Origin: a virus | IMG/VR virus record: IMGVR_UViG_3300027856_000451 | Coordinates: 1 to 42,959 of that record | DNA: 42,959 bases | Strand: one strand, 5' to 3' | Position numbers and translations under genes: made by a program | The notes under the pieces: model-generated | Told to the model about the DNA's origin: nothing | The model's database searches: none | The model's input: only the letters and a program-made list of their open reading frames with translations | Part shown: positions 1 to 42,959 of the stretch, piece by piece | How the letters are laid out: each line of letters begins with the position of its first letter | How positions within the stretch are numbered: the stretch's first letter is position 1

Positions 1-39
1 AAAAAAGAAGAAAAAGAAAAAGAAAAAGAAAAAGAGTAG
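1..39 (+). CDS. C-terminal end of an upstream gene (partial)
   Basis: The first 36 bases read in frame 1 as an alternating Lys/Glu tail (KKEEKEKEKEKE) and end at a TAG stop at 37-39. The gene begins outside the window, so its function cannot be judged. A highly charged K/E repeat tail of this kind usually forms a helix or a disordered extension. It could also be a chance reading of a purine-rich stretch, since only the last 12 codons are visible. Confidence 0.4.
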   Translation, partial: KKEEKEKEKEKE

Positions 40-66
40 AAGAAAATCCAAAAAGAAATAAATTAT

Positions 67-480
67 TTGGTGGATAACTACGGTCATTGGACTTATAATC
101 TCGAAGAGAAAGAGATACCGAACACGTTCTACGGTTTTATTTACATAATTACAAATACAACGAATAGCAGAAAATATATCGGTAAAAAACAATCAACAAC
201 AATATTAAAACGTCCTCCACTTAAGGGTAAAAAAAATAAAAGGCACGTTGTAAAAGAAACAGATTGGAAAACATATACAGGTTCTTCAGATAAATTAAAC
301 GAAGATATTAATACATTGGGAAAAGATAAGTTTAAATTTGAAATAATAAGATTTTGTCAAAGCAAGAGTGAGTTAGCTTATTATGAAGCCAAAATGCAAT
401 TTGATCATGATGTGTTATTAAATGAAAATTACTACAACGGTATAATTAACTTAAGATTGGGTAAAATAAAAAAGAGTTGA
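67..480 (+). CDS. GIY-YIG-type (SegE-like) endonuclease
   Basis: A small protein of about 137 residues. Near residues 22-42 it has FYGFIYIITN followed by KYIGKK, which matches the GIY-YIG nuclease core in the variant found in phage SegE-type homing endonucleases (FIYxIxN...YIGKK). Charged Lys-rich segments follow, and a late Glu (YYEAKMQFD near 105-113) could be the metal ligand. Such enzymes cut DNA as free-standing homing endonucleases in T4-like genomes. No ATG is available: translation must begin at TTG 67 or, more likely, GTG 70. It ends 31 nt before the next gene. The family call is by motif only. Confidence 0.65.
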   Translation: MVDNYGHWTYNLEEKEIPNTFYGFIYIITNTTNSRKYIGKKQSTTILKRPPLKGKKNKRHVVKETDWKTYTGSSDKLNEDINTLGKDKFKFEIIRFCQSKSELAYYEAKMQFDHDVLLNENYYNGIINLRLGKIKKS

Positions 481-511
481 TAATTTACAATCTACAATTT
501 ATAATGTTTGA

Positions 512-1081
512 GTGAGATTTACTCTTCCACAATACAATATAACTCTTATCGACTTTCAAGACATTCATAAAAAGTTCGATAAAGATTTATTAGATGAAAT
601 TCACAATAGTTTGTTGATAGATACATTTAAAGAAAAAGGGTTTCAAAATAAAGATATTAAAAAATTATTCTTTCATCATTCTATTAAAGGTACAGTAGAT
701 TATATCAATAGAATTAAAACCAATAACAAGGTAATAGTTTATTTCAATAATACTCAGTTTTATGAAAGTGAAATATTAAATTACGTTAGTGAACAAAGCT
801 ATCTAGATATTCTTACAAAATTGTTATTGAAATTAAGAAGTGTTTTACCTATAAAGGTTGTGATATCGATGAGAAGCTTACCTTACTTTAAAGAGCTTGT
901 AAAGTTAAACGATGGAAGAGCTAAAGGCACTGTTATGAAAATTAATTCTACACTATCCAAATTCAAAATAGAAAACTTTACATTCGAAAAAGTTAAAAAG
1001 TTTGCAACTAAATACGAATTAAATTTTCTTTCAAACGAATATTTCGACAATATCAAGACAAAACAATTGATTTTCAAATAA
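512..1081 (+). CDS. Hypothetical protein, basic, 189 aa
   Basis: I do not recognise this protein. It begins with GTG (a nearby ATG at 504 is in another frame). It is rich in Lys, Ile, Leu and Asn with a mixed alpha/beta look, has no signal peptide or membrane segment, and no cysteine cluster. A central hydrophobic strand-helix stretch (KVIVYFNNTQFYESEIL, then LDILTKLLLKL) suggests a compact soluble fold. Its stop codon lies inside the late-promoter-like octamer that serves the next gene, so it probably belongs to the preceding transcription unit with the endonuclease. Confidence 0.6.
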   Translation: MRFTLPQYNITLIDFQDIHKKFDKDLLDEIHNSLLIDTFKEKGFQNKDIKKLFFHHSIKGTVDYINRIKTNNKVIVYFNNTQFYESEILNYVSEQSYLDILTKLLLKLRSVLPIKVVISMRSLPYFKELVKLNDGRAKGTVMKINSTLSKFKIENFTFEKVKKFATKYELNFLSNEYFDNIKTKQLIFK

Positions 1082-1084
1082 ATA
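1077..1084 (+). promoter_or_regulatory. T4-late-like octamer AATAAATA
   Basis: AATAAATA lies 6 nt before the ATG at 1091, matching the xxTAAATA pattern seen before many virion-type genes in this window. T4 late promoters (TATAAATA) start transcription about 6 nt downstream, so the message would begin at or near the ATG. Confidence 0.5.
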
Positions 1085-1090
1085 TATAAA

Positions 1091-1534
1091 ATGAAGTTCG
1101 ATCACGCAATACGAGAAGGATATAATACATATCTTGTCTCAGAAGAAGTAGGTCATGTTCAAGTCCCGGCAGAAGTTTTAAAAACAGCAATCAAAGTAGC
1201 GTATGATGCTTTAGGAACCACTTCATATGGTGAAAATGAACAACTAATGAGTATCTATCATGATAACTACATGGCACTTGCGGCATTAGCAAGAGAAGCA
1301 GGTATTCAAACACCGGAATTAAGTGGTGCTGACGAAGAATATGAAGACATGGAAGGTGGAACTGATGAAACTGAAGCTGGAAATGACGCTTTAGATGATG
1401 TAAATACATCTGCATTGCAAAAGGCGTTATCTTTAGGTAAGCAATTAAAGTCACCTGAAGTTGCTCAAGCAACTCAAGATCTTCATGGTAAAGTAGTTAA
1501 TAAAATAAGGGACGTATCAAGTAAATTGTCATGA
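1091..1534 (+). CDS. Acidic hypothetical protein, possible head-packaged protein
   Basis: A 147-residue protein with an N-terminal helical half and an acidic Glu/Asp/Gly-rich linker (about residues 78-102), followed by a helical C-terminus. The N-terminus MKFDHAIRE ends in I-R-E, which fits the (I/L)-x-E processing motif shared with several neighbours. It has its own late-type octamer and overlaps the next gene by 4 nt (ATGA). No enzyme motif is visible. The context (late promoter, followed by other tagged proteins) suggests a minor virion component; this is inference. Confidence 0.6.
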   Translation: MKFDHAIREGYNTYLVSEEVGHVQVPAEVLKTAIKVAYDALGTTSYGENEQLMSIYHDNYMALAALAREAGIQTPELSGADEEYEDMEGGTDETEAGNDALDDVNTSALQKALSLGKQLKSPEVAQATQDLHGKVVNKIRDVSSKLS

Positions 1535-1887
1535 TTACATTAAAAAGTAAATTTTTCAAATTAATAAAAAACAAACACGGTGTGTTAAACGAGCAGGTAC
1601 CTCCAATGGAACCACCTGTAGCACCTGTACCTGGTGAAGAAGTAGTAGATGTCCAACAAACTGAAACTATTACAGAACCAGAACCAGAATTTCAAAAACT
1701 CACCTCAGAAGGTGAAGTTGAACTCATTCGTTTAATTTTGAAAGCTTTAGTCGTTAACCCGACTGAAGGTACTATACCCCCAGATTTGCTTGATACGGAA
1801 ATTAATGAAAATAACGGGCGGGAAATGTTATCAAAAATAAGAACTTACTTGAACACATATACTGACGATCCTGAAATTAACTATTAA
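1531..1887 (+). CDS. Small acidic protein with propeptide-like N-terminus
   Basis: A 118-residue hypothetical protein. The first 21 residues are basic and amphipathic and end in GVLNE (17-21), a good match to a T4 gp21-type prohead protease site (L-x-E). A Pro/Glu-rich stretch follows (PPMEPPVAPVPGEE), then a helical C-terminal domain. The start overlaps the preceding stop by 4 nt and the stop overlaps the next start by 1 nt, so it is tightly coupled in one operon. It is probably a small internal or scaffold-type protein. Function unknown. Confidence 0.6.
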   Translation: MITLKSKFFKLIKNKHGVLNEQVPPMEPPVAPVPGEEVVDVQQTETITEPEPEFQKLTSEGEVELIRLILKALVVNPTEGTIPPDLLDTEINENNGREMLSKIRTYLNTYTDDPEINY

Positions 1888-3407
1888 TGAAAAAATATAT
1901 ACCACTAGATGAAGTTTATAGCAATATTGCTTTTAAACCGGTACCGAAAGTACCGAGACGTACAATAAGAGAAAACGTTGCTATATTTGCTGACGTAGAT
2001 GGTGTTGGTGATCCAGAAAAAATCGGTACAGTAGACGATGCTTATTTTAAGGTTTTAAAAAGACAAATTTCAGGTAAAGGAACTGATGGTTGGACAAAAG
2101 ATGTTGATACTATTTTAAGAGTATCAAAATGGGATGAAAGCAACAAAGAATACAATGATTTATTAGATACCGTTATTCATATTATTCATAATACTTCTGA
2201 TACAAATGCTGAGGCGGTAAACTTACTGGCTACTGATAAAGCAAATAATATCGGGTTACCACAATTAGAAAATGCAATTCAAGAGACCGGTCCACAAATT
2301 GGGGATGCAGGTATTTGGAATTTAGGTGCTGTATTAGCTCCTATAGTTAGTACGTGTTTTTCTGATGTCAATGCACTTATAACCCGCTTATATGATTATA
2401 GTTTCAAAATAAACAATGTTGGTGTTGGTAAAGGTGAATTACTAATGACAATGTTTTCAAATGGTATAAAAGGTGACTCTGGCGATTTAGATTTTCCATC
2501 ACTAGGTGAGGTAGAATTAAAAGGTCTAGATGGTAGACCTGGTTCACAAGATAGAGCTTTTCAAGCAAGAACTAAATTACCAGAATTTTTATTAGCTAAA
2601 GGTAACAAATCAATTCATACAGGGCAAGGCATTCAATCAGCTCATAAAAAGGTTATAGGTGCAAGAGCAAAATTATTAATACCAATTAACAAACTGATTG
2701 ATAAGTTGCATGACCAAGATATTGATCAATATGATAACCAACTTCAAGGTGCAATAGAATCTATAGGTGCTATATCTGATACTAGAAATAAAATGCACCA
2801 AGAATCATTAATGAGATTTGTATCAAAAATACAAAATGATTTATACGATCCAAAACGATATGATAAAAGAACTGCTACTTCTATAGAAAATCATTTAAAC
2901 AAATATGTCGATGCTTTACAAAATTATATTGATGCAAAAGATAATAGAGTATTAACTAAAAAAGATAATCCAACATGGAATCAAGTAGTTCAAAATGGTT
3001 ATCTAAATGACTATGGTTTGTCAAGAGATGATTACATTGATTCTTTGACACTAATGGTTAATCATGATTTGAGTGATAATAGTATGAACGATGTTAAAAC
3101 CGCTCTTAATTCAATATTACAAGATGATGCAATTGATAAATTAATGTTCGATAATGATCAAAACACTCTTAAGAAAATAATTGCAACTTTACATTTGACT
3201 ACATATGCTCAGCATCATCAATTTAATTATCTAGTCTATATGAACGACAAAAGCCTTAATTGTTATACCTTCCAATTTACAAATAATTTAGCAGAAGATA
3301 TTCCTTCAATCTTTGAAGAAATAGGCGCCCTTGGGGATAATTTTGGAATATCTCTTGGTCTCGATGATCAAATGTCGAAAGGAATACCACTATCACTAAA
3401 AGCATGA
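1887..3407 (+). CDS. Large conserved-type phage protein with PD-(D/E)XK-like motif
   Basis: A 506-residue soluble protein. At residues 178-213 it reads VGVGKGELLMTMF, then GDSGDLDF, then GEVELKG. The order G-x-GE (E184), D200/D202 and E210-L-K212 is the layout of a PD-(D/E)XK nuclease core, in which Glu, Asp and ExK bind metal. The rest is mainly alpha-helical, with many Asp/Asn. The start overlaps the previous stop and the end overlaps the next ATG by 4 nt, so it is co-translated with the ligase-like gene downstream. A nuclease next to a ligase-fold protein would make biochemical sense, but activity is inferred from motif spacing alone. A structural role remains possible. Confidence 0.55.
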   Translation: MKKYIPLDEVYSNIAFKPVPKVPRRTIRENVAIFADVDGVGDPEKIGTVDDAYFKVLKRQISGKGTDGWTKDVDTILRVSKWDESNKEYNDLLDTVIHIIHNTSDTNAEAVNLLATDKANNIGLPQLENAIQETGPQIGDAGIWNLGAVLAPIVSTCFSDVNALITRLYDYSFKINNVGVGKGELLMTMFSNGIKGDSGDLDFPSLGEVELKGLDGRPGSQDRAFQARTKLPEFLLAKGNKSIHTGQGIQSAHKKVIGARAKLLIPINKLIDKLHDQDIDQYDNQLQGAIESIGAISDTRNKMHQESLMRFVSKIQNDLYDPKRYDKRTATSIENHLNKYVDALQNYIDAKDNRVLTKKDNPTWNQVVQNGYLNDYGLSRDDYIDSLTLMVNHDLSDNSMNDVKTALNSILQDDAIDKLMFDNDQNTLKKIIATLHLTTYAQHHQFNYLVYMNDKSLNCYTFQFTNNLAEDIPSIFEEIGALGDNFGISLGLDDQMSKGIPLSLKA

Positions 3408-4756
3408 GCTACTTCGAACACGAAATAATATTTGAAAGTTATAAAAGAAATATTCTTTTAAACGAGGGTGGTGCCGCCGGTCATATGGCACACCCGTTTG
3501 ATCTACCAGATGTAAAAACAGGTAATGATTTAATAAAAAAGTTTGACGACACAGTTGATGTATTAAACAAAGACGGTGGCGCTATAAAGATCGATGGAAC
3601 AAATGTAAGTATAAAAGTAATTGAAAATGAACAAGGACAAAAACAATTTGCTTTAGATAGAGGTTCGATGTCCGAATTAGATGTTAATGGTGTAACTGTT
3701 GATAGATTACAAGATAGGTTTGTTACAAAAGATGGTTCACCTCATGGTATGGTTAACAGTGGCAGAATAATTTTAAGCATTTTCAATGAAGCCATACCAC
3801 TTATAAGACCACAGTTAGAAGAATTAGGTTTATGGAATGATCCAACAAAATTTATTAACGCTGAATTTGTTCAAGGTCACACAAACGTTATTGATTATGG
3901 TGATCAGGACTTCTTAGCTTTACACGGTATAAATCAATTTTTAGAAAAATATAATAGACAAGGTGAATTAGTAAGACCTGGTCTACAAAGACAAACTACA
4001 GTTAATCAAATCACCGGAAAAGAACAATTAGAAAAAGGCTCTTCAAAACCAGTAGAATACAGCCAAGAGGCACTTGATGAACTTGCTAAGATAGTAGAAC
4101 CAATTGCAGAAAATTATAAGTTTGATGTTATTACAAGAGCAGATGTAGAGACTACTGGTCATCCAAATTTTAAAAAAATATTATCTGAGCCATTTACTAT
4201 AAATTTTACAAACGAGGAAGAAATGACCAAACCTTTAGGTAATTGGTTAGGTGATGCAATTAATCCTTTTGGTTATATGTTAACCACTAATGAAGGTAAA
4301 AGAATTGGAGCAGTAAGTAAGCAAAATTATCTTAATGTTTTAAGTGAACAACCTTTAGATCAATACTATTCAGAGTCCGATATACAACAAGCAGTTGACG
4401 GTGCATTGCTCTATCATGCAACTATTAAATTAGGGGATGAACTTTTATCAAATTATAAATCAGTTTTAGGTGCTGCTAATGATCATGAAGGTATTGTAGT
4501 GCAAGACTCAAGACTACCAGGGTCTCCGATGTATAAAATAACGGGTAAATTTATTATAGATGGAATGACTAGTAGATTTAGATCTATTGACGAAGATGAT
4601 CAATCAGCACCAAGTGTTAATTATGGTAATGGTAGGATGGAATATCCAAACGCTCAAGCTACCAATTATGCAGCAAGTTCTAAAGACCCAGGTGGTACCC
4701 CTTATTCTAAATATCCCGGGCCCGGCCGAGCCACAGGTGGTAATGCTCGAAGATAA
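3404..4756 (+). CDS. Divergent ATP-dependent ligase/nucleotidyltransferase-fold protein (DUF6267-like)
   Basis: A 450-residue protein with the covalent-nucleotidyltransferase motifs in order. Motif I is KIDGTN, with candidate lysine nucleophile K62; an Arg follows (LDRGSM, R86); motif III is INAEFVQGH (E154); motif IV is HEGIVVQD (E362); motif V is YKITGKF (K378 and K382). This set is shared by DNA ligases, RNA ligases and capping enzymes. A long insertion separates motifs III and IV, and the C-terminal 60 residues are Gly/Pro/Ser-rich and probably disordered. The N-terminus ends in NILLNE at 16-21, a prohead-protease-like site, which suggests head packaging. I believe related marine T4-like phage proteins are catalogued as DUF6267, from memory. 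Substrate (RNA or DNA) unknown. Confidence 0.65.
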   Translation: MSYFEHEIIFESYKRNILLNEGGAAGHMAHPFDLPDVKTGNDLIKKFDDTVDVLNKDGGAIKIDGTNVSIKVIENEQGQKQFALDRGSMSELDVNGVTVDRLQDRFVTKDGSPHGMVNSGRIILSIFNEAIPLIRPQLEELGLWNDPTKFINAEFVQGHTNVIDYGDQDFLALHGINQFLEKYNRQGELVRPGLQRQTTVNQITGKEQLEKGSSKPVEYSQEALDELAKIVEPIAENYKFDVITRADVETTGHPNFKKILSEPFTINFTNEEEMTKPLGNWLGDAINPFGYMLTTNEGKRIGAVSKQNYLNVLSEQPLDQYYSESDIQQAVDGALLYHATIKLGDELLSNYKSVLGAANDHEGIVVQDSRLPGSPMYKITGKFIIDGMTSRFRSIDEDDQSAPSVNYGNGRMEYPNAQATNYAASSKDPGGTPYSKYPGPGRATGGNARR

Positions 4757-4770
4757 CGATAACTAATAAC

Positions 4771-6066
4771 ATGGGGTTCGTCAAATATCACCCAAGAGTG
4801 GGTGAGTTCCATTCACCGGATTGTACAATATTCAATTACGATACAGTTTATCTTTTAACTGAAGAAGGACCTGTAGTTTATGAACATAAAATAGGTGGTT
4901 ATATTTCACCTGAGCTAGGTGGTAAAATTCATGATATTGATTGGTATTTCTTTTTTAAAGAGATAGAAAGACTAAAACCTAAACAAATTGTAATACCGGA
5001 ATGTTATGTTAACGGTACATACCCTCATTTTAAAGGGAAAATAGAAACAGAATTAAGAGAATATGGTTTCGATGAAACTAATATAATAGTATACTTTCAA
5101 AAAGAAGAAAATTTTTATCATGGAGAAATACATGTAGAACCACCATGGATGTACACCGACGATACAGATTATAATCATATGGTTTTTCATACTATTGGAC
5201 ATGCCGTACCGGAAAGCGACGAAAAATGTTTTCAAAAGTTTAATAATATGAAATTTTGTAAACAAGGATTTTTGTGTGAGAGTTTCCACAAACTTTACGC
5301 TTTAAGACATCAGACCCCGGAACTACAAATTGAAAAAAGAAAAAAAGCAAAAAAGAAACTTAAATCAGGTAGGTTTGTTTTTTATGGTGGTGCTAGCACA
5401 AGTAATAGGCCTATTGTTTTTGATGCTATTAATAAAAGCAGGAAATTAAGTATCGATTTCATTACATATGAAAATCAAAATTTAACAGATTTAATATTAG
5501 ATAAAAAAGGAATAGGTATTTCGTTAGATGGGTTGGTCTTTTCAACAATAAGAGATTCAGAGTTTAGTGTTAATGGGGTACCGTCTGTTAAGATAACTAG
5601 AGCTCCAGATAATATTGTTCAAAACAATAATCTTCACTTATGGAGAACAAGATATTGGAAACAGATACCATATTCATTAGCACCGACAGATGAAGAAAGA
5701 AAACAAACTAAAAAAGCTATAGAATTAGCATATGAAGAATATATGGACCATGTCTATGATAATGACAAAAGAACTTTGAAGATGATAAGATATCAATTTT
5801 TTATAAACCTTCTACAAAAGTTTTATAATATAGAATTCTTTTTATATGATATGCTTTTCGGTGATGACTTAGAAGATTGGTTGAATTATCTCCCATTAAT
5901 TCCAGATTTTGCTATTTTTAAAGAAGCTGCTAATCCTGAACATATAGCTAAAGGAGCAAGGGGTGAAATGTTTGTTGATTATATTCAGGAATTTCTTAAA
6001 CTTTTTGACAAGAGATTTAAGCATCGATATAAGCATTACTACAAAGGCTTAAATAATGTAGGATGA
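4771..6066 (+). CDS. Putative glycosyltransferase-like protein
   Basis: A 431-residue soluble protein without a signal peptide. The segment around residues 240-285 (KGIGISLDGLVFSTIRDSEF, then NGVPSVKITRAPDNIVQNN) resembles the donor-binding end of GT-B-type glycosyltransferases of the exostosin/GT90 kind, where a conserved Arg-Asp/Glu pair is followed by a (G)xP(V/S) strand. The N-terminal half has conserved-looking His and Cys residues (TIGHAVPESDEKCFQKF) but no clear motif. It begins 14 nt after the ligase-like gene and its stop overlaps the next ATG by 4 nt, so it is cotranscribed. Assignment is tentative; a carbohydrate-related enzyme fits the many other glycan genes in the window. Confidence 0.4.
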   Translation: MGFVKYHPRVGEFHSPDCTIFNYDTVYLLTEEGPVVYEHKIGGYISPELGGKIHDIDWYFFFKEIERLKPKQIVIPECYVNGTYPHFKGKIETELREYGFDETNIIVYFQKEENFYHGEIHVEPPWMYTDDTDYNHMVFHTIGHAVPESDEKCFQKFNNMKFCKQGFLCESFHKLYALRHQTPELQIEKRKKAKKKLKSGRFVFYGGASTSNRPIVFDAINKSRKLSIDFITYENQNLTDLILDKKGIGISLDGLVFSTIRDSEFSVNGVPSVKITRAPDNIVQNNNLHLWRTRYWKQIPYSLAPTDEERKQTKKAIELAYEEYMDHVYDNDKRTLKMIRYQFFINLLQKFYNIEFFLYDMLFGDDLEDWLNYLPLIPDFAIFKEAANPEHIAKGARGEMFVDYIQEFLKLFDKRFKHRYKHYYKGLNNVG

Positions 6067-6692
6067 AGACATTTAAACAGTTCTTTTTAGGTGAACAAGA
6101 TATACCAGATAAAGATGTAAACTTTAGAACTGTTGCTTTAGTTCCAGGTAGTTTTAAACCACCTCATAAAGGTCATTTTGAAATGTTTAAAAATTACGCT
6201 GATAAAGCAGACAGAGTAATTGTCGTTATTAGTGAACCACAAAATCCTAAAAGTATTAGAACTACACAATCAGGAAAATATATACCCGCAGAAACTGCTA
6301 AAAAAATATTTGAAATATACGCTGAAAATGAAAATGTTAGAAATATAACTTTTTTAACAGACCCTGCTCCGGTAAAATTTGTTTATGATTATTTTGCAGA
6401 AAGAACACAACCTGGTGATAAAGTTATTTTAGGAGTTGGGGGTAAAGGTGAAGACGCAGCAAGATATAAAAATGCTGCTAAGTATGCACCTGATGGGGTA
6501 GAATTCGATATCGATGTATTTTCGACTGTTGGTGGTGATACCCCGTTAAGTGCATCTGACATAAGAAATAAATTAGATAATTTATCTGTTGAAGATTTAT
6601 TACCATATATACCTGATAGATTACGTGATAATAAAACGGTAGTTGATGAGGTTTACAGTTTATTGACAAACCTTCCCTCGTCTATAAATTAG
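6063..6692 (+). CDS. Cytidylyltransferase/NMN-adenylyltransferase-like nucleotidyltransferase with capsid-targeting-like N-terminus
   Basis: A 209-residue protein of the HxGH nucleotidyltransferase superfamily. ALVPGSFKPPHKGHFEMFKN (about residues 25-44) contains the H-x-G-H nucleotide-binding motif, and PLSASDIR near 160-167 stands where the ISSTxxR motif usually lies. Such enzymes transfer AMP or CMP to a phosphorylated substrate (NMN, pantetheine-P, glycerol-P and others); the substrate here cannot be told. The first eleven residues, MKTFKQFFLGE, closely resemble the T4 internal-protein targeting peptide MKTYQEFIAE. Removal after E11 would release an enzyme that could be injected with the DNA. 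It overlaps the previous gene by 4 nt. Confidence 0.75.
   Translation: MKTFKQFFLGEQDIPDKDVNFRTVALVPGSFKPPHKGHFEMFKNYADKADRVIVVISEPQNPKSIRTTQSGKYIPAETAKKIFEIYAENENVRNITFLTDPAPVKFVYDYFAERTQPGDKVILGVGGKGEDAARYKNAAKYAPDGVEFDIDVFSTVGGDTPLSASDIRNKLDNLSVEDLLPYIPDRLRDNKTVVDEVYSLLTNLPSSIN
6683..6690 (+). promoter_or_regulatory. Late-like near-match TATAAATT
   Basis: TATAAATT differs from the T4 late consensus TATAAATA only at its last base and lies 5 nt before the GTG start at 6696. It overlaps the end of the preceding gene. Confidence 0.35.
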
Positions 6693-6695
6693 CGT

Positions 6696-7343
6696 GTGAA
6701 CGTTAATCACTTCCACAAAGCTCTATTTTATCATGTACCCAAAACAGGGGGGTCTGCAATTCATTTAGCACTGGGAAGACACGAAAGATTAAAAGATAGA
6801 TCACCTGAAAATATTAAAAAAGAATATTGGCATTTTTATCTTGGAATGCATGGTAACTATTCGAGTCTTAAAATCGATAAACAATCAAAAGATCAATACA
6901 AGGAGCTAAAAAAGTATTTTAAATTTTGTTTTGTTAGAAATCCGTGGTCGCATGCTTTAAGTTATTATTTTCATTGGTTACATATCGATAAATTTCCCAG
7001 ACTTGATAAAAGAATACAAAAACAAGACTGGGAAAATTTTAAGTGGTTTTTGGAAGAATTTTATGAACCACAAGAGGTGTATACCTTTAATGATCCGGAG
7101 TTCGAAAATGATAAATGGTATAAATTCGAAGACTTACAAAAATGTTGGGATAACTTGTGTAAAAAATTTAATTATAACAATTATATACTACCTAACAACA
7201 ATGATTCAAAAGAACATAAAAACGTGTTTAATTTTAAATACCCAGATGATTATAGAGAGTGGTATGATGAAGAATCAAAACAAATGGTTGCTGCTAAGGC
7301 TAAAAACGAACTAAACAAATTTAAATATACTTTCGATCCCTAA
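6696..7343 (+). CDS. Sulfotransferase-family protein
   Basis: A 215-residue protein beginning at GTG 6696. YHVPKTGGSAIHLAL (about 12-26) is the 5'-phosphosulfate-binding loop of PAPS-dependent carbohydrate sulfotransferases, with K16 as the expected catalytic lysine. FCFVRNPWSHALSYYF (about 77-92) is the 3'-phosphate-binding motif with R81 and S85. Both loops are intact. These enzymes transfer sulfate from PAPS to a sugar hydroxyl or similar acceptor. There is no membrane anchor, so it would act in the cytoplasm. It converges with the minus-strand gene downstream, overlapping it by 4 nt. A second paralogue lies at 12569-13180. Confidence 0.8.
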   Translation: MNVNHFHKALFYHVPKTGGSAIHLALGRHERLKDRSPENIKKEYWHFYLGMHGNYSSLKIDKQSKDQYKELKKYFKFCFVRNPWSHALSYYFHWLHIDKFPRLDKRIQKQDWENFKWFLEEFYEPQEVYTFNDPEFENDKWYKFEDLQKCWDNLCKKFNYNNYILPNNNDSKEHKNVFNFKYPDDYREWYDEESKQMVAAKAKNELNKFKYTFDP

Positions 7344-7729
7344 TCTTCTAAATTACCTGATGGTCTCGTAGGATTTTGCATTCTTGGACCTTTCATCATT
7401 TTTATTGTTTTATCAATATATTCATCTATCTCATCTTCCATACCTAACTTATTAATTTCAGCTAGATATGGATCGAGTTTTACATATATAGAATCTTTAA
7501 CATCACCTATAGCTGATGCAATGTCTTCTTTCCTTGCTGCTGTAAGAAATCCTTCAGCACTTTTAAGTTGTTTATCTACTACTTTATAAATGGTATCTCT
7601 AGCGGGAGATTTTAAAACCGTGGTATTAGATTGTGGGTAATCTGCAAAGTCTCCAGCTTGTGGACCCATATTAAAAGCAAGAGCTCCTGATTCCATAAGT
7701 TTTTGTAGATTGCGAACGTCTCGATTCAT
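7340..7729 (-). CDS. Small tagged hypothetical protein, minus strand
   Basis: A 129-residue protein starting at the ATG whose complement is at 7727-7729. A longer open frame extends upstream, but the late-type octamer at 7735-7742 places the real start here. The N-terminus MNRDVRNLQKLME ends in L-M-E, again the (I/L)-x-E processing pattern. The body is helical and charged, with repeated Lys/Asp/Glu, and ends in a Pro/Asn-rich tail (QNPTRPSGNLED). It is probably a small virion or internal protein. It is one of five short minus-strand insertions in an otherwise plus-strand region. Confidence 0.6.
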   Translation of the reverse strand: MNRDVRNLQKLMESGALAFNMGPQAGDFADYPQSNTTVLKSPARDTIYKVVDKQLKSAEGFLTAARKEDIASAIGDVKDSIYVKLDPYLAEINKLGMEDEIDEYIDKTIKMMKGPRMQNPTRPSGNLED

Positions 7730-7734
7730 AACAA

Positions 7735-7742
7735 TATTTAAT
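7735..7742 (-). promoter_or_regulatory. T4-late-like octamer ATTAAATA (minus strand)
   Basis: On the minus strand ATTAAATA is followed by TTGTT and then the ATG of the 7340-7729 gene, a 5-nt gap. It fixes the start codon of that gene. Confidence 0.5.
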
Positions 7743-7847
7743 AAATAATTACATGTTTTCGAGATGTCTATATGAGATATGTTAAATATCTTTGCGGTAA
7801 GGGAGACAAACGGAGACACAAGGGAAACTATATGCTCTGAATAAGAA
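7743..7847. promoter_or_regulatory. Divergent intergenic region
   Basis: About 105 bp between the diverging genes at 7729 (minus) and 7848 (plus). It contains a purine-rich run with repeated GGAGACA (GGAGACAAACGGAGACACAAGG, at about 7802-7823). No sigma70-type or xxTAAATA element is positioned convincingly for the plus-strand gene; TATATG near 7830 is the best weak -10 candidate. Confidence 0.3.
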
Positions 7848-8162
7848 ATGAAAGTTACATTCAATGATAAAATAAGAAGCTTGTTAAAAGAATACAATCG
7901 AGGTGTTCTTAATATGCAAACCCAGAACCAACATGGTGATACATTAGACCCAGAAGACGATACATATGATGGTTCGGTAGCAGACACAGATGAAGCTATT
8001 CCTGGCGAAGAAGGTGAAGAGCATACTGATAAACAAAAAGATATTGAAAGCTTAAAAGCATTAAGAGCAAATCCTGATAAAAGACATGCAATCGACAATT
8101 ACGGTACGGTTGCAAAATATCAAAAGATGTTAACCCGTAAAATAAAAGATTTACAACAATGA
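7848..8162 (+). CDS. Acidic small protein with propeptide-like N-terminus
   Basis: A 104-residue protein. Residues 1-15, MKVTFNDKIRSLLKE, end in L-K-E and match the basic-amphipathic tag plus protease site seen in several other genes. Residues 28-65 are strongly acidic (DTLDPEDDTYDG...EEGEEH), and the C-terminal 40 residues form a basic helix. No enzyme motif is present. The composition (acidic, then basic helix) resembles phage scaffold-core or internal proteins. It overlaps the next gene by 4 nt (ATGA). Confidence 0.6.
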   Translation: MKVTFNDKIRSLLKEYNRGVLNMQTQNQHGDTLDPEDDTYDGSVADTDEAIPGEEGEEHTDKQKDIESLKALRANPDKRHAIDNYGTVAKYQKMLTRKIKDLQQ

Positions 8163-8386
8163 AAAAACTAGATTGGAAGTCATTCGCGATTGGTATATTA
8201 TTGACCACTACGATCGTACTCGGAACAGGTGCTACGTCCAGCCCTTTAATTATTTCTTGGGACCCAACTCAACAGTGGGAGTATAAAACCTCTAACACTA
8301 AAAACATTCCTGAAGGATGGGAGCCATTTGCTTACGATAGCAACGATAATTTTGATCCACTACTCTTAAGGCGTCGTATCAAATAA
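8159..8386 (+). CDS. Small exported or membrane-anchored protein (weak DUF4177 resemblance)
   Basis: A 75-residue protein with an N-terminal hydrophobic segment (about residues 9-28, IGILLTTTIVLGTGA) that could be a signal peptide or anchor. The exported part reads WEYKT...PEGWEPFAY...LLLRRRIK, which echoes the short DUF4177 pattern (YEYKT...GWEL...RR). It sits directly before a lipoprotein gene. An inner-membrane/outer-membrane spanin pair is one possibility, but the exported part is short and has no coiled coil. Function unknown. Confidence 0.55.
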   Translation: MKKLDWKSFAIGILLTTTIVLGTGATSSPLIISWDPTQQWEYKTSNTKNIPEGWEPFAYDSNDNFDPLLLRRRIK

Positions 8387-8391
8387 TAATC

Positions 8392-8688
8392 ATGAAAAAA
8401 CTAACCCTATCTACTGTAATCTTTTTAACGGGATGTAGTAGTTGGGAAACTGTAGAATATCATCCTCACGATCACTGGCATAACCAAAGTACACTTTATA
8501 TATATGATGATACCCACCGTTACCATAATCATTATAGAAGACATCATAGAGAAAGAGATAGGGTATCTAAACCATATACCCCACCACCAAGTAGGCCAAC
8601 CCCTCCTAGATCTGTAAGCCCGCCTAGTTATAGAAATTCAAACCCCCCTGCTGAAACAAGAAAGCCAGGACAAAAACACGACCCATGA
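8392..8688 (+). CDS. His/Pro-rich lipoprotein
   Basis: A 98-residue protein with a lipoprotein signal. MKKLTLSTVIFLTGCSSW carries a lipobox FLTGC with the lipidated Cys at 15, so the mature protein would sit on the inner or outer membrane facing the periplasm. The mature part is unusual: a His/Tyr/Arg-rich stretch (residues 24-55, about ten His) followed by a Pro/Ser-rich tail. The His cluster could bind metal. A Pro-rich lipoprotein next to a small membrane protein also resembles an o-spanin, but no i-spanin-like coiled coil is present. It lies 5 nt after the preceding gene. Confidence 0.6.
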   Translation: MKKLTLSTVIFLTGCSSWETVEYHPHDHWHNQSTLYIYDDTHRYHNHYRRHHRERDRVSKPYTPPPSRPTPPRSVSPPSYRNSNPPAETRKPGQKHDP

Positions 8689-8714
8689 AAAAAAGGGCTT
8701 GCTTTCGCAAGCCC
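8688..8714 (-). terminator. Rho-independent terminator for the outer-membrane protein gene
   Basis: GGGCTTGC (8695-8702) and GCAAGCCC (8707-8714) form a perfect 8-bp stem with a 4-nt loop. Read on the minus strand the stem is followed by a run of seven T (complement of 8688-8694), the classic intrinsic terminator form. It lies 29 nt beyond the stop of the minus-strand gene at 8744-9433. The plus-strand side lacks a long T run but could also slow transcripts from 8392-8688. Confidence 0.85.
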
Positions 8715-8743
8715 CTGACTCCCCATATTTTTAGTATTCTATT

Positions 8744-9433
8744 CTAGAATGAGTATCTCACACCGACTGATGTTGACCAACCATCTTCATCTCCGAAAGG
8801 CGAATCATCGCTATTCAGATAAAAAATGTTAACATAAGGCTTTAACACTTCAAACCCGTCATAGTTTAAAGAACTACCATATTTTTGGTAGTCATGTAAA
8901 TCAAATGAACCGAGTTCTACATAAGGTGTTAAACTTAAGTTATCGATAAAAGGTACATCGATATCGTGTCCCGCAATATCAATAGTAACACCAGAATAAT
9001 CTAGATCTTGGTTATCCCAAAGGGTTAAACCAACAGTTGCACACTTACTAATTAAAGGTAAATTAGTAAAATTAGCACCCAGACCAACTTCTGTACTATT
9101 GACCGCTGCGTTATGATGTTGTACTTCAACAGAACCGTCAATTTTTAGACCAAAAAGATCATAAGACCGACCCAATCCTAAAACTGAGTGGTTTATACTA
9201 TCAGATCCACCAAGACGTGGAATGTTGTATACCCCACCAAAAGCATTTGCCCATCCGAGGTCATAACTACCGTTGAATCCAACTCCAAGAGCGTCTTCAG
9301 AATAGTTTAGGCCACGAACATAATGCTCGGTTTCGTATTGAAGTGTACCTGTTAACGACAAGCCTTCTGCTTGTACATTTTGTGTGAATAAACACACAGC
9401 CGACATAATGAGAAAAGATAATGTTTTCTTCAT
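8744..9433 (-). CDS. Outer-membrane beta-barrel protein
   Basis: A 229-residue protein. It has a clear Sec signal peptide (MKKTLSFLIMSAVCLF... cleavage probably after VQA at about residue 22). Alternating hydrophobic and polar strands rich in Gly, Tyr and Asp follow, and the C-terminus is SVGVRYSF, whose terminal Phe is the usual signal for barrel assembly. The N-terminal pattern (LQYETEHYVRGLNYSEDALGVG) resembles the TIGR02001/Gcw_chp family of small bacterial barrels. A phage product of this kind would be placed in the host outer membrane, perhaps to block superinfection or change permeability. It has a late-type octamer 9 nt upstream and an intrinsic terminator downstream, so it is its own unit. 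Confidence 0.8.
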   Translation of the reverse strand: MKKTLSFLIMSAVCLFTQNVQAEGLSLTGTLQYETEHYVRGLNYSEDALGVGFNGSYDLGWANAFGGVYNIPRLGGSDSINHSVLGLGRSYDLFGLKIDGSVEVQHHNAAVNSTEVGLGANFTNLPLISKCATVGLTLWDNQDLDYSGVTIDIAGHDIDVPFIDNLSLTPYVELGSFDLHDYQKYGSSLNYDGFEVLKPYVNIFYLNSDDSPFGDEDGWSTSVGVRYSF

Positions 9434-9442
9434 ATTGACTAT

Positions 9443-9450
9443 TATTTATT
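9443..9450 (-). promoter_or_regulatory. T4-late-like octamer AATAAATA (minus strand)
   Basis: AATAAATA on the minus strand lies 9 nt before the outer-membrane protein ATG. A weaker sigma70-like reading (TTGATA, 16 bp, AATAAT) overlaps it, so the class of this promoter is less certain. Confidence 0.4.
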
Positions 9451-9483
9451 CAAATCTCTACATATCAATAGATAAAAAAAATA

Positions 9484-9491
9484 GATAAATA
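9484..9491 (+). promoter_or_regulatory. T4-late-like octamer GATAAATA
   Basis: GATAAATA followed by TTAAT and the ATG at 9497, a 5-nt gap, for the MscS-like gene. Confidence 0.5.
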
Positions 9492-9496
9492 TTAAT

Positions 9497-9889
9497 ATGG
9501 ACGGGGTAATTAATTCTGATCACTTCGAGTCAGTTATAAAAAATCTTGGCAACGAATATCTTTGGGTTGCGGTAGGAATAGCAATCACGTTTTTTTGCAG
9601 AGACTTAATAATGAATTTTGTGCAAGGAATGCTAGTTTTCTTAGGTTCTAACATCGAGAACGACGATATAATTTATATTAGCGGGAGACAAGCCAGGGTA
9701 GTTAGAAAAGGGTTTAAAGGTACCGTATTTTATATGACTGATAGAAAAACTAAAATGATAGTCCCTAACGAACAATTAAAATTTCTTACTATTGAAAGAA
9801 AATTACCAATAAACGGTAAAAGTTACTTATTAAAAGGTTCAGATCCAGACTTTAATGAAGATGATAAGTTGGAGATTGATAAATACTAG
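9497..9889 (+). CDS. Miniature MscS-like mechanosensitive-channel domain protein
   Basis: A 130-residue protein with one predicted transmembrane segment near residues 21-50 (WVAVGIAITFF...FVQGMLVFLG). A beta-rich domain follows, with IYISGRQARVV, GFKGTVFYMTDRKT and MIVPNEQL. This tracks the MscS pore helix TM3 plus beta domain: E. coli MscS has VGLALQGSLSNLAAG, then a Gly-rich strand, then the IPN motif. TM1, TM2 and the C-terminal alpha/beta cage are absent, so this is a pore-and-beta-domain minimal form. It might oligomerise by itself, insert in host MscS rings, or act in lysis. The 5-nt distance from the late octamer argues for late expression. Confidence 0.6.
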   Translation: MDGVINSDHFESVIKNLGNEYLWVAVGIAITFFCRDLIMNFVQGMLVFLGSNIENDDIIYISGRQARVVRKGFKGTVFYMTDRKTKMIVPNEQLKFLTIERKLPINGKSYLLKGSDPDFNEDDKLEIDKY

Positions 9890-9909
9890 TTGAACGTATA
9901 TATAAACAT

Positions 9910-10086
9910 ATGGACAGTCAAAAACAACTTATTCTAGATACGGTAGCAACTTATATTAAGAACGTAGATTTATATACTGAAAAAAATAATAAGTCTGCAT
10001 CTACTAGAGCTCGGAAAGCATTAGCTGATTTGGTAAAGCTGTGTAGAGATGAGCGAAAAACTATATTAGAATCACGAAAAAAATAA
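9910..10086 (+). CDS. Histone H1/Hc1-like small DNA-binding protein
   Basis: A 58-residue basic protein in the gap after the MscS-like gene. Residues 25-58 contain NNKSASTRARKALADLVKLC followed by RDERKTI and a Lys-rich end. This follows the pattern of the chlamydial Hc1 family, (G)NKAAxxRxRxxxxxLxK...RKE, which compacts nucleoid DNA. The N-terminal 20 residues form a helix. Its stop overlaps the ATG of the next gene (TAATG). It could coat phage DNA, bind host nucleoid, or be an internal head protein. Resemblance is by eye over about 35 residues. Confidence 0.6.
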   Translation: MDSQKQLILDTVATYIKNVDLYTEKNNKSASTRARKALADLVKLCRDERKTILESRKK

Positions 10087-10535
10087 TGATTAGCAACTTT
10101 TCAAAAATTTATCGCAGATACATTGTTCAAGAAATTAATGTTCCCGAAGACGACATTGTTGGCTTGGTAGAAAAAATCTATATTGATGGTATTGGTGAAG
10201 TCGACGCAAAAATAGACTCTGGAAATGGAGCTTATAATGTTATCAATGGTGAAATTTTAAAGAAACGCGGCGAAAACATAATAGTGAAAACTATCGATGG
10301 TAAAAAATTAAAAAAGAAAGTTGTAGATCATGTAGTAATTCATATCGGGTCCGGTGTTAAAGAAGATCGGCCTGTAGTACTATTTGATATAAAATTAGGG
10401 GATGAAGAATACAAAGACGTACCATTTTCTATAGCAGATAGAAGTGAAAATGAATTTCCTGTATTAATTGGAAAGCTATTCTTATCCAAAATAGATAAAT
10501 TAATCGACGTTGATAAAGAGTACGAACAGGAATAA
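10086..10535 (+). CDS. Retropepsin-like aspartic protease (RimB/ATP-dependent zinc protease family) with propeptide-like N-terminus
   Basis: A 149-residue protein. VDAKIDSGNGAYNVI (39-53) holds the D44-S-G catalytic motif of retropepsin-like proteases. The downstream strands RPVVLFDIKLGDE, then FSIADRSENEFPVLIGK, match the RimB-like family catalogued as ATP-dependent zinc protease (DxG..., LxDRS...P(L/V)LIGR). Such proteins are single-domain and would need to dimerise for activity. The N-terminus MISNFSKIYRRYIVQE ends in V-Q-E, close to the (I/L)-x-E site of tagged proteins, so it may be made as a proprotein and packaged in the head. It overlaps the Hc1-like gene by 1 nt. Confidence 0.7.
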   Translation: MISNFSKIYRRYIVQEINVPEDDIVGLVEKIYIDGIGEVDAKIDSGNGAYNVINGEILKKRGENIIVKTIDGKKLKKKVVDHVVIHIGSGVKEDRPVVLFDIKLGDEEYKDVPFSIADRSENEFPVLIGKLFLSKIDKLIDVDKEYEQE

Positions 10536-10543
10536 GTCATTAC

Positions 10544-11293
10544 GTGTCTTTAATACGACCTGAAGTTCTAGAGTTATTTCCTACACCAATTTTCTTATGT
10601 GAGATAGATAAAAAGTCTACTAAAAAAATAAGCAGTCTTATTTATAAAGAATATAAGACAAATTGCGACGATGTAGAAACGTGGGATAAAACAAAACCTG
10701 GTGTAACAAATAATCTTTTTGCTAAAAAAATTATAGAAGGCTTTTGTAAAGGGGAAAATGTTTCCAGTTTTCAGACAAATCCTGATCTACAAAATAGAAA
10801 AGAATTTTCTTTTGTAAATGATCTTATTTTTAATGCATGTAGAGAATGGGAATCTAGAACAAATATAGAAGTCGATACTTTTGATATTTCACTAATGTGG
10901 GCTAATATATATAGACCAAATGGTCAAAACCCAGAACATTTTCATCCTAATAGTTTTCTCAGTGGTATTATATGTGTAGAAGACCCTCAAACCACTGCTC
11001 ATAACGGAGTGAAAATGGCACTCGGTGGTACGACTTTTTACGCCCCAAACAATCAAAATTTTGTTATTACTCCTAGAGTTAAAGAAGAAGGCTCTCGTTA
11101 TTATTCTCCAACTATACGGCCTGAATTTCGAGATGGTATGATGATTATTTTTCCATCATGGTTAAGACATGCCGCAACCCCATACCATCCAAACGAAATA
11201 GATAAAGAGAAATTTAGAGTGACAATGTCTTTTAATGTGAATATAAGAGGTAAAGTTGGTTCTGTCGATCAATTAACACACAGTATTTCTTAA
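10544..11293 (+). CDS. 2-oxoglutarate/Fe(II)-dependent oxygenase-like protein (TIGR02466 type)
   Basis: A 249-residue protein beginning with GTG. It has the cupin-type oxygenase core: EHFHPNSFLSG (H132/H134 region), a distal histidine in IIFPSWLRHA (H209), and an Arg for 2-oxoglutarate binding in FRVTMSFN (R225). The order N-x-H-x-H, P-S-W-L-x-H and R-x-(S/T)-x-S-F-N is that of the putative 2OG-Fe(II) oxygenase family TIGR02466, common in marine T4-like phages. It would hydroxylate an unknown substrate in the cytoplasm. Its 3' end overlaps the convergent minus-strand gene by 4 nt. Confidence 0.8.
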   Translation: MSLIRPEVLELFPTPIFLCEIDKKSTKKISSLIYKEYKTNCDDVETWDKTKPGVTNNLFAKKIIEGFCKGENVSSFQTNPDLQNRKEFSFVNDLIFNACREWESRTNIEVDTFDISLMWANIYRPNGQNPEHFHPNSFLSGIICVEDPQTTAHNGVKMALGGTTFYAPNNQNFVITPRVKEEGSRYYSPTIRPEFRDGMMIIFPSWLRHAATPYHPNEIDKEKFRVTMSFNVNIRGKVGSVDQLTHSIS

Positions 11294-11847
11294 TCCATTA
11301 CAAATACTTCTACTAACTTATCAATAACTGCTTGATCGTTGGATAAATCGATTTTTGTTCTTTCTTGAGCCTCAAGTTTTTCCATTTCTTTAATTCGCTC
11401 ATTTCCTAAGTCTTCATAGTCACCGTAAACGTTTTCTTCGTCTATTACATCAAATGTGATATCCAGATCATCTGAATCTGAATGTAATTGAGGTATATAT
11501 TGTGCTATATCATGAAACACTAAATTGAATAATTGTTTTGTTTCATAATCTGATTTATTTTTACTTCTTGCTACAAAATCTTCAATATCTTCAACACTTA
11601 CTTTGCCTTTTAATTGTCCAATTGGATCAGTTAAAGAACCATAACACATTACAAACAAATACTTCTTAGTAATAGTAGCACAATCTTTAATAACAAAATA
11701 AGCCGGTTTTTGTTTAATTACAATTCCTGTTTCGGGGTCTTCAGCTGCTTTAGCTGCGGGTCCATAAAGCTTCCGTTCTCTTAAACTACTAACTTTTAAA
11801 ATAGCTTTTTCAAATCCGTAAGAATCTTCTTTTTTCGTTCTAGCCAC
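11290..11847 (-). CDS. Hypothetical acidic protein, minus strand
   Basis: A 185-residue protein starting at GTG (complement at 11845-11847). The first 60 residues are basic and beta-rich; the C-terminal half is very acidic (HSDSDDLDITFDVIDEENVYGDYEDLG). I do not recognise a family. It has no signal peptide or metal motif. It lies directly downstream of FolE on the same strand, 8 nt away, but carries its own late-type octamer overlapping the FolE stop region. That arrangement suggests it is expressed late and independently of FolE. Function unknown. Confidence 0.55.
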   Translation of the reverse strand: MARTKKEDSYGFEKAILKVSSLRERKLYGPAAKAAEDPETGIVIKQKPAYFVIKDCATITKKYLFVMCYGSLTDPIGQLKGKVSVEDIEDFVARSKNKSDYETKQLFNLVFHDIAQYIPQLHSDSDDLDITFDVIDEENVYGDYEDLGNERIKEMEKLEAQERTKIDLSNDQAVIDKLVEVFVMD

Positions 11848-11852
11848 AGAAG

Positions 11853-11860
11853 TATTTAGA
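11853..11860 (-). promoter_or_regulatory. Late-like octamer TCTAAATA (minus strand)
   Basis: On the minus strand TCTAAATA, then CTTCT, then the GTG of the 11290-11847 gene, a 5-nt gap. It overlaps the end of the FolE gene. Confidence 0.4.
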
Positions 11861-12518
11861 TTGAAGGTGATCTATTCCAAGAGTCAACAAAGTGATAAAA
11901 TTCTGCTCTTGTTTTTTCATCATCATAAAACGATCCAGTTAATTTAGACGTTTTCATCTCACAACCATCGTGCTTAACCCCTCTTAAACAAGCACAAGTA
12001 TGTGTTGCACTAACTAATACTGCTACACCAGCGTTCTTTTCACATACATGACTTATTGCTTTTTGAATTTGCATAGTAAGCCCTTCCTGTATTTGAGGAC
12101 GTCTTGCATAGTATTCAACAATACGATTAAGCTTACTAAGTCCAATTACTCTACCTTCTAAACTTGGAATATATGCTACATGAGCCCTACCAGTAAAAGG
12201 TAAATGGTGATGACTACAAAGACTCTTAATAGGAATACCACCTTGAAAAACAATACCATCATAACCATCAGAAGGAAATGATGTAACTTTAGGTGGTTCT
12301 GAATAACAACCAACTGCCATATCATTAACAAAAGCTTTTGCAACTCTCATTGGAGTATTATCGCTATTCGGATCATTTCTCCAATCAAAGCCAAGTGCAT
12401 CTAAATACGCTTCATATGCTTTAGAAGCGTTATTAATAATAGACTGGCGTTCCTCTTCAGTTCTGGGTTTAGAACTATTTGCAGTTGGTAATAAGAATTC
12501 TTTAACTCTATCTGACAT
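11856..12518 (-). CDS. folE: GTP cyclohydrolase I
   Basis: A 220-residue protein of normal length for the family. It catalyses GTP to dihydroneopterin triphosphate, the first step toward folate and toward 7-deazaguanines. CSHHHLPFTGRAHVAY (101-116) gives zinc ligands C101 and H104, and THTCACLRGV (172-181) gives C175. The central block GRVIGLSKLNRIVEYYARRPQ is the usual FolE signature. It is read from a strong sigma70-type promoter (TTGATT, 16 bp, TATAAT) only 8 nt before the ATG. With QueD and QueE in the same window it most likely feeds preQ0 or queuosine-type synthesis, for modification of phage DNA or host tRNA. Confidence 0.95.
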   Translation of the reverse strand: MSDRVKEFLLPTANSSKPRTEEERQSIINNASKAYEAYLDALGFDWRNDPNSDNTPMRVAKAFVNDMAVGCYSEPPKVTSFPSDGYDGIVFQGGIPIKSLCSHHHLPFTGRAHVAYIPSLEGRVIGLSKLNRIVEYYARRPQIQEGLTMQIQKAISHVCEKNAGVAVLVSATHTCACLRGVKHDGCEMKTSKLTGSFYDDEKTRAEFYHFVDSWNRSPSI

Positions 12519-12526
12519 ATCCTATG

Positions 12527-12554
12527 ATTATAAAGGCTTTACTTCTTTAATCAA
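12527..12554 (-). promoter_or_regulatory. Sigma70-type promoter of folE
   Basis: On the minus strand -35 TTGATT (complement of 12549-12554), 16-bp spacer, -10 TATAAT (complement of 12527-12532), then 8 nt to the ATG. Transcription would start within 1-2 nt of the start codon. Confidence 0.8.
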
Positions 12555-12556
12555 GG

Positions 12557-12564
12557 TTTAAATA
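12557..12564 (+). promoter_or_regulatory. Late-like octamer TTTAAATA
   Basis: TTTAAATA followed by AAAG and the ATG at 12569, a 4-nt gap. It lies back to back with the folE promoter. Confidence 0.4.
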
Positions 12565-12568
12565 AAAG

Positions 12569-13180
12569 ATGCCCTTCATTCATGAGCATGATCTTTGCTT
12601 CGTACATATCCCAAAGACAGGGGGTATCTCTATTATTAATAAATTTGGCATAAAAGATAATTCTTTGAATACATGTTATAGAGAAGAAGAACTTCCGTAT
12701 TATTGCAATGAAAAAGGTAAAGAGTTAATCTTTTCACCTCAACATTTTACTCCAAGTATGATAAAAGAAAGATATGAAATTTTTTATAATCCATACAAAA
12801 AATTTACAATAGTAAGGAACCCATATACAAGAGCAATATCTGAATATTTCTTTAGAGAAAGAAATGTTACAACATTTGATAATGATCAATTTTTAAGGTG
12901 GTGGCAAACATTTACATACTCTAATTGTGATCATTTTTTATCTCAAAGTACATATTTTGAAGATATTAATTATGATTATGTAATAAGATATGAAAACTTA
13001 GAACAAGAATTCAATGATATGTGTAAAGAAGAAGGTGTACCTGAAGGGTTACCTCATATGAATAAATCTCGTATTGATACTTGTTCTTGTGTTCCTTTAT
13101 TAACTAAGGAATCCGTAGAATTCATTAATACTCTTTATATAGAGGATTTTACCAAATTTAATTATAAATTATTACCATGA
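12569..13180 (+). CDS. Sulfotransferase-family protein
   Basis: A 203-residue protein with an intact 5'-phosphosulfate loop, FVHIPKTGGISIINKFG (11-27, catalytic K16). It also has a 3'-phosphate-binding motif, FTIVRNPYTRAISEYFF, near residues 76-92. The C-terminal half (YDYVIRYENLEQEFNDMC) contains the conserved YE-N-L-x-x-(D/E)F segment of carbohydrate sulfotransferases. It would move sulfate from PAPS to a glycan. The stop overlaps the next ATG by 4 nt, linking it to a glycosyltransferase, so a sulfated sugar is a reasonable product. It is only loosely similar to the other sulfotransferase at 6696-7343. Confidence 0.8.
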   Translation: MPFIHEHDLCFVHIPKTGGISIINKFGIKDNSLNTCYREEELPYYCNEKGKELIFSPQHFTPSMIKERYEIFYNPYKKFTIVRNPYTRAISEYFFRERNVTTFDNDQFLRWWQTFTYSNCDHFLSQSTYFEDINYDYVIRYENLEQEFNDMCKEEGVPEGLPHMNKSRIDTCSCVPLLTKESVEFINTLYIEDFTKFNYKLLP

Positions 13181-14262
13181 AACCTATCTTAGTTACCTGT
13201 GTTTACGATGCAAGATCTGATTGGCTCTGCGGAGGTAAAGATAATGATGAAGAATTATATGAAACTTCTTTAAAAAATCTTTCCAAGCTTGGCATGCCAT
13301 TACATTTATATTGTTGGCCACATGAAGTAGGTTTATTAACTTCAATTGTAGAAAAATACTGGAAAAAATTTAAAGTTATCGGGTTAGATTTATTTGAATG
13401 GCCTAGATCTTATGAAATTTTAGAAACTAAGAATAAATTTGTATGGCATAAACTTCAAGATGGTAAAGATGACGGTAACACATATATGTTTTGTCCGAGA
13501 AATGAACTTCTTTGTCACTGGAAGTTAGAATGGTGTAGAAGAGCTAAAGATAACGAATGGGGCTGCGATAGAGTGGTGTGGATAGATGCAGGTGTTACAG
13601 AGTGGTGTAAAATACCAGAATCACTTGGAGGTGCTGAATACGTTTATAGTATGAATGGACAAATGGAAGAAAGGTACCCCGACTCTCACTTCTATCCGAA
13701 AAATAAAAACAATATTTTTACTCCCAAGTTTACATCCGGTTTAAAACGTATATGGAAACAAAAAAAATGGTTTCATATAACTCAAGGTACTCAAAACGAT
13801 AGATTAGCTGAATATGACTGGAAAGAGAATAACAGATTTGTTTCTAAGGTATTAAAAGATGAATTTGGTTGGAAATGCGGTTCGCAATACAATCAAGACG
13901 AACATTTAGACAAAAAAACATTTACATTAGACCCCACACAAACAAAAAACGTAGATACACAAATTACAACAGAATACCCTAATTGGACAGTGGGTACTAT
14001 TTTCGGTGGCGAGTTTGAAGAATTAGAAAAAGTTATTTTCCCTATGTATATGAAGCTATTGGATATATTCACTAGTAACCATGATGTGCACCCTTTTACT
14101 GAGGAACCATTTTACAGTATTATAGCAGAAATACATAACTACAACTTATTTTGGTTCAATCAATGGTCGCATGACAAGAAGAAAGAACCTTGTTGCCATG
14201 GTGCTGGTCAAAAACCGTTTTACTCAACTATTCAAGACATTATTAACTATAAAAAAGATTAA
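13177..14262 (+). CDS. HtrL/YibB-like glycosyltransferase
   Basis: A 361-residue protein beginning MKPILVTCVYDARSDW, like the (I)VTxxYDxGRxxW start of the HtrL/YibB (WlaTC) family. It continues with a Tyr/Trp-rich domain that has DRVVWIDAGV near residues 128-137, the acidic strand that binds the nucleotide sugar in GT-A folds. VGTIFGGEFEELEKV follows at about 267-281. Family members are linked to lipopolysaccharide or capsule sugars. It overlaps the sulfotransferase upstream by 4 nt. No membrane segment is seen. Acceptor and donor unknown. Confidence 0.65.
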   Translation: MKPILVTCVYDARSDWLCGGKDNDEELYETSLKNLSKLGMPLHLYCWPHEVGLLTSIVEKYWKKFKVIGLDLFEWPRSYEILETKNKFVWHKLQDGKDDGNTYMFCPRNELLCHWKLEWCRRAKDNEWGCDRVVWIDAGVTEWCKIPESLGGAEYVYSMNGQMEERYPDSHFYPKNKNNIFTPKFTSGLKRIWKQKKWFHITQGTQNDRLAEYDWKENNRFVSKVLKDEFGWKCGSQYNQDEHLDKKTFTLDPTQTKNVDTQITTEYPNWTVGTIFGGEFEELEKVIFPMYMKLLDIFTSNHDVHPFTEEPFYSIIAEIHNYNLFWFNQWSHDKKKEPCCHGAGQKPFYSTIQDIINYKKD

Positions 14263-14265
14263 ATA
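14258..14265 (+). promoter_or_regulatory. T4-late-like octamer ATTAAATA
   Basis: ATTAAATA followed by CTAAT and the ATG at 14271, a 5-nt gap. It overlaps the stop of the preceding gene. Confidence 0.5.
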
Positions 14266-14270
14266 CTAAT

Positions 14271-14711
14271 ATGATGAAAAGCTTTGACATTATATTAGCT
14301 GAATGTTTAAAAAACAAAGGCTTGAAGTATATAAGATTCAAAGTAGACCCTACATTAAATTCAGGATTTGAAAAATCTGAAAGTTATGAAGGTTTTGTAC
14401 TTCAAGAGTTAAGTTTTGAAAGTTGTGGTCCAGCTTTACCGCCGCTATTAAAGGTGCTGATGCCTGGAGGCCCTTTACCGGGTATATTCGACATCAACGA
14501 ACCTGTATTAACTCCTTCAAAACCTAATTCTGTTAAAATGTTTAAAAAATACATTGCTAAGAAATTAAAAGATAAAATTAGCAAAAAAGAATTTGAACAG
14601 ATAAGAAATACCAATAATATAGATGATATTGAACAGTATCTAAGAATTGGTGGGGTAGATGATAACGAACTAACCAAAATTTACAAATCCATATTAAAAA
14701 ATGCCGCTTAA
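14271..14711 (+). CDS. Tagged hypothetical protein
   Basis: A 146-residue protein starting [11 protein letters not shown], whose L-A-E at 9-11 is the same type of ending as the T4 capsid-targeting peptide (FIAE). A second candidate site, FVLQE, lies near residues 43-47. The middle is Pro/Gly-rich ([18 protein letters not shown]) and the C-terminus is a basic helical domain. It has a late octamer 5 nt upstream, consistent with a virion protein. The ATG at 14274 is an alternative start. The gene overlaps the next by 11 nt. No enzyme motif is visible. Confidence 0.6.
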
Positions 14712-15516
14712 ACAAGGAAAAACTGACGCTATAATTGGTAAAAACATTTCTAAATTAAAAGGTGAAGGGTACCCGCAAAAGCAAGCAGTAGCAATTGCAT
14801 TAAACACCGCAGAAGATGAAGAAACGGTAACAGTTGAAATAGACAACAAAACATACGAATTAACAAATGATGAAGTTAATATTGTAAATCAGATCCTAGC
14901 TAAAAAGAGAAAGGATGAGCAAGATCATTCTCAACCTTTATCTAAAATGGATGAAATTGCTGGTTTATATGTCGATACTAAATCTAAAGTAATAAATGAA
15001 CTCCTTGGTGCTTTAGCCGGTGCCGCTGCTACAGGTGCTGCTTCAGCTTTAGGTGGTAAGGCCATGGATGCTATTACAGGAAATGAAGACCAAGAAAGAA
15101 AGGCAAAAAAAGCAACACGTTGCGGGAGATGTGGTCATGTACATGTAAAAGGAACACCTTGTCCACGACCATTTAAAAAGAAAAAAATCTCAGAAATGCA
15201 TCATGAAGAAGAAGGTCACCCTAAGGGTGGTGTTCGACTCGGTCATGGTCCACCATTAAATGATGTTGTATGTGAATGTAATGATTGTGTTTATTGGGCT
15301 AAAGGTAATAAGTGTGTTGCTCCAAAAATACATTTAAGTTTTGCTAACAACGATAGAGGCGAACGAATATGTGAATGTAACACGTATGCATCCGATCCCT
15401 CAGAATCAGAAGAAGCTTCAGATAAGTTTCAAGAGCTGGATGGAGATGAAGACACATACGGTCCAGATCAAATAGACGATACTCTTTATGGTTTACCACC
15501 TATTTTTAAGAAATAG
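14701..15516 (+). CDS. Zinc-binding multi-domain protein with DUF6496-like N-terminus
   Basis: A 271-residue mosaic. Residues 1-36 ([20 protein letters not shown]..., then [13 protein letters not shown]) resemble the short DUF6496-type phage domain. Residues 98-125 form an Ala/Gly-rich hydrophobic stretch ([19 protein letters not shown]) that could be a glycine zipper. [14 protein letters not shown] (141-154) is a candidate zinc knuckle. [15 protein letters not shown] (191-205), with a later CEC, resembles DUF1540 metal-binding modules. The C-terminus is acidic. VINE just before the Gly stretch would fit a prohead-protease site. It begins within the preceding gene, so it is translationally coupled. 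Function unknown. Confidence 0.6.
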
Positions 15517-15517
15517 G

Positions 15518-15545
15518 TTGATTCCATTTGCACCTAACTTATAAT
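15518..15545 (+). promoter_or_regulatory. Sigma70-type promoter of queD
   Basis: -35 TTGATT (15518-15523), 16-bp spacer, -10 TATAAT (15540-15545), then 6 nt to ATG 15552. It shows that the upstream TTG at 15528 in the same frame is not the start, because it lies inside the spacer. Confidence 0.8.
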
Positions 15546-15551
15546 AGAGAT

Positions 15552-16373
15552 ATGAAATTTCAGAGTACTAAGGTTATTGAATTAGGTAGCTGTGCTTTTA
15601 GGCAACCAAAAGCTAATCATTCCCATTGTAGGTTCCTACACGGTTACAGACTTACAGCTAAATTTTGGTTTGCCGCTAGTGAACTAGACGAGAATAATTG
15701 GGTGGTAGATTTTGGTGGGTTAAAAGGTCTTAAAGAAAAATTAAAAAATCAATTCGATCACACAACTTGTATTGCAGCAGATGATCCAGCATTGCCTGTT
15801 TTTAAAGAATTAGAAAAAGCTGGTGCATGTGATTTGAGAGTAATGTCAAATGGTACTGGTGTTGAAAGAATTGCTGAGTGGTGCTACGATACCGCGGACT
15901 TTTTTATTAAAGCAGCTACTAATGATAGGTGTTATGTTGAAAAGGTTGAAGTCTTTGAGCATGAAGATAATAGCGCTATATTTACTAGGATAGTTACCCA
16001 AACTATGAGATTTGATAATAAACCCGAAGATGTTGATTGGGATGCATATAGAGAGGCAGAAGCATGCGGCCCGCAAGCAAATCCTAAAGATTTTGTTAAG
16101 TCTACACCTTTACATGAAATGGGTGAAAATATAGATCCTATTGACGAAAAGAAAAGGATTGATGAACAGGCTGAAAAACGTAAAGAAGCATCAGAGAAAA
16201 AAATTGAGGATGAAGATGAACGTCAACGCATGTTACCCGGTTCAAAAAGAACTAAAGAAGTGGGTGCAAGAGTCGGTGCAGGTCCTAAAACACACGATGC
16301 AGGTGATCCATTTGGTGGTACCAGTTGGGGTGCTGATAAACCTTCAGATCCTTATGCACCAGCAAGAGGTTAA
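15552..16373 (+). CDS. queD: 6-carboxytetrahydropterin synthase (QueD) with long C-terminal extension
   Basis: A 273-residue protein from ATG 15552. Residues 1-150 are the QueD/6-pyruvoyl-tetrahydropterin-synthase domain: CAFRQPKANHSHCRFLHGYRL is the zinc and catalytic-Cys region, and VVDFGGLKGLKEKL and FDHTTCIAADDP are the usual DF-x-x-LK and LDH-like segments. The enzyme converts dihydroneopterin triphosphate (the FolE product) to 6-carboxytetrahydropterin on the way to preQ0. The canonical HGH reads HGY here (H30, Y32); H23 or H25 may supply the missing ligand. Residues 150-273 are a charged then Gly/Pro-rich tail not found in bacterial enzymes (about 120 aa). Confidence 0.85.
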   Translation: MKFQSTKVIELGSCAFRQPKANHSHCRFLHGYRLTAKFWFAASELDENNWVVDFGGLKGLKEKLKNQFDHTTCIAADDPALPVFKELEKAGACDLRVMSNGTGVERIAEWCYDTADFFIKAATNDRCYVEKVEVFEHEDNSAIFTRIVTQTMRFDNKPEDVDWDAYREAEACGPQANPKDFVKSTPLHEMGENIDPIDEKKRIDEQAEKRKEASEKKIEDEDERQRMLPGSKRTKEVGARVGAGPKTHDAGDPFGGTSWGADKPSDPYAPARG

Positions 16374-16565
16374 ATGATAGAAAGAGAAAAAGACCCTCAA
16401 ATAGAAAAACTTGCCGGGGATGTTTTCTCTAAAATGGCAGAAATAGGAAAACCTTACGATAAAAAAGAAGAGCTTCCGGAGTATAATATAATAACTCCGG
16501 AAGCTGCTTTAAAAGAGTTGTTAGAACTCGAAAAAGAAGCTAATCAAACATCTGATAACACATGA
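16374..16565 (+). CDS. Small acidic hypothetical protein
   Basis: A 63-residue acidic helical protein starting immediately after the queD stop. It is probably cotranscribed with queD. No known motif. Its coding sequence contains a perfect 12-bp inverted repeat (16471-16505) that looks like the terminator of the convergent phoH gene. Its 3' end overlaps phoH by 22 bp. Confidence 0.55.
   Translation: MIEREKDPQIEKLAGDVFSKMAEIGKPYDKKEELPEYNIITPEAALKELLELEKEANQTSDNT
16461..16505 (-). terminator. Intrinsic terminator of phoH embedded in an opposite-strand gene
   Basis: AGCTTCCGGAGT (16471-16482) and ACTCCGGAAGCT (16494-16505) are perfect 12-bp inverted arms around an 11-nt AT-only loop. On the minus strand the stem is followed by CTTCTTTTTT, a T-rich tract (complement of 16461-16470). 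It begins 38 nt after the phoH stop. The hairpin lies wholly inside the reading frame of 16374-16565. Confidence 0.8.
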
Positions 16566-17281
16566 ACAATGTGTTTTAGTATTTTACTTCTAACAATATC
16601 ATCAGTTCCAAAGTAAAAAGTATTAATACCTTTATTTTTACTGATTTCATTATCAAAAGCTTTTATAATTGGAGCGAAACCAGATTTACCGTTAATGTCA
16701 GATTGATTAGAATCACCTACAACGATATATCTTGAACCTTCTCCAAATCTCGTTAAGATGGTAGTAATTTCTTGCCTGGTAAGATTTTGAGCTTCATCAA
16801 CAATGACTAATGAATTATTAAATGTTAATCCTCTAGTGAAATTCACTGGTAAACATTTTATATATTCTTTTTTGAACAATGAATTAGCAGTTGTCTTGGT
16901 TACTAACTCATCTAATTTATCCATTAAAGGTAAAGAGTAAGGAAGAAACTTTTCATCTAATTGCCCGGGTAAATGTCCTATCTTTTGTGCAGCTGATTCT
17001 ACTACACTTCTAAGATATATAATTTGCTGCATTTTGTTTGCAGCAAGCAAGGTAAGACCTCCAAAAACCGACAAATAAGTCTTTGCAGTACCCGCTGATC
17101 CATCAGCAAAAACTATTTTAGAATCCTCTGCAAGTATAGTTTGTATAAACTTTTTTTGATTTTCTGTAAAATCAAACTTGTTTCGGACGTTGAAGTTTAA
17201 ATCCCAGTTACCATGCAAATCACCTGTATGTAACTGTTCCGACTCGAACACCGCGGCTAACCGCGAACGTTTCGTTGCCAT
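16544..17281 (-). CDS. phoH: PhoH-like ATPase
   Basis: A 245-residue P-loop NTPase. GSAGTAKT (61-68) is Walker A and VIVDEAQNL (159-167) is Walker B. LRSVVESAAQKIGHLPGQL is the conserved PhoH segment, and VVGDSNQSDI is the motif III-like strand. PhoH proteins are widespread in marine phages; the biochemical role (possibly RNA-related) is unsettled. The N-terminal 35 residues are a basic extension. The gene has a late-type octamer 5 nt before its ATG and an intrinsic terminator inside the convergent gene, so it is a single-gene unit. No phosphate-regulon box was identified. Confidence 0.92.
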   Translation of the reverse strand: MATKRSRLAAVFESEQLHTGDLHGNWDLNFNVRNKFDFTENQKKFIQTILAEDSKIVFADGSAGTAKTYLSVFGGLTLLAANKMQQIIYLRSVVESAAQKIGHLPGQLDEKFLPYSLPLMDKLDELVTKTTANSLFKKEYIKCLPVNFTRGLTFNNSLVIVDEAQNLTRQEITTILTRFGEGSRYIVVGDSNQSDINGKSGFAPIIKAFDNEISKNKGINTFYFGTDDIVRSKILKHIVHVLSDV

Positions 17282-17286
17282 ATTAA

Positions 17287-17294
17287 TATTTAAT
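17287..17294 (-). promoter_or_regulatory. T4-late-like octamer ATTAAATA (minus strand)
   Basis: ATTAAATA then TTAAT and the phoH ATG on the minus strand, a 5-nt gap. It is adjacent to the divergent queE promoter. Confidence 0.5.
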
Positions 17295-17295
17295 C

Positions 17296-17323
17296 TTGAT
17301 AACCCTATTGATGTTAATATTAT
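17296..17323 (+). promoter_or_regulatory. Sigma70-type promoter of queE
   Basis: -35 TTGATA (17296-17301), 16-bp spacer, -10 TATTAT (17318-17323), then 8 nt to ATG 17332. Confidence 0.75.
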
Positions 17324-17331
17324 AGATAGAT

Positions 17332-18075
17332 ATGCAATTTGGTGAAGGAAATATATTTCTTAGTGATGATAAGATATTTTATACTGTAGAGGGTGAAGGT
17401 GAATTCGTTGGTTATCCTTCGGTTTTCATGAGATTATCTATGTGTAATCTTACATGTAAAGGGTTTGCAAGTGCAACAGCACCTCATGGGTGTGATAGTT
17501 TTATATCTTGGAGGGTAAAAAATAAAATGAGTTTTACGGAAATCCTTTCTATGTTGAATGATGAAGGGTATACTGAACATCTTAAGAATGGTGCTTTGCT
17601 AAAAATTACAGGTGGTGAACCATTAGTACAGCAGCCTTCGTTATTGAGATTCATGCAATATATGGATGTTGAATGGGGTTGGGTACCACGTATAGATTTT
17701 GAAACTAATGCAACTATAATGCCAGACCCAGAATGGTTGAGATTAAAAGCAACCTTTACTACATCACCTAAATTAGCTAATAATGGTGATCCAGAAGATA
17801 GGAGATATAAACCAGAAGTTTTAGATTGGCATTCTACAAATGGGTCTGGGTTTAAATTTGTGGTTAATAAAGAATCTGATTTAGATGAAATATTTGAAAA
17901 ATATATAGAACCATTTGATATACCAACTGGTAGGATTTGGTTAATGCCTTGTTGTGGAAGCAGAGACGAACATATTGAAGCAGCTCCTATGGTAGCTGAG
18001 ATGGCTAAAAAGCATCATTTCAATTTTAGTCCAAGATTACATCTACTTGTATGGGATATGGCACTCAAGGTTTGA
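17332..18075 (+). CDS. queE: 7-carboxy-7-deazaguanine synthase, radical SAM (QueE)
   Basis: A 247-residue radical-SAM enzyme that turns 6-carboxytetrahydropterin into 7-carboxy-7-deazaguanine. The N-terminal FYTVEGEGEFVGYPSVFMRL is the QueE signature, and ITGGEPLVQQ is the SAM-binding GGE motif. The cluster cysteines are C38, C42 and C54: the usual CxxxCxxC is replaced by C-x3-C-x11-C. Expanded spacings are known in some QueE enzymes, so it may still bind a [4Fe-4S] cluster. Near the end, RIWLMPCCGSRDEH matches the QueE C-terminal region. It is read from its own sigma70-type promoter. FolE, QueD and QueE are all present here; QueC was not seen in this window. Confidence 0.92.
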   Translation: MQFGEGNIFLSDDKIFYTVEGEGEFVGYPSVFMRLSMCNLTCKGFASATAPHGCDSFISWRVKNKMSFTEILSMLNDEGYTEHLKNGALLKITGGEPLVQQPSLLRFMQYMDVEWGWVPRIDFETNATIMPDPEWLRLKATFTTSPKLANNGDPEDRRYKPEVLDWHSTNGSGFKFVVNKESDLDEIFEKYIEPFDIPTGRIWLMPCCGSRDEHIEAAPMVAEMAKKHHFNFSPRLHLLVWDMALKV

Positions 18076-18099
18076 TATTACATTATTACCACCTAAAAT
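18072..18099 (+). promoter_or_regulatory. Sigma70-type promoter of the DUF1796 gene
   Basis: -35 TTGATA (18072-18077), 16-bp spacer, -10 TAAAAT (18094-18099), then 5 nt to ATG 18105. The -35 overlaps the queE stop codon. Confidence 0.65.
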
Positions 18100-18104
18100 A
18101 ATAT

Positions 18105-18959
18105 ATGGCTGATGATTATGATGCAACTAGTAGTTGGTTGGTTCCAAATTTTTATAAGGTACCAGAAAATTCCTTATTTGATAAAGAGTATGACTATTTA
18201 GTAAGCTTAGGTCACCGTTGTTGTGTTGGTCAAGCTTTAAACTATATGAGGAAGTCTTCTTTTCCTTTTGACTGGCAAGTAACAAACATAAACGTACTTC
18301 CAAATATTTTTGAAAAAGAGTTTAAAGATTTTTATCCCGATAGCGGTGTAGATTTTGCACATGTTATATATTATCAGGATGAAAATAATCAGGAAACTGA
18401 TAGGATTAATGAAGAAGCTACATGGGAAATTTATAACAGACGAAGTCAGAGATTAGTTAAGCTCCTTAAGGAGAATAAACGCAGATTACTTTTTGTACGT
18501 CACAAATATATTTGGTATTGGTCTAAATGGCCTGATCATGGAGCTCAATACGATGCACACCCGATAAGCCATGATATAGAACAACTTACTAAGGTATCCG
18601 ACACTATCAAAAATGTTTATAACAATGATAAATTTGATATTATGTATGTATATCAAGACATGAGTCAGTTAACGGATTTTAATTGGGATGAAAAAGGAGA
18701 AATTGAACAAGAATCGTTTAAATTACCCGACGGTGTAACTCAGCAAGATCAAGCTAAAGAGTTTACATATGTAGAACAACTTGGATTTAAAGATAAAAAT
18801 ATAACACCTGTTATAGTAAAACCTAACAATGTAAGAGTTGAAGGTAATGCTATGTGTAGTGCTATTAACTCATTTATAAAGTTGTCTGATGTTCATGATT
18901 TTGAATTACCGTACGGTTATCAAAAAATTAAACTATCTAGAAATATAGATGTCGAATAA
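18105..18959 (+). CDS. DUF1796 family putative cysteine peptidase-like protein
   Basis: A 284-residue protein. YDYLVSLGHRCCVGQALN, followed by FPFDWQVTN (about 29-60), matches the DUF1796 start (SLGxxCxxxxxLxxxxLRxxSxPFDWxxT). Members are described as putative papain-like cysteine peptidases but often sit in glycan clusters. Later RLLFVRHKYIWYW fits the family's central strand. It overlaps the following glycosyltransferase by 11 nt, so the pair is coupled. A role in glycan or surface modification is suggested by the neighbour; peptidase activity is unproven. Confidence 0.7.
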   Translation: MADDYDATSSWLVPNFYKVPENSLFDKEYDYLVSLGHRCCVGQALNYMRKSSFPFDWQVTNINVLPNIFEKEFKDFYPDSGVDFAHVIYYQDENNQETDRINEEATWEIYNRRSQRLVKLLKENKRRLLFVRHKYIWYWSKWPDHGAQYDAHPISHDIEQLTKVSDTIKNVYNNDKFDIMYVYQDMSQLTDFNWDEKGEIEQESFKLPDGVTQQDQAKEFTYVEQLGFKDKNITPVIVKPNNVRVEGNAMCSAINSFIKLSDVHDFELPYGYQKIKLSRNIDVE

Positions 18960-19644
18960 AAGAGCAGTTTTACAATCAGTTTGTGATAATTACGAAGAAT
19001 TAATAAATCTTACCAGCCCTCATAATGCTGAGTATGCTGCTAAAATAGGTTTCGAATATATTTTACATAAAAATTACTTTGATATAACAAGAGAACCGGC
19101 TTGGCTCAAGATGTATTCAATACAACATTTGTTTAAAGAAGGGTACGAAGAAATACTATTAATAGATGGGGATGCTTTAGTAATAGACAAAGAAAAAAAT
19201 ATAACTGATCTCAAAAAGGAAGGAAAAAGTATTCATATATGTTGTGATGGTTTAGGTAATGCAAAAAAATTACACCACACCAATACTGGTGTAATATATT
19301 TGGAAAGAAATGAGTTTACTATTCAATTTATTGATAATGTAATAAACAACCCAGAAAGCGTACATTGGTATGATAAAAGAAATTGGGAACAAAATGCTAT
19401 TCATAACGAATTTAGAAAAGCTCCTTATTTATATGAAAGAATAGTGCAGTTATATGATTCATGCTATTTTAATCATAATAGCGATTGGATATTTCACCCA
19501 TGTTGGTCAGGAGAGTGGCATGGTAAACTTGAAGTTTACAAAGGAGCATACAGTCACTACAATGGTACCCCCTCTACAAACGAAAAAGCTAAATGGATAC
19601 AAAAGAAATTAAAGTACCCTAAACAGGATATATTAAAAATATGA
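18949..19644 (+). CDS. GT-A-type glycosyltransferase
   Basis: A 231-residue protein. WLKMYSIQHLFKEGYEEILLIDGDALV (residues 45-71) places a DGD-type metal-binding acid triad after a helix, as in GT8/GT34 glycosyltransferases. HHTNTGVIYLER (about 105-116) and NWEQNAIHNEF match the later substrate motifs. YSHYNGTP near the end supplies a possible third ligand His. It would add a sugar from a nucleotide donor. It is coupled with the DUF1796 gene by overlap. Donor and acceptor unknown. Confidence 0.7.
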   Translation: MSNKRAVLQSVCDNYEELINLTSPHNAEYAAKIGFEYILHKNYFDITREPAWLKMYSIQHLFKEGYEEILLIDGDALVIDKEKNITDLKKEGKSIHICCDGLGNAKKLHHTNTGVIYLERNEFTIQFIDNVINNPESVHWYDKRNWEQNAIHNEFRKAPYLYERIVQLYDSCYFNHNSDWIFHPCWSGEWHGKLEVYKGAYSHYNGTPSTNEKAKWIQKKLKYPKQDILKI

Positions 19645-19650
19645 TAAATA
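19643..19650 (+). promoter_or_regulatory. T4-late-like octamer GATAAATA
   Basis: GATAAATA followed by TATACG and the ATG at 19657, a 6-nt gap. It overlaps the preceding stop codon. Confidence 0.5.
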
Positions 19651-19656
19651 TATACG

Positions 19657-19944
19657 ATGACCCGGTTCTTAAAGAGGTACAATGAATTATTAGAGCACAC
19701 CGGTTTGAATGCTAATGAACTTAGTATTGGTGATATTATTAAAAACACCAATCCTGAGTGTAAACATTTTAAAAGTAAAGGTATAGTGCTTTCAATAGAC
19801 CCTATGGAAGATGAAACGGGTGTTGTTGGTAATCTGGTTAAGTATAAAGTTCTAAATAATGGACCCACTTTTTCGATAGGGGATATTTTAGACAAAACAG
19901 AAATTCAATTAGATAAAATAAGAAATGGAAAGAAACGTAAATGA
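19657..19944 (+). CDS. Small hypothetical protein, possible tagged internal protein
   Basis: A 95-residue basic protein. The start MTRFLKRYNELLE is a short basic helix ending in L-L-E, similar to the processing pattern of other late genes here. The remainder is beta-rich (SIGDIIKNTNP, SKGIVLSIDP, NLVKYKVLNNGPTFSIGDIL) and could form an SH3-like small barrel. It has a late octamer 6 nt upstream. Its stop overlaps the ATG of a 37-codon lipoprotein gene (ATGA). Function unknown. Confidence 0.6.
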   Translation: MTRFLKRYNELLEHTGLNANELSIGDIIKNTNPECKHFKSKGIVLSIDPMEDETGVVGNLVKYKVLNNGPTFSIGDILDKTEIQLDKIRNGKKRK

Positions 19945-20054
19945 TCTTAAAGTTAATCCTAATCGCATTACCCGTATTAATACTATGTGGTTGCAAAAGT
20001 ACGCCTCATCCAGATACCACACCAATACCACGAAGTAATGAATTACGAATATAA
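19941..20054 (+). CDS. Very small lipoprotein
   Basis: A 37-residue ORF that starts in an ATGA overlap with the preceding gene. MILKLILIALPVLILCGC is a short lipoprotein signal, with the lipidated Cys most likely at 18 (L-C-G-C). The mature peptide is only 20 residues, Pro- and Thr-rich (KSTPHPDTTPIPRSNELRI). Its last 17 nt overlap the start of the superoxide dismutase in another frame. Size and Pro content recall Rz1-type outer-membrane spanins, but no inner-membrane partner lies next to it. It could instead be a translational coupler or a small exported peptide. Confidence 0.55.
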   Translation: MILKLILIALPVLILCGCKSTPHPDTTPIPRSNELRI

Positions 20055-20673
20055 AATACAACGAATTTTAGAAGCAAATACGGCCAAGTATTATATGAAT
20101 AAGCTTGGTTATTCTTTTAAAGACTTAGAACCTCATATAGGACGAAAAACGATGAAATTTCATTACGACGTCCATTATCGTAACTTCACTAAAGGTCTAA
20201 ATGAAGCGTTAGGTAACCGCCCTAAACCAAATATTACGGTGCTTTTAAAAACTATTAAAAAATATGATGCTAAAGTAAATCATAATGCTGGTGGGTATTA
20301 TAATCATTCAATGTATTGGAAATTTATGAAACCAGGTGGAACTAAAATTTCTACTCAAACAGAATTAGGTAGAGCTATAAAGTCTACATTTGGTTCCTTT
20401 AATAATTTTAAGAAAGAGTTTAAAGAGAAAGGAACATCAATTTATGGTAGTGGTTGGGTGTGGTTAGTAAAAAATAAAGATAAACTTGAAGTTATAACCA
20501 CCCCCAATCAAGATAACCCTTTAATGCACAATCAAGGGCAACCTGTTTTTGGTAACGATATGTGGGAACATGCTTACTATTTAGATGACGGTCCTTATAA
20601 ACATGAATTCATGGACAAATATTTTAACGTCGTTGATTGGGATTTTTGTAACAGTTTATTCATCGCAAATTGA
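20038..20673 (+). CDS. sod: Manganese/iron superoxide dismutase
   Basis: A 211-residue superoxide dismutase from ATG 20038. The metal ligands are all present: H42 (FHYDVHYRNF), H90 (YYNHSMYW), D174 and H178 (NDMWEHAYY). G85-G86 before H90 and Q158 in NQDNPLM follow the Mn-type signature rather than the Fe-type. Compared with E. coli SodB the second-shell gate Tyr34 is Phe (F50) and His31 is Tyr (Y47), which may change turnover or product inhibition. The N-terminus has about 12 extra residues, MNYEYKIQRILE, ending in L-E. It overlaps the small lipoprotein gene. It would remove superoxide in the infected cell, or in the virion if packaged. Confidence 0.9.
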   Translation: MNYEYKIQRILEANTAKYYMNKLGYSFKDLEPHIGRKTMKFHYDVHYRNFTKGLNEALGNRPKPNITVLLKTIKKYDAKVNHNAGGYYNHSMYWKFMKPGGTKISTQTELGRAIKSTFGSFNNFKKEFKEKGTSIYGSGWVWLVKNKDKLEVITTPNQDNPLMHNQGQPVFGNDMWEHAYYLDDGPYKHEFMDKYFNVVDWDFCNSLFIAN

Positions 20674-20680
20674 TTAAATA
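20673..20680 (+). promoter_or_regulatory. T4-late-like octamer ATTAAATA
   Basis: ATTAAATA followed by 8 nt and ATG 20689; it overlaps the dismutase stop codon. Confidence 0.45.
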
Positions 20681-20688
20681 TAGTTGCG

Positions 20689-22569
20689 ATGGATAAAGAA
20701 ATTCGGAACATATTCGAAAGTTATCAAGATACGTGGAGTCTTTCACCGAAAGAGTCATTTAAACGAGATAAAGAATTTTTTCAATACGTAATTGAGAGTA
20801 ACTCACACTTAGCTCCTTTAAGAGAATTCAAGTTAAAATATATTTTTGAATTATATAAAGCAAAATTGAGAGAAGAGTTAGATCTTGAAGCCCCTGGCTT
20901 GGTAAATGAGTCATATAATATTTCTAATGAAGATGCCTTTAACGTATTAGAAGAAAGTACAAGAAACGTATCAGATCATGAAGCATATAATAACGTAAAA
21001 AGAATTTTTGAAAGCATATGTGCTGATGTTTTATTATATAAGGGTGATGTATTATTAGAAGCAACCGGTCGTGTCGCAGCCGGTGGTCAATTACCTTCAC
21101 GTCAAGGCGGTGGTGGTTTGTCGCCTGCTCAACAAGCCCAAGTTGCGCGACAACAAGCTGGTGCACCAGGTGCGGCTAAACCAAAGAGAAAAAGAGATCA
21201 TGCAGCTGAATATGCTAGAAGAAAAGAGTTAGAAGCTCAACGAGCACAAGCAGCAGATCAACCTGGTGAAACCGTAACTGATACGGTTACTACCGATACA
21301 GAAGTAGCGATTCCTGCGTCACGCAATGTTGCACAACCAAACGCAGCTCAGATTCAACAGCAAAAGCAAATTCGAGATCAAGAATCACAAATAAAAAATC
21401 TTCAAGCACAACAAGGTCAACCTACTGCAGCTGAAATACAAGGTCAAGCGCAAATGCGCAAGATGCAGGCTCAGCTAGCTGACTCGCAAAAACAAATTGC
21501 GGACATGGAAGAAAAAGAAAGAGAAATGTCCGCTGCACAAAAAGCTGAATCAGATAAGCAACAAGCAGCTATTCAAGATCAAAATAAACAGCTGATGGCT
21601 GTGTTGCAACAAATGAGTAAGCAACAATCTCAAGGAGCACAACAAATGGCTCAAAATGCCGCTGTTGATGATGATTTAGCAGCTAGGATGCAACAAACAG
21701 CGGGTAGAGGCCCTCAAGCTGCTCCAGCTGCCCCTCCTGTTATCGATAAAGAAACACAAACAACATCAGATACAGTTTACGGTGGCGAAAAAGCAGCAAA
21801 GAAACCAGGCTTATTATCCAAATTAGGTGGTTTTGCTAAAAACGTTTTACCAACAGCAGGAGCTATTGGTGGGGCCGCATTAGGTAGTGCTTTAGGTCCA
21901 GCAGGTATGATAGCTGGTGGTGCTTTAGGTAAGGCTTTAGGTAAAGGAGCAAAAGGATTTGCAGACGCCCCTAAAGGAACAGGTATAGGTGGTAGATTAA
22001 AACGTGCAGGACAAACGCACGTAGGAAGTGATTTAGCATCAGGAGCAGCGATTGGTGCTCTAGGTGCTTACGGTGGAGGCGGTGGTGGTGAAGAAGTTGT
22101 TGATACAGCTGTTGATACAGAAACTGTTGCACCACTTGGTGGTGGTACAACCCCACCTGGTATGGTTGGTGATACAGCTGATGTTAATAGCCCAGAGTAT
22201 CAAGCAACTATGAGTCAATATGCTGATTCTCAACCAGCGTTAATGAATCGCGATGGCAGCATGGGACCAGGTGTAGAACCTACTATGGGTGACGGTACAC
22301 AAAGAACAGATGCAGATGTAGCAAATGCTGTCCGAGATCGTTATGGTAACTTAATGCAACGCAATGAATACGGAGGGTTAGGTGATACAGATATATCTGG
22401 TACTGTACCAGAAGTTGAAGGTGAAGTTACATCGACAGATGTTGAAGTGGAAGAAGCTCCTTATGGAAGAAATCCTAATACAGGGGAACCATTACCAGAG
22501 CCCCCTAAAGGTAAAGGCGGTAGTAGGTTAATGCAATTGGCAAACAAAATAAATCCATATGCGAGATAA
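20689..22569 (+). CDS. Large Gln/Gly-rich virion-type protein with glycine-zipper segment
   Basis: A 626-residue protein of unknown family. Residues 1-120 are helical and start MDKEIRNIFES (I-F-E processing pattern). Residues 125-340 are Gln/Ala-rich with heptad-like segments (KQIRDQESQIKNLQAQQG, QMRKMQAQLADSQKQIADM), a likely coiled coil. Residues 380-430 are a hydrophobic Gly/Ala run (GAIGGAALGSALGPAGMIAG) of glycine-zipper type, the kind found in membrane-inserting phage pilot proteins. The C-terminal 180 residues are Gly/Thr/Pro-rich and probably disordered. It overlaps the next gene by 11 nt and has a late octamer. A head-packaged or injected structural protein is the best guess. Confidence 0.55.
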   Translation: MDKEIRNIFESYQDTWSLSPKESFKRDKEFFQYVIESNSHLAPLREFKLKYIFELYKAKLREELDLEAPGLVNESYNISNEDAFNVLEESTRNVSDHEAYNNVKRIFESICADVLLYKGDVLLEATGRVAAGGQLPSRQGGGGLSPAQQAQVARQQAGAPGAAKPKRKRDHAAEYARRKELEAQRAQAADQPGETVTDTVTTDTEVAIPASRNVAQPNAAQIQQQKQIRDQESQIKNLQAQQGQPTAAEIQGQAQMRKMQAQLADSQKQIADMEEKEREMSAAQKAESDKQQAAIQDQNKQLMAVLQQMSKQQSQGAQQMAQNAAVDDDLAARMQQTAGRGPQAAPAAPPVIDKETQTTSDTVYGGEKAAKKPGLLSKLGGFAKNVLPTAGAIGGAALGSALGPAGMIAGGALGKALGKGAKGFADAPKGTGIGGRLKRAGQTHVGSDLASGAAIGALGAYGGGGGGEEVVDTAVDTETVAPLGGGTTPPGMVGDTADVNSPEYQATMSQYADSQPALMNRDGSMGPGVEPTMGDGTQRTDADVANAVRDRYGNLMQRNEYGGLGDTDISGTVPEVEGEVTSTDVEVEEAPYGRNPNTGEPLPEPPKGKGGSRLMQLANKINPYAR

Positions 22570-23428
22570 AAAAATAATAAGTTTTAAAGAATTTTATTTG
22601 AGAGAATCCCACCATACAGGTTATTTTCCTACATTTAAAGCTGGGTGGGAAGGCGCCAAAAAACACGGTCCTGGTATCGCCAAAGGTGCAGCTAAAGGTA
22701 TTGGGGGTATCGCCAAAGGTGCAGCTAAAGGTATTGGGGGTGCAGCCAAACTAGGTGCAAAAGGTGCTTGGGGTGCAACCAAAGGTCTATATAAAGGTGC
22801 GAAGGCTGGAGCCAACTTTGCAAAAAGTATGGCCCCTGGGTATAAACCGCAATTTTCGGTAGGGGCACCTAGAAAAGGTGAAGGGGGAGTGTCGGATTCG
22901 AAATCAACCCGGGAGGCTGCGAGACGATTCGCTGAATGGAGAAACAAAAATATAACAGCGAAAGATGGTAAGACTGAAGAAGCAAAAACTTTTGAAGATT
23001 TCAAGAAATCGGCGATACATATACCCGAAAATATCTTCAAAAATCAAAACCTCCCCGGTATGGTAAAAGCACTAACAGGTAAAGTAGATCTTGATGAAAT
23101 ATTCGACTTCGTCAATCATCCTACGGTCAAGGGAGTACAAGTACCCACCAAGTTAAAAATTGGTGGAGAGCTACCGTTAATGGTTTTGATGGCCGGCGAC
23201 GCACCGGTTGGTGTTGTTGATGGTAAGTATAGAAGAGGTACCGAGGCGTTTCCTAAAATATTCAATCGCCCAGGTCATTATGCGAATCAAGTTGTTGATT
23301 CAATGAAAAGATATTTCGATACGGGGTATAAGAAAAAACAATCCATAGACATGTCTTCAAAGAACTTTAATCAAGATGGCTTGGCTATTCTTCGAAGAAA
23401 TAAATACCTACCATGGGAAAGCTTGTAA
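22559..23428 (+). CDS. Tagged Gly/Ala/Lys-repeat protein
   Basis: A 289-residue protein. Residues 1-16, MRDKKIISFKEFYLRE, are a basic tag ending in L-R-E. Residues 30-95 are an Ala/Gly/Lys repeat in steps of about 11 residues (AKGAAKGIGGI and variants), a cationic amphipathic sequence that could bind DNA or membrane. Residues 150-289 form a folded-looking domain (VDLDEIFDFVNHPTVKGVQV, later PGHYANQVVDSMKRYFDTGY) that I do not recognise. It is coupled to the preceding Gly-zipper protein by an 11-nt overlap. Probably a virion or injected protein; no enzyme motif seen. Confidence 0.6.
   Translation: MRDKKIISFKEFYLRESHHTGYFPTFKAGWEGAKKHGPGIAKGAAKGIGGIAKGAAKGIGGAAKLGAKGAWGATKGLYKGAKAGANFAKSMAPGYKPQFSVGAPRKGEGGVSDSKSTREAARRFAEWRNKNITAKDGKTEEAKTFEDFKKSAIHIPENIFKNQNLPGMVKALTGKVDLDEIFDFVNHPTVKGVQVPTKLKIGGELPLMVLMAGDAPVGVVDGKYRRGTEAFPKIFNRPGHYANQVVDSMKRYFDTGYKKKQSIDMSSKNFNQDGLAILRRNKYLPWESL
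22673..22738 (+). repeat. Perfect 33-bp tandem duplication inside a gene
   Basis: Units 22673-22705 and 22706-22738 are identical, in frame, and encode an 11-residue step of the Ala/Gly/Lys repeat. Degenerate copies follow. Perfect identity at the DNA level implies a recent duplication. Confidence 0.9.
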
Positions 23429-23450
23429 GTTAAAAGTCTGGTACTATAAT
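23423..23450 (+). promoter_or_regulatory. Sigma70-type promoter, copy 1 of a 28-bp repeat
   Basis: -35 TTGTAA (23423-23428), 16-bp spacer, -10 TATAAT (23445-23450), then 8 nt to ATG 23459. The entire 28 bp is repeated identically at 23718-23745. The -35 overlaps the stop of the preceding gene. Confidence 0.8.
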
Positions 23451-23458
23451 AAGTCCAT

Positions 23459-23710
23459 ATGGACACAATTATAACAATATTCCTCGTATTATCCGGTATC
23501 ATTAATCTATGTTGCTTTATCGCAGTATTAATATCCCTATGGCAAGACAACATGGTGCTAGGGATAGCATGTCTTGTTGGTCTCTTTATCACAGGTATAG
23601 GAGGTCTTATATTATATGTATGGGGATGGTTTCAGAGCGAGCATCGTGTGACAATGATCATATGGACAATATCACAAGTAATGTTTACCGTACTTTGGAT
23701 GGTTAGCTGA
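23459..23710 (+). CDS. Small three-helix membrane protein
   Basis: An 83-residue, almost wholly hydrophobic protein with three likely membrane segments: about 4-27 (IITIFLVLSGIINLCCFIAVLI), 33-57 (LGIACLVGLFITGIGGLILYVWGW) and 64-82 (TMIIWTISQVMFTVLWMV). Its topology resembles small holins, but it is read from a strong sigma70-type early promoter and lies away from any endolysin, which argues against a timed lysis role. It may be an early host-membrane modifier. Family not recognised. Confidence 0.65.
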   Translation: MDTIITIFLVLSGIINLCCFIAVLISLWQDNMVLGIACLVGLFITGIGGLILYVWGWFQSEHRVTMIIWTISQVMFTVLWMVS

Positions 23711-23717
23711 TAAATCA

Positions 23718-23745
23718 TTGTAAGTTAAAAGTCTGGTACTATAAT
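23718..23745 (+). promoter_or_regulatory. Sigma70-type promoter, copy 2 of a 28-bp repeat
   Basis: -35 TTGTAA (23718-23723), 16-bp spacer, -10 TATAAT (23740-23745), then 7 nt to ATG 23753. Identical over 28 bp to the promoter at 23423-23450, including the spacer. Confidence 0.8.
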
Positions 23746-23752
23746 ATATTTC

Positions 23753-24085
23753 ATGGACAAACAAAGTGAAGACAATACTATCTTCGACTCAGGTGCTCAA
23801 AGAGATGATAGAAAAGGTAAATTACGCTTCTCTCTTGTTCCTCACAAACCTCTTGAAAGGGTAATGCAACGTTACATAGACGGAGCCGAAACATATGGAG
23901 AAAACAATTGGATGAAAGGTATGAAATACTCTGTTTACTATGATAGTGCTTTGAGACATTTAATGAAATTTTGGGAAGGAAAGGATAGCGAAGATCATCT
24001 AGCTGCAGCTGCATGGAACATATTTGCTCTTATGCAAGAAAAAGATAATAAAGCACTTGATGATAGGGAAAACTTTCCTAATTAA
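23753..24085 (+). CDS. MazG-like dNTP pyrophosphohydrolase (DUF5664-type)
   Basis: A 110-residue all-alpha protein. GKLRFSLVPHKPLERVMQRY, then GAETYGENNWMKGM (about 22-61), then LRHLMKFWEGKDSEDHLAAA (68-87) follow the dATP/dGTP diphosphohydrolase-like (DUF5664) pattern of the MazG-related helical family. E-x-Y-G-x-x-N-W and the later E-D-H-L-A-A-A-A-W carry the metal-binding acids. Such enzymes cleave (d)NTPs to monophosphates, shaping nucleotide pools or removing signals such as ppGpp. It is driven by its own early-type promoter. The P-loop kinase gene begins 4 nt after its stop. Confidence 0.75.
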   Translation: MDKQSEDNTIFDSGAQRDDRKGKLRFSLVPHKPLERVMQRYIDGAETYGENNWMKGMKYSVYYDSALRHLMKFWEGKDSEDHLAAAAWNIFALMQEKDNKALDDRENFPN

Positions 24086-24089
24086 TATT

Positions 24090-24839
24090 ATGCGTATTGC
24101 TGTATCTGGTACCGCTTGTCAAGGAAAGACAACTTTTATTAAAGACTTCATAAAAGAATGGCCTATGTATTCTACACCTGAGAAGACATACAGAGACTTT
24201 ATTTCTGAAAATAACCTCCCTCATAGCGATAATACTAATCAAGACGCTCAATGGTCAATATTAAACTATGTCGTTGATAATATTCTTGAATCTGAAAAAG
24301 GGGATAAAATTATCTATGATAGATGTCCTTTAGATAATTTGGTTTATTCTTTGTGGGCTCATGAAAAAGGTATTAATGATATTGACAAAGCTTTTATTAA
24401 TAAATGCATTCCTGTGGTGAGAGAAAGTTTAAAATTTATTGATGTCATTTTCTTGACCCCTATTACAAATGTAAGTCCTATAGATATAGTTGATGATGGT
24501 ACGAGATCAATTAATATAGAACACATAGAAGAAATAGATCATTTATTCAAAGGTATAGAACAACAATATTTTCAAAATTTAAAAGCTTCACCGTTTTTAC
24601 CGTATGATGATTGTCCTGCAATTGTTGAAATATTCGGTAATCAACAAGAACGTGTGCATTTAGTGAGGCAGTATCTAGATGCTGAAGGTGATTTATTAGG
24701 TGATAATGAATCTTCTATTTTGGATCCTGGAGAGGTATCTGATATGGAATCTATTATAAGAGATCAACGCGTTGAAATTGCAAATGAAAAAGCTCGTCAA
24801 GATGTGCTTATCAAACAGATTCAAGATTCTAGAAATTAA
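24090..24839 (+). CDS. P-loop kinase/ATPase (AAA_28/NadR-like) with C-terminal coiled coil
   Basis: A 249-residue protein from ATG 24090 (an in-frame upstream ATG lies inside the preceding gene). SGTACQGKTTFIKDF (6-20) is the Walker A loop. YDRCPLDNLVYSLW (about 72-85) resembles the DR-x-x-D-x-x-(A/V)-Y motif of small-molecule kinases such as NadR or nucleoside kinases. The last 50 residues form a charged helix, likely coiled coil (MESIIRDQRVEIANEKARQD). It may phosphorylate a nucleoside or nucleotide-like substrate, fitting its MazG-like neighbour. Stop codons of this gene and the convergent 24836-25948 gene share bases. Confidence 0.7.
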   Translation: MRIAVSGTACQGKTTFIKDFIKEWPMYSTPEKTYRDFISENNLPHSDNTNQDAQWSILNYVVDNILESEKGDKIIYDRCPLDNLVYSLWAHEKGINDIDKAFINKCIPVVRESLKFIDVIFLTPITNVSPIDIVDDGTRSINIEHIEEIDHLFKGIEQQYFQNLKASPFLPYDDCPAIVEIFGNQQERVHLVRQYLDAEGDLLGDNESSILDPGEVSDMESIIRDQRVEIANEKARQDVLIKQIQDSRN

Positions 24840-25948
24840 GCTGGTGTCCCGTAAACTCTAAGCATAACGTTCGCCGTATCCCATAACGTGGGTGTTTCAT
24901 AATCCTGCATCCCATCCGGCATAATTCTCCAGCTTGAAGGTAAACCACCTGCTTGAGGTATTAGTTTTATAAATTCAGAAAATTGGCTTGTTAAAACGCT
25001 TTGAATTATTTGAGGGTCAAAATCATAAGATCGTTGTTTCCCTACAGATGTTTGATTGATAGCAGTAGCCTCAGGACTTCCTAAAGCAGTAAAACTACCT
25101 ATAGGCTTATTCTTTACGTCCTTTCTAACTGATGTTCCTTTACGAATACCAAAATATTCTAAATTACCAAAATCTGCTTGAGGTATTACGGTAAAATTTA
25201 TAGGTATAGCATTACCGTTAGTACCATTTGGAATAGCGTAGCTACCTGCGGTAGTTACAATGCTATCTCGCCCATCACCAAATTGAACCAATAAAGCTGA
25301 TTTGTTAGTTGTTTGACTCCCCATACCCCCGGTAAAAGCAACTTCCCATGTAACCCCAATATAAGAATACTGAGCTCCCCCTGTTGTTGAAGTTATAAGA
25401 GGTATTATGTCGTCGTCTGTGGATGTATTAATCGAACTGAAAGTATTATTATATTCGCTAATGTTGTTATATAAGCCTGCAGTACCTGTAAAGACCGGTA
25501 CGTTATTGTTTACTTGTAAAATATCTCCCTCTAGTCCTGGTTCAATTACTTTCCATGATGAAGAACCGCCTGCATATCTTACAAGACTTCCTGATTTAAC
25601 ATCATTTGTAGGTAACCAGTGTGTTGTACTTAATTTTTGAACCGTTGCGTATGTACTACTCCAATTAGCGCTTTGTTCACGTACTAATGTACCCACACCA
25701 CCTAAACTTGAAAGTGCATTAATCGAGGTATTAATAGCACTAAATGCATTGGTTAGACTCACTACTTGACTCGAAAGACTTTCGATTGTTGAATAAAAAT
25801 CTACATTATCAGCAGTTAAAATTAAATTTTGAAAATCTAGTTTATATATAACCCCGTCTGAAACGGTAAACAAATAATCTCCATTTACTATATCTTGAAT
25901 CTCCGCTATACTATCTAGAGTAATAAAATTGGTATTGCCAATTGACAT
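24836..25948 (-). CDS. Probable tail-fibre or appendage structural protein
   Basis: A 370-residue, Ser/Thr/Asn/Gly-rich protein without enzyme motifs. The N-terminal 30 residues (ITLDSIAEIQDIVNGDYLFTV) look like the fibre-base segment often seen in phage appendages. Residues 50-90 contain a short heptad stretch (IESLSSQVVSLTNAFSAINT), a likely trimeric coiled coil. The rest is beta-rich with many Gly/Asn turns, as in fibre shafts and tips. It is on the minus strand, alone, with a late-type octamer (CATAAATA) 6 nt before its ATG. The adhesin role is inference from composition. Confidence 0.55.
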   Translation of the reverse strand: MSIGNTNFITLDSIAEIQDIVNGDYLFTVSDGVIYKLDFQNLILTADNVDFYSTIESLSSQVVSLTNAFSAINTSINALSSLGGVGTLVREQSANWSSTYATVQKLSTTHWLPTNDVKSGSLVRYAGGSSSWKVIEPGLEGDILQVNNNVPVFTGTAGLYNNISEYNNTFSSINTSTDDDIIPLITSTTGGAQYSYIGVTWEVAFTGGMGSQTTNKSALLVQFGDGRDSIVTTAGSYAIPNGTNGNAIPINFTVIPQADFGNLEYFGIRKGTSVRKDVKNKPIGSFTALGSPEATAINQTSVGKQRSYDFDPQIIQSVLTSQFSEFIKLIPQAGGLPSSWRIMPDGMQDYETPTLWDTANVMLRVYGTPA

Positions 25949-25969
25949 TTTAATTATTTATGCTAAAAT
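25942..25969 (+). promoter_or_regulatory. Sigma70-type promoter of the glycan island
   Basis: -35 TTGACA (25942-25947, perfect consensus), 16-bp spacer, -10 TAAAAT (25964-25969) with an extended TGC before it, then 11 nt to ATG 25981. It shows that the in-frame ATG at 25960, inside the spacer, is not used from this promoter. Confidence 0.75.
25955..25962 (-). promoter_or_regulatory. T4-late-like octamer CATAAATA (minus strand)
   Basis: CATAAATA then ATTAAA and the ATG of the minus-strand structural gene, a 6-nt gap. It lies inside the spacer of the divergent sigma70-type promoter, so early plus-strand and late minus-strand transcription are likely mutually exclusive. Confidence 0.5.
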
Positions 25970-25980
25970 ACTTATGTACC

Positions 25981-27006
25981 ATGGCAATTTCAAAGTCACC
26001 TCAGCAGATATTAAACGGTCAAGGTAAACTGGTTGGTATTAATGCTGAAAGACCGGCTGCTATCGCAGCGCGCTCTTCATATTGGGACTGGATAGGGTCA
26101 ATCCCATCTTGGAAACCACCACCTCTTAAAGATACTGTAGGTTTAGCTATTATTACTTGTAATAGGGAAAATTTTCTTGAAAAGGTATTAGCTTCAATAC
26201 CAAGACATAAAATCCACTATCTTTGCATTATTAATGATGGTGACAGCCCAGATTTTAAAAATAAATCAGATCATGGCCCAAGAAGATTTGTATATAGTAA
26301 AGACGGCCTTTGCGGTAATTATTTTTATACTGGTGGTAATAGGGGTGTTGGTTTTGCTAAAAACTGGGCATTTACACAACTGCTGAAAACTGGCCATTCT
26401 CAAGAATTGCAGCATTGGCCGGGTGATAAACAAGGTATAGATCATATGTTCTTAATGGAAGATGATATTATCATAAAAGACGAAAACGTTTTTGAAAAGT
26501 ATATTGAAGCAAGTAAGAAAACAGGATTAAAACATTTAATGTATGGTTACCACGGCCCGGCAAATAAACGTAACGGTAAACCCTTTCCAAGAAAAATAGT
26601 TGATTATGGTGATGGTGTTTCAATTGCTCTTAACACACATTGTGTAGGTGCATTTACATATTATCATAGAAGTTGCGTTGAAAAGGTTGGGTTGTTTGAT
26701 AACCACTATATTAATGCTTTTGAACACGTTGATCATTCTTATATGTTAGCAAAAGAAAAAATGTCTACCCCTTACTGGTGGTGGGCTGATGTAGCTAATA
26801 GTTATGATTATTTGGATGAATTGGCTTGTAGTGAAAATAACAGTACAATTAGAGGTCGATCAGACTGGTTACAAAATATTAAAAATGCGGTTCATCATTT
26901 TGAAAAAAAACACGGGTACCAACCAGCATACGACAGACCGGTGCCTGATACTCCATTTGAAGAGGTACTTGATAACCTAAAACAAATTAAATTATGCACG
27001 ACTTAA
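25981..27006 (+). CDS. Family 2-type glycosyltransferase
   Basis: A 341-residue protein from ATG 25981. VGLAIITCNRENFLEKVLASIP (about 46-67) is the nucleotide-binding start of GT2 enzymes. MFLMEDDIIIKDENVFEKYI (about 157-176) holds the acidic ED-D metal motif. HCVGAFTYYHRSCVEKVGLFD and FEHVDHSYMLAKEK are the acceptor-side GT2 motifs (the second in place of ED-x-D/ExDxxxR). It leads a run of overlapping glycan genes from a strong promoter. It would transfer a sugar from a nucleotide donor in the cytoplasm; donor unknown. Confidence 0.8.
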   Translation: MAISKSPQQILNGQGKLVGINAERPAAIAARSSYWDWIGSIPSWKPPPLKDTVGLAIITCNRENFLEKVLASIPRHKIHYLCIINDGDSPDFKNKSDHGPRRFVYSKDGLCGNYFYTGGNRGVGFAKNWAFTQLLKTGHSQELQHWPGDKQGIDHMFLMEDDIIIKDENVFEKYIEASKKTGLKHLMYGYHGPANKRNGKPFPRKIVDYGDGVSIALNTHCVGAFTYYHRSCVEKVGLFDNHYINAFEHVDHSYMLAKEKMSTPYWWWADVANSYDYLDELACSENNSTIRGRSDWLQNIKNAVHHFEKKHGYQPAYDRPVPDTPFEEVLDNLKQIKLCTT

Positions 27007-27848
27007 AAAACATAACATTTTTAACTTTTGTAAGATTAGATAATGAAGAACGTAGATCTAATCTTAAAGCAATGTATAATTTTTATAAAAACAATTGTGA
27101 AAATTACACCCATATTTTTATTGAAGATGATAGTGAATGTAAAATTCACGATGTAATTGATTTAGATAAAAAAGATATTTCAATTTTTGTAAAAAGTCAA
27201 ACAGAATGGCGAAAAGGTGAAGGGTATAACAAAGGAATTAAATTAGCAAAAACTAATATTTTAAATTTTATTGATACTGATATCATTATTGACCCCAATC
27301 AATTAAACGAAACTGCAGAGTTACTTCGCAAAGATATTAATGCAGGTTTAGTATATCCTTACAATGGTTTGTTTCTTTGTGCTGAAAAAGAAATGAAAGA
27401 TAAATTTTGTGAGACATTATCTTTAGATACTTTCAAAATTCCTGAAAAGTTCAAAACCTTCACGGGCTCAAGAGACCAATCAATACAAACCCTCTCTAGT
27501 TATCTTAATAAAACGTATGATGGTATTTTAGTAGGGCATGTAATTAGTAAAGGTGGTTGTGTAATGGGTAGGAAAGATAATCTAATTCGTTGTAATGGGT
27601 ATAATCCTAACTTTTTAGGGTGGGGGTATGAAGATGATGAAGCACCATATAGAGTCAATAAACTTGGCTACGGTGTTGGTAGAATCGAAGGTAGAGGGAA
27701 GGTTGTATGGCATTTACACCATTTTGATGGAACAGGTTCAAAAAAAGAGAAACAACCCTTCTATAAAGAAAATCAAAAAATTATGGTTCATGTTGAAACT
27801 GTTTCTTCTTACGAATTAAAAAACTATACAAAAAGTTGGGTAATGTAA
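26994..27848 (+). CDS. Glycosyltransferase with GT7-C-like (galactosyltransferase) domain
   Basis: A 284-residue GT-A protein. GYNKGIKLAKTNILNFIDTDIIIDP (about 75-100) contains the D-T-D metal motif. SKGGCVMGRKDNLIRCNGYN, then FLGWGYEDDEAPYRV (about 180-215), matches the C-terminal galactosyltransferase (GT7-C) signature G-x-x-x-x-x-(F/W)xGWGxED. HLHHF near 240 may supply the last metal ligand. It overlaps both neighbours (13 nt upstream, 1 nt downstream), so it belongs to the island operon. It is similar in layout to 28729-29658 and probably derives from a duplication. Confidence 0.8.
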   Translation: MHDLKNITFLTFVRLDNEERRSNLKAMYNFYKNNCENYTHIFIEDDSECKIHDVIDLDKKDISIFVKSQTEWRKGEGYNKGIKLAKTNILNFIDTDIIIDPNQLNETAELLRKDINAGLVYPYNGLFLCAEKEMKDKFCETLSLDTFKIPEKFKTFTGSRDQSIQTLSSYLNKTYDGILVGHVISKGGCVMGRKDNLIRCNGYNPNFLGWGYEDDEAPYRVNKLGYGVGRIEGRGKVVWHLHHFDGTGSKKEKQPFYKENQKIMVHVETVSSYELKNYTKSWVM

Positions 27849-28729
27849 TGAAAATCGGAGTATTAACTGGAGCAGATGAAAATCAGAAAAATTTATTAGA
27901 TATTACACTACCAATATTAAAACAGTATTGTCTTTATCATGATTACGATTTGCATTATTTTACAGATAATGTAGACGGTATAACTCAAATAGAAGGTAAA
28001 TCTTATTTTGCTAGATATCCTTTTATGAAAAAGCATTTAAAAAACTATGATTGGGTTTTTTGGATAGATGCTGATTGCTTAGTTATGAATTTTTATAAAA
28101 AATTAGAAGACTATATTGATGATAGATATGACATTATTTTAGATTTACAATGTGGTTGTACATATCCTCTAGCAGCCTCTGGACATGGTTTTTGGAAAGA
28201 TGATGAAAATACACATTACATTTTAGATCATATGATTACACATGCTAAAAAAAGCAGCCCGGGTATAGCTGATAATGAAATATTAAATTATTTCTTTAAA
28301 AAGCTCTTTAATGAGCAAAAAGTTGAATTTGAAAAAAGCGTCAAGTTGTGCGGTCCTGGTAAAGATAGGATAGGTCATTATGATAAAGAAATTATAGAAT
28401 GTGAAATTCATCAAAAATTGGGATTTCCAGAAGGTGAATTTCATCTTCATGAAGATGTTGATAAACTTCATGTTTCATTTGAAGATATATATAGGCCTGG
28501 TAGAGATTTTCTTTACCATAGATCGGGTGTTAGTAAATTAGAAAAACGAACTGAAAATGCTCTTAATTTTAGTGACGGGTATTGCACACCACCAAGAATG
28601 TTTGCTACAAAAGAGAGTGATTTAAAATACCACGCGGATAGAGTGGTAAGACCGAAAATAGTTCCTAAATCTTTAAAGGATAAAATCGACCAGCGCGAAT
28701 GGTTGTACACAGCACTAAACCCAGAATAA
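27848..28729 (+). CDS. GT34-like glycosyltransferase
   Basis: A 293-residue protein from ATG 27848, which overlaps the previous stop (TAATG). YARYPFMKKHLKNYDWVFWIDADCLVMN-type sequence (about 55-83) carries a D-A-D metal motif after an aromatic strand, as in the galactosyl/mannosyltransferase family GT34 (GMA12/MNN10). SSPGIADNEILNYFF near 137-151 matches the AD-(N/Q)-x-x-(I/L) acceptor motif. A later H-L-H-E-D and H-V-S-F provide possible metal His. It is coupled to both neighbours. Substrate unknown. Confidence 0.7.
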   Translation: MKIGVLTGADENQKNLLDITLPILKQYCLYHDYDLHYFTDNVDGITQIEGKSYFARYPFMKKHLKNYDWVFWIDADCLVMNFYKKLEDYIDDRYDIILDLQCGCTYPLAASGHGFWKDDENTHYILDHMITHAKKSSPGIADNEILNYFFKKLFNEQKVEFEKSVKLCGPGKDRIGHYDKEIIECEIHQKLGFPEGEFHLHEDVDKLHVSFEDIYRPGRDFLYHRSGVSKLEKRTENALNFSDGYCTPPRMFATKESDLKYHADRVVRPKIVPKSLKDKIDQREWLYTALNPE

Positions 28730-29658
28730 TGGAAGATTTAAAAGATATAGATATTATCGTTGCTACTAGAATAGATAACCACGAAAGAGCAATGAATGCT
28801 TTTTTAATGTATAGATTTTTTAAAGAACATACAATAAACAGCAGGTTTATTTTTGTTGAAGACTCTGCATCACCTTTTCTTCAAAGTTGTATACCAATAG
28901 AAGAAACTGACAAAATGTATTTTGAGCAAAATAGTTATTGCGTTGATCCGGATTCATCACATCAACAAAATGATGGTTTTTTTAGAAAAAGCAGATCATA
29001 CAATATAGGTATTGAAAAAAGCGAAAGAGAATATTTGTTATTTTTAGATTTAGATTGTGTGGTAAACCCTAAACAAATTATAGACATTTTAGATAAAATT
29101 AAAAAGAAGAAAGGGTTTGGTATATGTTATAATGGTCAACCTGCTTATTTAACTTATAATGCAAAGCAACTATATGCAGACGCTCCTTTATTTTCTACAT
29201 TAGAATCATTTTATCCTGATTTTAAAGTATTAGAGGTAGCTTTAGATAATAGAAGACGAGGGTTCCCTTCTTGGCCTGATTCTTTAAAGTATGAACACTG
29301 TAAAATTTTGGGTGTTAACGCATGTGGTGGTTGTCTATTAGGTAGGAAAAAAGACTTTATCAAAATAAAAGGGTTTAATGAAAATTTTGCGGGTTGGGGA
29401 TATGAAGATACGGAAATTATAAGTCGTATTAGAATTTTATATGGAAAATCACCGACCTTGGACTGGAAAACCGATCACGAACCTTTTTATAGGTGTGAAA
29501 ATAAAGAAGACTTTTTATTTCACTTTCCTCATACTAAAGAGTCGGTAACTTCACATCAAATTGTTTTAACAGGTAATAAAAAAGAATCTGATAAAGTAGA
29601 GGGTATGAACACAAAAGAACTTACAAAATATATTAAAACTTGGCCATGGTTAAAGTAA
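28729..29658 (+). CDS. Glycosyltransferase with GT2/GT7-C fold (chondroitin-polymerase-like motifs)
   Basis: A 309-residue protein from ATG 28729 (overlapping the preceding stop). It starts IDIIVATRIDNHERAMNAF. SYNIGIEKSEREYLLFLDLD (about 90-109) holds the D-x-D metal motif, and ACGGCLLGRKKDFIKIKGFN, then FAGWGYEDTEIISRI (about 200-235), is the GT7-C signature G-W-G-x-E-D. Chondroitin synthases and beta-1,4-galactosyltransferases share this arrangement. It overlaps the GT10 gene by 13 nt. It is a relative of 26994-27848. Confidence 0.8.
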   Translation: MEDLKDIDIIVATRIDNHERAMNAFLMYRFFKEHTINSRFIFVEDSASPFLQSCIPIEETDKMYFEQNSYCVDPDSSHQQNDGFFRKSRSYNIGIEKSEREYLLFLDLDCVVNPKQIIDILDKIKKKKGFGICYNGQPAYLTYNAKQLYADAPLFSTLESFYPDFKVLEVALDNRRRGFPSWPDSLKYEHCKILGVNACGGCLLGRKKDFIKIKGFNENFAGWGYEDTEIISRIRILYGKSPTLDWKTDHEPFYRCENKEDFLFHFPHTKESVTSHQIVLTGNKKESDKVEGMNTKELTKYIKTWPWLK

Positions 29659-30488
29659 ACATAAGAGACGATAATTTTACTCCTTGGGATACGTCATCGT
29701 GTCATCTAGCTGAAAACAAACACATTGAATGGGTTACAGATAATGAACCCGTAAGTACTAGCTGCTTCATTACGGATTTAAAATTAGCTGACGTGCATAA
29801 AGCTTCGGGTGTTAAACGGAAGGTTGCCTGGTTATTAGAACCAAGAAGCATTAACCCTGGAATGTATAGCTGGATTGAAGAAAATAATAACCTTTATGAT
29901 TTCGTTTTAACTTTTGATCAAAAATTAATTAATAAGGGTCAAAATTACCTTTATTACCCGCATGGTAGGTGTTGGATTCATAACTACGAAGGTATAGATG
30001 ATAAGACAAAATTTTGTAGTATATTTGCATCTGATAAAGCTATGACTTTAGGTCATAGACTCAGACATATGATCATAGATCGGTATCGTAGTACAGATAA
30101 AATGGATTGCTATGGTAAGTATTCAGGTAACGTATTAGAAAAGAAAGAAGATGGGCTTAACCCGTATCGTTTTTCAGTTACGATAGAAAATGCTATTGTA
30201 AGAGGGTATTGGACTGAAAAGTTATTAGATGCATTTGCTACAAAATCCATACCAATTTATTACGGTGATAAATTTTCAGTAAACAAGTTTTTTAATGAAG
30301 ATGGTATTCTATACTTTGATACAATAGAACAGCTTGATGAAATAATGGAAAAGATTCAAGGTGATGATAACGGTGTAAGTTTCTATGAAGAAAGATTAGA
30401 TGCTATAGAAGAGAATTTTAAAAAGGTAGAGGAATTTAGAGTTCCGGAAGATTGGATATTTGAAGAATATCCGTTTTTATTCGAATAA
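29646..30488 (+). CDS. GT10 alpha-1,3/4-fucosyltransferase-like protein
   Basis: A 280-residue protein from ATG 29646. KVAWLLEPRSINPGMYSWIE (about 57-76) matches the acceptor-domain strand of GT10 enzymes. DGLNPYRFSVTIENAIVRGYWTEKLLDAF, in pieces NPYRFSVTIEN and GYWTEKLLDAF, is the GDP-fucose-binding signature YKFxLxxENxxxxxYxTEKxxxA. IPIYYGD follows it as expected. The enzyme would transfer fucose from GDP-fucose, supplied by the host or by genes outside the window. It overlaps both neighbours. No membrane anchor is present. Confidence 0.85.
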   Translation: MVKVNIRDDNFTPWDTSSCHLAENKHIEWVTDNEPVSTSCFITDLKLADVHKASGVKRKVAWLLEPRSINPGMYSWIEENNNLYDFVLTFDQKLINKGQNYLYYPHGRCWIHNYEGIDDKTKFCSIFASDKAMTLGHRLRHMIIDRYRSTDKMDCYGKYSGNVLEKKEDGLNPYRFSVTIENAIVRGYWTEKLLDAFATKSIPIYYGDKFSVNKFFNEDGILYFDTIEQLDEIMEKIQGDDNGVSFYEERLDAIEENFKKVEEFRVPEDWIFEEYPFLFE

Positions 30489-31279
30489 TGGTTACAGTAC
30501 AAATAAAAGGTGGAATAGGAAATCAGTTGTATCAAATCGCAGCTGTATATAGTCATGCAAAGACGCACAATTTACAATTCGTTCTAAATTTCAATTTAGA
30601 ATTTGGTGCTATGCAAGGTACACACCCTAAATTATACGCGGATACTTTTTATAAAAATTTTGAAACTATAGATACTTTATTCAATATTGCTGCTCGAGAA
30701 CCTTCTTTCATGTACAAACCTTTACCGTTTTTGGGTATAGAGAATGATGTAGTATATGAAGGCTATTTTCAGAGTTGGAAATACTTTCAAAATTTAGATC
30801 GCGATACTTTGAATAGAGTATTTGAATTTGAAGATAAAATTGTAAAGAAGGTAGACAAAGGGCTGACATCTCTTAAAGAGAAGTACGGTGTAGAAAGAGT
30901 TGTTGGTGTTCATATTAGGAGAGGCGATTATCTTAAAAATCCTCAAATTTTTAATATCGTTAAAAGAGATTATTATGATAGAGCTAAAGAAATTTTTGGA
31001 AAAGATGCTCTATTTTTATATTGCACGGATGATTTACCTAGAGTGAAAAAAGAGTTTACTTTTGATGAAAGAAATGTCTTAGCAAATGGTGAATCGGAAA
31101 TGGAAGATTTGTGCGTTTTATCGCAATGTGATGATATTATAATGGCGAATAGTTCTTTTTCAGCTTGGGGTGGTTATTTAGGTAAAGAAAAAGGAAAGAT
31201 TATTTGCCCTAAAAAATGGTTTGAATATAAAGGACCACCTTGTACCGATTTAAAAGACCCAAAATGGGTACAGATCTAG
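30488..31279 (+). CDS. GT11 alpha-1,2-fucosyltransferase-like protein
   Basis: A 263-residue protein of normal length for bacterial GT11 enzymes. IKGGIGNQLYQIAAVYSHA (6-24) is the N-terminal motif, VVGVHIRRGDYL (about 135-146) is the GDP-fucose-binding HxRRGDY motif, and IIMANSSFSAWGGYL near 218-232 is the conserved C-terminal motif. It would add alpha-1,2 fucose. Its ATG overlaps the GT10 stop codon (TAATG), so two fucosyltransferases of different families are translated in tandem. Confidence 0.92.
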   Translation: MVTVQIKGGIGNQLYQIAAVYSHAKTHNLQFVLNFNLEFGAMQGTHPKLYADTFYKNFETIDTLFNIAAREPSFMYKPLPFLGIENDVVYEGYFQSWKYFQNLDRDTLNRVFEFEDKIVKKVDKGLTSLKEKYGVERVVGVHIRRGDYLKNPQIFNIVKRDYYDRAKEIFGKDALFLYCTDDLPRVKKEFTFDERNVLANGESEMEDLCVLSQCDDIIMANSSFSAWGGYLGKEKGKIICPKKWFEYKGPPCTDLKDPKWVQI

Positions 31280-31282
31280 ATA

Positions 31283-32044
31283 ATGGAAAAACAATACGGT
31301 TTAATTGAACAGACTTGCGGTATTGGCGATATATTTTATATTCAAAAGATCGCAAAACTTTTAATTGAAACAGGTACAGTCAAAAAAATAATATGGCCTG
31401 TTAAAGATGTATATAATTATGTTAATGACTATATGGGTACAGATACTATTCAATATATTCCCTTATCTGAATTTGAAGACCCGACTGGTTTATTTGATAA
31501 AGGTGTCAAACTAGATGCTGTTAGAGTAGAAAGTTTTAACACTCACGGTCCTACGCATTGGCTTTATTTACCCTTTACCCATTCAGATAAAAAATTTACT
31601 GGTTCTGTAATGAAAGCAAAATATAGGTTTGCTAATTTGGGTGGTGAATGGGATGACTGGGACAAATATTTTGAGTTTAAAAGGGACTTAGATAAAGAAG
31701 ATAAACTCATGGACCATCTAGGCATAAAAACAACTGATGATTATGTTGTTGTTAGTGGGGTGTATGGTACCCCTCCTGCAACTGCTTCTAGAAGAGTTGA
31801 GTATAAAGGAGATAAAAAGATAATAAAATTAGAACACGTGGAAGGTTATTCTGTTTTTGATTGGTGTAAAGTTTTTGAAAACGCTGCTGAAATTCATATG
31901 ATTGAAACTTGTTTTTTATATATCTTAGAGAAGCTAACTCTACAAGGAGATGTTTTTAATTTATATAGTAAATGGAACCCTGCTTTTTGGGATCATATTA
32001 AACATATCCCTAAAAAGGTAAAATGGAATTTTTGTAATTGGTAA
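31283..32044 (+). CDS. GT-B-like putative glycosyltransferase
   Basis: A 253-residue protein. GLIEQTCGIGDIFYIQKIAK (6-25) resembles the G-x-GD-x-(I/L) start of GT9/GT23-like GT-B enzymes. The C-terminal part (FDWCKVFENAAEIHMIETCF) matches the strand-helix-strand that carries the donor site (I-x-x-(A/C)-x-x-x-H-x-x-E/D). The central part is poorly conserved. It starts 3 nt after GT11 and is part of the same operon. Annotation as glycosyltransferase is from these two segments and context. Confidence 0.5.
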   Translation: MEKQYGLIEQTCGIGDIFYIQKIAKLLIETGTVKKIIWPVKDVYNYVNDYMGTDTIQYIPLSEFEDPTGLFDKGVKLDAVRVESFNTHGPTHWLYLPFTHSDKKFTGSVMKAKYRFANLGGEWDDWDKYFEFKRDLDKEDKLMDHLGIKTTDDYVVVSGVYGTPPATASRRVEYKGDKKIIKLEHVEGYSVFDWCKVFENAAEIHMIETCFLYILEKLTLQGDVFNLYSKWNPAFWDHIKHIPKKVKWNFCNW

Positions 32045-32051
32045 ATAAATT
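32044..32051 (+). promoter_or_regulatory. Late-like near-match AATAAATT
   Basis: AATAAATT then TTTGT and ATG 32057, a 5-nt gap. It differs from the xxTAAATA pattern only at the last base. Confidence 0.3.
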
Positions 32052-32056
32052 TTTGT

Positions 32057-32683
32057 ATGGGTGATATCTCAATATTCGATTTAAAAGCTGCTCAAGATCG
32101 AGTGAAGACACCCTATTTTGTCGAAACTGGGACGCTGTATGGTGATGGTGTCGAATTTGCTTACAAGCAAGGGTTCGAAGAGATTCATTCTATTGAAATT
32201 GAACCCTTTTTAGCACAACAAGCAAAAGAGAAGTTTAAAGCGTTTCCTAATATTCATATACATGAAGGTAATTCATTTGAAGTATTAGAACAAATTTTAC
32301 CGGAAATAAAAGACAATATTACATTTTGGTTAGATGCACATTTCCCTGGTGCCGACGCTCATATGAAGACGTATGAGTCCTGCCTTAGCCTAGACGTAGA
32401 TACTAATTTACCATTAGAGAGAGAAATAGAGCTAATAAGCAAACGAACTTCTAATTATACTGATATATTAATAGTAGATGATTTATGGATATATGAACCA
32501 ATTAAAATCAATGGAATAGGTTTTAACGAACATAGTTCAAATCACGGACATAAAATTACAAGAGAACAACTAATGAATGGAAAAGATTTGGGATTCTTAT
32601 ATAATAATTTTGACAAAACGCACGACTTTAAGAAGGTATTTAAACACCAAGGTTACGTTATAGTAAAACCGAAAAATGAGTAA
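32057..32683 (+). CDS. Class I methyltransferase-fold protein
   Basis: A 208-residue protein. TPYFVETGTLYGDGVEFAYK (18-37) is the SAM-binding motif I region (E-T-G-x-x-x-G-x-G). IHSIEIEPFLAQQAKEKF (about 44-61) is motif II with an acidic end of strand 2. HEGNSFEVLEQILP and FWLDAHFPGAD are later motifs. The sequence type is common in glycan and surface-modification clusters, so methylation of a sugar is plausible. It ends in an 8-nt overlap with the pyrophosphatase gene. Confidence 0.65.
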   Translation: MGDISIFDLKAAQDRVKTPYFVETGTLYGDGVEFAYKQGFEEIHSIEIEPFLAQQAKEKFKAFPNIHIHEGNSFEVLEQILPEIKDNITFWLDAHFPGADAHMKTYESCLSLDVDTNLPLEREIELISKRTSNYTDILIVDDLWIYEPIKINGIGFNEHSSNHGHKITREQLMNGKDLGFLYNNFDKTHDFKKVFKHQGYVIVKPKNE

Positions 32684-33221
32684 TTTAGTAAATGATATTC
32701 CAATTGGGGTTGATTGCCCAATAAAAATTAATGCTATTGTTGAAGTAGAAAAAGATAGCAATTCAAAATATGAATACGTAGAAGATCTTAATATCTTTAA
32801 ACTTAGTCGTTGTTTGTACAGTAGTATGCGATATACATGTTCGTATGGATTTATTCCTCAAACATTTGCTTTAGATAACGACCCATTAGATATACTAATA
32901 TATAATAACGTCCCTTTAAGAACTAGTACGCTTGTTGAAGTAAAACCAATTGGTTGTTTAGACATGGATGATACAGGAGAAAAGGATTTTAAAGTGGTGG
33001 CTGTTCCTTCAACACACGTAAAGGACTATAAAAGTTTAAAAGATCTGGACCCACATTGGCTAAAGACAACATTAAACTTTTTTACACATTATAAAGATTT
33101 GGAAGAGTCTAAGTCCGTTGTTGTAAATGGTTGGGTAGGGAAAACAGAAACAAAGAAAATTATTAACGAAGCACATAAAAGATGGGTTAAAAAGTTGAAG
33201 TCCGAAATGCCTGATCTATAA
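32676..33221 (+). CDS. ppa: Inorganic pyrophosphatase
   Basis: A 181-residue soluble family I pyrophosphatase. INAIVEVEKDSNSKYEYVED (18-37) is the N-terminal substrate-binding segment, YGFIPQTFALDNDPLDILIY (about 58-77) contains the D-x-D-P-x-D signature, and CLDMDDTGEKDFKVVAVP (about 94-111) holds further metal Asp residues and the D-x-K-x-(I/V). It hydrolyses PPi made by DNA synthesis and by nucleotide-sugar and nucleotidyltransferase reactions, pulling them forward. It overlaps the methyltransferase gene by 8 nt. Pyrophosphatase genes are uncommon in phage genomes. Confidence 0.93.
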   Translation: MSNLVNDIPIGVDCPIKINAIVEVEKDSNSKYEYVEDLNIFKLSRCLYSSMRYTCSYGFIPQTFALDNDPLDILIYNNVPLRTSTLVEVKPIGCLDMDDTGEKDFKVVAVPSTHVKDYKSLKDLDPHWLKTTLNFFTHYKDLEESKSVVVNGWVGKTETKKIINEAHKRWVKKLKSEMPDL

Positions 33222-33222
33222 T
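33195..33222 (+). promoter_or_regulatory. Sigma70-type promoter of the DUF366 gene
   Basis: -35 TTGAAG (33195-33200), 16-bp spacer, -10 TATAAT (33217-33222), then 8 nt to ATG 33231. It overlaps the end of the pyrophosphatase gene. Confidence 0.7.
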
Positions 33223-33230
33223 TAGATCAT

Positions 33231-33824
33231 ATGGAATTTAATATCGACAAATATGACGGCAACCTACTACACGATAGATTTGCATACAAATTCTTTAAAG
33301 ACAAAGTACTACCAATAGGTAACATTCTTTGCTTTAGAGCACCAATGGAAGTATTGGCTGATGGTATGATCGATCAGGAAGATATCGACAAACAAGAATT
33401 TATTTGGAGCGATGATGCAATGAACTTTTTATGGGAAATTCCTATATTAGATAACCCTATAGGAGCAGTTGCATATCAAAGGCTTTTGAATACTCATATT
33501 GCAAATATTCTAGGAAGCGCAAAGTATTTAAATTGTCCTGTAATAATGGATGGTGACGATATCATGGTTCAAAAAGAATTTACTCAAGGCGGTGTAACTC
33601 AACAAGAAGGAAAAGCAAGTGTTAGTATTACATATGTTAAGTCAGGGGTCGCTTTAGGTCATACTGCTATTAATATTACAGCTGGTAAGAAAGCTCCTGC
33701 ATTTGCGTTTAGTACTAATTTTAATGACAATCAGATAAATGAATTTATGTCTGATGTTCAAAAAACGTTCTATGAATTGAATGACGATATGTTTGTTGCA
33801 ACGTCGAAAGTTATTATTAAGTAA
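33231..33824 (+). CDS. DUF366 family protein
   Basis: A 197-residue protein matching DUF366 over its length. DGNLLHDRFAYKFF leads in, then ILCFRAPMEVLADGMIDQED (about 32-51), WSDDAMNFLWEIP, VIMDGDDIMVQ (about 103-113), EGKASVSITYVKSG and LGHTAINITAGKKAP. The family occurs in archaea and bacteria and has no established function; conserved Asp pairs (DGDD) and a His suggest metal binding. It is read from an early-type promoter like those of the preQ0 genes. It would be a soluble early metabolic protein. Confidence 0.75.
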   Translation: MEFNIDKYDGNLLHDRFAYKFFKDKVLPIGNILCFRAPMEVLADGMIDQEDIDKQEFIWSDDAMNFLWEIPILDNPIGAVAYQRLLNTHIANILGSAKYLNCPVIMDGDDIMVQKEFTQGGVTQQEGKASVSITYVKSGVALGHTAINITAGKKAPAFAFSTNFNDNQINEFMSDVQKTFYELNDDMFVATSKVIIK

Positions 33825-33826
33825 TT

Positions 33827-33970
33827 ATGAGATATAGATTTATGATGTTTATTAATTGGTTTAGATATTTGAAAGAATGGTATGATTATCATACATACGA
33901 TAAATTTCTAATTGAGTATACAACTAAGCTTGATGGTGCTAAACTTTTAGGTACTGATTTAGATGAATAA
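33827..33970 (+). CDS. Small hypothetical protein, 47 aa
   Basis: A short open frame directly after DUF366 (2-nt gap) with an ATG and a stop that overlaps the next gene by 8 nt. It is aromatic-rich (MRYRFMMFINWFRYLKEWYD), then a short acidic end (GTDLDE). Tight packing between genes on both sides supports coding. No family recognised. Confidence 0.5.
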   Translation: MRYRFMMFINWFRYLKEWYDYHTYDKFLIEYTTKLDGAKLLGTDLDE

Positions 33971-34364
33971 TATTTTTTCTTTTATAAACGATATTATATT
34001 TGGTAAAAAAGGCGACGTTATAGAAAACGTAGAAGATGAAGACCAGTTTAATGGCTATCTAGTTAATAGGTGGGTTAGTATGTATTCACCAGAAAATGCA
34101 TCTATTATAAATGAAACAACAAACAAATATTTTAATGTTTTTGATTCAAAAAAAGAATGGTATGAATATCTTGTAAAAATTATACCTAAAGGCTCCCCTG
34201 GACGCATTCATTACATAAAAAAGGAGAAGAGAGAAAAAGTAAAAAATTACGATGAAATAGTAAAATTCTTAGCTAAAAGATTTGAAATTTCAAAAAGAGA
34301 AGTTCAACAGTATATTGATTCCGGAAAAGTAGATTTATCCAATATTAAAACAGCATTGAAATAA
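33963..34364 (+). CDS. 62: Clamp-loader small subunit (T4 gp62-like)
   Basis: A 133-residue protein, shorter than T4 gp62 (187 aa). FNGYLVNRWVSMYSPENASIINETTNKY (about 28-55, in pieces FNGYLVNRW and NASIINETTNKY) matches the YxPFxVNRALSxxPDxxxxxNxMN segment of gp62 proteins in marine T4-like phages. YEYLVKIIPKG (67-77) matches T4 FNYLMAAVPRG, and IVKFLAKRFEISKREVQQY matches LIIKLLAKRYQVNTNDAINY. With gp44 (not in this window) it would load the sliding clamp during replication. Confidence 0.75.
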   Translation: MNNIFSFINDIIFGKKGDVIENVEDEDQFNGYLVNRWVSMYSPENASIINETTNKYFNVFDSKKEWYEYLVKIIPKGSPGRIHYIKKEKREKVKNYDEIVKFLAKRFEISKREVQQYIDSGKVDLSNIKTALK

Positions 34365-34388
34365 AGGCTTCTAATAATAAGTCTTTGT

Positions 34389-34838
34389 ATGTCTAATCAA
34401 GTTGGAGCAGGCCCCGGAAATCGAAGACAAAGTATCGATTTATTGGCACCAAAAAAGAGTTTAATTGATTTATCTGTACCTACCGAAGGTTCATTTGATT
34501 CTGCAATTGTAGGTTATCAAATGTCTCGTCTCATGGAAGATGTTATTCTTTGTAAGTTCAAAGATGAAACCGAGGACGGTTCAGCTTTGATAAGAAACGG
34601 TATTCATATTCCACTTAATGTTGATACTAAAGCATGGAGAATTGGTGAAGTTCTCTTAGCAGGTACAAAATGTGAATATGTTAAAGTAGGTGACCATATT
34701 TGTTTTCCTAATAACTTAGGGGTACCGATTTCGAATATCGAAGTGCAAGATATTGGCAAAGTTAAAAAAGGTATTTTCTTAAATGAAAGTAGAATTTTTG
34801 GTATTGTAAATCCTTTCGATAATAGTGCTAGTAGGTAG
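34389..34838 (+). CDS. GroES-like co-chaperonin
   Basis: A 149-residue protein. Residues 50-140 follow the GroES fold: RLMEDVILCKFKDETEDGSA, IHIPLNVDTKAWRIGEVLLAG, and KVGDHICFPNNLGVPI match R-x-V..., the GxV-x-(A/V)G strand and V-x-x-GD-x-V. The mobile-loop region corresponds to about 62-78. It could replace host GroES as T4 gp31 does, to fold the capsid protein in the host GroEL cage. The N-terminal 45 residues are an additional disordered segment (SNQVGAGPGNRRQSIDLLAP). Confidence 0.75.
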   Translation: MSNQVGAGPGNRRQSIDLLAPKKSLIDLSVPTEGSFDSAIVGYQMSRLMEDVILCKFKDETEDGSALIRNGIHIPLNVDTKAWRIGEVLLAGTKCEYVKVGDHICFPNNLGVPISNIEVQDIGKVKKGIFLNESRIFGIVNPFDNSASR

Positions 34839-35202
34839 ATCACAACTTTTAACACTTCTCAAAGATAACGTTTGCGAAGTGAAATTTGTAAGGAGGGTTT
34901 TCAAATCTGGAGCACCTCCTACAAGAAGAATGTTGTGTACGAATAGTTTTACTTTGCTTAATAGCGAAAACGGGAGGTTAACTTTGAATTTTAGACCTAC
35001 TTCTAATTTTCAAGATTATAATCCAGCAGTTAAAAATTTAATTATAGTTTGGGATATTTTTATGCAGAACTACAGACAAATTAATTGTGATAATGTAGAT
35101 TTAATTGAAACAATTCCTGCTAATGATGAGTTCTGGGAATATTATGTTGATAAAATTGAAAACATGACCCAACAAGAGAAGATTAATTTTCAAAATATGT
35201 AA
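34825..35202 (+). CDS. Probable WYL_2/Sm-like SH3-barrel protein (DUF2693-type)
   Basis: A 125-residue protein starting at GTG 34825, overlapping the GroES-like gene by 14 nt. VCEVKFVRRVFKSGAPPTRRMLCTNS (about 16-42) and LIIVWDIFMQNYRQINCDNV (about 72-91) fit the pattern (V-x-F-x-K...G-x-x-R-x-M-x-C-T ... vWDv...(W/Y)R-x-(F/I)) of the small phage barrel family formerly called DUF2693. Such proteins may bind nucleic acid or regulators. Conserved partner genes here are replicative. The assignment is from memory of the pattern. Confidence 0.5.
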   Translation: MLVGRSQLLTLLKDNVCEVKFVRRVFKSGAPPTRRMLCTNSFTLLNSENGRLTLNFRPTSNFQDYNPAVKNLIIVWDIFMQNYRQINCDNVDLIETIPANDEFWEYYVDKIENMTQQEKINFQNM

Positions 35203-35549
35203 TGGTCGTTAAACTTATAGAAGAAGTGGAAAAGCAATTCCACAAATTTTTTTTGAACGATATCGCTTTTGATATCGATGGTAAGATTATTAAAAGAGGT
35301 AAATTTATTAACGTAAGTATAAAAGATTTCTTTCTTGAGTTTAAATTAGAAGTTCAAAAAGGTGGTATAAAAGTTTTTGAAGTACCTTACCCGTTTGAAT
35401 TAACAGATCAAACATCCTCTGTTGTTTTTAATTACCGTCTTGATAAATTTGTTTTTAACGATATTGTTAGATTAGCAAAAGTAAAGCGTATAAAACCTAA
35501 GAAAAATTCTAAGTTTTATGATGTGGTAATGATAATGAAAAAAGTATGA
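35202..35549 (+). CDS. Hypothetical protein, 115 aa
   Basis: Not recognised. An N-terminal helix (MVVKLIEEVEKQFHKFFLND) is followed by a basic, beta-rich body (IIKRGKFINVSIKDFFLEFK; DVVMIMKKV at the end). It overlaps the preceding gene by 1 nt and the next by 4 nt, so it is translated together with them. No signal peptide or metal motif. Confidence 0.55.
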   Translation: MVVKLIEEVEKQFHKFFLNDIAFDIDGKIIKRGKFINVSIKDFFLEFKLEVQKGGIKVFEVPYPFELTDQTSSVVFNYRLDKFVFNDIVRLAKVKRIKPKKNSKFYDVVMIMKKV

Positions 35550-35857
35550 GTTTTAAATATTTCAGCGTTTTTAGTGGAGAGGTATATGATTTAAAAGAAG
35601 AGTATACAAATTATTTGGATTGTGGTCAATTAAAAATTACTGATGACCCGAAAAATAATTGTAAAAGATGCCATGGAAGAGGATTCACCGGAAGGAATGC
35701 AGAATCCGGTCACTATGATATGTGTAGGTGCGTTCTTAGAAATGCAGATGATGAGTTATTAGGAGAAATGTCACAACACCAAGTTGAAGATGTAACGCTG
35801 CATACTAAAAAATCAGACTTTGACAATATTGTGGAAGATGTCTACGAAGCAAACTAG
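35546..35857 (+). CDS. Small zinc-ribbon (DnaJ-finger-like) protein
   Basis: A 103-residue protein. NCKRCHGRGFTGRNAESGHY, then MCRC (about 38-62), is a CxxCxGxG plus CxC cluster, half of a DnaJ-type zinc finger. Another Cys lies at DCGQL (26). It may bind zinc as a compact knuckle and mediate protein contact in transcription or replication. The C-terminus is acidic. It is the last gene of an overlapping set (34389-35857); the helicase promoter begins just after its stop. Confidence 0.65.
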   Translation: MSFKYFSVFSGEVYDLKEEYTNYLDCGQLKITDDPKNNCKRCHGRGFTGRNAESGHYDMCRCVLRNADDELLGEMSQHQVEDVTLHTKKSDFDNIVEDVYEAN

Positions 35858-35885
35858 TTGACTGTTTACTGAGTCCATATATAAT
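35858..35885 (+). promoter_or_regulatory. Sigma70-type promoter of the helicase gene
   Basis: -35 TTGACT (35858-35863), 16-bp spacer, -10 TATAAT (35880-35885), then 8 nt to ATG 35894. One of the best matches to consensus in the window. Confidence 0.85.
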
Positions 35886-35893
35886 TGTAGTAT

Positions 35894-37522
35894 ATGTTCA
35901 GCAAGTATGTTGCAAAATTTCCAAACGGTTACAGTCCGTCCGATGCTCAAGTTGACCTTTTAAAAGAAATTGAAAAGGCATATAATGACGGGTACAAATA
36001 TGTAATCGTACAAGCTCCTACCGGTACAGGAAAGAGTTTCATACCTAGAACGTTAGGTAATATAAGCGCTAATCCCACGAATCATTTTAAGCAGCTTATT
36101 AACTCATATGAAGCATATCGAAAAGACCAACATGGTAATTATATTTTTGAAAAGGATTGCTTAAGTGAGCCTGCATTCGGTACATTTGCTTTAACTATAA
36201 CAAAGCAATTACAAGATCAATACAAAGCTTTATTTGATGATATTGAGGTGCTGAAAGGCAAACAAAATTATATATGCAATGTAGATGAGTCGTTTGACGT
36301 GGATACTGCTCCTTGCATACATACTCCAAAACTTAAAAATGAGTGTTGGGAAAAGAATAGTTGTCCTTATTTTTCAAATAGAAACAATTCGTTATCAAAC
36401 CCGTTTGCTGTTCTAAACTATAAAATGTTTATGGCATTACCTCATCATGTTAAACGTAAAAGCTTTTTAGTGTGCGATGAAGCATCTGAATTAGAAGAAG
36501 AGTTAGTAAGACGGTTTAGTGCTGAAATAGATTATAAACGATTAGATTTATATAATATTGAGCATAGTAAACTTCGATCTGAAAAATACGACATTCAATA
36601 TAGATGGCTTATAAATTTTATTTTTGTTTTAAGTGAGAAGATAAACGACTTAACTAATAAAAATTCAAGCAAGATAACCGTTTTATCTCTTCCAGAAGCA
36701 AACAAACTTAGGTATCTAAAAATGATTCACGGTGATTTAACTACTGTTGAACAGACGTGGCATAAATGTGAGTACGTTGTTGATAACAAAGCGGATAGAG
36801 TTAGCTTTACCCCTTTGAAAGTAGATGGGTTAAGCAAGCATATTTTTGATTATGGTGATCATATTTTATTGATGTCCGCAACAATTACAGATCATGAAGC
36901 TTATGCTAAAACATTAGGTATAAAAAAATACAAATACATTGAGTCGCCATCTGCATTTGATCCTAAAAAATCTCCTGTATATCTTACAAAGCAACCTGTA
37001 TTAAATTATCAAAATCTACAGAAAAATTTACCAATACTAGCTAGAAATATTCAAGCTTTGTGTGATAATCATGCAGGCGAAAAGGGTATTATACATACAC
37101 ACTCATTAGAGATATGTAATTATCTTAAAAATAAATTAGTAGGTGAAAGATTTTTGTTTAGAGAACAAACAGCAACAAACGAAAAAATACTTAGTGAACA
37201 TTTTAGAACATCTAAACCTACTGTACTGGTATCACCTTCACTAACTTTTGGTACCGATTTAAATGGTGATAAAGGCAGATTTCAGATTATAGTAAAAACA
37301 CCATACCCTCCTTTATCAAACAAACGAATTAAGAAACTGTTCGATTTAGATAAGCAATGGTATAGTAATAAAGCTTTGTGTGCATTAGTACAGACATCAG
37401 GTAGGTGTACAAGGTCAAAAGTAGATTATGCTGTTACGTACGTTCTTGATGGTAAAGCAAGATCTCTAATATCACAAAACAAATCAAAGCTACCCAAACA
37501 CTTTATTGAACGTTTAGTCTGA
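35894..37522 (+). CDS. XPD/DinG-like superfamily 2 helicase with probable Fe-S cluster
   Basis: A 542-residue helicase. APTGTGKS (41-48) is Walker A. Four cysteines, C128, C141, C151 and C157, lie between motifs Ia and II where XPD/DinG enzymes hold a [4Fe-4S] cluster. VCDEASE (193-199) is motif II (DEAS in place of DEAH). LLMSATI is motif III. Near the end, QTSGRCTRSKVDYAV is motif VI (Q-x-x-GR-x-x-R). Such enzymes unwind DNA 5' to 3' in repair or D-loop processing. An early-type promoter with an 8-nt gap drives it, and the late gp15 gene follows. It may take part in phage recombination or repair. Confidence 0.85.
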   Translation: MFSKYVAKFPNGYSPSDAQVDLLKEIEKAYNDGYKYVIVQAPTGTGKSFIPRTLGNISANPTNHFKQLINSYEAYRKDQHGNYIFEKDCLSEPAFGTFALTITKQLQDQYKALFDDIEVLKGKQNYICNVDESFDVDTAPCIHTPKLKNECWEKNSCPYFSNRNNSLSNPFAVLNYKMFMALPHHVKRKSFLVCDEASELEEELVRRFSAEIDYKRLDLYNIEHSKLRSEKYDIQYRWLINFIFVLSEKINDLTNKNSSKITVLSLPEANKLRYLKMIHGDLTTVEQTWHKCEYVVDNKADRVSFTPLKVDGLSKHIFDYGDHILLMSATITDHEAYAKTLGIKKYKYIESPSAFDPKKSPVYLTKQPVLNYQNLQKNLPILARNIQALCDNHAGEKGIIHTHSLEICNYLKNKLVGERFLFREQTATNEKILSEHFRTSKPTVLVSPSLTFGTDLNGDKGRFQIIVKTPYPPLSNKRIKKLFDLDKQWYSNKALCALVQTSGRCTRSKVDYAVTYVLDGKARSLISQNKSKLPKHFIERLV

Positions 37523-37529
37523 ATAAATA
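37522..37529 (+). promoter_or_regulatory. T4-late-like octamer AATAAATA
   Basis: AATAAATA followed by ATAGTA and ATG 37536, a 6-nt gap. It marks the start of the morphogenesis block, and overlaps the helicase stop codon. Confidence 0.65.
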
Positions 37530-37535
37530 ATAGTA

Positions 37536-38354
37536 ATGCGCTGGAAATCAAATTATTTCGAAATTCAGGATTTAATTATTCAATTTGCGAATGCTTTTGA
37601 TTCTATAGTTATAGGCAGATATAATAAAAATAGAGTTCAAAAAGATAGAATATTTGTAAGATATCTTTACGCACCAAAGCAACGCGTTTTATATGATATT
37701 GTAAACAAAGCAAAAACAATTACGTTACCTGTTGTAGCTATTAGCATTAATAGCATGACCAGAGACAATGATAGGGTTTTCAATAAACTTCCCGCTGTTG
37801 GACAGACAGGATCTGGAAACGCATTATATTATCAAGACGAATTTTCTCATGAAAAGTATAACATGCCAACACCAGTAAACATATCTGTAAACTTTTCTAT
37901 CATAACACGTTACCAAATGGATATGGATCAAATTCTTAGCAATTTTATTCCTTATACAAACCCATATATTATTATAAGTTGGCCCGTTCCAAAAAGTTTG
38001 GTCAATTTGATTGGGCCTCAGGAAATAAGAAGTGAGGTTTTATGGGATGGTAATATTAATTTACAATACCCTCTAGAATTAAGAGCTGGTGATAAAGCAC
38101 GAGTTACAGCAGATACTTCATTCACTATTAAAGGATGGATATTTCCTGCATCAGAAACTGCTATTGATAATATCTATAAAGTTACCACGAACTGGTACCC
38201 GGTCAGCGGGGCGAGAGGTACGGGCACGAAGCTCACAAGCGACAATTACCCGTCACTAAGTGCAGAGTTATCTGGAACACCTGGTAGTGATGTACTCACC
38301 GTTTCAGCGTTCCCAGATGAGATAGAAGTTTTTAGGAGCCAGCAAGTGCAATGA
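37536..38354 (+). CDS. 15: Tail sheath terminator/stabiliser (T4 gp15-like)
   Basis: A 272-residue protein, the same length as T4 gp15. RIFVRYLYAPKQRVLYDIV (about 37-55) aligns with T4 FIRVPITYASKEHFMMKL. MPTPVNISVNFSIITRYQMD (about 109-128) aligns with PSPIKMIYELSIFTRYEDD, and GWIFP near 207 with GWMYP. Gp15 hexamers cap the contracted-tail end and join it to the neck. It opens the late block and overlaps the Thr/Pro-repeat gene by 4 nt. Confidence 0.85.
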   Translation: MRWKSNYFEIQDLIIQFANAFDSIVIGRYNKNRVQKDRIFVRYLYAPKQRVLYDIVNKAKTITLPVVAISINSMTRDNDRVFNKLPAVGQTGSGNALYYQDEFSHEKYNMPTPVNISVNFSIITRYQMDMDQILSNFIPYTNPYIIISWPVPKSLVNLIGPQEIRSEVLWDGNINLQYPLELRAGDKARVTADTSFTIKGWIFPASETAIDNIYKVTTNWYPVSGARGTGTKLTSDNYPSLSAELSGTPGSDVLTVSAFPDEIEVFRSQQVQ

Positions 38355-39562
38355 TGAAAAAACGCGTACCATTAATGGCAAATGCAACCAGTTTAACTGG
38401 AGAAAGTAGACTTATATATAGTGAAGACCCTACTTCGTTTACTTTTCTTGCCCCTTGGTTGAAGAGCGCAGAAGGTACGGACGGGTTACAAAAATATTAT
38501 CAGGTATTTTTAAGCGCTGCTGATACTGATAATTTTTGGAGTGGTACTAGTACCCTTTCTTCTACCCCTTTAAGCAGTGTTGATTATTTTGGTCTAAATA
38601 ATTCTCTTTCAGCAAGGTTTCCTGCATTTAGTGGATATAATGTTGAAGATTTTGGAGGACAAGTAGAAAGAAACGATGCTACTCAACAAATAAAGGTTAA
38701 CATTTCTGCTCTATCAGCGGCAGCGACCGGTCACTTTCAATTTGTAATAACTGCTCCGGGTGGGTTAGTAATTTTTCCTGCTATTCAATACGGTCCAAAT
38801 GCAAAACCGGATGCACCTGCTTATTATATCCAAAGCAATTCAGTACCTATTACACCTACACCCACACAAACTTATACACAAACCTTAACCCAGACCCAGA
38901 CCATAACACCAACATGTACAAGAAATGTTTCGGTCACACGAACACCAACGGAATCACGAACACCCACTCAAACACAAACTGTTACACAAACAGCTAGTGT
39001 TGGTACAACGAAAACACCAACTCAAACACCAACTCAAACAAGAACAACTACACAATCATCAACACCAACAAGAACACCAACTTGGACAAGAACACCAACT
39101 CAAACAAGATCACAAACACCAACTAGAACCGTATCACCATCACAAACCCGTACTGTTACAAGAACAACTACGCAAACTAGAACACCCACTCAGACACCTA
39201 CACCTACACCAACACCAACACGCACAAAAACACAGACACCAACTCAGACTCGGACTCAAACTCAGACTCGAACACAGCAAGGTTCACCAACCCGTACACC
39301 TTCTAGAACACTTACTCAATCACCTACTATTACTAAATCTAACACTGCTACTCCGCTCGCTACCGTTACTCAAACCCAAACTCCTACACCAACACAGACA
39401 CCAACTTCAACACAGACACCAACACAGACAATTACAAGAACACGCACCCAAACACCGACTAGAACCCAGACTAGGACAAGTACTCAAACACAAACACGGT
39501 CGCAAACAAAAACACCTACTTTAACTAGAACCCGCACTCAAACAAAGACACCCGCCAGTTAA
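38351..39562 (+). CDS. Virion-type protein with mucin-like Thr/Pro/Gln repeat tail
   Basis: A 403-residue protein in two parts. Residues 1-165 look like a folded beta-rich domain (FLAPWLKSAEGTDGLQKYYQ; NISALSAAATGHFQFVITAP). Residues 165-403 are almost wholly Thr-x dipeptides: T-P-T-Q, T-R-T-P and T-Q-T. Thr is about half of the tail, with Pro, Gln, Arg and Ser making up most of the rest. Such tails are extended and are common sites of O-glycosylation. It overlaps gp15 by 4 nt and precedes a second protein of this type and the portal gene. A neck, collar or head decoration is likely. Function unknown. Confidence 0.6.
   Translation: MMKKRVPLMANATSLTGESRLIYSEDPTSFTFLAPWLKSAEGTDGLQKYYQVFLSAADTDNFWSGTSTLSSTPLSSVDYFGLNNSLSARFPAFSGYNVEDFGGQVERNDATQQIKVNISALSAAATGHFQFVITAPGGLVIFPAIQYGPNAKPDAPAYYIQSNSVPITPTPTQTYTQTLTQTQTITPTCTRNVSVTRTPTESRTPTQTQTVTQTASVGTTKTPTQTPTQTRTTTQSSTPTRTPTWTRTPTQTRSQTPTRTVSPSQTRTVTRTTTQTRTPTQTPTPTPTPTRTKTQTPTQTRTQTQTRTQQGSPTRTPSRTLTQSPTITKSNTATPLATVTQTQTPTPTQTPTSTQTPTQTITRTRTQTPTRTQTRTSTQTQTRSQTKTPTLTRTRTQTKTPAS
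38845..39556 (+). repeat. Low-complexity Thr-rich coding repeat
   Basis: A degenerate 6-12-bp coding repeat (ACACCAACTCAAACA-type steps) encoding the T-x-T-x tail. Copies are not identical in size and lack uniform spacers. A 30-bp block at 39110-39139 is repeated exactly at 40079-40108 in the next gene. Confidence 0.85.
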
Positions 39563-39597
39563 TCTTGATGCATAATTATTGACCATTAGTTGTAGCG

Positions 39598-39605
39598 AAT
39601 AAATA
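39598..39605 (+). promoter_or_regulatory. T4-late-like octamer AATAAATA
   Basis: AATAAATA then ATAGT and GTG 39611, a 5-nt gap. The same 13-base context (AATAAATAATAGT) occurs before the gp15 gene. Confidence 0.6.
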
Positions 39606-39610
39606 ATAGT

Positions 39611-40321
39611 GTGGCAGATATACCTACCTTCAGAGATTTAATTAGAACTACTAATCCTGGCCCTAGACTTGGCTCTGAATGGGCAAAAGTTAACGTTGTC
39701 GGTAGCAATATACCGGCTTCACCAACACCCACACCAACATTTACACCTACCACTACTTTAACTAAAAGCGAAACACCAAATATAACACAAACTAAAACCA
39801 TAACTTATACCCCATCTCCGACTTATACAAGAACTCAAACACCGACGAGAACAACGACCCCTGATGTAACTGCAACAAAAACATTAACAGTTACTCAGTC
39901 ACAAACCCAAACACCCACCCAATCGGCAACACCCACCCAGACTAGATCACAAACACCAACCCAGACTAGATCAGCTACTCAAACACCAACTATAACACTT
40001 TCTATTACAGATTCACCGGGCGCAACCCCAACACAAACAGCGACGAGCACTCAAACACCAACACCAACTAGAACGTCGTCACAAACACCAACTAGAACCG
40101 TATCACCAACAATTACAACATCTATTACAGATAATGCAACACCTACACCAACAAGCACAAAAACACAAACACCTACACAATCAAGAACCAAAACACAAAC
40201 ACCAACTAGATCTAAACCTAATGTATCACCTACCCCGACATATACAAAGACAAGAACAAAAACACAAACAAGAACGGTGACTAAATCTATAACAGTGTCG
40301 ATATCAGAATCAGGAAGTTAA
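39611..40321 (+). CDS. Second Thr/Pro-repeat virion-type protein
   Basis: A 236-residue protein starting at GTG 39611. Only the first 35 residues look non-repetitive (MADIPTFRDLIRTTNPGPRL). From about residue 36 to the end it is T-P-T/T-Q-T/T-K-T repeat like the preceding gene, and a 30-bp DNA block is shared exactly with it, so the two tails have exchanged or duplicated sequence. The short N-terminus may be an anchor to the neck or portal region. The tail is expected to be extended and to be a good glycosylation target. The portal gene follows 3 nt later. Confidence 0.6.
   Translation: MADIPTFRDLIRTTNPGPRLGSEWAKVNVVGSNIPASPTPTPTFTPTTTLTKSETPNITQTKTITYTPSPTYTRTQTPTRTTTPDVTATKTLTVTQSQTQTPTQSATPTQTRSQTPTQTRSATQTPTITLSITDSPGATPTQTATSTQTPTPTRTSSQTPTRTVSPTITTSITDNATPTPTSTKTQTPTQSRTKTQTPTRSKPNVSPTPTYTKTRTKTQTRTVTKSITVSISESGS
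39715..40310 (+). repeat. Low-complexity Thr-rich coding repeat
   Basis: The degenerate Thr-x coding repeat of the 39611-40321 gene. The block 40079-40108 is identical to 39110-39139. Confidence 0.85.
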
Positions 40322-40324
40322 TAA

Positions 40325-42127
40325 ATGGCAAAAGATGAAATAATTGAAGAGGGTAAAGGCAATCAAGGAACGTTTGGACGTTCTTTAATGAAATATGTTC
40401 AAAGTAGGTTACCTTACCAGTCCTACGAGACATTAGACACCCTAGCTGATGTAAACCCAAAATATAGACTTTTTCAAAATCAAGGTAGTAAAAGAGAAGA
40501 TGCGTTACAAAGACAATCTGTTTCGTCATCAACCATTATTAACAATAATGCAGTTGGTGATATTGCAATGGATAAAGGGTTTCAAGACTTCATGTATGCT
40601 AACATCCAGCAGGATAAAGCAGCAAGAATAAGAGACTATAGAGTAATGGCAGCATTTGCAGAAGTTGGGGATGCTCTAGATGAAATTTGCGATGAAATAA
40701 TAAACACCGATAACGAAGGAAGAATAGTTACGTTATCTTTTAGAGATAGAGAATTTAAACCACACGAACAAAAACAAATACAAGGAGAATTTCAAAAGTT
40801 CGTCCAATATTTTGATTTAGAACACAATGGTTGGGAATATTTTAGACAGCTTTTAGTTGAGGGTGAAGTTTATTGGGAGCATATTATACATAAAGAACAT
40901 CCTCAAGAAGGCATTTTAGGTACTGTTCAAATTCCTACAGAGTTAATAGACCCTATTTTTGGTAATATTCAAAACTCTATTGTACAAGGTTACCTTTTAA
41001 GAAAGCCAATCTTTAATGAATCTAACCCCACAAAGGTAGAAGATATGCAGCTTGTTCCAATGGATAAGAACCAGATTACTTATATTAACTCTGGTATTTG
41101 GAATGATAACAAAACAATTAGATTACCTTTCTTAGAAAATGCAAGAAGATCTTATCGTCAGTTATCTTTAATTGAAGATGCAATTGTAATTTATAGATTA
41201 GTTAGAGCTCCTGAGAAGCTTGTGTTTAATGTTGATGTTGGAAATATGTCACCTCCTAAAGCAGAAGCTTATCTTAGAAATTTACAACAGAAATATTGGA
41301 GCAGGCACACGTATGATACTGATGAAAACGGTACAGTGCAGAAATTTTCACCTCAATCAATGCTTGATTCATTCTGGTTTGCAAAAAGATCAGGTAGTGA
41401 AGGTACAGATGTTAGAACTTTAGCAGGTGGTCAAAACTTGGGTGAGTTAGAAGACTTAATGTACTTCTTGAAAAAATTATACAAGTCATTAAAGGTACCC
41501 GTAACAAGATTAGACCCAGAAAGATCATTTCAAGACGGTACGGAAATTTTAAGAGAAGAATTAAAGTTTGCTCGTTTCATTATAAGAATGCAACAACATT
41601 TTGCTGCAGGATTAAAGAACGGTTTTATTACTCATCTTAAACTAAAGAAGATATGGGAAAAATATAATCTCAAAGAGTTGCAATTGAATTTAGAATTCAA
41701 TGTTCCTACTAACTTCTTTGAAATGAGAGAGCAGCAAAAATTAGATCTTAGAGTAAACAACTACAACCAGTTAGGTGGTACAGAATTTATATCTACTACA
41801 TTTGCTCAAAAGAGATACTTAGATTGGTCTGATATTGAAGTTAAAGCAAATAGAGAATTTTTAAGAAAAGATAAAGAACTTGCATGGGAGCTAATGCAAA
41901 TTGAACAAGCTGGTCCAAATTGGAGAGATCAAATGGTTCAAGCGGCAGAAGGTGCCGCCGGTGGTGAAGGATTAGAACCAGGATTACCAGGAGGCGGGGG
42001 GTCTGCTATACCAAATCCATCTGAACCACCGCCATTTGGCCCGCCACCAGAAGGAGGCGGAGCTGAAGTAACAGGTGGAGCTGGGGATGTTCCGGTAGAC
42101 CCTGACGCAGCAGCTGGTGCAACATAA
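40325..42127 (+). CDS. 20: Portal vertex protein (T4 gp20-like)
   Basis: A 600-residue protein. IRDYRVMAAFAEVGDALDEI, then later FLKKLYKSLKVPVTRLDPE and TLAGGQNLGELEDLMYF (near 355-400) match the conserved T4 gp20 segments (LPGGQNLGEIEDVLYFKKKLYQSLNVPxSRL). HTYDTDENGTVQ stands where gp20 has its RYDTDTGEV turn. Twelve copies would form the DNA entry pore and nucleate the prohead. The C-terminal 75 residues are an added Gly/Pro-rich tail (GEGLEPGLPGGGGSAIPNPS) absent from T4. The usual gp16-gp19 genes are not between it and gp15. Confidence 0.95.
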   Translation: MAKDEIIEEGKGNQGTFGRSLMKYVQSRLPYQSYETLDTLADVNPKYRLFQNQGSKREDALQRQSVSSSTIINNNAVGDIAMDKGFQDFMYANIQQDKAARIRDYRVMAAFAEVGDALDEICDEIINTDNEGRIVTLSFRDREFKPHEQKQIQGEFQKFVQYFDLEHNGWEYFRQLLVEGEVYWEHIIHKEHPQEGILGTVQIPTELIDPIFGNIQNSIVQGYLLRKPIFNESNPTKVEDMQLVPMDKNQITYINSGIWNDNKTIRLPFLENARRSYRQLSLIEDAIVIYRLVRAPEKLVFNVDVGNMSPPKAEAYLRNLQQKYWSRHTYDTDENGTVQKFSPQSMLDSFWFAKRSGSEGTDVRTLAGGQNLGELEDLMYFLKKLYKSLKVPVTRLDPERSFQDGTEILREELKFARFIIRMQQHFAAGLKNGFITHLKLKKIWEKYNLKELQLNLEFNVPTNFFEMREQQKLDLRVNNYNQLGGTEFISTTFAQKRYLDWSDIEVKANREFLRKDKELAWELMQIEQAGPNWRDQMVQAAEGAAGGEGLEPGLPGGGGSAIPNPSEPPPFGPPPEGGGAEVTGGAGDVPVDPDAAAGAT

Positions 42128-42130
42128 ATA
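42123..42130 (+). promoter_or_regulatory. T4-late-like octamer CATAAATA
   Basis: CATAAATA then ATATAAA and ATG 42138, a 7-nt gap. It overlaps the portal stop codon. Confidence 0.5.
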
Positions 42131-42137
42131 ATATAAA

Positions 42138-42419
42138 ATGCCATATCAACCCATAGGTACATTAAAAGGTTATTTTGAGAAAGGCGATGTTCCCTCTCAA
42201 GGAAATTTTAACGATCTTCTCGATTCAACATATAACGCCACAAGCGGTATTGGAAATGAAACTGGGTTCGCCAATCTAAGTACGGTTTCTTTAAGCGCCG
42301 GTGAATTGTATATTAACGATCTAATGGGCTCCACCCAAGCACTTACGTTAAGCAGTACATCAGGAAACGTTGTATTAACTATCACAAACGGAATTATAAC
42401 AAACATAGCTGCTGTCTAA
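42138..42419 (+). CDS. Small structural-type protein
   Basis: A 93-residue protein. MPYQPIGTLKGYFEKGDVPS, then GNFNDLLDSTYNA, resembles the base segment of phage tail-fibre-like proteins ((Y/F)F-x-x-G-D-(V/I)P-(S/T)-x-x-x-F-x-D-L-(L/I)-D-S). The rest is Ser/Thr-rich beta sequence. It has its own late octamer and follows the portal gene. It may be a short adapter or a minor fibre part. Exact role unknown. Confidence 0.6.
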   Translation: MPYQPIGTLKGYFEKGDVPSQGNFNDLLDSTYNATSGIGNETGFANLSTVSLSAGELYINDLMGSTQALTLSSTSGNVVLTITNGIITNIAAV

Positions 42420-42443
42420 GCCTTGATATTCCTGGTTTTGACT

Positions 42444-42451
42444 TTTAAATA
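42444..42451 (+). promoter_or_regulatory. Late-like octamer TTTAAATA
   Basis: TTTAAATA then 8 nt and ATG 42460. A sigma70-like reading (TTGATA at 42423, 16 bp, TTAAAT at 42445) overlaps it, so the promoter class is ambiguous. Confidence 0.4.
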
Positions 42452-42459
42452 ATAGTATC

Positions 42460-42959
42460 ATGTTTAAAAGTTGGTTTACAAGAAAAAAGAAACAACCAAA
42501 TCCTTATATTTTAGAATCTCCTGAAGAAGAAGAATCTTCTGTTACGGTAGTTAAAAGAACTAATTCTACAAAAGGGTATTATACGTCTCCATATAATAAA
42601 AATTACCCTGGCTCGGGATCATTAGAACACAAATATAAACCAATTACTACTTCTTTTGCTAACCCTGATCTAAAATCTGAACCAACTAAGCCTGTAACTT
42701 CAGAAGTTATTAACGATGCCACTCAAACGCGGCAAATACCAGATGTAAAGGTCGATCATTATGAAACTGCAAAATATTGTAAGTTAGATATTATTAAAGA
42801 ACAAATTAAAGAAGAAGTTCATGATAAAATTACAAAAATTACAGATAGCGAACACCCTTCAGCTGAAGTCACAGCTATTATTAGTGAAGATGAATACATG
42901 TATAATATGCAAGAACCTGTAACACCAGTAATAGAACAAAAACAAGGGTGTATTTTTGT
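42460..42959 (+). CDS. Hypothetical protein, truncated by the window end
   Basis: An open frame of at least 166 codons, continuing past the window. It starts MFKSWFTRKKKQPNPYILES, a basic N-terminus, then a Ser/Thr/Lys/Pro-rich, probably disordered middle (SPYNKNYPGSGSLEHKYKPI). Toward the end a charged helix (LDIIKEQIKEEVHDKITKI) appears. Position just after the portal gene, where T4 keeps its prohead core and protease genes, suggests a virion or scaffold protein. No recognised family. Confidence 0.55.
   Translation, partial: MFKSWFTRKKKQPNPYILESPEEEESSVTVVKRTNSTKGYYTSPYNKNYPGSGSLEHKYKPITTSFANPDLKSEPTKPVTSEVINDATQTRQIPDVKVDHYETAKYCKLDIIKEQIKEEVHDKITKITDSEHPSAEVTAIISEDEYMYNMQEPVTPVIEQKQGCIF

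Follow-up and report, generated by a model that had tools for sequence, protein, structure and literature searches.

Gene content of the island

The window, which is the whole 42,959-nucleotide (43 kb) stretch analysed here, is a genome fragment from an aquatic myophage that is uncultured and distantly T4-like. Its portal is T4-like, with the nearest isolate portals at about 29–32% identity, and no near DNA relative of the window was found among isolate phages. Eight genes at 25,981–32,683 are encoded on the plus strand and either overlap or are separated by gaps of 12 bp or less, as the first-pass annotation had described. A ninth gene, encoding an inorganic pyrophosphatase (32,676–33,221, plus strand; PF00719, 3.7e-48), was placed last in the same operon. 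It overlaps the eighth gene and belongs to the operon in close relatives; its place is kept in close and intermediate relatives. All eight genes showed dN/dS values of 0.06–0.41 where dS was unsaturated, and the island is under purifying selection. None of its proteins in the window has a membrane segment, and none could be recognised as a flippase, polymerase, lipid-carrier transferase or membrane protein. A neighbouring DUF366 gene had no match among isolate phages. Naming of a host was given up, as both Shine-Dalgarno-like sites (3 of 49 genes against a background of 7%) and the presence of one related phage-like contig (L157) within a Cyclobacteriaceae MAG were too weak for it.

The first gene (25,981–27,006) encodes the proposed initiating glycosyltransferase. 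It matched PHROG 1579 (glycosyltransferase) with E = 4.5e-17 and no Pfam family, where only matches above the gathering score were counted, and its predicted structure was found to be a GT-A fold by modelling and Foldseek search. The EDD motif of this protein is invariant across 17 relatives. A start at 25,960 was rejected in favour of 25,981 because that ATG lies inside a conserved promoter element and is absent in the related contig L046. The second (26,994–27,848) and fourth (28,699–29,658; PF02709, 6e-12) genes each matched Glyco_transf_7C (PF02709) and Glyco_tranf_2_2 (PF10111) and are GT7-C/GT2-like, and the third (27,836–28,729) is a GT34-like/DUF273 glycosyltransferase (Glyco_transf_34, PF05637, 6e-8; DUF273, PF03314, 9e-10) with a WIDAD motif. 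DxD-type motifs are present in the GT-A genes of the island. An alternative ATG at 27,848 is possible for the third gene.

The two genes that follow belong to different fucosyltransferase families. The gene at 29,640–30,488 was assigned to GT10, the alpha-1,3-fucosyltransferase family (PF00852, Glyco_transf_10, 7e-9; 36.1 bits against a cut-off of 23.9), and contains ENAIVRGYWTEK and PIYYG, in line with the conserved C-terminal donor-binding motif of the family; it matched the alpha-1,3-fucosyltransferase 2nzw in PDB (1e-7) and showed dN/dS of 0.07–0.11. The gene at 30,488–31,279 belongs to GT11, the alpha-1,2-fucosyltransferase family (PF01531, Glyco_transf_11, 4e-27; 95.6 bits against 23.9), with the HxRRxDY-type motif intact as HIRRGDY at residue 142. 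Both assignments are real by family score and intact motifs, fucosyl transfer is the predicted activity, and the assembled sugar chain probably contains fucose. The GT7-C-like (twice), GT34-like, GT10 and GT11 calls made earlier from the letters alone were all borne out by Pfam. The view of the locus as an island for glycan assembly in a phage, with fucosyltransferases of two families, was likewise supported.

The GT-B-like and methyltransferase-fold genes of the first-pass annotation could also be confirmed. The AF2 model of the former (31,283–32,044) had a pLDDT of 85 and pTM of 0.84, and its top PDB match by Foldseek was the GT9 structure 3tov (E = 7.7e-4, probability 1.00, query TM 0.54), followed by TibC and WaaC. 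Pfam gave no match to this protein at E ≤ 1 and the profile search against PDB returned no GT9; since GT9 was reached by fold and not by sequence profile, we call the protein GT9-shaped but do not file it as GT9. The latter (32,057–32,683) had no Pfam match, and its profile retrieved 3ntv from PDB at 2.4e-4 and further methyltransferases below 0.01. Motif I (ETGT..G) is invariant among 12 sequences. These matches suggest a relative of class I SAM-dependent methyltransferases, for which sugar methylation is a possible role.

A divergent gene (24,836–25,948, minus strand) begins, by its start codon, at a distance of 32 bp from that of the first glycosyltransferase. Of 20 related islands, 19 have a minus-strand gene in this position, as counted from the listing with partial copies added, and in 15 aligned relatives the N-terminus is recognisable and the C-terminus divergent. 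The gene had no Pfam, PHROG or isolate-phage match, and the pattern of conservation suggests a putative virion (fibre-like) protein that would be a candidate acceptor of the glycan. The divergent promoter region between the two genes (25,949–25,980) contains a conserved AT-rich element, TATTTATnnTAAAATA, and a late-T4-like site, CATAAATA, facing the minus-strand gene. The sigma-70-like site facing the island, TTGACA-N16-TAAAAT, had earlier been taken for a perfect consensus promoter. This was rejected, as the site matches at 11 of 12 positions, its -35 box begins at 25,942, where it overlaps start codons of the divergent gene, and this box is lost in distant relatives. Across the region, 63 promoter-like sites were found against 54.8 expected by chance.

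Cellular relatives of the first glycosyltransferase

Relatives of the first glycosyltransferase numbered 35 in bacterial and archaeal genomes, and 18 of these have a flagellin motif, fliA or flgM within about 7 kb; the flagellar relatives are phylogenetically clustered, and therefore this fraction represents far fewer independent cases. Flagellin, sigma factor, FlgM and FlgN were confirmed by Pfam around the relatives in L164, L146, L161 and L143. In the tree, the flagellar-locus enzymes formed the closest cellular group to the phage proteins (support 91/92). This sister clade consists of Enterobacterales and Pseudomonas glycosyltransferases in flagellin-modification or other flagellar loci, those of the Pseudomonas syringae group adjoining flgM/flgN and not flagellin itself. 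Three of the phage members are placed next to this clade or inside it. The members from polysaccharide clusters lie farther out, and bacterial members outside Enterobacterales and Pseudomonas are found in polysaccharide-type clusters. By this grouping, the first enzyme is a flagellin-glycosylation-type glycosyltransferase, for which a protein acceptor is predicted.

The fliC–fliA inserts of Enterobacteriaceae (Erwinia, Lonsdalea, Brenneria and Tatumella among them) have been described as flagellin glycosylation islands (PMC4875605). They have the family of the first glycosyltransferase in common with the phage island, at 34–38% identity, and in both cases glycosyltransferases of variable content adjoin a gene for a surface polymer at a fixed site. 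The phage island differs in having no flagellin, its neighbour being the putative virion gene, and GT10 and GT11 were not seen in the bacterial flagellar loci examined. The kinship of the first enzyme could also mean that, during infection, the island acts on the flagellin of the host or on some other protein of its surface. The remaining glycosyltransferases of the island show no flagellar affinity, and little new flagellin is expected during lytic growth; we consider this reading improbable.

Among isolate phages, the first glycosyltransferase had only weak matches, to mycobacteriophage glycosyltransferases (Ramsey gp106 and Myrna gp234), and this similarity is remote, with about 25% identity and a very long tree branch. 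The matches come from phage groups with relatives in which the capsid and tail tube are reported to be glycosylated, and such glycans have been linked to phage-encoded glycosyltransferases in Che8 and related mycobacteriophages (Freeman 2023, as cited in PMC11256854 and PMC12619734). These systems, as far as they are described in the citing papers, have few glycosyltransferases as compared to eight enzymes here and belong to a different phage lineage.

Allele exchange and related cyanophage clusters

About 20 related contigs carry the island at the identical site with variable gene content and order. The first gene is nearly constant among them; it is absent from the site in L036, L040 and L066, and is therefore not obligatory. 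GT11 precedes GT10 in L048, L063 and L084. Because content and order vary between relatives, the gene order gives no reaction order, and the earlier proposal of an ordered synthesis along the operon was abandoned. The 26.5–27.7 kb segment has 64–72% nucleotide identity to L003, whereas the flanks and the sequence outside the island are about 97% identical; the segment of the second gene has 96% identity to L008, and this solely there. The allele of this gene is thus exchanged by recombination between phages.

In the cyanophages S-SM2 (SSM2_191–205), S-T4 and S-SCSM1, homologues of the GT10, methyltransferase and GT-B genes lie close together as in the island. S-SM2 and S-T4 have homologues of the GT-B gene, the homologue of the last of the eight genes is annotated as a methyltransferase in S-SCSM1, and some clusters contain GT11-type genes too. 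Judged by homology, the GT10–methyltransferase–GT-B module is already known in cultured cyanophages and the island is a variant of it. The identity is only about 27–39%, however, the first glycosyltransferase has a match in no cyanophage, and the S-SM2 cluster lies at a different genomic site, downstream of nrdAB and tRNAs. Cyanophage clusters also have their own epimerases and heptose and nucleotide-sugar genes. No epimerase was found in the island of the window or in its nearest, 66 kb relative (G007), and more distant islands have one. In the search for GDP-fucose synthesis genes that had been suggested, none was found in the window or in this 66 kb relative, and the islands of distant relatives contain dehydratase/epimerase genes akin to gmd and fcl, below equivalog cut-offs.

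The cyanophage module lies within nucleotide-sugar/heptose clusters in S-SM2 and S-T4 and was interpreted by others as cell-wall/LPS genes (PMC9602691). This brings in the main rival explanation, in which the soluble glycosyltransferases would add fucosylated, methylated branches to LPS core, O-antigen or capsule precursors of the host, resulting in a superinfection block or altered grazer recognition. The similarity of the GT9-like enzyme to LPS heptosyltransferases is in agreement with it. The missing membrane and lipid-carrier functions count against such remodelling but do not exclude it, because LPS core glycosyltransferases are soluble. The closer relation of the first enzyme to flagellar-locus than to polysaccharide-cluster enzymes, and the putative virion gene adjoining the island, make it possible but on balance doubtful.

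Candidate acceptors of the glycan

The first glycosyltransferase is nearest to enzymes encoded beside flagellin genes, and therefore the phage most likely decorates a protein of its own particle. Together with the adjoining putative virion gene, this supported a virion protein as a possible target. We put the probability that a soluble pathway places an oligosaccharide on a virion protein at about one half. For the acceptor, sugars, linkage and reaction order we propose a scheme in which a cytoplasmic soluble operon would assemble the glycan. The first glycosyltransferase would put the first sugar onto a virion protein, most plausibly the divergent fibre-like protein or another subunit, and chain extension would fall to the GT34-like enzyme and the pair of GT7-C/GT2-like enzymes. 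L-fucose or a close GDP-L-sugar would come from GT10 and GT11, a further sugar from the GT9-like enzyme and a cap from the methyltransferase, while the pyrophosphatase would clear pyrophosphate released in sugar activation and may thereby pull nucleotide-sugar synthesis. The likely benefit would be a variable sugar coat that alters the binding partners of the particle, with diversity arising by inter-phage recombination. More tentatively, the island could be the phage counterpart of flagellin glycosylation islands, building a strain-specific, long fucosylated O-glycan on a virion fibre with swapped glycosyltransferase alleles and an initiating enzyme in common with flagellin loci. If so, near-identical phages would differ in their sugar coat by such swapping. 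Phage glycosyltransferase clusters are by default usually ascribed to host LPS or DNA; a likely initiating enzyme with an adjoining candidate virion acceptor opens the acceptor question to experiment. Should the glycan prove to sit on virion proteins, a widespread aquatic phage group would have variable sugar coats, with consequences for adsorption, grazing and the annotation of phage-borne glycosyltransferases.

Thr-rich and Pro-rich stretches are classic O-glycan acceptors, and as a sub-case of virion-protein glycosylation the chain might be placed on the Thr/Pro-repeat (mucin-like) proteins at 38,351–40,321, whose N-terminal part had no isolate-phage match. In those marine relatives where this interval is visible, such proteins are encoded 6 kb downstream. 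They are missing at the site in several freshwater-type relatives, and L036 and L066 carry Thr-rich proteins without the first glycosyltransferase at the site. The 193 kb relative G001 lacks any Thr-rich protein although its island includes the first glycosyltransferase, GT10 and GT11. This rules out the Thr/Pro proteins, a possible target in the first-pass annotation, as obligatory acceptors, and we regard them as rather unlikely acceptors here.

Phage DNA had also been named earlier as a possible target. Attachment to its bases in the fashion of T4 would suit the T4-like portal, and T4 with agt and bgt is likewise a T4-like phage with its own glycosyltransferases. To our knowledge, no DNA glycosylation chain reaches eight enzymes with two fucosyltransferase families. 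Some phage glycosyltransferases decorate DNA with a range of glycans (Pyle 2024, as cited in PMC12619734). None of the island genes matched the agt or bgt families (Pfam, PHROG). A gene of the thymidylate synthase/dCMP hydroxymethylase family, taken as the mark of T4-type glucosylation, was found in none of nine related contigs of 66–193 kb, which are possibly fragments. Pfam identified FolE and QueD genes in the window and, in the relative G001, QueC; a QueE-like radical SAM gene had a weak match, and these preQ0 genes point to a 7-deazaguanine pathway. T4-style glucosylation was therefore dropped as a leading idea, and a glycan on DNA is given only a very slight chance.

The first-pass annotation had also listed glycosyltransferase and sulfotransferase genes outside the island. 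Those at 4771 and 13,177 were without family support and that at 18,949 had only a sub-threshold match to a nucleotide-sugar transferase, whereas the genes at 6696 and 12,569 were found to be sulfotransferases by Pfam (4e-7 and 3e-9, respectively).

Gene content and variation of the glycan-assembly island

The region spanning 25981-33221 on the plus strand contains the eight genes which the first-pass annotation had rightly recognised as a glycan-assembly island, and an inorganic pyrophosphatase as the ninth. Pfam searches confirmed the GT7-C (26994 and 28699), GT34 (27836), GT10 (29640) and GT11 (30488) families, and the first gene (25981-27006) matched a PHROG glycosyltransferase and showed a GT-A fold in a structure model. 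The gene at 31283 is modelled as a GT-B protein with GT9-like fold, and the product of 32057 is by sequence a relative of class I methyltransferases. The sequence motifs of the island enzymes were intact, and all the island genes, the divergent neighbour counted in, were found under purifying selection (dN/dS ≤0.43). Two Sulfotransfer_2 family genes lie outside the island (6696-7343 and 12569-13180).

With GT10, GT11 and DUF366, the conserved neighbour on the right, as queries, ~100 contigs were collected, and islands were compared in the ~20 with a visible left flank. In these, a run of glycosyltransferase (GT) and related genes was located right of an AAA gene, with a minus-strand gene starting beside it in 19, and the interval ended at the DUF366 gene in most. 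The close relatives L003-L006 and L008 carry all nine genes in unchanged order, and the island of contig L046 has only the first GT, GT7-C-like, GT10 and GT11 genes. More distant islands contain additional nucleotide-sugar dehydratases/epimerases, sulfotransferase-like genes and methyltransferases, and their GT10/GT11 order is reversed compared with the window; these changes of order and content do not support the earlier idea of ordered synthesis. GT10 and GT11 co-occurred in 16 of 20 islands and neither was detected in the other four, as counted from a locus listing whose loci are not independent. The island is a variant, itself new, of an already known phage glycan cluster.

On either flank of the 5' half of the island, identity between the window and L003 was mostly 94-100%, falling to 64-72% over 26.5-27.7 kb. 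L008 was ~50-85% identical to the window nearly throughout, yet 96% over 27.25-27.85 kb. Therefore, GT alleles have been swapped between phages by recombination, which would fit a surface trait under diversifying pressure.

The first glycosyltransferase and the divergent gene

The first GT heads 17 of 20 islands (absent from L036, L040 and L066), and among 50,697 phage records it matched only mycobacteriophage GTs (~25% identity). Bacterial and archaeal species genomes contain 35 relatives, 18 of which lie near flagellin, fliA or flgM signatures (Pfam-verified in four loci); because all 18 come from two bacterial groups, they represent few independent events. In Enterobacteriaceae, the insert region between fliC and fliA has been described as the place where flagellin glycosylation islands sit (PMC4875605). 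In the tree, the group from flagellar loci was the closest cellular relative of the phage first GTs, and members from polysaccharide clusters fell outside. The nearest known context of the family is protein glycosylation of a surface filament, which provides the strongest clue to the acceptor.

The divergent neighbour (24836..25948, minus strand), a putative fibre-like virion protein, has across the clade a recognisably alike N-terminus and a variable C-terminus, a pattern common among phage fibre and adhesin proteins. Its start codon is separated by 32 bp from that of the first GT, and this spacer holds the element TATTTATnnTAAAATA, kept in nearly all relatives; the perfect-consensus promoter annotated earlier was a partial reading of it. 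Its minus-strand reading, nATAAATA, resembles T4-type late promoters and occurs 13-17 bp ahead of start codons both here and at several other window genes, structural genes included (upstream of 1091, 9433 (minus), 9497, 19657, 25948 (minus), 37536, 39611 and 42138). Since Shine-Dalgarno-like sites were at background level in the window (3/49), the transcripts may be nearly leaderless.

Acceptor and sugar donor

The island is most likely directed at a virion protein, with a probability of about one half; we infer the acceptor, the sugars and the linkages. The main rival, a change of the host surface, is less probable; it is favoured by a homologous GT10-methyltransferase-GTB module in cyanophages S-SM2 and S-T4, inside nucleotide-sugar-rich clusters interpreted by others as cell-wall genes. 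The Thr/Pro-repeat proteins were considered as a target on the virion; they are found in the marine subclade, but the 193-kb relative G001 keeps the island and lacks them. Two such proteins with long TxTxPT repeats are encoded at 38351-40321, between tail sheath stabiliser and portal; relatives carry similar repeats in long open frames of up to 2084 aa (G008), and the N-terminal part of the first had no match among the 50,697 phage records. Phage DNA was also considered, but no hydroxymethylase-family gene was present in nine relatives, and FolE and QueD in the window with QueC in G001 point to 7-deazaguanine. These preQ0 pathway genes, GTP cyclohydrolase I (11856-12518, minus), QueD-type PTPS (15528-16373), a weakly matched QueE-like radical SAM protein (17332-18075) and QueC (L119:1382-2101, minus), suggest a 7-deazaguanine DNA modification.

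The G001 island contains genes nearest to gmd and fucose synthase, with scores below equivalog cut-offs, which hint at a GDP-6-deoxy-L-sugar as donor, fucose itself not being proved. In G007, the closest long relative (66 kb), a sugar nucleotidyltransferase-like gene and a KdsC-type phosphatase left of the window's extent (L129:15178-16378) hint that another part of the genome may encode a nucleotide-sugar route.

The source phage

The window, a single 43 kb virus record, comes from a distantly T4-like myophage, and encodes a T4 portal (Pfam 8e-105), tail sheath stabiliser and helicase. The clade is uncultured, because the best portals of isolate phages were only ~29-32% identical. On a phage-like contig of a Cyclobacteriaceae MAG (L157), genes that look by eye like homologues of window genes 3404 and 6063 stand ahead of a homologue of the first GT and a GT10-like gene, the latter with a sub-threshold Pfam score; the contig's assignment is possibly a host hint or a binning artefact. 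The window also encodes an Fe/Mn superoxide dismutase (19987-20673; Pfam 1.6e-33).
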